Source of the DNA: Mariprofundaceae bacterium | Lineage (GTDB): Bacteria; Pseudomonadota; Zetaproteobacteria; Mariprofundales; Mariprofundaceae | Direction of reading: 5' to 3' | DNA length: 39,759 bases | NCBI GenBank assembly: GCA_027018935.1 | Contig: JALUXZ010000208.1 | Coordinates: forward strand, 1-39,759 | Shown here: positions 1 to 39,759 of the stretch, one piece after another | Layout: every line of letters begins with the position of its first letter | Numbering within the stretch: position 1 is the first letter of the stretch | Made by a program: the position numbers and the translations under genes | Notes under the pieces: generated by a model | Seen by the model: the letters and a program-made list of their open reading frames with translations, nothing else | What the model was told of the DNA's origin: nothing | Databases searched by the model: none

Positions 1-99
1 GCAAGAGAGAGGCTCTCGTTGATATTTTAGAAAATCACCCCTCATCCCAACCTTCTCCCCTCAATGGGAGAAGGGGCTTAGAAGCATGCTGAATAGTTA
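1..99. repeat. Truncated copy of a dispersed element with TGAATAGTTA end
   Basis: This stretch shares long blocks with 15930-16112: the CTCTCGTTGAT segment, then a CTTCTCCC / GGGAGAAG hairpin, then a terminal TGAATAGTTA at 90-99. The left part lies outside the window or is lost. It has no coding capacity. It sits immediately outboard of the distal end of the CRISPR array. I read it as a non-autonomous mobile element remnant; the hairpin alone could also act as a transcription terminator. Confidence 0.55.
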
Positions 100-164
100 C
101 ACAATAAGTTAAAAGACAACAAATGCGCGAAACAAGCCCTGACCCTAGAAGTTCAGGCTTAATC

Positions 165-1808
165 GTTTCAAAACCTTTTAACAGGTCAAAGGCATTCAGG
201 GCAGTTTCAATGAATGATAATGGCCTTCAGCTTATTGCGTTTCAAAACCTTTTAACAGGTCAAAGGCATTCAGGGCATTAAGCAACATCACTGACCGCAT
301 TGGTAGAATATGTTTCAAAACCTTTTAACAGGTCAAAGGCATTCAGGGACTGGAGAAGTGGAGAGTGTCGATACGACACCTGGTTTCAAAACCTTTTAAC
401 AGGTCAAAGGCATTCAGGGCAAAGGTTAAACAAGCCAAAGCTAAAGAAGCCAAGGTTGTTTCAAAACCTTTTAACAGGTCAAAGGCATTCAGGGGGTAGC
501 TCGATTAAATCGTATGATTCAGCATAAAGAGTTTCAAAACCTTTTAACAGGTCAAAGGCATTCAGGGATACGATGTATATCGTATCTTCTTTCGTTCTGG
601 CAGGTTTCAAAACCTTTTAACAGGTCAAAGGCATTCAGGGGATGATTTCACACATCAAGAAGACCTGGACTGTTCGTTTCAAAACCTTTTAACAGGTCAA
701 AGGCATTCAGGGGGTTCACTGCCCGAAGGTGGATTTCACCTTTGTGCGTTTCAAAACCTTTTAACAGGTCAAAGGCATTCAGGGACCATGTGCTGCAAGG
801 ATGATGATGAGCGAGTGTAGTTTCAAAACCTTTTAACAGGTCAAAGGCATTCAGGGAGCATCCGCGAACGTGCGGAAAAGTTGAAAGCTGCTGTGTTTCA
901 AAACCTTTTAACAGGTCAAAGGCATTCAGGGAGTTGAAGTGGCTGTGCCTGTGCCTGTTGCATTGTTTCAAAACCTTTTAACAGGTCAAAGGCATTCAGG
1001 GCTGCTTACCGAAGTAGAGGTCTTAGCGGAAGCTAAGGTTTCAAAACCTTTTAACAGGTCAAAGGCATTCAGGGTTCGGCATTAGCCGCAATGACCTGTC
1101 ATGGTACATGTCGTTTCAAAACCTTTTAACAGGTCAAAGGCATTCAGGGCCAACACAAAGAACGAGATTTGGGGAGGTCTACGGACGTTTCAAAACCTTT
1201 TAACAGGTCAAAGGCATTCAGGGGACAAAATAGCTGCTGACATATGGCGCTTCGAGCGCCGTTTCAAAACCTTTTAACAGGTCAAAGGCATTCAGGGTAA
1301 AATGGGAGGGTGAATACACCTCCGCCGAATCGTTTCAAAACCTTTTAACAGGTCAAAGGCATTCAGGGTATTACGCTACAATGAATGACCCATGGTCGCT
1401 GAAAGTTTCAAAACCTTTTAACAGGTCAAAGGCATTCAGGGAAAAGTATGTGGGAGTCTTTATTTTAAAGACTTCGTTTCAAAACCTTTTAACAGGTCAA
1501 AGGCATTCAGGGTATTTAAACTTGATTTTATAGCCCCGCAAAACGCCCTTTTGTTTCAAAACCTTTTAACAGGTCAAAGGCATTCAGGGAATTGCTCACC
1601 ACAACACTTGCAAATCAACTTGGCCGTTTCAAAACCTTTTAACAGGTCAAAGGCATTCAGGGGGTTTAGTAGTTTTAATGCCATAACCAACTCCTTAGTT
1701 TCAAAACCTTTTAACAGGTCAAAGGCATTCAGGGTGAATATCCTGATGGAGAACGCCGTGAGGTGTACTTTGTTTCAAAACCTTTTAACAGGTCAAAGGC
1801 ATTCAGGG
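165..1808 (-). CRISPR. CRISPR array, 23 repeats of 37 bp, 22 spacers, type III-B associated
   Basis: There are 23 apparently identical 37-bp repeats. On the + strand each starts GTTTCAAAACC and ends GGCATTCAGGG. First-repeat starts are 165, 239, 312, 383 and so on to 1772; spacers are 33-40 bp. On the minus strand the repeat ends in TTTTGAAAC, which resembles the known type III 5' handle (ATTGAAAC/G). The cas genes and the AT-rich leader lie on the right, so I infer transcription leftward, in the same direction as the cas operon, with the newest spacers near 1735-1771. No repeat degeneracy is visible at either end, so orientation rests on the handle and leader. No cas6 is seen in the window, so the processing enzyme is probably encoded elsewhere. 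Confidence 0.98.
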
Positions 1809-2095
1809 GGCACCCCCTTTCAAGCCTTTATTTACAACACCTTCCGAGCCCTTACCAGTTTCACATACCCTGAATGCCCCTTTCCCCACAAAAACACACC
1901 TCAAAATTTGAAAAAACGCTTATGTTTCTTTTTATCTCCGCGCTTTTCCTCGAAATAACATTAAGAAAAAATCACAAAGCATTAGATTATAAAGAACTTT
2001 TCCTAATAAAATCCATCAATCACTACTGGCAGCGAAATATAAACTACGCATAGAATAGCATACCCATTCAGTCTAAGCCAGACTGTTTTTTATAT
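1809..2095 (-). promoter_or_regulatory. CRISPR leader
   Basis: This 287-bp gap lies between cas2 and the array, has no gene, and is AT-rich from about 1880 on. Reading leftward, a strong -10-like TATAAT lies at 1991-1986, about 170 nt before the first repeat; its -35 is weak. At the junction GGGGG and CCCCC (1806-1817) form a short inverted repeat overlapping the last three bases of the repeat. At 1868-1878 an 11-mer is the exact reverse complement of the repeat end at 1798-1808. Leader identity is inferred from position and composition. Confidence 0.7.
2069..2091 (+). terminator. Rho-independent terminator facing right, in the leader
   Basis: A perfect 6-bp stem CAGTCT / AGACTG with loop AAGCC is followed directly by six T on the + strand. 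On the minus strand no T run follows, so it works only rightward. It would stop antisense transcription leaving the array before it enters cas2. Confidence 0.6.
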
Positions 2096-2392
2096 TCAAC
2101 AATCACTAACAATCCATGCCGCAGGAAGTTCCTCTACACGGCAGCCATAACCCAGCACGACTGTGCGTGTATCACACTGCCCACAAAGCGGATAGCAATG
2201 TAACCTATCCTCATCATCATTCAACACCGATGCCAATGCTGCCTGCAAGGCCTTGAACTGCGGCGAGCTCAAGCGACACTCAAACACTGAATATTGCACA
2301 GGCTTGCCATAACTTTTTAGAAGCTTGAACACCTTTCTCCATCGCTTTGGCGATGCAATATCATAGGTAATCACCCATAAGCTACGATTCAT
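2096..2392 (-). CDS. cas2: CRISPR-associated endoribonuclease-fold protein Cas2
   Basis: Cas2 dimerises and bridges two Cas1 dimers in the spacer-integration complex. The 98-aa product has the usual Cas2 length and opens with a beta strand ending in the conserved Asp (WVITYDIASPKRW), followed by KVFKLLKSYGKPVQYSVFEC, the typical 'G..vQ.SVFe' segment of the ferredoxin-like fold. Its start overlaps the cas1 stop by 4 nt, so the two are translationally coupled. It is the last gene of the cas operon, directly before the leader. The C-terminal part has four Cys (PLCGQCDTR, GYGC, SDC), which may simply be lineage variation. Confidence 0.95.
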   Translation of the reverse strand: MNRSLWVITYDIASPKRWRKVFKLLKSYGKPVQYSVFECRLSSPQFKALQAALASVLNDDEDRLHCYPLCGQCDTRTVVLGYGCRVEELPAAWIVSDC

Positions 2393-3384
2393 GGCATAAA
2401 TGCCCGATATTCAATGCCTTCATCCTGCAATGCTCTTGCCAGCAAATTCGCCTGCTCGCCAATAATCAAGCGGTAGCCTAGCCGCCGATGATCATATTTG
2501 ATGGGGGATTGCATCAACGATTCCCAAGCAGCAAAAAACACCTTGCGTATATTTGCCTTTAAATAACAGCCGCCATTGGGTGTTCGCTCAAAATCCTTTG
2601 GCTTATAATCGCCCGAAAGTAGCAACCGCATCACAAGTCTATCCACCAAATAACGAAACTCCTCCATCAAATCCAAAGCCAACGATGGTTTCCCATAATC
2701 ACTATGCTCCTCACCACCATGCAACATGCCTGCATGTACATCCAGACCAATCACCTCAATGGCTGAAATACATTCATTGAGCAATAAAGTATAACCCAAT
2801 GATAACATGCCATTGATGGGATCGCGCGGGGGCTGACGGTTGCGCCCTTTCCAAAGAAAAGGCGAATTTGAAAATAGTGTTGTAAACGCTTGGAAATAAT
2901 CGCGCGCTGCCATGCCTTCAAAGCCACGTAAGCGCTCCACACTATGCGTGCGCCCTGCTGAATCCATCCAGCCTTTTAAGGTATTGCGCAAGGCTGAACT
3001 ATCATGCCCTGCATCGCTAAGCCTGCGGCATAGCAATTCCTTGCTATTGCGGATCTTTCCAATCACAAACCAGCGGGCATAAGGCATTGCCAATGTAGCC
3101 TCACGCACACATTCATATTGTTTCATCCGCAACCGGACATTGGCATGCGTGGCAGGATTCAAACGCCCGCGATAGCGACCTCGCGATGATAGAAAGTAAA
3201 CAGGTATGCCAGCTTCCAGCAAGCTTGCCATCACTTGCGTGGAAAGCTGAACATTGCCCAACAAAATCACACGCTCGACTTGTGCGGCTGGAAATCGCTG
3301 CTCCGTCTCACCTGATTTTACCAGATATTCACCACCATCTTTGCGCAAATATGCGCCTTGTGCATCAAGGTAAAGTGCTGGCAT
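2389..3384 (-). CDS. cas1: CRISPR-associated endonuclease/integrase Cas1
   Basis: Cas1 is the metal-dependent integrase that inserts new spacers at the leader end of the array. The 331-aa protein has the N-terminal beta domain (MPALYLDAQGAYL, then VERVILLGNVQLSTQ) and the C-terminal helical catalytic domain. Visible signature elements are DPINGMLSLGYTLLLNE, carrying the catalytic Glu region, GMLHGGEEHSDYGKPSLALD with the catalytic His, and LALDLMEEFR with the acidic metal ligands. The length is normal for the family and no reverse-transcriptase or Cas6 fusion is present. It starts 3 nt after the stop of the zinc-ribbon gene and overlaps cas2, so it belongs to the same operon. Confidence 0.96.
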   Translation of the reverse strand: MPALYLDAQGAYLRKDGGEYLVKSGETEQRFPAAQVERVILLGNVQLSTQVMASLLEAGIPVYFLSSRGRYRGRLNPATHANVRLRMKQYECVREATLAMPYARWFVIGKIRNSKELLCRRLSDAGHDSSALRNTLKGWMDSAGRTHSVERLRGFEGMAARDYFQAFTTLFSNSPFLWKGRNRQPPRDPINGMLSLGYTLLLNECISAIEVIGLDVHAGMLHGGEEHSDYGKPSLALDLMEEFRYLVDRLVMRLLLSGDYKPKDFERTPNGGCYLKANIRKVFFAAWESLMQSPIKYDHRRLGYRLIIGEQANLLARALQDEGIEYRAFMP

Positions 3385-3387
3385 TTA

Positions 3388-3630
3388 TTATTTACTAGCC
3401 ACCTGCATATTGCATTTAGGGCAGTAAACCTTGACCCCTGTAATCGCCATATAAATAAGACCTGGAACAATCCCACAAAGCAATAATAAAATGCCAATCA
3501 CTGGATTGTATGCTGAACGCACTTTTGGCGAACCCTTAAAACCACAATTCTGATTTGGACAAATAATATCATTCCGTGTCTTAATTTTATTCCAAACTTT
3601 TTTCCCTAATCCTTGTTCATTTTCTGCCAT
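3388..3630 (-). CDS. Small zinc-ribbon membrane protein, function unknown
   Basis: An 80-aa protein with a Cys pair near residue 24 (IICPNQNCGF), a hydrophobic segment (VIGILLLLCGIVPGLIYMAI) and a second Cys pair near the C-terminus (VYCPKCNMQ). The two pairs can form a zinc ribbon around a membrane hairpin. I chose the ATG at 3630 because GGAGGAAG lies directly upstream; an in-frame ATG at 3645 would place that sequence inside the gene. The stop is 3 nt from cas1. I know no established CRISPR role for such a protein. Being wedged between the acidic membrane protein and cas1 suggests it is co-expressed with the locus, but it could also be a passenger. Confidence 0.7.
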   Translation of the reverse strand: MAENEQGLGKKVWNKIKTRNDIICPNQNCGFKGSPKVRSAYNPVIGILLLLCGIVPGLIYMAITGVKVYCPKCNMQVASK

Positions 3631-3723
3631 CACTTCCTCCATCAATCTAAGATGGAGCTCAGGCTAAATAAAACTATATACCCTGTTTAGTTTCACAAGG
3701 TTGTGAGATTGTACACCGTGGCA
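3631..3723 (-). promoter_or_regulatory. Largest intra-operon gap, possible internal promoter
   Basis: At 93 nt this is by far the widest gap in the cas operon. It holds a small palindrome, CACAA-GG-TTGTG at 3694-3705, and an AT-rich TATATAG stretch leftward of it that could serve as a -10 for separate expression of the zinc-ribbon gene, cas1 and cas2. The promoter elements are weak matches, so this is tentative. Confidence 0.25.
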
Positions 3724-3960
3724 TCAATCATCATCCCAATATTGATCATGATCATCCCATTCATCCCACTTTTCCGACCAACTTTTTTCTTCATCATCAT
3801 CATCATGCTTGTCTTCCCGTTGTCCCGACCGAGTTGTTTTTCTTTTATCACGACGCTTTGCATGATTTCCACCTCGATGTTGCACACTGTTGGGCTTACT
3901 ATTACCAATCATGATCAGCAAAAAATATAAGACCCCTATAAGTATAAAAAAAGTTCCCAT
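3724..3960 (-). CDS. 78-aa single-pass membrane protein with highly charged tail
   Basis: The product opens with one hydrophobic helix (FFILIGVLYFLLIMIG, residues 4-19). It continues with a basic stretch (HAKRRDKRKTTRSGQR) and ends in a strongly acidic, Trp-rich tail (DDDDEE, then WSEKWDEWDDHDQYWDDD). I do not recognise a family. The start lies 5 nt after the csx3-like stop, with AAGG upstream, so it is probably translated from the same message. The tail is encoded by CAT/ATC-type triplet runs on the + strand, which warns of low-complexity sequence. Sitting next to a membrane CARF protein, it could be a partner or regulator of that protein; this is inference only. Confidence 0.55.
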   Translation of the reverse strand: MGTFFILIGVLYFLLIMIGNSKPNSVQHRGGNHAKRRDKRKTTRSGQREDKHDDDDEEKSWSEKWDEWDDHDQYWDDD

Positions 3961-3965
3961 CTGCC

Positions 3966-4208
3966 TTACCCCTTCGGGTCATGATCAAAAACCAGCACCT
4001 CTCCACTGGCTGGTGAATCATAATAAAGTTTAAGCGCCTTGCCGTGCAGCGCATGCGCAATCTTCAAATACATCCAAACAGGCCCTGCGCCCGTTAGCTT
4101 CACCACATTGCCTTCGCCAGCTTGAATTTTTGCCTGTGCCACATAATCAGGCAATTGCGCAAGCTTGGCTGTTTCTTCATAAAGGGTTGAAATATCAATG
4201 CTAATCAT
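3966..4208 (-). CDS. csx3: Short Csx3/Crn3-like cyclic oligoadenylate ring nuclease
   Basis: Csx3 (Crn3) proteins bind and cleave cyclic tetra-adenylate and so switch off type III CRISPR effectors. The core here, VVKLTGAGPVWMYLKIAHAL followed by HGKALKLYYDSPASGEVLVF and DHD, follows the Csx3 pattern as I remember it: a G-x-GP-(I/V)-W motif, a His-rich helix (AH..H), a Tyr/Val-Tyr-Asp, then a beta strand ending before a His. At 80 aa it is shorter than the usual roughly 100-110 aa and lacks most of the C-terminal part. The start overlaps the stop of the membrane CARF gene by 4 nt (ATGA), so the pair is translationally coupled, which fits an effector with its off-switch. Activity is not shown. 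Confidence 0.72.
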   Translation of the reverse strand: MISIDISTLYEETAKLAQLPDYVAQAKIQAGEGNVVKLTGAGPVWMYLKIAHALHGKALKLYYDSPASGEVLVFDHDPKG

Positions 4209-5020
4209 TGCGACACAATCCCCCTACCCACAGTTTTTATTTCATAGTCATAAGTTTTTACATCAAAGGGAGCGTTGGTTTGTACATATTGCGCCTGCCG
4301 ATTCTCATTCACCAGCGAGACCATCATACCTGCAATGGATGCAGGCTTTTGCCCACCTGTAATATCAATGACCACATCAGACTCATCCATATCTTTGGGT
4401 AAATCTGCTAAAATTTCTTCTAATGTTTGCGTTAAAGCTGATATATCTTCAAAGCTGGAAACATTTTGACGAATGAATGATACATTTGGATAAAGCTTCT
4501 GAAACATTGATTCAAACCATTCGTATTGCTCACCACTTTCTGGCGAACAAATCACCCATACGCTATTCAATCGCTGCCTATGCGCTTCCATGCCTCGCTG
4601 CACAGGCTTCCAGGAGAAGTTCTTTGCATCCAAGACATCCCAGTCCGACTTCTCCAAACGCTCAATATTTTGCGACTTGTTAATACTCGAAAGAAACAAC
4701 GTCATACCAGCATGCGGTGTGATTTCAGATGCCTGTATCTTTAATTTTACGCGTTTTCTTTGTGCCAACTTCCAACGCAGCCAACCCACACAAACAAGCA
4801 ACATAAAAGGCAATACACCCACAGCAAGCTTACGCCAAAAATGATGGTCCACACCTAAAAAAGTATTGAGAAAAATCAGAAGTGTATCTCCCAGCCAGCC
4901 CAAAGTAATCACAAACAATACCAAAAAAGCCAAACTGGATAATGTCGGGTTAGCAAGCCCTGTGACATCTGCCAGACGAGACTTATTTTCTGCCGCTTGC
5001 ATCAAGTTTTTATTTATCAT
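4205..5020 (-). CDS. Membrane-anchored CARF-domain effector (two TM helices, Cam1-like idea)
   Basis: The 271-aa product has two predicted membrane helices (about residues 27-54, LAFLVLFVITLGWLGDTLLI and on; about 65-82, LAVGVLPFMLLVCVGWL). A basic linker and a Rossmann-like CARF domain (about 100-271) follow. The CARF marks are the first strand MTLFLSSINKS and the motif D219-ITGGQK followed by PASIAGMM. CARF domains bind cyclic oligoadenylates made by Cas10; Cam1 is a known CARF protein with an N-terminal membrane helix that disturbs the membrane upon cA4 binding. This protein has no visible HEPN or nuclease domain, so membrane action is the likely output. I chose the ATG at 5020, which overlaps the cmr6 stop as ATGA; a TTG at 5032 is less likely. 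It is not clearly Cam1 itself, because it has two helices and greater length. Confidence 0.78.
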   Translation of the reverse strand: MINKNLMQAAENKSRLADVTGLANPTLSSLAFLVLFVITLGWLGDTLLIFLNTFLGVDHHFWRKLAVGVLPFMLLVCVGWLRWKLAQRKRVKLKIQASEITPHAGMTLFLSSINKSQNIERLEKSDWDVLDAKNFSWKPVQRGMEAHRQRLNSVWVICSPESGEQYEWFESMFQKLYPNVSFIRQNVSSFEDISALTQTLEEILADLPKDMDESDVVIDITGGQKPASIAGMMVSLVNENRQAQYVQTNAPFDVKTYDYEIKTVGRGIVSQ

Positions 5021-6090
5021 GCGTTCAAACAAGCCTTAATGCGCTGCACATTTGGCTTTTGTTTTTTACTTGGTTTTTTCCATGTCCCTCGCTGTTCATA
5101 ATAATCTTTCATCGCCTGAGCAATGCACTGCCTATCTTCTTGCCTATCCATTTGCTCCATTTGCTCTAACCATGCCGCAACGGTATTAGGCTCAGGGCTT
5201 GATTCCCTCCAACGATCCAAGTCCGCTTCTAATGGTGACATCGTGGCTCGTTTAGCTTCTTGCTCTGCCTTCTCTTTCTCCTGTTGTTCTGCTTGTGCTT
5301 GTTCACACATCTTTTTCTCTCGCACCAGCCTGGCTTGCTTATCTTCTGAAAAGCGTCCATAACCCACAGCAGTTTTTGCACCTGCACCAAGCCACTCTAA
5401 AGCTTGAGCCAAAGCCTCAGTGACTTCTTTAAGCTGAATATCACTACCTGTACGCTTGCTTACAGCAAACTGAAATGATGCCTTATCCACCACCAAAAAA
5501 GGTACGGGTACAGGATCATGCCAATCAGCAGGAATCGTATCGGGCCGATTGGGGAGACTTTCGCCTTCCGCATACCACTTACCATAGTGCGGAGTCATAA
5601 TATCCGCTTTGAGTTGTACAGGTGCAATCGGTACAGCATCAAAGAAAATCAACTCACCACTTTTCTTGGTATCGCCAAACCATTGCTTGAGTGTCGCTTC
5701 ATCAAAACCTTCCCACACCTCGCACCATGCCCGAACCATACCTTTCACTGCCGCACCCGTTAAATAAGGCACACCCAGCGTATGATGCCAAGCAAAGCCA
5801 TTTTCCACGGGATGATTATTGCCCATACCCGTGACAAAATGCCAATCGGTACGCATCACTAGCGATTGACCGCCGCAAGCTTCTAATAATACTTCTTGGC
5901 GCGCAGCAAAAGCATCCAGTTTCTGCCCATCACCTGTTGAGCCTGCAACTGTTTTAATCCAGTTGCTTTTACCAGCATCGGCAACTTTGCAATCCTTATC
6001 ATATTGATCAAAAAAACGATCATACCAAAGTCCTGCATGGAATCCTTCACCTTTTTGAGTTCCTTGTGCTCCTTTATATAGCGGTAACAT
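5017..6090 (-). CDS. cmr6: Cmr6, RAMP subunit of the type III-B complex
   Basis: Cmr6 is a Cas7-like RAMP that caps the Cmr backbone near the 3' end of the crRNA. The family marks are visible in VMRTDWHFVTGMGNNHP, LGVPYLTGAAVKGMVRAW with its glycine-rich loop, and AKTAVGYGRF closing the RAMP fold near residue 245. About 110 residues follow that core: a Glu/Lys/Gln-rich coiled coil (KEKAEQEAKRATM), an acidic helical stretch and a basic tail (KKPSKKQKPNVQRIK). The ATG at 6090 shares its A with the cmr5 stop (TGATG); a GTG one codon upstream is possible. It overlaps the next gene by 4 nt. Confidence 0.92.
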   Translation of the reverse strand: MLPLYKGAQGTQKGEGFHAGLWYDRFFDQYDKDCKVADAGKSNWIKTVAGSTGDGQKLDAFAARQEVLLEACGGQSLVMRTDWHFVTGMGNNHPVENGFAWHHTLGVPYLTGAAVKGMVRAWCEVWEGFDEATLKQWFGDTKKSGELIFFDAVPIAPVQLKADIMTPHYGKWYAEGESLPNRPDTIPADWHDPVPVPFLVVDKASFQFAVSKRTGSDIQLKEVTEALAQALEWLGAGAKTAVGYGRFSEDKQARLVREKKMCEQAQAEQQEKEKAEQEAKRATMSPLEADLDRWRESSPEPNTVAAWLEQMEQMDRQEDRQCIAQAMKDYYEQRGTWKKPSKKQKPNVQRIKACLNA

Positions 6091-6446
6091 CACTCATCCC
6101 CCTGCAAATAGGCTCTGGAAAATTTCTTTAGCCAATTCAGATATTCCAGACTTTCTGCTTCGGCAAGTTGGTACTCTTGAGCTGAGGCTTGCGTGATAAA
6201 TGTTATCAAATCACCTTTCTGCAACCAATCTTGCAAGGCCTGCAAAACGACTTCATGATTCCCTTTGTTATTGCCCTTGTAAAATGCACAAGTTTGCCCA
6301 AAGCCGCTCATTAAAATCATCGCAGGCATACCCACCACATAAGATTTCAACTCTTTTTGGTTGCTAGCATCCTTATTTTTTGCCCAACCTTCAACGGCTG
6401 CCAGTGCGTGCTTGGCACGCTCTTGAGAAATAGTTTGCAAGCTCAT
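6090..6446 (-). CDS. cmr5: Cmr5, small subunit of the type III-B complex
   Basis: Cmr5 is the small helical subunit that lines the target RNA along the Cmr4 filament. The 118-aa product matches the family in length and in pattern: an N-terminal helix SLQTISQERAKHALAAVEGW, a central MPAMILMSGFGQTCAFYKG, and a C-terminal AESLEYLNWLKKFSRAYLQG. It starts as ATGA overlapping the stop of the HEPN gene, so it is translationally coupled to an inserted toxin-like gene rather than directly to cmr4. Confidence 0.93.
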   Translation of the reverse strand: MSLQTISQERAKHALAAVEGWAKNKDASNQKELKSYVVGMPAMILMSGFGQTCAFYKGNNKGNHEVVLQALQDWLQKGDLITFITQASAQEYQLAEAESLEYLNWLKKFSRAYLQGDE

Positions 6447-6844
6447 ATCTCACCCTCCATGTTCAGTGTTACCAATGCACCTTTAATCCACTGCAACCAT
6501 TTTTGATTATCATAAAAAGTTGATTCATCCGCACTCACTACATCATCATAACGCACGCCTACGGCGTAATCTCCCAGCAACAACACTTCATCGGGCAAAT
6601 TACTCAAAGCTGCACAATAAGACTCTGCCAAAGAAATCAGCATATCAATGTCATGTGTGCGTGGAAAATCACCCTGATAAAGTGCCAGCACTGCTTTCAA
6701 TCGTTTTTCAGCGGCTTGCTGACAATGAAAACAACCGACACCCCAAGGGCCGTTTGCTGCACGAATCAGTTCAATGGTTTGCTCATCTTCCTTAGCTTTT
6801 TGCAATAAAGTATGCGCAACATCTTTGTTTTGACGTGTGTTCAT
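6443..6844 (-). CDS. HEPN-domain protein (PF05168/COG2250 type), partner of the adjacent MNT protein
   Basis: The 133-aa all-helical protein has the HEPN signature of the PF05168 group: CFHCQQAAEKRLKAVLALY at residues about 37-55, then PRTHDIDMLI, then YAVGVRYDDVV near the C-terminal third. These proteins are usually encoded beside minimal nucleotidyltransferases, as here. The catalytic RX4-6H of HEPN ribonucleases is not in its usual C-terminal place. The only R-x6-H is at residues 4-11, probably by chance, so RNase activity is doubtful. The Tyr in RYDD and later STFYDN are possible sites for nucleotidylation. Both ends overlap neighbours by ATGA (mnt upstream, cmr5 downstream), so it is embedded in the Cmr operon. 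Confidence 0.85.
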   Translation of the reverse strand: MNTRQNKDVAHTLLQKAKEDEQTIELIRAANGPWGVGCFHCQQAAEKRLKAVLALYQGDFPRTHDIDMLISLAESYCAALSNLPDEVLLLGDYAVGVRYDDVVSADESTFYDNQKWLQWIKGALVTLNMEGEI

Positions 6845-7161
6845 ACTGCCCTCCGATACAGTTCAATCCCTTCCTTTACCGCTCTGGCAGGCAATGATGC
6901 CGAAGCGGGAAGCCATGATTCAAACTCCTCTGGGGTATAAACCACAATATCCTTGCTGATATGAATATCCTTCAGAGCCTTGCGAATCGGCAAGCTACGA
7001 TAAGCAGGCTTTGCCCCTGTTTCCATCACCACCAACAAATCCACATCAGAATCTTCACGAGCATCGCCACGCGCACGGGAGCCAAACAAAATCAAACGAT
7101 GAAGTTGTACAAGCCCCAAAAGCCGCTGTTTAATTTGCTCAATCAGCTCGTGATTATTCAT
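6841..7161 (-). CDS. MNT-family minimal nucleotidyltransferase (MntA-like)
   Basis: The 106-aa protein carries the pol-beta-type nucleotidyltransferase motif GSx10DxD: G27-S28 in LILFGSRARGD, and D39 and D41 in SDVDLLVVME. A likely third acidic ligand is D71 in KDIVVYTPEEF. In characterised HEPN-MNT modules the MNT protein transfers AMP units to a Tyr of the HEPN partner and silences it. The start is the ATG at 7161, which overlaps the end of cmr4 in the frame-shifted ATGAATAA; longer upstream extensions run inside cmr4 and are unlikely. It overlaps the HEPN gene by 4 nt. All three catalytic acids are present, so it is likely active. Confidence 0.9.
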   Translation of the reverse strand: MNNHELIEQIKQRLLGLVQLHRLILFGSRARGDAREDSDVDLLVVMETGAKPAYRSLPIRKALKDIHISKDIVVYTPEEFESWLPASASLPARAVKEGIELYRRAV

Positions 7162-7975
7162 CGAGCACCTCGACTTTGCACCAGCCCATACCAACCGTTT
7201 CATTACCGCCAATCTGGATAAAAGGTTTATCATCAAACATACCCAATACACTGTTCACATGCTCATCTTTGCCCATCAGCATGGTATAAAGCAGGGCATC
7301 GGAAGGCAGGGTTTCTTCATACCAAAGTGCACCAGGTTTCACGACCTTTTTATTTTCACCCGTTTTTTTGTCGATATTTTCAATCGCAATATGCGCTGTC
7401 ACCGCCGTAGCATTTTTAGCAAACCATGCAAAATCATCATTGCACATCACAATCAATTGGTCTTTTAAATTTTCCATGCCAAAAGCTTCCAAAGACTGAA
7501 CTAAGCCATCAGGCAAACCTGCTTGTTGCGCAAACTTGAATTCCTCAAGGAAAATATGCCCTGACGCTATGGATAAAACTTCACCTTGCCTTACATCAAC
7601 ACGCCATGCCTTGTCTTTACCCATCATTTTCATATCCCGCTTCAATCGCTCCAAAATTGCAGGGCAAGTTACCAGCTTAAAGTGCCCAGTCAGTGAACGC
7701 ACAGGCAGCAAAAGCAAACGCGCATCTGTCATGCTAATGTTGGAGGCATTACCCTCTTCGCCAGCATCACCAAACACCTTCTTCACATTGATATTCAAGT
7801 CTTTTCGCCGAACTTCCGCATGCGCCCGAAATGCGCCTTTCACCGCCGAGCCAAACACGCAAGGATACCCCGTATGCACTTCTCGCATAATCGGCATATC
7901 AATCACGCCATTGTTTTGCCCAGTACCTGCATGAATGGATGTTTCTGCTCTTAATCCTAATATGGTTTGTTTCAT
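7154..7975 (-). CDS. cmr4: Cmr4, backbone RAMP and target RNA nuclease
   Basis: Cmr4 is the repeated Cas7 subunit of the Cmr filament and cuts bound target RNA at 6-nt intervals. In Pyrococcus Cmr4 the catalytic residue is Asp26, and the same position is Asp here (GVIDMPIMRE, D26). Other RAMP marks are ETSIHAGTGQNN at the first strand, YPCVFGSAVKGAFRAHAEVR, LLLLPVRSLTGHFKLVTCP, and the closing IQIGGNETVGMGWCKVEV with the family G-rich end. The 273-aa length is normal. The gene starts 3 nt after the cmr3 stop and overlaps mnt by 8 nt. Target RNA cleavage is therefore probably intact. Confidence 0.95.
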   Translation of the reverse strand: MKQTILGLRAETSIHAGTGQNNGVIDMPIMREVHTGYPCVFGSAVKGAFRAHAEVRRKDLNINVKKVFGDAGEEGNASNISMTDARLLLLPVRSLTGHFKLVTCPAILERLKRDMKMMGKDKAWRVDVRQGEVLSIASGHIFLEEFKFAQQAGLPDGLVQSLEAFGMENLKDQLIVMCNDDFAWFAKNATAVTAHIAIENIDKKTGENKKVVKPGALWYEETLPSDALLYTMLMGKDEHVNSVLGMFDDKPFIQIGGNETVGMGWCKVEVLDE

Positions 7976-7978
7976 GAT

Positions 7979-9022
7979 TTAACCCTCCCAAGTTCCCACA
8001 GCAATTTCGCCATAGCCGAATTTTTCTCGATTTCCGATATGTGCGCCCAGTTTTGCAATGGCGCCTTTTTCTTTTTCTTTGACAAAATAGACGCTGCCCG
8101 CAGGCACCAATGATTTCAGCGGTTTAGGCTTACCATGCCTGTAATCCCAACCGCCTTCGCGCACGACTTTACCAACACAAGCCGAAACAATGTCTACGCC
8201 TGCAAGGTCGGGTTCTGGCTCACCGCCAAAATCACCATGCGTTAGCAATACAATCATCGCTGTTTCCTGGTGTTTTCCGTCATTCTCGCACAAGTGGGAA
8301 TCCACAGCTTTTTTTACACTCACATTCGCCATCCGCCCTTCCCCGCCCAAACGCAGCATACTTGCAGGCTTAATATCATCCGCGCCCTCGACATCCATAG
8401 CCAGGCTTACGCCTTCTTTTAAGCGAATATGACGGGTGAAATAAAGCATACCTTCATTCACTTTGCGCTTCACATTATCCCTGCCAATCCCCGTGCGTGC
8501 CTCAGCAATAAATAAATCTTCTTCTCTGTAAAATTTGTTTGGCATTTGCCCTTGCAACACCTTCGTAAAGCCTGCCTCATTCAACCAAGCGTTTTCCAAA
8601 GGTTTTGCGCCTTCCACCTTGATTATCACTTCAGGCAATCGCTTTTCGCCCATATCCGTTTTCAAAGAACCTTTAGCTGGTTGCAACTTGCCCCAAGCAT
8701 TCTTTTTATTGCTGTAGAGCAAGTGCAGCGGCACGGGATACAAACGTTGCCCACCCTCACAAATATAAGGCCCGCAAAATTTTAGCTTGCCCGCATCATC
8801 GCTATCCTTGCCAATCAAAGCGGCAATATCAGGCTGCGCATTGCTACGAAACTTTTGCCAATCCACACCCATACTTTCCGCAATCGCCGCACGAATCACG
8901 CCAGCCATGGTTTGTGCGCTGGGTGGAAACTGTGAATCCAAAAAGCCGCCTTCACCTGAATTAAAAGGCTTTGCACCTCTAAAAAAAAGTGAGTCCAACG
9001 CCTCAAATTGCCATGTTTTCAT
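7979..9022 (-). CDS. cmr3: Cmr3, crRNA 5'-handle binding RAMP subunit
   Basis: Cmr3 is the Cas5-like subunit that holds the crRNA 5' handle and pairs with Cmr2. The 347-aa protein begins with the usual WQFEALDSLFFRGAKPFNSG and continues with FPPSAQTMAGVIRAAIAE, the segment shared by Cmr3 proteins. It shows the RTGIGRDNVKRKVNEGMLYF block and ends with REKFGYGEIAVGTWEG. The length is typical. It begins as ATGA over the cmr2 stop, so the two interacting subunits are coupled in translation. Confidence 0.94.
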   Translation of the reverse strand: MKTWQFEALDSLFFRGAKPFNSGEGGFLDSQFPPSAQTMAGVIRAAIAESMGVDWQKFRSNAQPDIAALIGKDSDDAGKLKFCGPYICEGGQRLYPVPLHLLYSNKKNAWGKLQPAKGSLKTDMGEKRLPEVIIKVEGAKPLENAWLNEAGFTKVLQGQMPNKFYREEDLFIAEARTGIGRDNVKRKVNEGMLYFTRHIRLKEGVSLAMDVEGADDIKPASMLRLGGEGRMANVSVKKAVDSHLCENDGKHQETAMIVLLTHGDFGGEPEPDLAGVDIVSACVGKVVREGGWDYRHGKPKPLKSLVPAGSVYFVKEKEKGAIAKLGAHIGNREKFGYGEIAVGTWEG

Positions 9023-10833
9023 CGCTCAACCCCCTTTTGCGCCAAAAAGCGCAGCAGCAAAGCGCCATTGGCACTGTAGCTCTCAATATCCACTTTGTTT
9101 TCAAAAACACGACATTGATTCAACAGCGGCTTAATCAAATCTTGTGCAACTTTTAATTTGTTATCCTGACCATCTAGGAGACCACTGCTCACGTAGTCCG
9201 CCACCAACATATCCTCAATAGCTTGACTATGAATATCCCCACCGCCTTGCAGCATCTCCAGTGTTTCCCGAATATGATACAAGAGCTTACTCGCATAACC
9301 TGGCTTACCCTCCTCACTTTTACCCAACTGTGTTGCCAGATTTGCCAGTTTTACCTCATCACCTTCAATCGCTTCACCCCAAGGCATTGCCCATGTTTGT
9401 TGCTCACCACCGGGCTTCCAAACACGGCAGGCAAGTGCATCACGCCCTGTTGCATCCTTAGCGACATCATCCAGCAGCTTATGCGCATCTTTCAGAATCA
9501 TGGTCAGCGGCAACTTCATATGGGCATATTCAATAGCGGCGGAAATACTGTATTTACCCTGCTCTACCTTTTTATCTGCAAAGATTTGCATATAAGCCTT
9601 TCGACAAGCCAATGCGCAGCCCATTGCATCTTCCAATGGCAAAATCGCAAGGACATCGTCGCCACCAGCGTAAACCAGAAAGCCATTATTCTCTCTCACA
9701 ATCTTGGGCACCCTACTGGTAAAGTCAGCCAGTGCTTCGGAAAGGCCTGTTGCATCGCCCATGGCAGCCTTGGTTTCTCCCAAAGAATCCCCATCCATCA
9801 TCAAAATGGCATAAAAGGGAGATAGTGGCGTATTAAAGTCGGGCAGTGTTTTAAGCAGTGCTTTTTTCGCATCAACAAGCTTCGTATCCTCTGTCTTATC
9901 ACTATCAAATAACGCACGCCCATCAATATCTGCCAACTTCTTCAAATGTTCCGCAGGGCTTTTGCCCAAGGCTTTGGAAATCGCCTGAATACGTGTTAAT
10001 CGCTCGCCACTATCGGCCGCATTGCATAATGCGAGGACTTCCTCTGAAGAAGGATTCTTTTGAATCAGCTTTTTCAACCAATGTACAGCAGCCATATAGG
10101 ATGTCGAAGGCACCGAAGTCGGTAGTTCCCAGCCTGTATGCCCATCCAAACTTTCCCACACATGCACAAACCGCCGCTTTACATAGGCAATGGCACAAAG
10201 CCGCTCATTTTTCCGTAAATCCATTGTGTTGTAAGGCTTGAGTTGTTGCCAAAATTTATCTTGTTGCGTTGGGCTTGGTCTATCTGCGCCTGATAGCTCC
10301 TGCCATTCACCCATCATGGTGCATTTATCGCCAAGGCTTTCGGGTGGCATATAACTACGCCAATTTTTGCGCTGCGCCAGCACTGCGGCATTATCGCTAT
10401 CAGAAATCACCCATGCCATATCCCAAAAGAATTTAATTTGTGAATCCCACAGCTCTTTGGATACACCCGCAGCTTTCAGTTCATCTTTCTCCCAAACCTT
10501 TTCCGCCAAAGATTTCCATGCCTTTTGCACCGCATCCACAGCAATCTTGCCACCAAATTCATCAGGGAGTTTAGCAATAAAATTATTGGGCAAAGAGCCA
10601 GTCCTTGGCGGCTCTTCTACTGCTTCGCCTTTTAGTATTTTTAACATGTCATCTTCTTTAACCGAAGGCATGAGAATCGTACCACCAGCATCTTGCACCG
10701 CCTTCATGGCATGTGCAGTCAACCAAGACAATAAGAATGAGCCTGCCCAGAAATCGCGTGTGCGCCGTGCCTGTGCTACAAACCCTTGTACTGGGCCTAG
10801 TGTAAAATGAAGGTATTGTTGTTTGTTACTCAT
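9019..10833 (-). CDS. cmr2: Cmr2 (Cas10), cyclic oligoadenylate synthase subunit
   Basis: Cmr2 is the large subunit; upon target RNA binding its Palm domain makes cyclic oligoadenylates from ATP. The GGDD motif is intact at residues 390-393 (FLVYAGGDDVLAILP), preceded by the partner Palm strand YAILMMDGDSLGETKAAMG. The protein is 604 aa, shorter than archaeal Cmr2. It opens directly with LHFTLGPVQGFVAQARRTRD, and I see no HD motif ahead of Palm 1, so single-strand DNA cleavage is probably missing. Signalling to the CARF proteins at both ends of the operon is the expected main output. The start overlaps cmr1 and the end overlaps cmr3, each by 4 nt. Confidence 0.96.
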   Translation of the reverse strand: MSNKQQYLHFTLGPVQGFVAQARRTRDFWAGSFLLSWLTAHAMKAVQDAGGTILMPSVKEDDMLKILKGEAVEEPPRTGSLPNNFIAKLPDEFGGKIAVDAVQKAWKSLAEKVWEKDELKAAGVSKELWDSQIKFFWDMAWVISDSDNAAVLAQRKNWRSYMPPESLGDKCTMMGEWQELSGADRPSPTQQDKFWQQLKPYNTMDLRKNERLCAIAYVKRRFVHVWESLDGHTGWELPTSVPSTSYMAAVHWLKKLIQKNPSSEEVLALCNAADSGERLTRIQAISKALGKSPAEHLKKLADIDGRALFDSDKTEDTKLVDAKKALLKTLPDFNTPLSPFYAILMMDGDSLGETKAAMGDATGLSEALADFTSRVPKIVRENNGFLVYAGGDDVLAILPLEDAMGCALACRKAYMQIFADKKVEQGKYSISAAIEYAHMKLPLTMILKDAHKLLDDVAKDATGRDALACRVWKPGGEQQTWAMPWGEAIEGDEVKLANLATQLGKSEEGKPGYASKLLYHIRETLEMLQGGGDIHSQAIEDMLVADYVSSGLLDGQDNKLKVAQDLIKPLLNQCRVFENKVDIESYSANGALLLRFLAQKGVER

Positions 10834-12008
10834 GCCACACCTCCAAACACCGAGATACGATTAGGAAAGCGATCCATGAAGCCATACACAACATCCCAAT
10901 TTTCTTGGGGGGTTACTTGCTGTGTAACCACATTATATCTATCCCGTTTATATTTAAGTTTAACTTTATCTCCTTCAGGTAAAAAGACAGCGGGTAAGAA
11001 TGTCTGAATCAAAGCAAATTGATGATTAGGAAACTCATGGACATGTAAGATTAAGGGTGAAGCTCGCCGAGACCTTGCTTTTCCAGATGCTTCAACATCT
11101 ACCCCCTTCTTAATAGAAGAAAAAAAGTAGTTATGTGGTAATCCAAACACTGCACGGTCAGGATGTTTGGATACATCTCCAGCCTCGATAAAATCAAGCA
11201 TAAGGTCATGGTCGTTTGCAAAATTTTGTTCAGCATCAACACCATTAACTTTATGTTTACCACCTTGTTTCCGCCCATAACCTCGATACAACTGCAATTC
11301 ATTTCCTGCAATATTCAGGAGTTCCAGAGCCTTATTACCTGTTTGAGATATATCAATACGTGAATGTGCTGAAAAAGCAGAGTACGGAGGCAAGCCTTCA
11401 TGTCCATTCATTGCTGTTTGAAACACTTGTTGCAACTCATCAGTATTTTGCGGTAGTGCTTGTTCATCTTCATTGACCTTTAATGAAACAATAGATAGCG
11501 CACCAAGGCCTTTTCTTGCACGACTGCCCATCCCCCCCAAGCACCCTAAAAAAACAAGAGCTTCTTTAATGGAATCCATTTTATCTTCATCATTCTTTCG
11601 AAATCGTAATACCACATCGAATTCTCCTGAATGGATGGGTTGACGCAGCAATCCTTGCTTAAAATGATATAACCCCTGACCCAGCAAATATTGATGAGCT
11701 GCTTTTGGCTCGAAACTCCCTTTAGAACTTGTCTTATCGATAATCTTCAATAAAAAACAGCCCTGTCCGCCTTTACCATCCTTAACAGCACTGCCAAAAA
11801 GATTGCTTTCTTTCCGATGCAAGGCTTTCAATGCATTAGCTTCATTACCTTGACTCTCCTGATAAAACTTTCCCCAATTCAAAGCACGCCACCAAAAGCG
11901 TAACGCCCCCTTAAACGATGGTGGGCGGATGCCATCACTTGGATCTTGATTCGCCCCTCCGATAAACATCGGTGTGACAATACGATAACTTGCTTCAATG
12001 ACCTTCAT
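10830..12008 (-). CDS. cmr1: Cmr1, RAMP subunit capping the crRNA 3' side
   Basis: Cmr1 sits at the crRNA 3' end of the Cmr complex and helps target capture. The N-terminus has the family hallmark: YRIVTPMFIGGANQ, then IRPPSFKGALRFWWRALNW. A second RAMP half carries LGCLGGMGSRARKGLGALSI, and RASPLILHVHEFPNHQFALI lies further on. The 392-aa length is normal. It begins 21 nt after the stop of the CARF gene, the only small gap in the Cmr core, and overlaps cmr2 by 4 nt. A GGAGGG ribosome binding site lies just upstream in the CTCCCTCC complement at 12010-12017. Confidence 0.94.
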   Translation of the reverse strand: MKVIEASYRIVTPMFIGGANQDPSDGIRPPSFKGALRFWWRALNWGKFYQESQGNEANALKALHRKESNLFGSAVKDGKGGQGCFLLKIIDKTSSKGSFEPKAAHQYLLGQGLYHFKQGLLRQPIHSGEFDVVLRFRKNDEDKMDSIKEALVFLGCLGGMGSRARKGLGALSIVSLKVNEDEQALPQNTDELQQVFQTAMNGHEGLPPYSAFSAHSRIDISQTGNKALELLNIAGNELQLYRGYGRKQGGKHKVNGVDAEQNFANDHDLMLDFIEAGDVSKHPDRAVFGLPHNYFFSSIKKGVDVEASGKARSRRASPLILHVHEFPNHQFALIQTFLPAVFLPEGDKVKLKYKRDRYNVVTQQVTPQENWDVVYGFMDRFPNRISVFGGVA

Positions 12009-12029
12009 TCTCCCTCCTAGGTTTACAGC

Positions 12030-13136
12030 TTACTTTCCCAATGTCCCTTTGATTTCAATCTGAGACTTATCCACACCTATACCATGTCGTGAATAGCCTT
12101 GCTCAGAAACTTTTTTTAACAAAATTTCCTGAACACGGGGATCCAGCCCCAAACCTTCCTGCAATTTCACATTCAACCTGCTTCTTAATTCAGGAAATTT
12201 TTCTTTAAAAGCCTCGAATGAACTCCAAGTATTTTGAAACTGTGCTACAGCATTATCCGCAGGCCCTTTGGCATAAATAGCCCGAATCGCATGTAAATCC
12301 TCTAATTTATCTTCTTGGCTAAAACCATGCCAATCCAAGTAACAGTCATGGCAACCATCGCATGTTTCACTACTCTTTTGTGTACAATAACGCCGTTTCT
12401 GCTGTAAAAAGAAACGTAAAAAAGTAAACTCCCTAGCAGGGATTTCTACGCGTTTACCTAAGAATTCAACCTCACGTGTTCTATAATCTACCGTAAGTAT
12501 TGGTTTAGAAACAATGTCCAACCTATGTTGTGCTGCTGCAATAATCTCTTCTACATTTGCATTTTTAATATCTAATGTAAGAAAACGATGCAATCGAATA
12601 AATGGCGTTTGAATAAGATTCACCTTGTGAATTTCTTCACGCTTAGGAAATAAGAAACCTCTTTCTCTTTCCCATTCAGGCGGTACCAAAACATGGGTTA
12701 ACACATCATTCTCTTTAGCAAACAGGCTCATCGCTAAACCCAAATAATAACTCATGGTCTTACGACCGCCTGCAATGGAAGCAAGTATACGCCCTGAACT
12801 GCTTGCTACATCACGCACAATATAAAAAATGCTTTTCATCATGATATGATTGTCAGACTCACTGCAAATATCTCTTAAATTCCCAGCAACTTGAACGTCA
12901 ATATCATGCCAAGCAAGATGCTGATATTCAGGGTATTCCAGCACAAATGCTTGCCAGCCACCTTGACTGTCATAGCTGGTATCCAAACGTTCTTTCCCCT
13001 CTACTGTGGTAATCACACACACATGGTTCGGAATAAACGTGGATTCCTCATTTATATACGCAGCAAGTGTCTCTGCCAAAATAGCTGGTGACCCACCAAT
13101 TACAAATACTGCTGTTGCTACATCTTTGTCTGCCAT
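12030..13136 (-). CDS. CARF-domain protein of the NE0113/TIGR02584 (Csm6-like) family
   Basis: The 368-aa product opens the Cmr operon. Residues 1-180 form a CARF domain: AVFVIGGSPAILAETLAAYI is the first strand and ligand loop, and S120-IAGGRKTMSYYLGLAMSLF is the second conserved block. Residues about 208-245 (VDYRTREVEFLGKRVEIPAR, then EFTFLRFFLQQKRRY) resemble an OmpR-like winged helix. Next comes a Cys cluster (C-x8-C-x2-C-x2-C in RYCTQ...TCDGCHDCY) that could bind zinc. The C-terminus, ELRSRLNVKLQEGLG to GYSRHGIGVDKSQIEI, matches what I recall of this family. Databases often label it Csm6 or ring nuclease, but no clear HEPN RX4-6H is visible. It could instead be a cOA-responsive regulator. 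The start has GGAGAGGGG upstream. Confidence 0.82.
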   Translation of the reverse strand: MADKDVATAVFVIGGSPAILAETLAAYINEESTFIPNHVCVITTVEGKERLDTSYDSQGGWQAFVLEYPEYQHLAWHDIDVQVAGNLRDICSESDNHIMMKSIFYIVRDVASSSGRILASIAGGRKTMSYYLGLAMSLFAKENDVLTHVLVPPEWERERGFLFPKREEIHKVNLIQTPFIRLHRFLTLDIKNANVEEIIAAAQHRLDIVSKPILTVDYRTREVEFLGKRVEIPAREFTFLRFFLQQKRRYCTQKSSETCDGCHDCYLDWHGFSQEDKLEDLHAIRAIYAKGPADNAVAQFQNTWSSFEAFKEKFPELRSRLNVKLQEGLGLDPRVQEILLKKVSEQGYSRHGIGVDKSQIEIKGTLGK

Positions 13137-13154
13137 AACCCCTCTCCATGATAC

Positions 13155-13182
13155 AACATAAATACTGAATCACTTTTTGCAA
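13155..13182 (-). promoter_or_regulatory. Candidate promoter of the Cmr/cas operon
   Basis: Leftward of TTGCAA (13182-13177) a 16-nt spacer leads to TATGTT, a weak -10. This precedes the first operon gene and its strong GGAGAGGGG ribosome binding site. The match is only moderate, so the true start site may differ. Confidence 0.3.
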
Positions 13183-13267
13183 TGGCGAACTTATTGCTTT
13201 TACCAAAATGCTCAAACTTCCCAAGGTTGGTAACTTACTTTTAACATCGGTTTTAATCAGCAATTTA

Positions 13268-13311
13268 TAACTATGCTGAATAGTTACAATATAGGGCACC
13301 TCGAAAACCCT
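13268..13311. repeat. Fragmentary ends of two mobile-element families
   Basis: TAACTAT-GCTGA-ATAGTTA (13268-13286) looks like both ends of the 15930-16112 element abutted. At 13294 it is followed by GGGCACCTCGAAAA, the terminus of the 161-bp element, without the rest of that element. These read as scars of past insertions between the cas operon and deaD. Confidence 0.45.
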
Positions 13312-13312
13312 C

Positions 13313-13481
13313 ACTAGCCCGCATGATTCATAAATCATTGTGATGATTGCGTAGAAGCTTTGTTTGCAATGAATGTTGAAGAAAGAGTTCGTAGCTGTGC
13401 TTACGAACGATGGATGAAGAATTTATTGCGAATAAAGCAGCAAGCAAGGGCGCGATAGTATTTGTGAATCATGTGGACTAG
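13313..13481. mobile_element. MITE-like element with imperfect 22-bp inverted ends
   Basis: The left end, ACTAGCCCGCATGATTCATA, and the right end, ATTTGTGAATCATG then TGGACTAG, are inverted repeats with a few mismatches (CTAG.CC.CATGATTCA.AAAT). The 169-bp interior has no credible gene. The size and ends fit a non-autonomous transposable element. No second copy of this family is seen in the window. Confidence 0.5.
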
Positions 13482-13487
13482 AAAACA

Positions 13488-13522
13488 AAAAAGGCACAAA
13501 GAACAAGTCTTTGTGCCTTTTT
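13488..13522 (-). terminator. Rho-independent terminator after deaD (likely bidirectional)
   Basis: A perfect 15-bp stem, AAAAAGGCACAAAGA / TCTTTGTGCCTTTTT, with a 5-nt loop gives T runs on both strands. It lies 38 nt beyond the deaD stop and insulates deaD from the cas operon. Confidence 0.9.
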
Positions 13523-13560
13523 GTTATTCAAACAACAACTTCTCCTGCTTTAGCAGTTAC

Positions 13561-15414
13561 TTATGAACCACGTTTGGGGCGTGAGCCGCCAGGCTTGCGA
13601 CGCGGTGCACTACGCCCATCACCACGACCTTCTGTGCGACGTGGTGGACGAGTACCACCCGAACGTCCGCCACCATGCGAAGAAGGGCGACGTTTGCGTT
13701 CCACTGGAGCATCCGCTGATTCTTCACGTGTCATCTGCATTTTACGCTCGGATACTCGTGCATTTTGCAAGGTCTTCAAAATATGATTTGGCATGCCTTC
13801 AGGCAAATCAATCGTGCTGTAATGATCATAAATTTCGATATGCCCGATAAATTCATTTTCAATACCTGATTCATTGGTCACAGCACCAACAATATTGCCC
13901 TTTTGCACATCATGGTCAGCACCAACTTCAATACGAAAACGCTCCATACCACGCTCAAGACGAGGCAATGAACGTGTAGAAACTCGTTTTGCCCGTTGCG
14001 GACGCTCTTCACGTGTATTCTCACGCCCAGAATCACGCTCACCCCTTGCTTCACGCGGTTCTTTTTTACGCTCAGGGCGACGTGACTCAGCCAACAACAA
14101 CGGCTGATCGCCTTGCACCATTTTCGCCAATGCCGCAGCAATCTCTTGTGCTGGAACCTGATGCTCTACTTCGTATTGCTCAATGATTTTTGCAAACAAC
14201 TCCAAGCTGCCTTCTTCTAATGTAGCCTGAATACGCTGCTTAAAACCTTCAACACGTTTATCATTGATGTCCGCCGTGGATGGCATTTGAAACTCTTCAA
14301 TTTTCTGACGTGTTGCACGCTCAATGGAATACAACATCCGACGCTCACGCGGTGCCACGAATAAAATCGCATCGCCTTGACGACCCGCACGACCTGTACG
14401 GCCAATACGATGAACATAAGATTCTGTATCACCGGGAATATCATAGTTAATGACATGCGAAATACGTTCAATATCCAAGCCGCGCGCCACCACATCGGTT
14501 GCCACCAAAATATCCAAATGACCTTTCTTCAAACGGTTTACAATTTGCTCACGTTGTTTCTGCGCAATTTCACCATTGAGTGCAGCTGCACCAAAACCAC
14601 GGGCTTCAAGCTTCTCTGCGACTTCCACGGTTGCCCCACGCGTACGCACAAAAATAATCATGCCATCAAAGGTTTCCGCTTCCAAAATACGGGTAAGCGC
14701 ATCCATTTTATGACGACCACTTACGGGCCAATAACGCTGACGAATGGTGGTTACCGTACTGGTTTTGTTTTTAATCGTAACATGTTCAGGATTCTTTAAA
14801 TAACGCTTGGTAATCTTGCGAATCGCATCTGGCATGGTTGCAGAAAACAAAGCAATTTGACGCTTATCAGGCGTTTGCTCTAAAATCCATTCTACATCAT
14901 CAATAAAACCCATGCGTAACATCTCATCGGCTTCATCAAGAATCAATGTTTTCAAGCCTGCCAACTTCAAGGTCTTACGACGCATATGATCCATCACACG
15001 ACCAGGCGTACCAACAACCACGTGTACACCACGCTTTAATTGACGCAATTGCCCATCATAGCTTGCGCCACCATAAATAGGCAAAACATGAAAGCCTTTA
15101 ATATGGCTACCATATTTTTGAAATGCTTCAGCTACCTGAATAGCTAGCTCACGTGTTGGCGCAAGCACCAAAACCTGCGGATCTCGCAATGATGTATCAA
15201 TTTTTGATAATACTGGCAATGCAAAAGCCGCCGTTTTGCCCGTACCTGTCTGAGCTTGACCCAATACATCACGGTTATCCAATACATATGGAATAATTTC
15301 AGCTTGAATCGGTGATGGGGATTCATAACCCGCATCATTCAAGCCTTGCATGACTGGTTCAGATAAACCCAATTCACTAAATTTTATTGTTTGTACATTT
15401 TCTTCTGTAGACAT
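13561..15414 (-). CDS. deaD: DEAD-box ATP-dependent RNA helicase, DeaD/CsdA type
   Basis: This helicase unwinds structured RNA in ribosome assembly and mRNA turnover, mainly in the cold. The 617-aa protein has the full motif set: a Q motif before AQTGTGKT, PTRELA, TPGRVMDH, DEAD in LILDEADEMLRMGF, SATMP, and VHRIGRTGRAGR. The C-terminal RNA-binding domain of the DbpA/CsdA kind is present (about residues 480-555, FRIEVGADHDVQKGNIVGAV). The protein ends in an Arg/Gly-rich tail (SSHGGGRSGGTRPPRR onward). The gene is monocistronic, with its own terminator. The upstream leader holds a GCGGGGT / ACCTCGC-type hairpin that might take part in cold regulation. Confidence 0.95.
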   Translation of the reverse strand: MSTEENVQTIKFSELGLSEPVMQGLNDAGYESPSPIQAEIIPYVLDNRDVLGQAQTGTGKTAAFALPVLSKIDTSLRDPQVLVLAPTRELAIQVAEAFQKYGSHIKGFHVLPIYGGASYDGQLRQLKRGVHVVVGTPGRVMDHMRRKTLKLAGLKTLILDEADEMLRMGFIDDVEWILEQTPDKRQIALFSATMPDAIRKITKRYLKNPEHVTIKNKTSTVTTIRQRYWPVSGRHKMDALTRILEAETFDGMIIFVRTRGATVEVAEKLEARGFGAAALNGEIAQKQREQIVNRLKKGHLDILVATDVVARGLDIERISHVINYDIPGDTESYVHRIGRTGRAGRQGDAILFVAPRERRMLYSIERATRQKIEEFQMPSTADINDKRVEGFKQRIQATLEEGSLELFAKIIEQYEVEHQVPAQEIAAALAKMVQGDQPLLLAESRRPERKKEPREARGERDSGRENTREERPQRAKRVSTRSLPRLERGMERFRIEVGADHDVQKGNIVGAVTNESGIENEFIGHIEIYDHYSTIDLPEGMPNHILKTLQNARVSERKMQMTREESADAPVERKRRPSSHGGGRSGGTRPPRRTEGRGDGRSAPRRKPGGSRPKRGS

Positions 15415-15687
15415 TTCAACACCCTAGTGGGTACACAAGCACCCAACAAAATACACCGAACTATAATTAATTCAGCACTGTAAGCGAGGTTATATACCCC
15501 GCCATACATCTTTTCTAATAGGGGAGAAACCTTCATTTACATACATTGTACTGCAGAAGCAGCACTTAAGATTCCGCACCCTCACATATAATCATTACAT
15601 TTGCATTAAATCACCTAAGATAGTTAGGGCAATCGCATTAAAAAATAAGTTTCTCATTAGAAAATTCTAGAAAACACCCATCACGTC
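15415..15687. other. deaD upstream region, no gene seen
   Basis: This region holds the deaD ribosome binding site (AGGGTG just before the ATG) and an imperfect hairpin around 15484-15502. No coding signal is visible. It is likely the 5' untranslated leader and promoter of deaD. Confidence 0.4.
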
Positions 15688-15712
15688 ATCCCCGAATGCC
15701 TCTATCGGGGAT
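15688..15712. repeat. REP-like hairpin ATCCCCGA / TCGGGGAT
   Basis: A perfect 8-bp inverted repeat with a 9-nt loop in an otherwise non-coding gap. This type of GTCATCCCCGAATG...TCGGGGATCC palindrome is common as a dispersed repeat in proteobacteria. Confidence 0.6.
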
Positions 15713-15726
15713 CCACTTAGCCTATA

Positions 15727-15883
15727 GGACCGAAAAACCTCGGTACTTCGCCAAACTTGTGCTTTTCACCCCTATCTGCGCTGAATAAAATGGGCAATAG
15801 TGATGCTATTACTCATTTTATTGCGTCTTGCTATGAGCAAAAATCAACATCGCTTGGCTCGCACGAGGTTTTTCGAGGTGCCC
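15727..15883. mobile_element. 161-bp family MITE, degenerate copy
   Basis: This copy matches the elements at 27949-28109 and 28608-28768 over its whole length, in the orientation of the latter. The left terminal repeat has lost a few bases (GGACCGAAAAACCTCG); the right one is intact (CGAGGTTTTTCGAGGTGCCC). It is non-coding. Confidence 0.75.
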
Positions 15884-15929
15884 CTAAGTATGACTTCTAT
15901 TTTAATGCGATTGCCCTGGTGTTTTTATA

Positions 15930-16112
15930 TAACTATTCAGCATAGTCCTCCCTCGCCCTTTTAAGGGACAAAGTGAATTACCCATAAGAGAGAGTGCCTT
16001 GGGTTCATAATATATAACGACTCTCGTTGATGTTTGAGGCAATCAGCCCTCATCCCAACCTTCTCCCCTCAATGGGAGAAGGGGCTTAGCTTGGATTATT
16101 CATGAATAGTTA
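15930..16112. mobile_element. MITE-like element bounded by TAACTATTCA inverted ends
   Basis: The element starts TAACTATTCAGC and ends TGAATAGTTA. Its interior carries the CTTCTCCC / GGGAGAAG hairpin and shares most of its right half with positions 1-99. It has no gene. It separates the 161-bp element copy from the start of the cyclic-nucleotide-binding gene and may supply part of that gene's upstream region. Confidence 0.55.
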
Positions 16113-16197
16113 CGTTTTTATTATGTGATGCTGGACACATCCCAATACAATTATTATAAATAGGATTCGTGTTTTCTATATTACGGTGGGGATGCAT

Positions 16198-16956
16198 ATG
16201 GCCAACATCATGGTGTTTAAAGAGGGTGATACACTCATCGGGCAAGGTGATGAAGATGCTGTGGCTTACCTCATTCAGTCAGGCTGGGTGGAAGTTCGCC
16301 GTAGACAACAAGATGGTCATATTCACACATTTACACTGCAAGCTGGCGAAATCGTGGGTGAGCTTGGATTGGCAGGGCTATCTCACCAACGTACTGCAAC
16401 GGTTACAGCACTAACCGATGGTGAAGTTGAAGTCATTGATCGTGGCGCACTTATTCGTCTGGTTAATGGTCCTGCAAGTCGATTAACACCACTTTTGGCA
16501 GCACTATTTTCACGTCTAAAAATGACACTTGATGAAGAGCCTTCTGATCACCTTGAAGATACATTTATTTCTTATGCAAAATTAGAAGGCATCAACACAA
16601 AAGCACAACAAGCATTATGCAATCATCCAAAGATGATCTACCACTTACCGTGGGTCTTTGGAGCGCATCATCCACCACAAACCGTAACTGATTTATTCAC
16701 TCATCAAAAGCCTGCGAACGTCAAACTTGCAGGCTGTAGCCGTTTGTTACGTGAAGAGCATATATTTATCGAAAATGCGCCTTCTGGAGGGTTACAGCTT
16801 CGTATAGCACAACATGGTGACTTTTGTTTGCTTGATAATGAACGTGTGGGCTATGGTAAAAATTCAGGTGCAACACCGCTTAGCAAGGGTTTACACACAC
16901 TTAAATTTGGCGACCAAGGCAGTCCATTCGAATTTAGTTTGGATGTATTGTGCTAA
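16198..16956 (+). CDS. Cyclic-nucleotide-binding (CAP_ED) domain protein
   Basis: The first about 110 residues form a cNMP-binding beta roll: VFKEGDTLIGQGDEDAVAYL, then GWVEVRRRQQDGHI, GEIVGELGLAGLSHQRTATV with the phosphate-binding 'GElgl...RtAtV' cassette, and ALTDGEVEVIDRGAL. The remaining about 140 residues have no helix-turn-helix that I can see and end in a short beta-rich stretch (LRIAQHGDFCLLDNERVGYG), so it is not a classical CRP regulator. I chose the ATG at 16198 (MANIMVF) because GGTGGGG lies 6 nt upstream; GTG 16186 and ATG 16192 are alternatives. It may read cAMP from the CHASE2 cyclase at 36724-38502, which is inference only. It converges on the ymdB-like gene, 19 nt apart. Confidence 0.8.
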   Translation: MANIMVFKEGDTLIGQGDEDAVAYLIQSGWVEVRRRQQDGHIHTFTLQAGEIVGELGLAGLSHQRTATVTALTDGEVEVIDRGALIRLVNGPASRLTPLLAALFSRLKMTLDEEPSDHLEDTFISYAKLEGINTKAQQALCNHPKMIYHLPWVFGAHHPPQTVTDLFTHQKPANVKLAGCSRLLREEHIFIENAPSGGLQLRIAQHGDFCLLDNERVGYGKNSGATPLSKGLHTLKFGDQGSPFEFSLDVLC

Positions 16957-16975
16957 GTTGCAACAGCTTCTGGCA

Positions 16976-17776
16976 TTAGCACTCTGGTTCGACTTTGATA
17001 CGTTCAATATGACTGGTTTTACCTGTAATTACACTCACCTTTAGCAACGTTGCAAAAAGTGTTGCGCCACGCTCTACTGCTTCAAAACGCTGTGGTAAAC
17101 GCGTTATCATACGATGCAACGCCCCTTCTTTTCGCATGCCAATAATCGATTGATAAGATCCTGTCATACCAATATCTGTTTGATATGCTGTACCACTGGT
17201 ATGAATAATTTCATCACAGGTTGGAATATGTGTATGGGTGCCATAAACAAATGAAACACGCCCATCCAAATGCCACCCCATACCCATTTTTTCACTGGTT
17301 GTTTCGGCATGCAAATCCATAAGAATAACTTTTACATCCGATGGAATCTCCGATAATGCCTGATCTGCGGCAGCAAATGGACAGTCCCAAGTACCACTCA
17401 TAAATATTTGCCCAATAGTATTAATTACCGCAACGGGGTGTCCTACTGCGGTTTCCTGAATCGTCCAACCCTGCCCTGGTGCAGCAGGTGAGAAATTCAT
17501 GGGGCGAACAAAACGGTCGTCCTCTTCAATAGTTTTCAAAAATTCACGTTGATCCCAACAATGATTGCCATTGGTCAGTACATGCACACCTGATTCAAAA
17601 ACTTCATCGGCAACCTTGCGTGTTGTGCCAAAACCAGCAGCGAGATTCTCACCATTGGCAACCACAAAATCGACCTCATTTTTATAAACAATGCTAGGCA
17701 AATGATCACGCAATGCTTTGCGCCCAGCCTTGCCGAGAATATCGCCAATCACCAATATATTTATGTATTCGGACAT
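16976..17776 (-). CDS. ymdB: YmdB-type metallophosphoesterase (TIGR00282)
   Basis: This family binds a two-metal centre and in Bacillus YmdB hydrolyses 2',3'-cyclic nucleotides. The motifs are present: NILVIGDILGKAGRKAL (metal Asp), NGENLAAGFG, LTNGNHCWDQREF with the GNH block, VILMDLHAETTSEKMGMGWH, and FVYGTHTHIPTCDEII (GTHTH). The length is typical at about 266 aa. The ATG at 17776 follows AAGGATGG with good spacing; an ATG at 17785 has the site directly against it. The gene overlaps the end of the cyclo-ligase gene by 16 nt. The substrate in this organism is unknown. Confidence 0.88.
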   Translation of the reverse strand: MSEYINILVIGDILGKAGRKALRDHLPSIVYKNEVDFVVANGENLAAGFGTTRKVADEVFESGVHVLTNGNHCWDQREFLKTIEEDDRFVRPMNFSPAAPGQGWTIQETAVGHPVAVINTIGQIFMSGTWDCPFAAADQALSEIPSDVKVILMDLHAETTSEKMGMGWHLDGRVSFVYGTHTHIPTCDEIIHTSGTAYQTDIGMTGSYQSIIGMRKEGALHRMITRLPQRFEAVERGATLFATLLKVSVITGKTSHIERIKVEPEC

Positions 17777-18378
17777 GTCATCCATCCTTGTTCGGTTATG
17801 ATTGCATCAAGTGGTATATCATGTGCTTCGTGTTCAATTTCTGGGCATCGCTGACAGTCAAAAGCAAGTCCAATCACCCTATCAATATGTTGTTTATGCT
17901 CTGCTAGCCAGCGATCAAAGCAGCCTTTTCCCATACCTATTCGGTTGCCTTGCAAATCAAAACCCACGATAGGGCACAGCACAATGGCAGGACTTCTCCC
18001 TTCTTGCCAGCATTGCCCACCCACTGGCTCTAAAACCCGCAGTATCCCTGTCTGCCATTTTGTATCAGCATGGCAGCTCAACCAATGCATATCACCATTT
18101 TTTCGTGTTACGGGTGCATAATACTGGTGCTTGCTTGACCGTGTAAAAAGCGGACTGGTATCCACCTCTTCTGCAAGCGAACGGTAACATAATATCTCAA
18201 TTGCTTGTTTATACTGCTGATCAAGGTAGCCATGCAATGTTTCTAGAATGCTGGCTGAAAAGTTTTTATTTTGCCTATACGATAAAGCTTTGCGACGCGA
18301 CAAACACTGCTGACGCAATTGTTGTTTATTCTCATTGGTTGTTTGAAGTAGATCAGAAATAAAAAGGCACCCCCGCAC
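17761..18378 (-). CDS. fau: 5-formyltetrahydrofolate cyclo-ligase
   Basis: This enzyme converts 5-formyl-THF to 5,10-methenyl-THF with ATP. Its marks are LRQQCLSRRKALS near the N-terminus, EEVDTSP (substrate loop), and the C-terminal block GFDLQGNRIGMGKGCFDRWL, which contains the G-x-G-KG-x-(F/Y)-D nucleotide site. The end is VIGLAFDCQ. The start is uncertain. The only in-frame conventional start giving full length is the GTG at 18378, but it lies inside the 3' part of the 6S RNA gene; a TTG at 18318 would remove 20 residues and still keep the conserved core. It follows 6S RNA as ygfA does in enterobacteria. Confidence 0.88.
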   Translation of the reverse strand: MRGCLFISDLLQTTNENKQQLRQQCLSRRKALSYRQNKNFSASILETLHGYLDQQYKQAIEILCYRSLAEEVDTSPLFTRSSKHQYYAPVTRKNGDMHWLSCHADTKWQTGILRVLEPVGGQCWQEGRSPAIVLCPIVGFDLQGNRIGMGKGCFDRWLAEHKQHIDRVIGLAFDCQRCPEIEHEAHDIPLDAIITEQGWMTCPNT

Positions 18379-18528
18379 TGACGTAGTGACGGCAAGTCGT
18401 CGAACCCTCTATGACGAGGTGGGCGCAGCACGCTGAAATCAGGTATCCCAAACAAGTGGGACGCACACAAACAGTGTAGCTAAGCTCCCATAAGACATGC
18501 ATCGGCTCAGGCAACATAAAGCCACTCG
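18362..18528 (-). ncRNA. ssrS: 6S RNA
   Basis: 6S RNA mimics an open promoter and holds sigma-70 RNA polymerase in stationary phase. On the minus strand the sequence has the conserved CCTGAGCCGATG block of the 5' half and GGGTTCGACGACTTGCCG in the 3' half, as in enterobacterial 6S. The ends pair through CGC, TGA and AGTG segments with GCG, TCA and CACT, giving the closing stem. It ends in GTGCC followed by five T. Position between zapA and the cyclo-ligase gene is the classic place for ssrS. Exact ends are estimates. Confidence 0.85.
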
Positions 18529-18529
18529 C

Positions 18530-18823
18530 TCAGCGCAGGGGCACTTTAGCTAAACCCTCTGCCTGCGATACGACATCGTCAAGAGCAGAAATGATTGTGT
18601 CCATATTCTGAATTTCCACTTCGCTTTTTTTAAGTAATTCACCTGCTAAATTCAATGCTGCTAAAGTAATAAGGCGATCGCTTCCTGCTGTCGCACCAAG
18701 CTTGCGCAGTTCATCAACTTGCTCTCGCACCAACTCGGCAGCGGCTTCAACAGCTTCAGGATTATCGCTGGTTCGAATACTGAATTTTTTTCCAAGTATA
18801 TTTACATCAACTTTATGACTCAT
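18530..18823 (-). CDS. zapA: Cell division protein ZapA
   Basis: ZapA cross-links FtsZ protofilaments at the division ring. The 97-aa product shows the family pattern: VDVNILGKKFSIRTSDNPEA in the N-terminal beta head and AELVREQVDELRKLG, followed by SDRLITLAALNLAGELL in the long coiled-coil helix. It begins with ATGA over the end of the zapB-like gene and lies directly upstream of 6S RNA, so 6S may be processed from a zapA transcript as well as from its own promoter. Confidence 0.93.
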   Translation of the reverse strand: MSHKVDVNILGKKFSIRTSDNPEAVEAAAELVREQVDELRKLGATAGSDRLITLAALNLAGELLKKSEVEIQNMDTIISALDDVVSQAEGLAKVPLR

Positions 18824-19110
18824 GTAGATTCCTGACTTGGTTCAGCAATAATTTGATCCAATTTTTCCATAGCATGTTCAACACGGCTTTTAGCTTCCTG
18901 CCGTTTATCACTCTCATCATGAAGTTCATGCTCAAGCTGTTGAATTTGATCCCGACGCTTACGCAACTCACTCTCAGCCAAGCGCACCACTTCACGTAAA
19001 CGCTGATTTTCAGACATCATCTTTTCAGTATTACGCCGAATCGCAGCCATATGCTCTGTCAGCAAGGCTATCCGCGTTTCAAGTTGACATTGATTTTCAC
19101 TACTATTCAT
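18820..19110 (-). CDS. ZapB-like/TIGR02449 coiled-coil division protein
   Basis: A 96-aa protein that is nearly all coiled coil: LETRIALLTEHMAAIRRNTE, SENQRLREVVRLAESELRKR, then DQIQQLEHELHDESDK. Small coiled-coil proteins of this kind sit immediately upstream of zapA in many gammaproteobacteria and are thought to act with ZapA at the septum. It overlaps zapA by 4 nt. Assignment rests on context and coiled-coil character. Confidence 0.7.
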   Translation of the reverse strand: MNSSENQCQLETRIALLTEHMAAIRRNTEKMMSENQRLREVVRLAESELRKRRDQIQQLEHELHDESDKRQEAKSRVEHAMEKLDQIIAEPSQEST

Positions 19111-19165
19111 AGGTGTATTGAAACACTCCCAATGTACAAGGTCAACTATCTACATACGTTATTAT

Positions 19166-19927
19166 TCAGCCTTCTGGTGCAAACGTAGCCTCAATATCCG
19201 CCAACCAAGGAAAATATTCAATCAACCAACCTGCCAAAATACTAAAGCTACCAAGAAAAATAAGTGCCCCAACAATCATTAGCAACACACCTGAAATCAC
19301 TTCAATGGCATGCAGATGACGTTTAAAGCGCTGTGACCAATTCAAAAACGCATCCGTTGCCAAAGCCGCCAATAAAAAAGGAACGCCCAGACCCGCCGAA
19401 TAGGCAACCAATAAAAGCATGCCTTCACCCACTTGTTGCTGGGCTCCAGCCACCGCTAAAATAGCACCCAAAATTGGACCAATACAAGGTGTCCAACCAA
19501 ATGCAAATGCCGAGCCAAGCAATAATGCGCCAGAACCACTGCGAGCATTCACACCACCTGTGTCAACACGTGCTTCCATCATTAAAAAGGGAATACGAAT
19601 CAAACCAGTATAATGCAAACCAAAGGTAAAAATAATTACCCCTGCCACTTTGCCCAAAATACCCATGTTCGAGAGCAACCATTGTCCCAACCAAGTTGCC
19701 GAAGCTCCCAAAGCAATAAACACCAAACTAAAACCTAGAATGAACCACAAGGATTGAATAATTGCCGTGCGGCGCACCGATGAGCTAGCATCTGTTTGAT
19801 GCCGTAGTACATCCACTGATACACCACTAATATAAGACAGATAAGCCGGCACGAGCGGCAGCACGCAAGGCGATAAAAAAGATAATAGGCCAGCCACAAA
19901 TGCGCCAACTAGGGTAATTTCAATCAT
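19166..19927 (-). CDS. ccdA: CcdA-type cytochrome c biogenesis/thiol electron transporter
   Basis: CcdA passes electrons from cytoplasmic thioredoxin across the inner membrane to periplasmic thiol proteins for cytochrome c maturation. The 253-aa protein has six hydrophobic helices and both redox Cys motifs: FLSPCVLPLVPAYLSYISG in helix 1 and GWTPCIGPILGAILAVAG in helix 4. The first helix and the PCVLP motif are standard for the DsbD-beta/CcdA family. AAGGA precedes the ATG. It is read in the same direction as the zap genes, 55 nt upstream of them, so it may share their transcript. Confidence 0.92.
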   Translation of the reverse strand: MIEITLVGAFVAGLLSFLSPCVLPLVPAYLSYISGVSVDVLRHQTDASSSVRRTAIIQSLWFILGFSLVFIALGASATWLGQWLLSNMGILGKVAGVIIFTFGLHYTGLIRIPFLMMEARVDTGGVNARSGSGALLLGSAFAFGWTPCIGPILGAILAVAGAQQQVGEGMLLLVAYSAGLGVPFLLAALATDAFLNWSQRFKRHLHAIEVISGVLLMIVGALIFLGSFSILAGWLIEYFPWLADIEATFAPEG

Positions 19928-20061
19928 TACAATATCCTTGAAAAACTTGAATGCACACTTGGTCTACAAGCGGCGCGGAACCTTACGCTTTTAAATTCAC
20001 CATGTGTAGCCGCAACTCTCATCCACAACCCACATGCTATGAGGTTATAATGAATGCCTCA

Positions 20062-20397
20062 TTAAATTTTTAAAACTGACCCAGATAACCACTCGCCATA
20101 AGGCTCGCTGCATACCCCTTCCTGCACAATAATCTCAGGGGTTTCATAAGGGTGATGCTGTTCCAGCCATGCTATGACTTGCTCTTTAAGCTCAGGCGTT
20201 GTTTTTATATGCAAATAATACTCTTGCGAGCATTCTAACTTCCCTTGCCAACGATAGTTTGATGTTCCAGATGTTTGCTGAATGCAAGCTGCAAGCCGTT
20301 TTCCAAGCAATTGTTGCGTTATCCATTGCGCTTGCTCTACCTGATTGATACTGGTGAGAATAATAATCATGTGATACATATGAAAAGCATAACCCAT
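20062..20397 (-). CDS. cutA: CutA-like divalent-cation tolerance protein
   Basis: CutA1 is a small trimeric protein linked to copper tolerance; its molecular role is not settled. The family marks are IIILTSINQVEQAQWITQQL, LLGKRLAACIQQ, SNYRWQGKLECSQEYYLHIK, and HHPYETPEIIVQEG followed by YGEWL. The 111-aa length matches. The start is unclear: none of ATG 20397, 20379 or 20370 has a good ribosome binding site, and the conserved strand begins at the third one. Confidence 0.93.
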   Translation of the reverse strand: MGYAFHMYHMIIILTSINQVEQAQWITQQLLGKRLAACIQQTSGTSNYRWQGKLECSQEYYLHIKTTPELKEQVIAWLEQHHPYETPEIIVQEGVCSEPYGEWLSGSVLKI

Positions 20398-20619
20398 AAT
20401 TAATACAATAGGTACTCACATCACTATTTAAAACTTCCCTAGTGCTCCCTTTTTGGTTCTTTCTTGGGAACAATAGTTATATTTATTGTACAAACAAATT
20501 ACAATACCATTTAGCATACTTATCAAGTTATGTTGTAAAACATTTCCATTGCATAAAACTAACTCCTTTGTGACATGGAGCTGTTTGGATACATTAGTCA
20601 ATAGAGGCATGTGAAATAA
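20398..20619. other. Intergenic gap, no supported gene
   Basis: AT-rich sequence between cutA and the terminator of the large lipoprotein gene. Short open frames here have no recognisable content or ribosome binding sites. It likely holds the cutA promoter; I cannot place it. Confidence 0.35.
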
Positions 20620-20666
20620 AAAGCCTACTAACCTATATTCATGGAACTTAAAGGTTAATAGGCTTT
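20620..20666 (-). terminator. Rho-independent terminator of the lipoprotein gene
   Basis: Stem arms AAAGCCTACTAACCT and AGGTTAATAGGCTTT pair over 15 positions with one mismatch, followed on the minus strand by a T run (TTTTTATTT). It lies 11 nt after the lipoprotein stop codon. Confidence 0.85.
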
Positions 20667-20677
20667 AGAATCTATTT

Positions 20678-23600
20678 TTATGGCAAAAAGTTTGCCATAA
20701 TTGTATAGAAATTAGCTTGGAAATTAGCTTTTGTAACATTCATTCTAGCATCGAATGCTTGAGTGAATGTAGATCCAGCCGCCATATCTGTTAATACAAG
20801 TTTTAGGTCCGCAGTTGTATTACCTGCTCCAATCGGTCCGGGTGTGGTCAAATAATTAATCGCAGTACCAAAAACATCATAGTAGCCTTGGTCTGTATCA
20901 AATGGATGACCATTGTTTAAAACTGTGTTAAAGCTCGTTGTAGGCGAACTATTAAAAACACCTACTGAAATAGGGTTTATTATTGCTGGATATCCAGTAG
21001 GGACTGTTTGATTTTTCCATGCCGTTAATCCTGCATTTGTCGTCTTAATAGTTTGTCCAGAAATAAATGTTGCCATTCCTTCAGAAAACCACCTATCTAG
21101 TAATGATACTTGCCCCTGATTTAGGATGTCTTGAAAGGTGTGTACGAATTCATGCTTCACCAGTCGATAGTAATCAATAACTGTTGACCCATTAGAGGTG
21201 CTTTGTGTAAAGCCTTCAAGTTGCATGCCCGTTTTTGATCCTGCACCACCTAATATCTGATTTGTACACATTACGTGAAGCTTATTATTTGTGCTAATAC
21301 CCATTTGGGCAGCTGTTACACCAAACTTAACAAGTAAATTTGATAAAGAGTGCTCATAAGCCCAAATCAAAGTCTCCATGTCAAGAGTGCTGCACCCCTG
21401 AGTTGCTGTTGTAAAGTATGTAGCGTTAGCACTGTTATAACCAGTCGCGTTTATAGTCCCTGTCCAGCCAAACTGTGGTCCTACATAAGTAATCGCGGCA
21501 ACAGATACTGGAGTGGATGGAGTGCTAGTCACGGTTGCTTTTGTTGTAGTTCCTGCAGGGTTGATAGCTATAGGTTGGCGTAGCCCATTATTTAAAGCAG
21601 CCCAGTTGGTTGGATTAATAAGTGAGTTAAGACTAAATGTAGGGTCGCCCACCCAGCCTGCAAATATAATGCCGCGTTCTGGAAACATATCTTTACTGTA
21701 TCCTTGAACTAGGGCAACCAAATTTGCATATGCTGGATCAACAGGAGGTTCTACTGCCAGCATCGCAAGAACAGCCGCATAATCTTCTTCTGCGGCTGTT
21801 CCAACAGATCCAGCTAAATCAGCAGGAATTGTTAATCTAATATCCGTTGTTGCTGCTGCAAAAGATTCTTTTACCGCTGTAAATGCATCAGTGATAGCCT
21901 GTGCAGTCCCCCCATTTAATAAAGCACCATATGTAGCAATTTCTGTTAGAGGCGTGATTGCTACAGGTTGAGTCGGAACTGTAGCCAGTATGGTTCTATA
22001 TATAGCTCCCGTTGGCATAGATACTGTTCCACCAGTATATTCATCTTTATATGTAGCGCTACCATTTGTTGTTAACTCAAAGAGTATTGCTCCTGTATAA
22101 GCTCCAATATCAATTTGAAATGCGCCAAAAGTATCAGTAGCTGCTGGAAGACCTAACTGGGCACTCTTCACTCCATTCACAACAGAATATGCTGTAACCG
22201 TCCCTCCTAATACCAGTCCAAGATGAGCTACTCCTGAAGTAACCGTTACTACGGCTGAGGTAATAACAACAGTACGGGATACTTGAGTCGCAGGGTTTCC
22301 CGCAGCATCGGATACATTATATGTAACAGTAAAAGTACCAGCTACCGTTGGATTAGCGATAGGGTTCACAGTTGTGATTGAAGCAGTTAAATTACCATCA
22401 CGATTATCTAATGCTGTAGCTCCAGCATCTGTATATGTACCGCCTGCAGTAATATTTACTGTTGATGCACCATTTAAAGTAATCACGGGGGGCGTTATGT
22501 CGGCTGTATTTACTACAGCAACAGTTCGCGTTACTTGCGCTGCAACATTTCCTGCTGCATCAGTATAGTTATACACAACTGGGTAGTTGCCCAATATTGT
22601 CGTCGTAACCGTCCCAGCTCCTACTAGATTTACATTACCATCTACAGCATCTGCTGCAACTGCGCCTGGATCAGTAAATATGCCATTTAAGAATACAGTT
22701 AGATTTGGATTATTCAGCGTAATCACTGGTGCTGTGGTATCCGATACAACCACATTTTGAATGGTCGTTACTGCTTGTCCATTTGCATCTGTTGCTGTCC
22801 AAGTCACTGCAGTCGTTCCCAATGGAAATGTTGTAGGTGCATTGTTTGTTACTGTTACAGCAAACAAGTCTGTTGCTGTTGGAGGTGTTAATGTAACTGT
22901 GGTTTGCGCGCCTGTAGCTTCTGCAAGAATATTCGCCAATGGCGTACCAGCAAATACTGGTGCTGTGGTATCCGATACAACTACATTTTGAGCAGTCGTT
23001 GCTACTTGTCCATTTGCATCCGTTGCTGTCCAAGTTACAGCAGTCGTTCCCAATGGAAATGTTGCAGGTGCATTGTTTGTTACTGTTACAGCAAACAAGT
23101 CTGTTGCTGTTGGAGGTGTTAATGTAACTGTGGTTTGTACACCTATAGCTTCTGCAGGAATATTCGCCAATGGCGTACCAGCAAATACTGGTGCTGTGGT
23201 ATCAACGACATTTACAGTGCGTGTCAATATCGCTGTATTACCTGCGGCATCTGTGGCTGAATAGCTTACTACATAAGTTCCAACTACGTTTGTATTTACT
23301 AATGCACTATTTACTATTGCAACCAAACCAGTACTTATATTATCACTAACTGTAGATCCCTGCTCTACGTAAGTAGAACCTGCTTCAATAACTTGCGGGT
23401 TTGCACCCGTCAATACAATTACAGGAGCTAAAGTATCCGCTAAGGAAGTGGCGACATTGATTCCTGCTATTGCATTGTTCAAAGCTGTTGTAAATGCAGC
23501 ATTGGCATTAGTAAGGTTAGTCTTTAATGACGTGATTTTAGTTGTGTTAGGTATGATGTTTGGAACTAGTGCTGCAACACTGGCTTGTAAAGCTCCTAAT

Positions 23601-24574
23601 GCAGCATTTGCTCCACCCGTTAAATTATTAGACACATTAATAGCTGTGTTGGTTTGAGTGATGAAAGCACTATTTACTACAACTTGTGCAATATCAGCAT
23701 TAGAACCTGTTACTGTTGGTTGTGCTTTGAGTACCGCAGCATTAAGTGCCGTAGTAAAACTAGCTCCGCCGACGGCTACCCCATTGATAGGCGTAATTGT
23801 TAAATTATTACTCATCACTTCTACCGATACTATCGCCTGCTTTAATAAAGCTAGAGCTGCTGTTTTTGTTGCGGTAGGTGAAACTGTTACGCCTGCAATA
23901 GCACTACCATCAATAGCACCTGTAGTTAAATCATTCGCCAAGTCGGCAAGGACACTATTAATATTACTTCCTGCTGCAGTTGCTGTTCGGCGAATCATTT
24001 CAGCCACAGCCTCATTGGCTTTCAAAACTTGTGCTATATTAGAGGCATCAACAGGTGTCGATACTGGATTAAGATTTGTTGGTAAACCAAAGCCGATAGA
24101 GTTCATAACATTATTGGTCGCAGTCACAAGGTTTGCGGAATTAAGCTTACCTCCACCTAAAGCTTTCGCTGTTGCAACTGCCATGGTTGAAAGAGGTGTG
24201 ACCGTACCTATTACGCTACCATTACTTGGTAATGATGTAATAGCATTGGTAAGAGGAAAGTCAGGCGTTCCGTTTGTAATCGAATCAATACCACCTGAAA
24301 CCGTAACAATTAAAGGCAATGCTGTTCCTGAAGGTACGGAGAATGTAAATTTTGCCTGTGAATCAGTGACAGGGTTTGCTGGTGCTGTACTGACCAATAC
24401 TCCATTGGCATCATGTACAGTTACATTCCCGCCTACAATAGGTCCCTTCAATGCACTTCCTAAAATACTTGTTGAAGCTCCAGTTGTAGATGCCGCTGTA
24501 GAACCGCCTCCACCTCCACAAGAAGATAATAAGGTCACCAACGGCAACAGTAAGCATACGATTAATCTATTCAT
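20678..24574 (-). CDS. Large surface lipoprotein: HYR/Ig repeats plus C-terminal gluzincin metalloprotease
   Basis: The 1298-aa product starts MNRLIVCLLLPLVTLLSSCG: a type II signal peptide with lipobox LSSC, then a Gly/Ser linker. The N-terminal third is Ala/Thr/Asn-rich and helical. A DUF5011-like Ig domain (DTLAPVIVLTGANPQVIEAG) follows, then two nearly identical HYR domains (VFAGTPLANI...), and two more Ig-type domains (APVITLN, PPVITLNG). The C-terminal part carries H1141-EFVH with a second glutamate at E1165 (WFSEGMATF), the HExxH + E pattern of MA-clan peptidases. I chose the ATG at 24574 because AGGAAGGG precedes it. The role is probably at the cell surface, in adhesion or matrix processing; the substrate is unknown. 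Confidence 0.82.
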   Translation of the reverse strand: MNRLIVCLLLPLVTLLSSCGGGGGSTAASTTGASTSILGSALKGPIVGGNVTVHDANGVLVSTAPANPVTDSQAKFTFSVPSGTALPLIVTVSGGIDSITNGTPDFPLTNAITSLPSNGSVIGTVTPLSTMAVATAKALGGGKLNSANLVTATNNVMNSIGFGLPTNLNPVSTPVDASNIAQVLKANEAVAEMIRRTATAAGSNINSVLADLANDLTTGAIDGSAIAGVTVSPTATKTAALALLKQAIVSVEVMSNNLTITPINGVAVGGASFTTALNAAVLKAQPTVTGSNADIAQVVVNSAFITQTNTAINVSNNLTGGANAALGALQASVAALVPNIIPNTTKITSLKTNLTNANAAFTTALNNAIAGINVATSLADTLAPVIVLTGANPQVIEAGSTYVEQGSTVSDNISTGLVAIVNSALVNTNVVGTYVVSYSATDAAGNTAILTRTVNVVDTTAPVFAGTPLANIPAEAIGVQTTVTLTPPTATDLFAVTVTNNAPATFPLGTTAVTWTATDANGQVATTAQNVVVSDTTAPVFAGTPLANILAEATGAQTTVTLTPPTATDLFAVTVTNNAPTTFPLGTTAVTWTATDANGQAVTTIQNVVVSDTTAPVITLNNPNLTVFLNGIFTDPGAVAADAVDGNVNLVGAGTVTTTILGNYPVVYNYTDAAGNVAAQVTRTVAVVNTADITPPVITLNGASTVNITAGGTYTDAGATALDNRDGNLTASITTVNPIANPTVAGTFTVTYNVSDAAGNPATQVSRTVVITSAVVTVTSGVAHLGLVLGGTVTAYSVVNGVKSAQLGLPAATDTFGAFQIDIGAYTGAILFELTTNGSATYKDEYTGGTVSMPTGAIYRTILATVPTQPVAITPLTEIATYGALLNGGTAQAITDAFTAVKESFAAATTDIRLTIPADLAGSVGTAAEEDYAAVLAMLAVEPPVDPAYANLVALVQGYSKDMFPERGIIFAGWVGDPTFSLNSLINPTNWAALNNGLRQPIAINPAGTTTKATVTSTPSTPVSVAAITYVGPQFGWTGTINATGYNSANATYFTTATQGCSTLDMETLIWAYEHSLSNLLVKFGVTAAQMGISTNNKLHVMCTNQILGGAGSKTGMQLEGFTQSTSNGSTVIDYYRLVKHEFVHTFQDILNQGQVSLLDRWFSEGMATFISGQTIKTTNAGLTAWKNQTVPTGYPAIINPISVGVFNSSPTTSFNTVLNNGHPFDTDQGYYDVFGTAINYLTTPGPIGAGNTTADLKLVLTDMAAGSTFTQAFDARMNVTKANFQANFYTIMANFLP
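22725..23186 (-). repeat. Two tandem 231-bp units encoding HYR domains
   Basis: Unit 1 spans 22725-22955 and unit 2 22956-23186, each 77 codons, nearly identical at the DNA level. A third partial start (ACTGGTGCTGTGGTAT) follows at 23187. In-frame units of this kind can expand or contract by recombination. Confidence 0.85.
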
Positions 24575-24904
24575 TAAACCCTTCCTCATCATTAAAGGTT
24601 CGCAATGGTATGTACCTTGCGGGGGGGGCAAGGAGTTTGTTGTTAATTCTCAGTTTTTCATTTATTCACCAGCCATATTAGTGGATTAAACTGCTCTATT
24701 TCCCCTTGGAGGAGGTTTTGTGGCTTAGTAAAAGTATAAAAATCGAAAAACCTTCCATCGCCTTGTCTGCCAGAGACTCCATATTTATTCTCAATCAAGC
24801 GGTGTTAGTCGTAACCTTTTGTGCATATTCATAATCACTAGAACTTCATTATTCCTGAAATTCTGTAACCAACGCTGTTAAGTTTCTTAAAGCAAAAAAA
24901 TCCT
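24575..24904. promoter_or_regulatory. Divergent promoter region with G8 tract in a hairpin
   Basis: This 330-bp region between the lipoprotein gene and phoH has no gene. A run of eight G (24621-24628), flanked by CCTTGC and GCAAGG, forms a small hairpin 47 nt upstream of the lipoprotein start codon, in its likely promoter or 5' leader. Homopolymer runs of this length can slip. Confidence 0.5.
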
Positions 24905-24932
24905 TTGCCGTTATCGCACCGCCTTCTATAGT
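24905..24932 (+). promoter_or_regulatory. Sigma-70 type promoter of the phoH gene
   Basis: -35 TTGCCG (24905-24910) and -10 TATAGT (24927-24932) with 16-nt spacing. Transcription would begin near 24939, upstream of the chosen start codon at 24977. Confidence 0.55.
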
Positions 24933-24976
24933 AAGCATAAGGGATGAAAAATAACGCTTGGAGACTGGGAGTCTAT

Positions 24977-26344
24977 ATGATTGCAGAACATCATCGTAAA
25001 ATCTTTGTACTGGATACCAACGTATTAATTCATGACCCGAATGCTTTGAGTCGCTTCGATGAGCATGATGTGGTCTTACCCATCGTGGTTGTCGAGGAAA
25101 TGGATAAGGTCAAACGCGGCGTTGATGAACTGGCTCGTAATGTGCGCGATGTGTCACGTTATTTGGATGAGTTAAGCGAACAAACAGAAGATTTATCCAA
25201 GGGCTGCTTGCTACCTGGAGGCGGGCGTTTATTTTTTGAAATGACGCACCATATCACCGATGTCTTGCCCGAATCCCTTAGCCGCAGCAGCAATGACAAT
25301 CGCATTATTGCTGTCACGATGATGCTAAAGAAAGAGAATACCAACAAAGAAGTCGTACTGGTTTCCAAAGACATCAACTTACGCATCAAAGCGAGGGCTT
25401 TGGGGCTGGCAACCGAAGATTATCGCTCTGATAAAGTTGTTGAGGATCTCGATATTCTCACCTCTGGTCAACTAACCCTTGATGATAAAACATGGGAGAC
25501 CATGAGTGAGAACCTAGAAGTCACGCCAACCGAGCATGGCAACAACTATCAGGTAACTTGGCCCGAAGCTATGACCCTACCGCATTTAAGCTCTTTTGTA
25601 CTTCTTCCAGGCGAGCATGAAATGGCATTGCGCTGCTTTACAGCGAATGAAAAAACCAGACGTGTCGATTTGCGTGATATTTATTCATACCGCTCCGACC
25701 GTCATGCCGTGTGGGGCGTTCAGGCTCGTAATTTAGAGCAAAATATGGCCATGAACCTATTGATGGATGCTGATTTGGATTTGGTCTCTCTTTTGGGTCT
25801 GGCAGGATCAGGAAAAACACTTCTCGCGCTAGCATGTGGGCTGCATCAAACATTGGATATGGGGTTATACGATCGTATTTTAGTCACCCGTGCCACTGTG
25901 CCTATGGGACAAGATATTGGTTATTTACCAGGCACTGAAAAAGAAAAACTTGGGCCTTGGATGGGGGCTATTACTGATAATTTATCTTTCTTGCTGGGCG
26001 AAGAAGCATCCGATATCAGCTCTGTTCTAGGGCAAAATCGCATTGAAATCGTAGCATTATCCTTTGCCCGTGGACGTACATTTTCACGTACTTGGTTGAT
26101 TGTTGATGAAGCACAAAACTTAACGCCGCATCAAATGAAAACAATCGTTACACGTATGGGTGAAGGCTCGAAAATCATTATTTTGGGTAATAATGCGCAA
26201 ATCGACACACCTTATTTAACAGCTCACACCAATGGTTTATCCATGGTAACACAGCGTTTTTCCGATTGGGAATGGGCGGGGCACATTGTGTTAAAGGCAA
26301 GTGAGCGTTCTCGGTTGGCAGCCCATGCCACACAGGTCTTATAA
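24977..26344 (+). CDS. phoH2: PIN-PhoH ATPase (YlaK/PhoH2 type)
   Basis: The 455-aa protein combines an N-terminal PIN ribonuclease domain (IFVLDTNVLIHDPNALSRFD with its metal Asp, then PIVVVEEMDKVK) with a C-terminal PhoH ATPase/helicase-like domain (LVSLLGLAGSGKTLLALACG as Walker A, then LIVDEAQNLTPHQMKTIVTR as Walker B). PhoH2-type proteins unwind and cut RNA. The usual length for this fusion is about 440-480 aa. I chose the ATG at 24977 with GGGAG 7 nt upstream. The ATG at 24944 has AAGGG directly against it, with no spacing. The stop lies 60 nt before the EAL-HDOD gene. Confidence 0.92.
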   Translation: MIAEHHRKIFVLDTNVLIHDPNALSRFDEHDVVLPIVVVEEMDKVKRGVDELARNVRDVSRYLDELSEQTEDLSKGCLLPGGGRLFFEMTHHITDVLPESLSRSSNDNRIIAVTMMLKKENTNKEVVLVSKDINLRIKARALGLATEDYRSDKVVEDLDILTSGQLTLDDKTWETMSENLEVTPTEHGNNYQVTWPEAMTLPHLSSFVLLPGEHEMALRCFTANEKTRRVDLRDIYSYRSDRHAVWGVQARNLEQNMAMNLLMDADLDLVSLLGLAGSGKTLLALACGLHQTLDMGLYDRILVTRATVPMGQDIGYLPGTEKEKLGPWMGAITDNLSFLLGEEASDISSVLGQNRIEIVALSFARGRTFSRTWLIVDEAQNLTPHQMKTIVTRMGEGSKIIILGNNAQIDTPYLTAHTNGLSMVTQRFSDWEWAGHIVLKASERSRLAAHATQVL

Positions 26345-26353
26345 CTGAATTGG

Positions 26354-26368
26354 TGGCATAAAATTTGC
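26354..26368 (+). promoter_or_regulatory. Sigma-54 (-24/-12) promoter for the EAL-HDOD gene
   Basis: TGGCAT-AAAAT-TTGC has the GG and GC pairs exactly 10 bp apart (GG 26355-26356, GC 26367-26368), as RpoN promoters require. The predicted start of transcription is near 26380. RpoN promoters need an activator; no enhancer site was identified. Confidence 0.6.
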
Positions 26369-26371
26369 GTG

Positions 26372-26402
26372 TTCCTCCACTATTAAGGATATAGTGGAGG
26401 AA
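26372..26402 (+). promoter_or_regulatory. 12-bp perfect hairpin covering the EAL-HDOD ribosome binding site
   Basis: TTCCTCCACTAT and ATAGTGGAGGAA pair over 12 bp around a 7-nt loop, and the right arm contains the ribosome binding site GGAGG just before ATG 26405. In a transcript coming from phoH the site would be buried. A transcript from the sigma-54 promoter would start inside the left arm and leave it free. Confidence 0.7.
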
Positions 26403-26404
26403 TC

Positions 26405-27616
26405 ATGCAGGATATTTTTATTGGTAGACAGGCAATTTTTGACCGTAATTACAACGTAACATCCTATGAGCTATTGTTTCGCCAAGGTACCAATACCAAC
26501 TTGCGAAATGATGACCATAAAACGGCTAAGGTGCTATCTAGTGCACTCATAGATCTCAGTCTGGATAAACTATCTGGTGGCAAAAAGGTACACATTAATG
26601 CATCCCCAACATTTATTTTAAGTGATTTAAACGAGCTCTTTCCACCTGCAAAGGTTGGCATTGAAATCTGCGATCCTACAACAATCAACGCCGACATTAT
26701 TGATGCGTGTAAATTACTAAAAGAAAAAGGCTACGAACTTACACTGGATGATATGACTTATACCCCAAGTTTAGAGCCATTGATTGCGCTCGTTGATATT
26801 ATCAAAATTGATATATCAAAAGCCGCAGATTTAACGTCCGAAGTGAGAAATTTACGGCAGCACAATGTGCAGCTACTCGCCACCAAAGTCGAAACTTATG
26901 CGGATTATGAAAAGGCTCAAAGTTTAGGGTTTAACTTTTTTCAAGGTTTTTTCTTTTGCAAACCTGAAATTGTACAGGGCAAAACTATGCCTGAGTCTAA
27001 AATAAATATTTTGCGCGCCTTACAGCAAGTATTAACTGCCAATGTCGTGGCTGATATTAACGATGTCATCAAACAAGATGTCAGCCTTTCATACCGCTTG
27101 TTGAAGTATATCAATTCCGCCGCCTTTGGCATGCAACGCGAAATCGAATCTATTGACCAAGCACTAGTATTACTGGGCTTAAACAATACGCGACGCTGGT
27201 TATCTTTATTATCACTGGCTTCATTGGGAGCAGCCAAACCTTTGGAGCTTATGCGCACATCCCTTTATCGCGGACACCTCTTAGAATCTATTGCTAAAGC
27301 TCTACATGAAGAAGAAACTGGCGATGACTTCTTGTTGGGTATGTTCTCCGTACTAGATGCTCTACTGGATCAACCTATGCAAGAAGCTATTCAAGACATG
27401 GCTTTACCAAAGCCTGTAAGAGATGCGTTGTTACGTGACGATGCAGAGATGTCTTATAAATTAAATGTTGTCCAGTCTTTGGAGAATGGCTCATGGGGTG
27501 ATGTTGCCCGTTGGGGCGAACAATACCGAGCCTTAAAAGTAACTGATCTCATGGCTTTGCATACCGAGGCATTGGCTTGGTCTGATACCCAAATCAATGC
27601 CATCCAAGGCGGATAA
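26405..27616 (+). CDS. EAL-HDOD protein (YuxH-like), probably a non-catalytic c-di-GMP signalling protein
   Basis: The 403-aa protein has an N-terminal EAL-type domain (residues about 3-190) and a C-terminal HDOD domain (about 200-400). The EAL motif reads ELL (TSYELLFRQG). The later landmarks are LTLDDMTYTP, IIKIDISKA, KVETYADYEKA and FFQGFFFCKP, with several catalytic acids replaced, so phosphodiesterase activity is doubtful. HDOD landmarks are DINDVIKQDVSLSYRLLKYI, NSAAFGM and IDQALVLLGLNNTRRWLSLL. Such proteins act as regulators of motility or surface behaviour. It lies behind phoH but has its own sigma-54-type promoter. Confidence 0.9.
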   Translation: MQDIFIGRQAIFDRNYNVTSYELLFRQGTNTNLRNDDHKTAKVLSSALIDLSLDKLSGGKKVHINASPTFILSDLNELFPPAKVGIEICDPTTINADIIDACKLLKEKGYELTLDDMTYTPSLEPLIALVDIIKIDISKAADLTSEVRNLRQHNVQLLATKVETYADYEKAQSLGFNFFQGFFFCKPEIVQGKTMPESKINILRALQQVLTANVVADINDVIKQDVSLSYRLLKYINSAAFGMQREIESIDQALVLLGLNNTRRWLSLLSLASLGAAKPLELMRTSLYRGHLLESIAKALHEEETGDDFLLGMFSVLDALLDQPMQEAIQDMALPKPVRDALLRDDAEMSYKLNVVQSLENGSWGDVARWGEQYRALKVTDLMALHTEALAWSDTQINAIQGG

Positions 27617-27629
27617 ACAGGCAACTCTC

Positions 27630-27763
27630 TGTTTCTATGAGTCCAAAATCACCAATACCTGCGTTAGCAACGCTCAGCAATAGCCCGTGCTATTACTTAC
27701 GCTTGCTGCCTTGGGGTTGGTTATTCTGAACCTCATATCCACTCATGTTAATCAGCACTTCCC
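27630..27763. mobile_element. GGAGGTGCTGAT-family MITE, degenerate copy
   Basis: The minus strand from 27763 (GGGAAGTGCTGATTAAC) matches the element at 39411-39551 through the AGTGGATATG, CAAGGCAGCAAGCG and TGATTTTGG blocks. The far terminal repeat is lost or strongly changed. It is non-coding and lies just after the EAL-HDOD stop. Confidence 0.6.
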
Positions 27764-27948
27764 TAAAGAAAAGCCTTGTAGAATTCATATTTTAAAGAAA
27801 TAACTGAAATTAATTTCAATAAACATCAATTTTATCAGCATGATACGAGTGAATATTTCGTCGGACAGTAGTATCTCGTTATATTCAAAAATGTAAAGGC
27901 TCCACGGTCTGCTTTGCTGAATCCTGTAATTGCACCAATATAAGTGTA
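27764..27948. other. AT-rich gap, no gene seen
   Basis: This stretch between two mobile elements has no credible reading frame, RNA gene or terminator that I can recognise. Confidence 0.35.
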
Positions 27949-28109
27949 GGGCACCTCGAAAAACCTCGCACGAGTTAAACGACGTTGATTTTCGCTCATA
28001 GCAAGGCGCAATAAAATGAGTCATAGCATCGTTATTGTCCATTTTATTCAACGCAGCTAGGGGTGAAAAGCACAAGTTTGGCGAAGTACCGAGGTTTTTC
28101 GAGGTGCCC
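27949..28109. mobile_element. 161-bp MITE with perfect 20-bp terminal inverted repeats
   Basis: The termini GGGCACCTCGAAAAACCTCG and its exact complement bound a 161-bp non-coding interior. The flanks are TGTA on both sides, a likely 4-bp target duplication. Interior arms AATAAAATG / CATTTTATT add further symmetry. This is the best-preserved copy. Confidence 0.9.
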
Positions 28110-28383
28110 TGTAGTAGCGCAATGATTGCTAGAATCATTCAAGCATGATCAGGGTTGCCTGAAAAGTTCTAAACAAGTCATGAACTCGTGCATTTTTTCG
28201 AGGCCCTTAAAAAAAATAGCTTTGAAATAAAAAACAACATACATGGACTTCTCAAGGAATTGTTTCAATTTTCTTCATACCCTTTAGAATTGAGCATTCT
28301 ATGAACACAAGCCTGTAGTTTTATTTTTCCACCATCATGGATATTTTAAAAATATATAGTATCAGAGTCCCTTTGTAGTACAT
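28110..28383. other. tRNA upstream region, no gene seen
   Basis: AT-rich sequence before tRNA-Arg; it should contain the tRNA promoter but no clear pair of boxes stands out. No coding signal is visible. Confidence 0.35.
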
Positions 28384-28460
28384 GCACCCTTAGCTCAGCT
28401 GGATAGAGCGTCGGCCTCCGAAGCCGAAGGCCAGTGGTTCGAATCCACTAGGGTGCACCA
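28384..28460 (+). tRNA. tRNA-Arg (anticodon CCG)
   Basis: A 77-nt cloverleaf: acceptor GCACCCT / AGGGTGC, D stem GCTC / GAGC, anticodon stem TCGGC / GCCGA with loop CTCCGAA (anticodon CCG, reads CGG), T stem AGTGG / CCACT with TTCGAAT, and an encoded CCA end. No integrase or attachment-site duplication is seen next to it. Confidence 0.97.
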
Positions 28461-28607
28461 TTTTTATCTTTAGGCTTTTAGGCACAATAACTAAATTCAT
28501 ATCTGTGCTGGAATTGTGTCCACTCTGTACCTATAAAAAAATGAGATGTGTTTTTTCAAGTTATAGAATGACCATTAGGCGATTTTAAAGCTCCAGAGTT
28601 ATCTATA
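28461..28607. other. Gap after the tRNA, no gene seen
   Basis: Short AT-rich stretch between the tRNA and the next 161-bp element; no feature recognised. Confidence 0.35.
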
Positions 28608-28768
28608 GGGCACCTCGAAAAAACTCGAAACTTCGCCAAACTTGTGCTTTTCACCCCTAGCTGCGTTGAGTAAAATGGGCAATAGCGATGCTATGACTCA
28701 TTTCATTGCGCCTTGCCATGAGTGAAAATCAGCATCGTTTGACTCGTGCGAGGTTTTTCGAGGTGCCC
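28608..28768. mobile_element. 161-bp MITE, second full copy, inverted
   Basis: Same length and interior as 27949-28109 but in the opposite orientation. The right terminal repeat is perfect and the left has one change (AAAAAACTCG). It is flanked by TATA on both sides, a 4-bp duplication. It lies 148 nt after tRNA-Arg. Confidence 0.9.
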
Positions 28769-28999
28769 TATATTAGGTACGATTCATTAGTTCAATGATT
28801 ATAAAATTACGCGAATTCAACTCTCAAGTGCAACTCTACCTGAATTCTATGGTGAGTTTATTCACCGTCTCTACAACTACAACCTATCATGAATTGAACT
28901 GCCGCTCATCATTCCTTTGAAAACAGGATTACCCTTCAATCCAGAAGGACACCCTTCTAACCCTTTTCCATGCCACGAGCTTCATAACAAAAATGTTCA
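28769..28999. other. Gap beyond the surface-protein gene, no gene seen
   Basis: Non-coding as far as I can tell; a terminator for the leftward unit would be expected here but none is obvious. Confidence 0.35.
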
Positions 29000-30256
29000 T
29001 TATTTTGGAATATCGAAATGTATTATCCTGAACGATTGCCAACGGGAAATGGTCAATTCCGAACCACTAGAATCCAAACTGGTGATTCGCCACTTTAGTT
29101 CTTTATCACTATGTTCTCTTAACCATGGTGGAGCCTGATAATAACCAACTCCACCCTTAATCACAGCTGACAGAACTACTTCATTTTCAGCCATAACATC
29201 AAGTTTTTCAAATGATGCTGAACTTAATGCAACCCAAGTAAAATTAATTTCCTTACTTGCTTCGACAGTCTTATCGGGCAACAAAAGTTCGGGGGAATTC
29301 TTTCCAGATGCTGCATTTTTCGATTCACCCACATAATACCTCAACATAGGCATGGGAAAACCTGCCGCGCCACCTGAAGCAACAGTACCTGTAACCGCAT
29401 TGGAATTACTCTCTTTATCCACTGTAGCTTCAACTCTAAATAGCAACTTATAATAGCCATCTGCCTGATGTGGTATTTTATCAACATCTGGACCTGGTAC
29501 AGTGACTTCACCCGTAGGAGGCAAGAATAAATCAAATCGATCCAATACTGTATAGCGTTTCTGCAGAGCTCTTTTTTCAATGGGAAGCGATGCCTCAGGT
29601 AATAAATCAAAAATAGTTGGTTCCTCGTCCCCTGGCGATACAACCTCCCACCTTCCTGTTAATCGTCCTGTACCAGTATAACGAACTTTTGCTACAACTT
29701 CAGGAGGCACCGAACCCTTTGGAATACTTACCACTGGACTATCAGACATAAATTTCATTTTTACATCTACCAATGAGAATGGAACCCGTGCACCACCTCC
29801 AGCCATGCGGCAAGTTACCACAGCATACGCTGTTGGATTGGAAAAATGGCGCACATAAAAAAACCTAGAGTCCTTACCTTGCTGTGCATCTTGATAAGCA
29901 CGGCGTGTTACCGAAGCAGGAATCGACATAATATCTGTAAAATTACTGTTCCCTGCCGTACCACTTGCTCTACCGATATTATTTCTCAAAGGTAAACGCC
30001 CAAACACTGTTCCTGCAACACATGGATCAACCACACCCACTGCCGTAGTCGTTACTGCACCACACCAAAAAGCCTCTACCGCATTTTGCCCCGCTGATAA
30101 GCCCTGAAATGTAAGGAAAACTGTACTGGGACTAGAGTGGCTGACATTCACGCCACTGGGATTCACCCCAGTAACAGCAGCTGCAAACTGTGTTCCAAGC
30201 ATCACATGAATCATTGCCATCAGGCTTAATATCACATATTTCATAAATCCTCTCAT
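29000..30256 (-). CDS. Exported protein of unknown function
   Basis: The 418-aa product starts MRGFMKYVILSLMAMIHVML and has a signal peptide likely cut after FAAA. The mature part is beta-rich: VTGVNPSGVNVSHSSPSTVF resembles a short Ig-like fold, FFYVRHFSNPTAYAVVTCRM carries a conserved-looking Cys, and NFTWVALSSASFEKLDVMAE looks like a second beta sandwich. I recognise no family. The ATG at 30256 follows AAGGGGTGGTG; the ATG at 30244 with GAGAGGA is also possible. It begins 14 nt after the barrel gene and is surely co-transcribed, so it may be a ligand, plug or cargo of that barrel. Confidence 0.75.
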   Translation of the reverse strand: MRGFMKYVILSLMAMIHVMLGTQFAAAVTGVNPSGVNVSHSSPSTVFLTFQGLSAGQNAVEAFWCGAVTTTAVGVVDPCVAGTVFGRLPLRNNIGRASGTAGNSNFTDIMSIPASVTRRAYQDAQQGKDSRFFYVRHFSNPTAYAVVTCRMAGGGARVPFSLVDVKMKFMSDSPVVSIPKGSVPPEVVAKVRYTGTGRLTGRWEVVSPGDEEPTIFDLLPEASLPIEKRALQKRYTVLDRFDLFLPPTGEVTVPGPDVDKIPHQADGYYKLLFRVEATVDKESNSNAVTGTVASGGAAGFPMPMLRYYVGESKNAASGKNSPELLLPDKTVEASKEINFTWVALSSASFEKLDVMAENEVVLSAVIKGGVGYYQAPPWLREHSDKELKWRITSLDSSGSELTISRWQSFRIIHFDIPK

Positions 30257-30270
30257 AATAACACCACCCC

Positions 30271-32367
30271 TTAAAATACGCTCAAGCTTATACCAGCAAG
30301 AATTTTCCAATCGCTAACATTTGAATTAAATCCAAAGACATTATCAACGGTTTCATTCATCTGTCGGTCATAACGTAAATATGCCTGCACTGGAATATAT
30401 TCTCCCCCAAAACTGGGCATACGGTATTGCCATGAAATTTGTGCATTCCCTGACAAACTCTGCGAAGTAGAGTTCTGTTGAGAATCAGAAATTCGATTCA
30501 AATCAATATTGCCGTTGACTGTCCAGTCATCTAAAAGTATCCAGTTAAGCCCAATGTTTCGGTGAAGCGTATAAGTGGTAATCGCCTGCTCCTGATCCAC
30601 CCCTTCATTGCGACTGAATCCAGCGTTAATAGACAAACCATCAAACATCTGAATTTGCGCATTGATTCCATGTAGAGTATTTATAAAATCAGCCAGTTCA
30701 CGCCCTAGTTGCCGATTATCCTGTCTAGACTGATTGTAATTGTATCCTAAGCTCCATTTCTCACTATTCCAATTGCTGGATAATCCAATTGCCGTGGTCA
30801 ACTGGTCGGGAAGATGACCCAATGAAAATCCCGATAATGGGTCTAAATCTGGGCGGTTACCTGCAAACTGATGAATATGACTATAATTTACATTCACAGA
30901 TGGCAGCAATGCAGCCAATACGCCTTCAGGGTTATTAGGTGCAAGCATATTCTTCAATGCAAGTGATGCATTAACTTGTGAGTTTTGTGTCTTGGTCGTC
31001 AAAATTGTGGCTAAATTTTCAAGGTTATCACGCCGTTCTTCAGTGGATGCTGTTAACGTTAAATCTCCCAACGTTCCAGTCAGGCTAAACATTCCACGTT
31101 CAAGGTCCGCTTGTGGAAATGAACCTATCGTCTTGAACAGAGGATCAATGCGCTCGAATTCATACGATAACGACAATGATAATGGTTTCCCAGACTCCAT
31201 ATTACCCTGATATGCATTATACATTAAGCGACCAAAATATGCCCTATCCGTAGTCTTATTTACGGCAACAACACCAAAACCTTGATCCAATGCCTGATCA
31301 TTTGGGTTCGTAAAGGTACTCTCCGCTACCTCTGTTTCAAGGCTAAACATGGATTCTGGTGTGCTCGTCAATACACGCACAGCCATCGCACGATTCTTTT
31401 CCGCATCAGTAATAGCTCCAACGTTGAACCCCAAGTCCGAGCGTCTAGAGGCATCCGAAAAATAACCCTCGACTTTCAGGGCTCCAGGTCTTTCAAACAA
31501 TTCAATACCACCACTGATGCCATAGGTGGTGTTATTGGACTTATTCAGCCCCAGAAAATCATCAAAACCGACAATAGCCGTTGAGTTCTGGGCTGTACCA
31601 GTTAGGGAAACCCTATCTGTAAACTGATATGAGGCAGTTATGCCTCGATTGGCAGCATTGGACATCACATACCGACTTCCCTGATACTGATAGTGTCCAA
31701 TGTATAGGCTACCACGACCCTTATTCAAAGAAATTAAATAATCACTTAAATCTACCTTTGGTGCATGCACACCCTTTTGCGCAAACCTTAGTGCTTCTTC
31801 ACGATAACTTGAACCAATCAAGTTAGCTCGAGCCTGTACAGATAAGTCATCACGTGCCGCATCAAGATTGATACCTCCCTGCCCTGTTAAATCATTGAAA
31901 GTACTTCGAGGCGGAGCTCCAGCATCCACCGAATGCCCTTCTCCAAGCTGGGATTTTACGGTTAAATTTAATTGTGGTGTAATTTCAAAACGATCAAAAC
32001 CTGACACCTTACGCACTCGGATTTGAACAGCACCTACTTCAGACCATTCATTATCATGAATAGAATATAACTTTATCGAACTTTCACCATATGGAAGATC
32101 AACAATGCTCGGCTGGAACACCAACTCATTTCCTGATCGTTTGAATAGTGCTGTGAGGTCTGCATTGCCGACAAATACGCGAATATCATCTGTTACAGTC
32201 ACGTTATTTAACTCAATGCTAACTTTCGCATCTTTATCCACCCATTGTCCAGCCATAATATTTGAACCTGTCACCTCTACAGCCTGCGAGAAGGCAGGCC
32301 ATCCCAGTAAAGCACCAAGCATGTAGATATAAATAAATGACATTGAAGAAAAGTGCCCACGTTGCAT
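30271..32367 (-). CDS. Outer-membrane beta-barrel protein with N-terminal Ig-like domain
   Basis: The 698-aa protein has a signal peptide (MSFIYIYMLGALLGWPAFSQA). A small beta domain follows (VEVTGSNIMAGQWVDKDAKV to VGAVQIRVRKV), then a long series of alternating amphipathic strands (YLISLNKGRGSLYIGHYQYQ, LSLSLSYEFERIDPLF, WSLGYNYNQSR). It ends in LAGISLSVF with the C-terminal Phe of outer-membrane barrels. I chose the ATG at 32367, which follows GGGAGGG. No TonB box or plug domain is recognisable, so it is not a clear TonB-dependent receptor. It heads the second transcription unit behind the shared palindrome. Confidence 0.82.
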   Translation of the reverse strand: MQRGHFSSMSFIYIYMLGALLGWPAFSQAVEVTGSNIMAGQWVDKDAKVSIELNNVTVTDDIRVFVGNADLTALFKRSGNELVFQPSIVDLPYGESSIKLYSIHDNEWSEVGAVQIRVRKVSGFDRFEITPQLNLTVKSQLGEGHSVDAGAPPRSTFNDLTGQGGINLDAARDDLSVQARANLIGSSYREEALRFAQKGVHAPKVDLSDYLISLNKGRGSLYIGHYQYQGSRYVMSNAANRGITASYQFTDRVSLTGTAQNSTAIVGFDDFLGLNKSNNTTYGISGGIELFERPGALKVEGYFSDASRRSDLGFNVGAITDAEKNRAMAVRVLTSTPESMFSLETEVAESTFTNPNDQALDQGFGVVAVNKTTDRAYFGRLMYNAYQGNMESGKPLSLSLSYEFERIDPLFKTIGSFPQADLERGMFSLTGTLGDLTLTASTEERRDNLENLATILTTKTQNSQVNASLALKNMLAPNNPEGVLAALLPSVNVNYSHIHQFAGNRPDLDPLSGFSLGHLPDQLTTAIGLSSNWNSEKWSLGYNYNQSRQDNRQLGRELADFINTLHGINAQIQMFDGLSINAGFSRNEGVDQEQAITTYTLHRNIGLNWILLDDWTVNGNIDLNRISDSQQNSTSQSLSGNAQISWQYRMPSFGGEYIPVQAYLRYDRQMNETVDNVFGFNSNVSDWKILAGISLSVF

Positions 32368-32445
32368 TTTTTCCCTCCCAGATACCACCATACACATAAG
32401 TCACAGATGATGAGGCGGGTAATATCGTGAAAAGTGAAATAATTT

Positions 32446-32469
32446 CATATACCCAGAATTGGGTATATG
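32446..32469 (-). promoter_or_regulatory. Operator palindrome, site 1
   Basis: Perfect arms CATATACCCA and TGGGTATATG around GAAT, 79 nt upstream of the barrel start codon. The 17-mer CCCAGAATTGGGTATAT is identical at 39273-39289. Position and symmetry suggest a binding site for a dimeric regulator. Confidence 0.65.
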
Positions 32470-32496
32470 CAAGATTAAAACTCGTACAGGCTCTAA

Positions 32497-35400
32497 CTAT
32501 TGTACGCCAACGAGCACAAATGGTGCCCAGAAAAAGGGATGTGCCCCGGAGACATGTCGTCCTTCGATATCAACAAACGAAGCCCTTAGCTTTTCACGCG
32601 CCTGCTTTAGTGCAAAAGATGATGAATGATGATCTGCCATATCAGCAAAAAAATCCTGCATCAAATGCTCTGTGCTGTATGTTTCCACAGACCAGTGAGA
32701 AACCAGAAGCCTTCTAGCCCCTGCATACATAAACGCTCGAGTTAGTCCAGCAAAGCCTTCACCATTTTGGGCACGTTCCACATCCCCAGAAGTGTTACAA
32801 GCTGAAAGAGCCACCAATTCACTATCTATATTTAGATTCAGAACCTCACTCATGGATAACAGTCCATCTTCACCTTTGCCTAACGAGCTATCCATACTCA
32901 AGGCAAGACTGGGCTCTGCCTCAGGCAGAGAAAAATCAGCACTCAACAAGCCGTGGGTTGCAAACAGAATAAAGCGACTATCTAAAAGGTTCGTTGCATA
33001 CAAAGTAGACTCTCTGGCTCGAGAACCAAAAAACAGTTCGTGCTTCCCGCCCAGAATATCCGCAATCGCCTTGGCTTCATGCTCGGTGTTTGGTAGCCGT
33101 TTCAAGCCCATCACGTTGTTGTCAGGCTTGCGTAACAGCGATCTTAACAACGGGCGCTGTTGCACATATATTTTCTGTTCGCGCTGCGAAACACCTTCAA
33201 AAAACACAGGATTGGCAAAAGCAGTGAGATTCTTGCCATAGCGATTTTTTTTCTTCCGTGTCTTTAACACATGCAAGGAAGAAAGGCTCGGCATATAGAT
33301 GATTGGCCACGGCACATAATCCAGATCAGCATACTCCTGAAACATGATGCCGTCTCTGGATCGGGACTGCTGACGTTGCTGCTCGAAATGCTTTTTCATT
33401 GCGGGAGTAAAATCCCTAATCAGCATTTCAAATGGCAATGTGTACAACGATCCATCACCCACAATATAAAGCAGTTTATTATTTTCCAACAACGGCTCTG
33501 CTGGCTTCAAAAGTGTCTGGTATGCCTTATAAAGCAATTTAGGCTTGAGACTCTGTAGGTTCTGCAAGCCATGTTCGCCACTTACACTACGTCGAAGCTG
33601 ATGCACCATTGCCGCAATCTTTGTCCTGCCAACAGGCAAAGGAAAAAGATGGAATGATTTCTGGGTAATCACGAACAACAAAGTCTCTTTCTCAAGCAGG
33701 GCATACACCATGACAGCATCACCCTGCCGCAAATCACCCTGAATTTGTCCTACGCTCACCGCTCTAGGGGAGCGCAAGTCCATCACATGATGGAATGATG
33801 TATTCACCATACGAACAGCTAACTTATACTTTCGCCCAGCAGCCTTTACCTGTTTCACCAATACCTTATGAGACTGTATATTACTGGCATTGTGATTTAC
33901 CGATGCTGCAAGCGCATAGCGCAGATTCTGCCAATGTAATTTAGCCTCGGACTCCCGTGCTAGAGCTTTTTGTAAATCTGGGTTACGCATGGCGTGCAAT
34001 GCATTTGTTTTTAGCATCAATTCAGAAAAGATGCGAGACTGATTTCGCGAGGCTACCTGTAAAAGTTGTTTGTCATATCCAGCATCTGGACTGGCTCGAT
34101 GCAGCTTTAGCAATAGCTCCATCATACCCTGATAAATCCAGCTATATTTGCCCATCATGCCGGATCGTTCCTCCTCAGTCAGACCATCACTATCAGCAAA
34201 TAACGCCTCCACAGCATCCATCGCCAGTTCGAAATATTCCACAGCTTGTTTATCACGCTGGTAATCAGCATATAGGCTTGCGAGATTGGCATATACCACA
34301 GCCTGCCGATCCGAGCGGGCAAAATGCCGGAGCGCATTGGCTGCCAACTCCAAATGCTCGATAGCTAGATCTTTCTTGCCCATATCCGTATAGACACGGG
34401 CAATATTATTGTGGGTTGCCGCTGTTTGTGGATGTAAATCCCCCAGCAATGGGCGCTGAATCGATAAGGCGCGCTGCATAGCAAGAACAGCCTCTCCATG
34501 TTTTCCCTGTTCATATCGCACACTGCCCAATGCATTCCAAACTGTCGCCAATTTCGGATGTTGCGTCCCAAGCAAGGATTCCAATCGATGGATAGTATCT
34601 TTATAAGCTCGTGCAGCAACATCCATCTCACCTTCAAGTTGATGAATATACCCCAGTTTTTGAATCAACCATGCAGCTTCAATTTCATGCTGCTGATCCT
34701 TCTGAATATCCAGTGCCTTTTTATAATTGTTTGCCGCAGTCGTATAATCATTGGTTTTAACCATCAAATCACCGAGCGCAGTGTATGCATTAGCAACTTC
34801 GACATGATGAGAGCCGAATTGCTTGATAGCATAGCCAAGCGATGATTCAGCTAGACTTTTCGCCTCCTTCAACACTCCTCTTTTCTGCAACAACTGTGAC
34901 AGATTATTCATGCTCGAAAGTGTAAAAGGATGTGATACACCTAGCCTTGAAGTACGAATCTTTAATGCTGTACGCAATAGCTTTTCTGCCTGATTATCAT
35001 CGCCTTGATTCAGAAGAAGCAGTGCAAAGTTATTCATACTGGTTGCCAGATCTGGGTGCTGCATACCCAGCTTCTCTTGCCGTACATGAATGGATTTCTG
35101 ATACCACAGTGCTGCTTCTTTTGACTGCCCCACTGCCATAAAGGCTGCGGCAATATTATTATAGGCTTCCGCTAATTCTGGGTATTGTGCTGATAGAGAA
35201 GATTCCCCCTGCTCAATAGCTTTGGACTCCAATTTTATCACATCTTGGAAGCGTCCCATTCGATAGAACCAGATTGCCTTATCATTTTTCAATATTAATG
35301 ATTGCAGTGGCTTCGCATGGTATTCCTGTAGATAGCGGAATGCATTGCCAAACCATGTCCATGCTTCAAGGTTATGTCCCAAGTAAGCATGGAGTATGGC

Positions 35401-35835
35401 AACCATACCAGCAAAGCGTGCCCGATACTCATTTCCAACTGTACCGAGTTTACGCATAATCTCCACCGCTCGAATAGCATGCTCAAGACCTTCTTTATAG
35501 TGCCCCTCCCTACGATAAATAGATGCCATACGGTATTCAATCCGTGCCAGAAAAACAGGTTTATTCATAGTTGTTTTATCTTGCTTTAGGAGCCGTATAT
35601 ATTTATCTGCACGTTGATAATATCCCATCAATTCATAGGCATGAATGGATTCCAATTGAGTGTCCGAAGAGATTTCTGACCAGCGAACATCATTGGCATA
35701 GGCAAATGCCCGTTGATAGTTTCCTGAATCAATAGCTCGCTGAATATTTGTGGATGCCAACACTTCATCAGCACAAACCACCATGCTATAGAAACCACTA
35801 TAAAGAAATCCAAATAAGATGAGATAAAACTTCAT
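32497..35835 (-). CDS. Secreted TPR-CHAT cysteine protease
   Basis: The 1112-aa protein starts with a signal peptide (MKFYLILFGFLYSGFYSMVV, cut near CA-DE). A long array of TPR repeats follows (about residues 30-560: LAEAYNNIAAAFMAVGQSKE, LATSMNNFALLLLNQGDDNQ, VANAYTALGDLMVKTNDYTT and others). A C-terminal CHAT domain (about 800-1112) completes it. The caspase-like dyad is visible: H961 in FATHGLLSADF and C1013 in LVALSACNTSG. CHAT proteases cut partner proteins when TPR contacts signal a trigger. Here the export signal places it in the periplasm or at the surface. It is the last gene of the cyclase-FecR-CHAT unit, 9 nt after the FecR-like gene. Confidence 0.92.
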   Translation of the reverse strand: MKFYLILFGFLYSGFYSMVVCADEVLASTNIQRAIDSGNYQRAFAYANDVRWSEISSDTQLESIHAYELMGYYQRADKYIRLLKQDKTTMNKPVFLARIEYRMASIYRREGHYKEGLEHAIRAVEIMRKLGTVGNEYRARFAGMVAILHAYLGHNLEAWTWFGNAFRYLQEYHAKPLQSLILKNDKAIWFYRMGRFQDVIKLESKAIEQGESSLSAQYPELAEAYNNIAAAFMAVGQSKEAALWYQKSIHVRQEKLGMQHPDLATSMNNFALLLLNQGDDNQAEKLLRTALKIRTSRLGVSHPFTLSSMNNLSQLLQKRGVLKEAKSLAESSLGYAIKQFGSHHVEVANAYTALGDLMVKTNDYTTAANNYKKALDIQKDQQHEIEAAWLIQKLGYIHQLEGEMDVAARAYKDTIHRLESLLGTQHPKLATVWNALGSVRYEQGKHGEAVLAMQRALSIQRPLLGDLHPQTAATHNNIARVYTDMGKKDLAIEHLELAANALRHFARSDRQAVVYANLASLYADYQRDKQAVEYFELAMDAVEALFADSDGLTEEERSGMMGKYSWIYQGMMELLLKLHRASPDAGYDKQLLQVASRNQSRIFSELMLKTNALHAMRNPDLQKALARESEAKLHWQNLRYALAASVNHNASNIQSHKVLVKQVKAAGRKYKLAVRMVNTSFHHVMDLRSPRAVSVGQIQGDLRQGDAVMVYALLEKETLLFVITQKSFHLFPLPVGRTKIAAMVHQLRRSVSGEHGLQNLQSLKPKLLYKAYQTLLKPAEPLLENNKLLYIVGDGSLYTLPFEMLIRDFTPAMKKHFEQQRQQSRSRDGIMFQEYADLDYVPWPIIYMPSLSSLHVLKTRKKKNRYGKNLTAFANPVFFEGVSQREQKIYVQQRPLLRSLLRKPDNNVMGLKRLPNTEHEAKAIADILGGKHELFFGSRARESTLYATNLLDSRFILFATHGLLSADFSLPEAEPSLALSMDSSLGKGEDGLLSMSEVLNLNIDSELVALSACNTSGDVERAQNGEGFAGLTRAFMYAGARRLLVSHWSVETYSTEHLMQDFFADMADHHSSSFALKQAREKLRASFVDIEGRHVSGAHPFFWAPFVLVGVQ

Positions 35836-35844
35836 ATTATGATA

Positions 35845-36699
35845 TTAATTTAGCAAGGTTGCTTTCAAAGCAGGGCTGTTTGGTCGTTCCTTCGCTAATT
35901 TCAACCATAAATGGTGCGCATCATCCCCAAAACCATTTTGTTGCAGCCATGCCGCATACAAAAGTCGTTGCGAAAAGCCCGCATGCGCCTTTGGCTGTAT
36001 ATTGTTTTTTTGTGCTACCAGCGATGCTGTAGCAAGCTCGAAGTCTCCCCAGTCAGCAAAGACTTGCCCGTTTCCCATCCGTCCCTCCACACTCCATGAG
36101 TAGACAGTACCCGTCTTTAAGTGCACCGAAGCAGGTAAGGTGAAACGCTCCCCATTCAACACCTTCACAAGCAGCATATTCCCATCTTCATCGACCAGTT
36201 CAAAACGAACTCGATCTTTTTTTTGATGCAACTTCCATAAAAATGTAGGTCGCTTATCGGCTGTTTTCCCCCCTCTCAAATTCAATAGGCTGATGGGCTT
36301 GTTTTTTTGCGCCGACCGCATCACCAAACCAGATTGTGCCACCTCGGCAGGGTTGATTCTAGCATGATGCAGGAGTGTTATTTTTTTCATTTTAGGCTTG
36401 TGCCCAGACACATGTTGAATCGAATCTTTCAGAATATGCACCACAGATGGTCCCTGAATTTGGAACACCTTATGGTTATCCCAATATATCAGCGTCACAC
36501 TGGCATGCTTTTCAATTTCCAACTGGTCACCAGCAAAAAGTTCCGAAAATATATCCACCTGTTGAGCCTGTTTATTCACAATATTTCGGCTGATACCATT
36601 CATATCAGTAATCATGGCAACAGCATATTCCTCGGCTACCGCCAAAGACGGACACAGCAAAAAAAATAGTACAATCAGTTTCGATATTCTGTTCATCAT
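35845..36699 (-). CDS. FecR-like periplasmic protein
   Basis: The 284-aa product starts with a signal peptide (MNRISKLIVLFFLLCPSLAV). A FecR-like beta domain follows (SELFAGDQLEIEKHASVTLI, YWDNHKVFQIQGPSVVHI; the G-D..a...l.y.d......gps pattern). After it comes a beta segment (RPTFLWKLHQKKDRVRFELV, a FecR-associated Ig-like fold) and a short C-terminal helical part (RLLYAAWLQQNGFGDDAHHL). FecR domains sense or transmit envelope signals. Two adjacent ATGs (36699, 36696) follow AGGAGA; the second has the better spacing. No membrane helix for sigma-factor control is present, so it is not a classical FecR. Confidence 0.8.
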   Translation of the reverse strand: MMNRISKLIVLFFLLCPSLAVAEEYAVAMITDMNGISRNIVNKQAQQVDIFSELFAGDQLEIEKHASVTLIYWDNHKVFQIQGPSVVHILKDSIQHVSGHKPKMKKITLLHHARINPAEVAQSGLVMRSAQKNKPISLLNLRGGKTADKRPTFLWKLHQKKDRVRFELVDEDGNMLLVKVLNGERFTLPASVHLKTGTVYSWSVEGRMGNGQVFADWGDFELATASLVAQKNNIQPKAHAGFSQRLLYAAWLQQNGFGDDAHHLWLKLAKERPNSPALKATLLN

Positions 36700-36723
36700 T
36701 CTTCTCCTAAATTAAAAATATTT

Positions 36724-38502
36724 TCAAGTATGCGAAGTATTATAACTATACAAGGATAAGGCAGATCGCCCGCGAATTGCCATCTCGCCCAATTCAATCC
36801 ACTGAGCCTTACCGAATTGATTGTTAATTTCCTGATAAACATCCTGTGAAAAAAGCAATGGTATGTTGATGCTTTTGGTAAGTTCTTCGATACGAGCCGC
36901 TGTATTTACAGTATCGCCAATGGCTGTGTATTCACTGCGCTTTTGACTACCCAACTTCCCCACCACGACCTCTCCGACATGCAACCCGATACCGATTTTA
37001 AGTGGTTCTTCGCCTTCCGACTCAAGCTCTTTATTGAGTTTCTGCAAACGCTCCAACATATCGAGTGCAGCACAAAATGCATGCAAAGAAGGATGATCAA
37101 GGCGATTAGGCGCACCGAAAAAAGCCATAATTCCGTCACCCATAAACTTGTCCAATGTTCCATTATGTTCGTGAATAGCTGTTGTCATCTGCTCGAAATA
37201 ACGGTTCAGAAGCAGCACAACCTGCTCAGGCTGCATCTTCTCGCTACGCGTGGTAAAGGAACGAATATCCGCAAACAGCACACACACCCTACAGCGTTCG
37301 CCCTCTGGAAGCTTATCGGCAAGAATTTGTGTCATCACCTGTGGACTCACCATACCGCCGAAAGCCATGCGTAAATGCCTCTTCTCTATCGCATCAAGCA
37401 ATAATTGCTGTACCTGCCTCCCCATCAGAGCCACGACAGAGGTCAACATCAGCGCAACCACCTGCAAATCATATCCTGATGTCAGCAGAGTCATCGAAAT
37501 AGCTGCTAAACCCACCACCAAAGATGTCGCCAATAGCATGGGAACAATGCGCGACAACGGCAGCCACCATAACAATGTAAGCAGCAATGCGCAGCACACC
37601 ACCCACACCATAGCAACTGGCTTAATCATACCCCGATGCTGCAAGCTCCTGAGTGCTTGCAAATGCAACAAGACTCCGGGGGCAAAGCGCTTGTTATCTT
37701 CCCACGCTGCCAAATTGATAACCTGCAAATGCCGATCCACAAAAGGCAACACAGAGCCTATCAATACAGCCTTGCCAGCGAATGCAGCTTTCAATTTGTC
37801 CAGTTGACCAGTCGTGCCCCATGCAATCACCTGCTGCATCGGAATATATTGAACCGCCGCACCGCTCGTATAATCAATCAACCCCTCACTGACAGGCATT
37901 TTTACCGCTCTGGCCATCTCACCAACCAATGTCGGCACAGTCTCATTCTGCACACCCAAATGTTCAGTAAACCGCCGCACCACCTGATCACGGTCTTTTT
38001 TCCACAACACATAGCCAGTTGCATGCTTTTTCGCAGCCAGCAACAGTGGAGGATAAACACCGCGCGTTTCACCATCAGCATTCACCGTGATACCAACCAC
38101 CAATGGCGCAGCATCACTTAATCGTTTTAGCCCCTGCATCAAGGCTTTATCCAAACCTCGATCAAGAAAACTGTACGAACGATCTGGCAAGGTAACATCC
38201 AGCCCCACAACCAAGGGCTTACCCATGCCAAGTGCAATAAATAAATCACGAAAATGCCTATGCCACAAGGCAATCGGTTCGGGGAAAGTCGCCGTTGTCT
38301 TATCATCAATACCAATCAACACCACATTGCCTGTATCAGATGCGCTGCTGCTTTTGTGCAACAGACTGAACTCATGATCCAGTAGTTTATTTTCCAATGT
38401 CGAAGTAAAAGGAGAAACCAGCAAGCCCAGCGATACCAACAGCACCAGAGCATAACCCACCAGCATATATTTCTGCCGCATCATTGGACTACCGCCAACC
38501 AT
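36724..38502 (-). CDS. CHASE2-domain class III adenylate cyclase
   Basis: The 592-aa protein has an N-terminal helix (residues about 13-31, LVGYALVLLVSLGLLVSPF). A periplasmic CHASE2 sensor follows (about 35-290, VVLIGIDDKTTATFPEPIAL, VVGLDVTLPDRS). Three membrane helices come next (MVWVVCCALLLTLLWWLPLS, MLLATSLVVGLAAISMTLL, LQVVALMLTSVVALMG). The C-terminal cyclase domain has metal Asp residues D412 (FADIRSFTTRSE) and D456 (MGDGIMAFFGAP), substrate Lys in LDKF, and EYTAIGDTVNTAARIE, whose Thr points to ATP (class IIIb). It should make cAMP in response to an envelope signal. The start at 38502 is weakly supported; ATG 38484 is an alternative. Confidence 0.93.
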   Translation of the reverse strand: MVGGSPMMRQKYMLVGYALVLLVSLGLLVSPFTSTLENKLLDHEFSLLHKSSSASDTGNVVLIGIDDKTTATFPEPIALWHRHFRDLFIALGMGKPLVVGLDVTLPDRSYSFLDRGLDKALMQGLKRLSDAAPLVVGITVNADGETRGVYPPLLLAAKKHATGYVLWKKDRDQVVRRFTEHLGVQNETVPTLVGEMARAVKMPVSEGLIDYTSGAAVQYIPMQQVIAWGTTGQLDKLKAAFAGKAVLIGSVLPFVDRHLQVINLAAWEDNKRFAPGVLLHLQALRSLQHRGMIKPVAMVWVVCCALLLTLLWWLPLSRIVPMLLATSLVVGLAAISMTLLTSGYDLQVVALMLTSVVALMGRQVQQLLLDAIEKRHLRMAFGGMVSPQVMTQILADKLPEGERCRVCVLFADIRSFTTRSEKMQPEQVVLLLNRYFEQMTTAIHEHNGTLDKFMGDGIMAFFGAPNRLDHPSLHAFCAALDMLERLQKLNKELESEGEEPLKIGIGLHVGEVVVGKLGSQKRSEYTAIGDTVNTAARIEELTKSINIPLLFSQDVYQEINNQFGKAQWIELGEMAIRGRSALSLYSYNTSHT

Positions 38503-38531
38503 GATTCAAAAACATCCTATCTCCAAAACTG

Positions 38532-38550
38532 GATAGAGAGAGAGAGATAG
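38532..38550 (-). repeat. GA-repeat mirror sequence before the cyclase gene
   Basis: GATAGAGAGAGAGAGATAG reads the same backwards on one strand (mirror repeat). On the message it lies about 30 nt upstream of the cyclase start codon. Its CTATC can pair with GATAG next to the weak ribosome binding site. It is a short repeat that may slip. Confidence 0.45.
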
Positions 38551-38565
38551 AAATCAGAATGAACA

Positions 38566-39195
38566 CTAATGAAATTTATGTATTGTTGGCGTTGTTTGTC
38601 GACGCATCATTGTTGGCGCAACAAATGGCTTAGACCAAATGACTTCAACCTTTTTTTGTTGCGCTCCAGCATGCGCAAAGTGTACATTGATATATTGTTT
38701 GTAATTTATTCTCTGTCTACAGCTTGAAGATGCTTTTAATTTAAAATTCCAGCGCAGAGGAGCTCCAATTCTCCAAATTAAATCTTTACCTGATACCGAA
38801 TTATTATATTTATCATAAACCTTAAAGCAGGAAGGGACTGAAATGCTAAGATGTTGAGCATCACACTCAAGCCTCCGCTCTATTTCAACCTTAAGCAGCG
38901 CTTCTTCACCTGCTTTAAAACGATGCTTTCCAATACTTACGTCTTTAAGTGCCGTGATGACATCGCTTGAAAAATGATCACACCACAAAGGTCGGCCTGC
39001 GTTTATATTGGTATGTTGATTCCTATTCTTAAATAACGTCATTTTTTCCTTAGTGACAGATTTAGCCTGAGTGTTTGCATTCCAAGAACTATTTCCAGCT
39101 GTTGATCCAGCATATACAATATTAGAAAAAATAAAGGTTGGGGCAAATAAACATAAGCCCATTAAAAATAGTATTTTATAATATATCTGAGTCAT
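38566..39195 (-). CDS. Small secreted protein of unknown function
   Basis: The 209-aa product has a signal peptide (ILFLMGLCLFAPTFIFSNIV, cut near YAG) and a mature part with five Cys residues (LWCDHF, LECDAQ, SVPSCFKVYD, SSCRQR and one in the signal), suggesting disulfides. The central part looks beta-rich (KAGEEALLKVEIERRLECDA, LRWNFKLKAS). I recognise no family. AGGAGA precedes the ATG. It is the first gene of the cyclase-FecR-CHAT unit, behind the palindrome and a 5' hairpin, so it may be the sensor, substrate or secreted signal of that system. Confidence 0.75.
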   Translation of the reverse strand: MTQIYYKILFLMGLCLFAPTFIFSNIVYAGSTAGNSSWNANTQAKSVTKEKMTLFKNRNQHTNINAGRPLWCDHFSSDVITALKDVSIGKHRFKAGEEALLKVEIERRLECDAQHLSISVPSCFKVYDKYNNSVSGKDLIWRIGAPLRWNFKLKASSSCRQRINYKQYINVHFAHAGAQQKKVEVIWSKPFVAPTMMRRQTTPTIHKFH

Positions 39196-39208
39196 ATTTT
39201 TCTCCTGT

Positions 39209-39230
39209 ACCAGTCACAGCTACGACTGGT
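39209..39230 (-). promoter_or_regulatory. 5' leader hairpin before the small secreted protein
   Basis: ACCAGTC and GACTGGT pair over 7 bp around an 8-nt loop, immediately upstream of the AGGAGA ribosome binding site. It may stabilise the message or affect translation. Confidence 0.5.
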
Positions 39231-39268
39231 AATATATCCGTATTCAAATGAATTCCTGAAAGCATTGG

Positions 39269-39288
39269 TATCCCCAGAATTGGGTATA
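39269..39288 (-). promoter_or_regulatory. Operator palindrome, site 2
   Basis: TATCCCCA-GAAT-TGGGTATA is the same palindrome as at 32446-32469 with one mismatch in the left arm, 74 nt upstream of the first gene of the unit. The distance to the start codon is nearly the same as at site 1. Confidence 0.65.
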
Positions 39289-39410
39289 TAGACTCTACTA
39301 AGAAACTAAGAAACATATATATTTAAACAAAAATAATCACTATGCAAGCTTATAGGGGTGAAATAAGCTAAAATCTTCATGCCAAGAAAAAATCAAAGAA
39401 GGGCTCCTAT

Positions 39411-39551
39411 GGAGGTGCTGATTAACTCTGAATAAGTGGATATGCGATTCAAAATCACCAACACCAAGGCAGCAAGCGCAAGCAATAGCCCCGGCAGGTG
39501 CTGGCGATTTTGGGCGTATAGGCATCATTTATTGAGTTGATCAGCACCTCC
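39411..39551. mobile_element. 141-bp MITE with GGAGGTGCTGAT inverted ends
   Basis: The ends GGAGGTGCTGATTAACTC and GAGTTGATCAGCACCTCC are inverted repeats with one mismatch in 18. It is non-coding. A degenerate copy lies at 27630-27763. Confidence 0.8.
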
Positions 39552-39614
39552 CTAGCAATCTACTTGTTTCCTCTGCGCCTCTATGGTAAAAAATAACTTT
39601 CTAAGGAAACTCTA

Positions 39615-39759
39615 GGGCACCTCGAAAAACCTCGGACGAGTCAAACGACGTTGATTTTCGCTCATAGCAAGGCGCAATAAAATGAGTCATAGCATCGTTA
39701 TTGTCCATTTTATTCAACGCAGCTAGGGGTGAAAAGCACAAGTTTGGCGAAGTACCGAG
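39615..39759. mobile_element. 161-bp family MITE, cut by the window end
   Basis: It begins GGGCACCTCGAAAAACCTCG and matches 27949-28109 closely up to the last base of the window; the right terminal repeat lies outside. Confidence 0.85.

What the first reader, a model, noticed from the sequence alone, without database searches (positions are those of the whole stretch)
28999..39195. CHASE2 cyclase - FecR - secreted TPR-CHAT protease - barrel cluster
An envelope sensor making cAMP, a FecR-like periplasmic protein, an exported caspase-like protease with intact H961/C1013, an outer-membrane barrel and two unknown exported proteins are co-regulated. Known TPR-CHAT proteases mostly act in the cytoplasm (separase-like, Csx29-type), so an exported one with a sensor and barrel suggests protease-controlled surface release or processing. 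The two unknown exported proteins are candidate substrates.
Basis: partly seen in the sequence, partly recalled or inferred. Interest (0 to 1): 0.6.

Follow-up and report, generated by a model that had tools for sequence, protein, structure and literature searches.

The report
Exported protease-cyclase trio with shared operator
A bacterium carries a recurring set of three envelope genes (a cAMP-making sensor, a periplasmic scaffold and an exported caspase-like protease) next to an outer-membrane gene pair, and one rare DNA switch sequence, probably read by a two-component regulator elsewhere in the genome, ties the two sets together.

Summary
The six genes are present as described, with H961/C1013 intact. 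The cluster is two separable units. Unit A (CHASE2-adenylate cyclase, periplasmic protein, exported TPR-CHAT protease) recurs in Betaproteobacteria and Desulfobacterales and, with a different CHAT lineage, in a family-mate (G164). Unit B (barrel + 418-aa protein) is found only here and in G187, which shows no trio; this speaks against the barrel or 418-aa protein being obligate protease partners or substrates. The "FecR-like" protein matches no FecR model; it resembles DUF928 and MtxA, which sits beside a CHASE2-cyclase in magnetotactic bacteria. Exported TPR-CHAT proteins are common, not unusual. New here: a 16-bp palindrome, TACCCAA-TT-CTGGGTA (NarL 7-2-7 geometry), lies about 75-80 nt upstream of both units. 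Elsewhere in the genome it directly follows a NarL-type regulator-kinase pair, and it is almost absent from the 78 genomes of the order searched. Most likely a NarL-type two-component system switches on a small exported-protein regulon, within which the trio converts an envelope (proteolytic) event into cAMP. The trio and the shared operator are well supported; that this regulator binds it, and the direction of signalling, are inferred.

The parts
38566..39195 (-). 209-aa exported protein (p209), first gene of unit A; no homologue found
   Evidence: ORF; no Pfam/NCBIfam match; N-terminal hydrophobic segment
36724..38502 (-). CHASE2 sensor + class III adenylate cyclase (592 aa), all six canonical catalytic residues present
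   Evidence: PF05226 1e-21, PF00211 2e-25; D412 K452 D456 D530 N533 R537 and transmembrane segments
35845..36699 (-).
   Evidence: DUF928 sub-threshold 4e-5; homologues next to CHASE2 in L060, L061, L068, L077, L100, L126 and G164; profile hits MtxA 4Z29 at 0.005
32497..35835 (-). Exported TPR-CHAT protease (1112 aa), H961/C1013
   Evidence: PF12770 1.2e-44; dyad invariant; clade with betaproteobacterial CHAT-CHASE2 loci, support 100/99
30271..32397 (-). Predicted outer-membrane beta-barrel (708 aa), first gene of unit B; probable true start at 32367
   Evidence: 60% identical orthologue in G187; strand alternation z=3.2; start with Shine-Dalgarno GGGAGG
29000..30310 (-). 418-436-aa exported protein (q418), second gene of unit B
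   Evidence: 70% identical orthologue directly after the barrel in G187
32448..32467 (-). Operator TATACCCAATTCTGGGTATA upstream of the barrel gene (NarL-like 7-2-7)
   Evidence: conserved upstream of the G187 barrel; none expected from shuffles
39269..39288 (-). Operator TATACCCAATTCTGGGGATA upstream of p209 / unit A
27947..28114 (.). MITE-like 168-bp repeat, left flank (further copies at 28603-28770 inverted, 39613-39759 and 15731-15883)
28384..28460 (+). tRNA-Arg(CCG) between the conserved backbone and the cluster
   Evidence: same tRNA near the HDOD gene in genus-mate G002

Best explanation
The cluster is an acquired island of two transcription units that share one operator. Unit A (p209, CHASE2-adenylate cyclase, periplasmic DUF928/MtxA-like protein, exported TPR-CHAT protease) is an envelope-to-cAMP signalling module: the exported protease and the periplasmic scaffold handle an envelope event, the CHASE2 domain reads the result, and the cytoplasmic cyclase makes cAMP. 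Unit B (barrel + 418-aa exported protein) is a separate outer-membrane pair expressed under the same conditions. A NarL/FixJ-type two-component system on another contig (C174) binds the 7-2-7 palindrome upstream of both units and of further exported proteins. Shown: gene content, the recurring trio, the separability of the units, and the operator with its position and rarity. Inferred: that this regulator binds the operator (about 0.7), that the CHAT protein is an active periplasmic protease, and that signalling runs protease/scaffold to CHASE2 to cAMP (about 0.4).
For: Trio: CHASE2-scaffold-CHAT in the same order in Desulfobacterales L077; CHAT-CHASE2-scaffold in Betaproteobacteria L060, L061 and L068; CHAT and CHASE2 in L059 and L067; scaffold-CHASE2 beside CHAT in L100 and L126; CHAT-CHASE2-ShlB in L123. 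In the CHAT tree the window sits in a seven-row clade (100/99) that includes five betaproteobacterial CHASE2-linked rows; the label is more clustered than in all 500 shuffles. Family-mate G164 has CHAT-CHASE2-scaffold with a different CHAT lineage. Operator: copies of the 20-mer with at most one mismatch only in G000, G187, G278 and G045 of 78 order genomes; a copy follows the kinase gene directly in G000, G187 and G278; 73-92 nt upstream of the start in 7 of 9 sites. The regulator is Response_reg + GerE, its partner HisKA_3/HATPase. E. coli NarL binds TACCCCTAAAGGGGTA as a 7-2-7 dimer site (PMC4549865). C174 belongs to the same genome by shared MITEs and tetranucleotide profile, r=0.95.
Against: No binding or expression data. 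The choice of regulator rests on adjacency and site geometry; the genome holds three further, more distant kinases of this type. The MtxA paper mentions CHASE2 next to MtxA but no CHAT gene (PMC4439547), so the protease may be an optional client rather than the input. Of 80 CHAT loci only about a tenth have CHASE2 within 10 kb, though many contigs are short. Protease activity is inferred from two residues.
Confidence: 0.5

Rival explanations
1. Protease-controlled surface release: the CHAT protease processes the barrel or the 209-/418-aa proteins at the surface.
For: All are exported and the two units share an operator in this genome; in Burkholderiaceae L123 a ShlB/FhaC two-partner barrel adjoins CHAT and CHASE2, so coupling to an outer-membrane export barrel can occur.
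Against: Barrel and q418 persist in G187, where no trio gene was found, and are absent from G164; no barrel or q418 homologue was seen in the other trio loci; p209 has no homologue.
Confidence: 0.15
2. The cyclase acts first and the trio is inside-out: CHASE2 senses a ligand, cAMP controls a CRP-type regulator, and the protease is a downstream effector that merely shares the operon.
For: CHASE2-cyclase is a complete sensor by itself, and CHASE2/MtxA pairs exist in magnetotactic bacteria.
Against: Repeated association with exported TPR-CHAT of two different lineages suggests a direct link.
Confidence: 0.25
3. A defence or self/non-self system like Pycsar or Csx29 (cyclase plus protease effector).
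For: PADLOC Pycsar cyclase models match the cyclase domain (2e-32) and TPR models match the CHAT protein.
Against: The Pycsar match covers only the generic class III cyclase domain; no known Pycsar effector and no Cas7-11 in the cluster; the proteins are exported or membrane-anchored with a periplasmic sensor, and the operator links them to outer-membrane and secreted proteins.
Confidence: 0.05
4. Chance neighbours: an island of unrelated exported genes gathered next to a tRNA gene by repeat-mediated rearrangement.
For: MITE-like repeats and tRNA-Arg flank the cluster; unit B is lineage-specific and the barrel leader is homologous to that of an unrelated lipoprotein gene.
Against: The trio recurs in distant taxa and in G164, and the operator precedes both units.
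Confidence: 0.08

Closest known systems
MtxA / CHASE2-adenylate cyclase operon of magnetotactic bacteria (PMC4439547)
   Same: An exported ~310-aa protein with Ig-like (FN3) and TPR domains beside a CHASE2-cyclase gene; a profile of the window-type scaffold proteins reaches MtxA 4Z29 at E=0.005
   Different: Weak sequence match; no CHAT gene reported there; here an exported TPR-CHAT protease and a second, barrel-coding unit under a shared operator
Csx29 / Craspase TPR-CHAT protease (PMC10028731)
   Same: TPR repeats followed by a CHAT protease domain with a His-Cys dyad (H615/C658 in Csx29, H961/C1013 here)
   Different: Exported rather than cytoplasmic; no Cas7-11, Csx30 or sigma factor; nothing in the locus suggests RNA guidance
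NarL 7-2-7 operators (PMC4549865)
   Same: Inverted heptamers with 2-bp spacing beginning TACCC; adjacent NarL/FixJ response regulator gene
   Different: Heptamers TACCCAA/TACCCAG rather than TACCCCT; the regulon holds exported proteins, not nitrate respiration; binding untested
Cyanobacterial CHAT-CHASE2 neighbours (Calothrix NIES-4105 plasmid, L142)
   Same: TPR-CHAT gene followed directly by a CHASE2-containing gene
   Different: The CHASE2 protein there carries a CHAT-like stretch and no cyclase match; no scaffold gene identified

Membership tests
CHAT protease (PF12770) | CHAT domain above curated cut-off | tested here: met
   153 bits against a cut-off of 24
CHAT protease (PF12770) | His-Cys catalytic dyad | tested here: met
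   H961 and C1013 invariant in A1
CHAT protease (PF12770) | Proteolytic activity | not testable with these tools
   needs an enzyme assay
CHASE2-class III adenylate cyclase | CHASE2 and cyclase domains with two metal Asp, Lys/Asp specificity pair, Asn and Arg | tested here: met
   that K452/D530 mean ATP as substrate is inference from family knowledge
FecR | FecR model match | tested here: not met
   No FecR model at E<=0.1 for the window protein nor at 0.05 for six homologues
MtxA-like | Signal peptide, N-terminal domain, FN3/Ig domain, TPR end, CHASE2-cyclase neighbour | tested here: inconclusive
   Neighbour and export met; profile match to 4Z29 only E=0.005; single-sequence search found nothing
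DUF928 (PF06051) | Score above 26 bits | tested here: not met
   23.8 bits, 4e-5
Outer-membrane beta-barrel | Signal peptide, alternating strands, C-terminal aromatic | tested here: inconclusive
   z=3.2 against shuffles, ends in F; AlphaFold model too poor (pLDDT 32)
NarL-type regulon | GerE response regulator gene adjacent to a 7-2-7 operator | tested here: met
NarL-type regulon | Regulator binds the operator | not testable with these tools
   needs a binding assay
Craspase / type III-E | Cas7-11 and Csx30 beside TPR-CHAT | tested here: not met
   Family searches of the cluster genes show none
Pycsar | Pycsar effector beside the cyclase | tested here: not met
   Only cyclase-domain and TPR matches in the cluster

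The most novel reading that the evidence does not exclude
A widespread, undescribed envelope signalling module in which an exported caspase-like TPR-CHAT protease and an MtxA-like periplasmic scaffold control a CHASE2 adenylate cyclase, so that a proteolytic event in the periplasm is turned into cytoplasmic cAMP.
Probability: 0.35. Interest if true: 0.75.

Novelty: new variant of a known kind. Interest (0 to 1): 0.55.

Why it matters
To my knowledge neither the input of CHASE2 cyclases nor the role of the many exported TPR-CHAT proteins is established. Their recurrent pairing, including with a second CHAT lineage in the same family, makes a direct test possible: does the protease or scaffold gate the cyclase? 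The operator offers a handle on a small regulon of exported proteins in poorly studied bacteria. No paper in the library searched holds both 'CHASE2' and 'CHAT domain', which suggests, without proving, that the association is undescribed.

Tried and rejected
Defence system (PADLOC): only generic cyclase and TPR matches. Structure of barrel and q418: two-sequence alignments gave pLDDT 32 and 41, so no fold search was run. Plasmid records as a source of close neighbourhoods: CHAT relatives only about 23-29% identical, no barrel match; one Calothrix CHAT-CHASE2 pair. Contamination as the source of the cluster or of C174: made unlikely by synteny with genus-mates, tetranucleotide correlation and shared repeats. 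Sigma-54 or CRP reading of the palindrome: by eye no -24/-12 element and no TGTGA-N6-TCACA; the 7-2-7 geometry fits NarL. The one-mismatch site of G000 on C266 is inside a gene and treated as chance. Literature searches for CHAT with CHASE2, FecR or DUF928 returned nothing; a broad search gave nothing that was used.

Full report
Observation. The six genes lie on the - strand between 29000 and 39195 with short gaps or an overlap. Pfam confirms a CHASE2 domain followed by a class III cyclase, and TPR repeats followed by a CHAT domain. The cyclase keeps D412, K452, D456, D530, N533 and R537, so it should be an active adenylate cyclase (inference from family knowledge). H961 and C1013 of the CHAT domain are invariant in seven aligned proteins. 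The protein called FecR-like matches no FecR model. It shows DUF928 just below the cut-off, and a profile of its relatives reaches the solved structure of MtxA, 4Z29, at E=0.005. MtxA is an exported protein with an Ig-like and a TPR domain whose gene is followed by a CHASE2-cyclase gene in magnetotactic bacteria (PMC4439547). I therefore call it DUF928/MtxA-like; the homology is suggestive, not proven.

Origin. The contig is genuine: most genes from 13.5 to 27.6 kb are syntenic and 75-98% identical with genus-mates. The cluster itself was not found in ten genus-mates. It begins after a tRNA-Arg gene that in G002 borders other genes, and is flanked by copies of a 168-bp MITE-like repeat and of a second repeat family. 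It is best seen as an acquired island.

Neighbourhood survey. A scan of one genome per species with a CHAT alignment returned the 80 best loci. Homologues of the CHASE2-cyclase and of the scaffold lie next to CHAT in Betaproteobacteria (L060, L061, L068; L059 and L067 with CHASE2 only; L100 divergent), Desulfobacterales (L077, same order as the window) and Syntrophobacter (L126); in Burkholderiaceae (L123) CHAT and CHASE2 are followed by a ShlB/FhaC barrel. In a tree of 78 CHAT domains the window joins five betaproteobacterial CHASE2-linked sequences and one unlinked one with support 100/99, and the CHASE2-neighbour label needs six changes against a mean of 11.4 in shuffles. Within the window's own order of 78 genomes, only G164 has a full-length CHASE2-cyclase homologue (41%) together with a scaffold homologue (28%); they are adjacent, and the gene before them encodes an exported TPR-CHAT protein of a different CHAT lineage. 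Pairing with two different CHAT lineages argues for a functional link.

Two units. The barrel and the 418-aa protein occur together in G187 (60% and 70% identical), the only other genome of 78 with the latter. G187 showed no CHAT match, no scaffold and only weaker, cyclase-level similarity to the CHASE2 protein. Its contig ends just upstream of the barrel, so absence is likely rather than certain (95% complete). Together with G164 this shows that the two units are separable, and weakens the idea that the barrel or the 418-aa protein are obligate partners or substrates of the protease.

Operator. A perfect 20-bp palindrome, TATACCCAATTCTGGGTATA, lies upstream of the barrel and a one-mismatch copy upstream of p209; shuffled windows give none. 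The same palindrome precedes the G187 barrel. Genome-wide in G000 there is one more perfect copy and one weaker copy on contig C174, in front of two exported-protein genes (221 aa, and 606 aa with CxxCH motifs); the perfect copy directly follows a NarL-type response regulator and kinase pair. In G187 and G278 a copy also directly follows the homologous kinase gene. Across 78 order genomes, copies with at most one mismatch occur only in G000, G187, G278 and G045. The site is 73-92 nt upstream of the start codon in seven of nine cases, and the barrel leader is homologous (z=12-13) to that of an unrelated beta-propeller lipoprotein gene in G278 and G045, as if a promoter cassette had been moved between surface-protein genes. 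TACCCAA-TT-CTGGGTA has the 7-2-7 geometry bound by E. coli NarL, for which TACCCCTAAAGGGGTA is an engineered site (PMC4549865). C174 belongs to the same genome by repeats and composition. That the C174 regulator binds these sites is inference.

Export. A crude signal-peptide test is met by 48 of 77 CHAT relatives with an apparent start, against 101 of 603 other ORFs; several further members show such a segment at an internal start.

Mechanism. I propose that the two-component system switches on both units; that the exported protease and the scaffold act in the periplasm; and that the CHASE2 domain reads their state and sets cAMP. The first step is supported by sequence, the rest is inference. 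Rivals are an effector role for the protease downstream of, or beside, cAMP signalling, and processing of surface proteins.

Limits.

Noticed in passing
window 2096-13136: By eye, Cas2- and Cas1-like genes followed by what look like Cmr-type (type III-B) CRISPR genes, with repeated sequence at about 650-2000. Not checked by a family search.
   Followed up: no
window 20678-24631: A 1317-aa lipoprotein-like surface protein with HYR and bacterial Ig-like domains sits between genes that are adjacent in genus-mates G009 (L148), G006 (L149) and G002 (L150): a second genome-specific insertion.
   Followed up: partly
window 27947-28114 and 28603-28770: Two MITE-like copies in inverted orientation flank the tRNA-Arg gene; in G002 the tRNA has the opposite orientation relative to the HDOD gene, with a 41-bp partial duplicate, compatible with inversion between the repeats.
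   Followed up: partly
L180 3458-3477, L193 30-49: The same operator and a homologous leader precede a beta-propeller (lactonase-type) lipoprotein gene in G278 and G045: the promoter cassette seems to be reused for different surface proteins.
   Followed up: yes
L157 2864-4684: A 606-aa exported protein with two CxxCH motifs under the same operator; a possible surface cytochrome.
   Followed up: partly
L142 10222-11799 (Calothrix plasmid): A protein joining a CHAT-like stretch and a CHASE2 domain directly follows a TPR-CHAT gene.
   Followed up: no
L123 7663-10623: A mechanosensitive-channel protein with a ligand-binding-receptor-like domain follows CHAT-CHASE2-ShlB in a Burkholderiaceae bin.
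   Followed up: no
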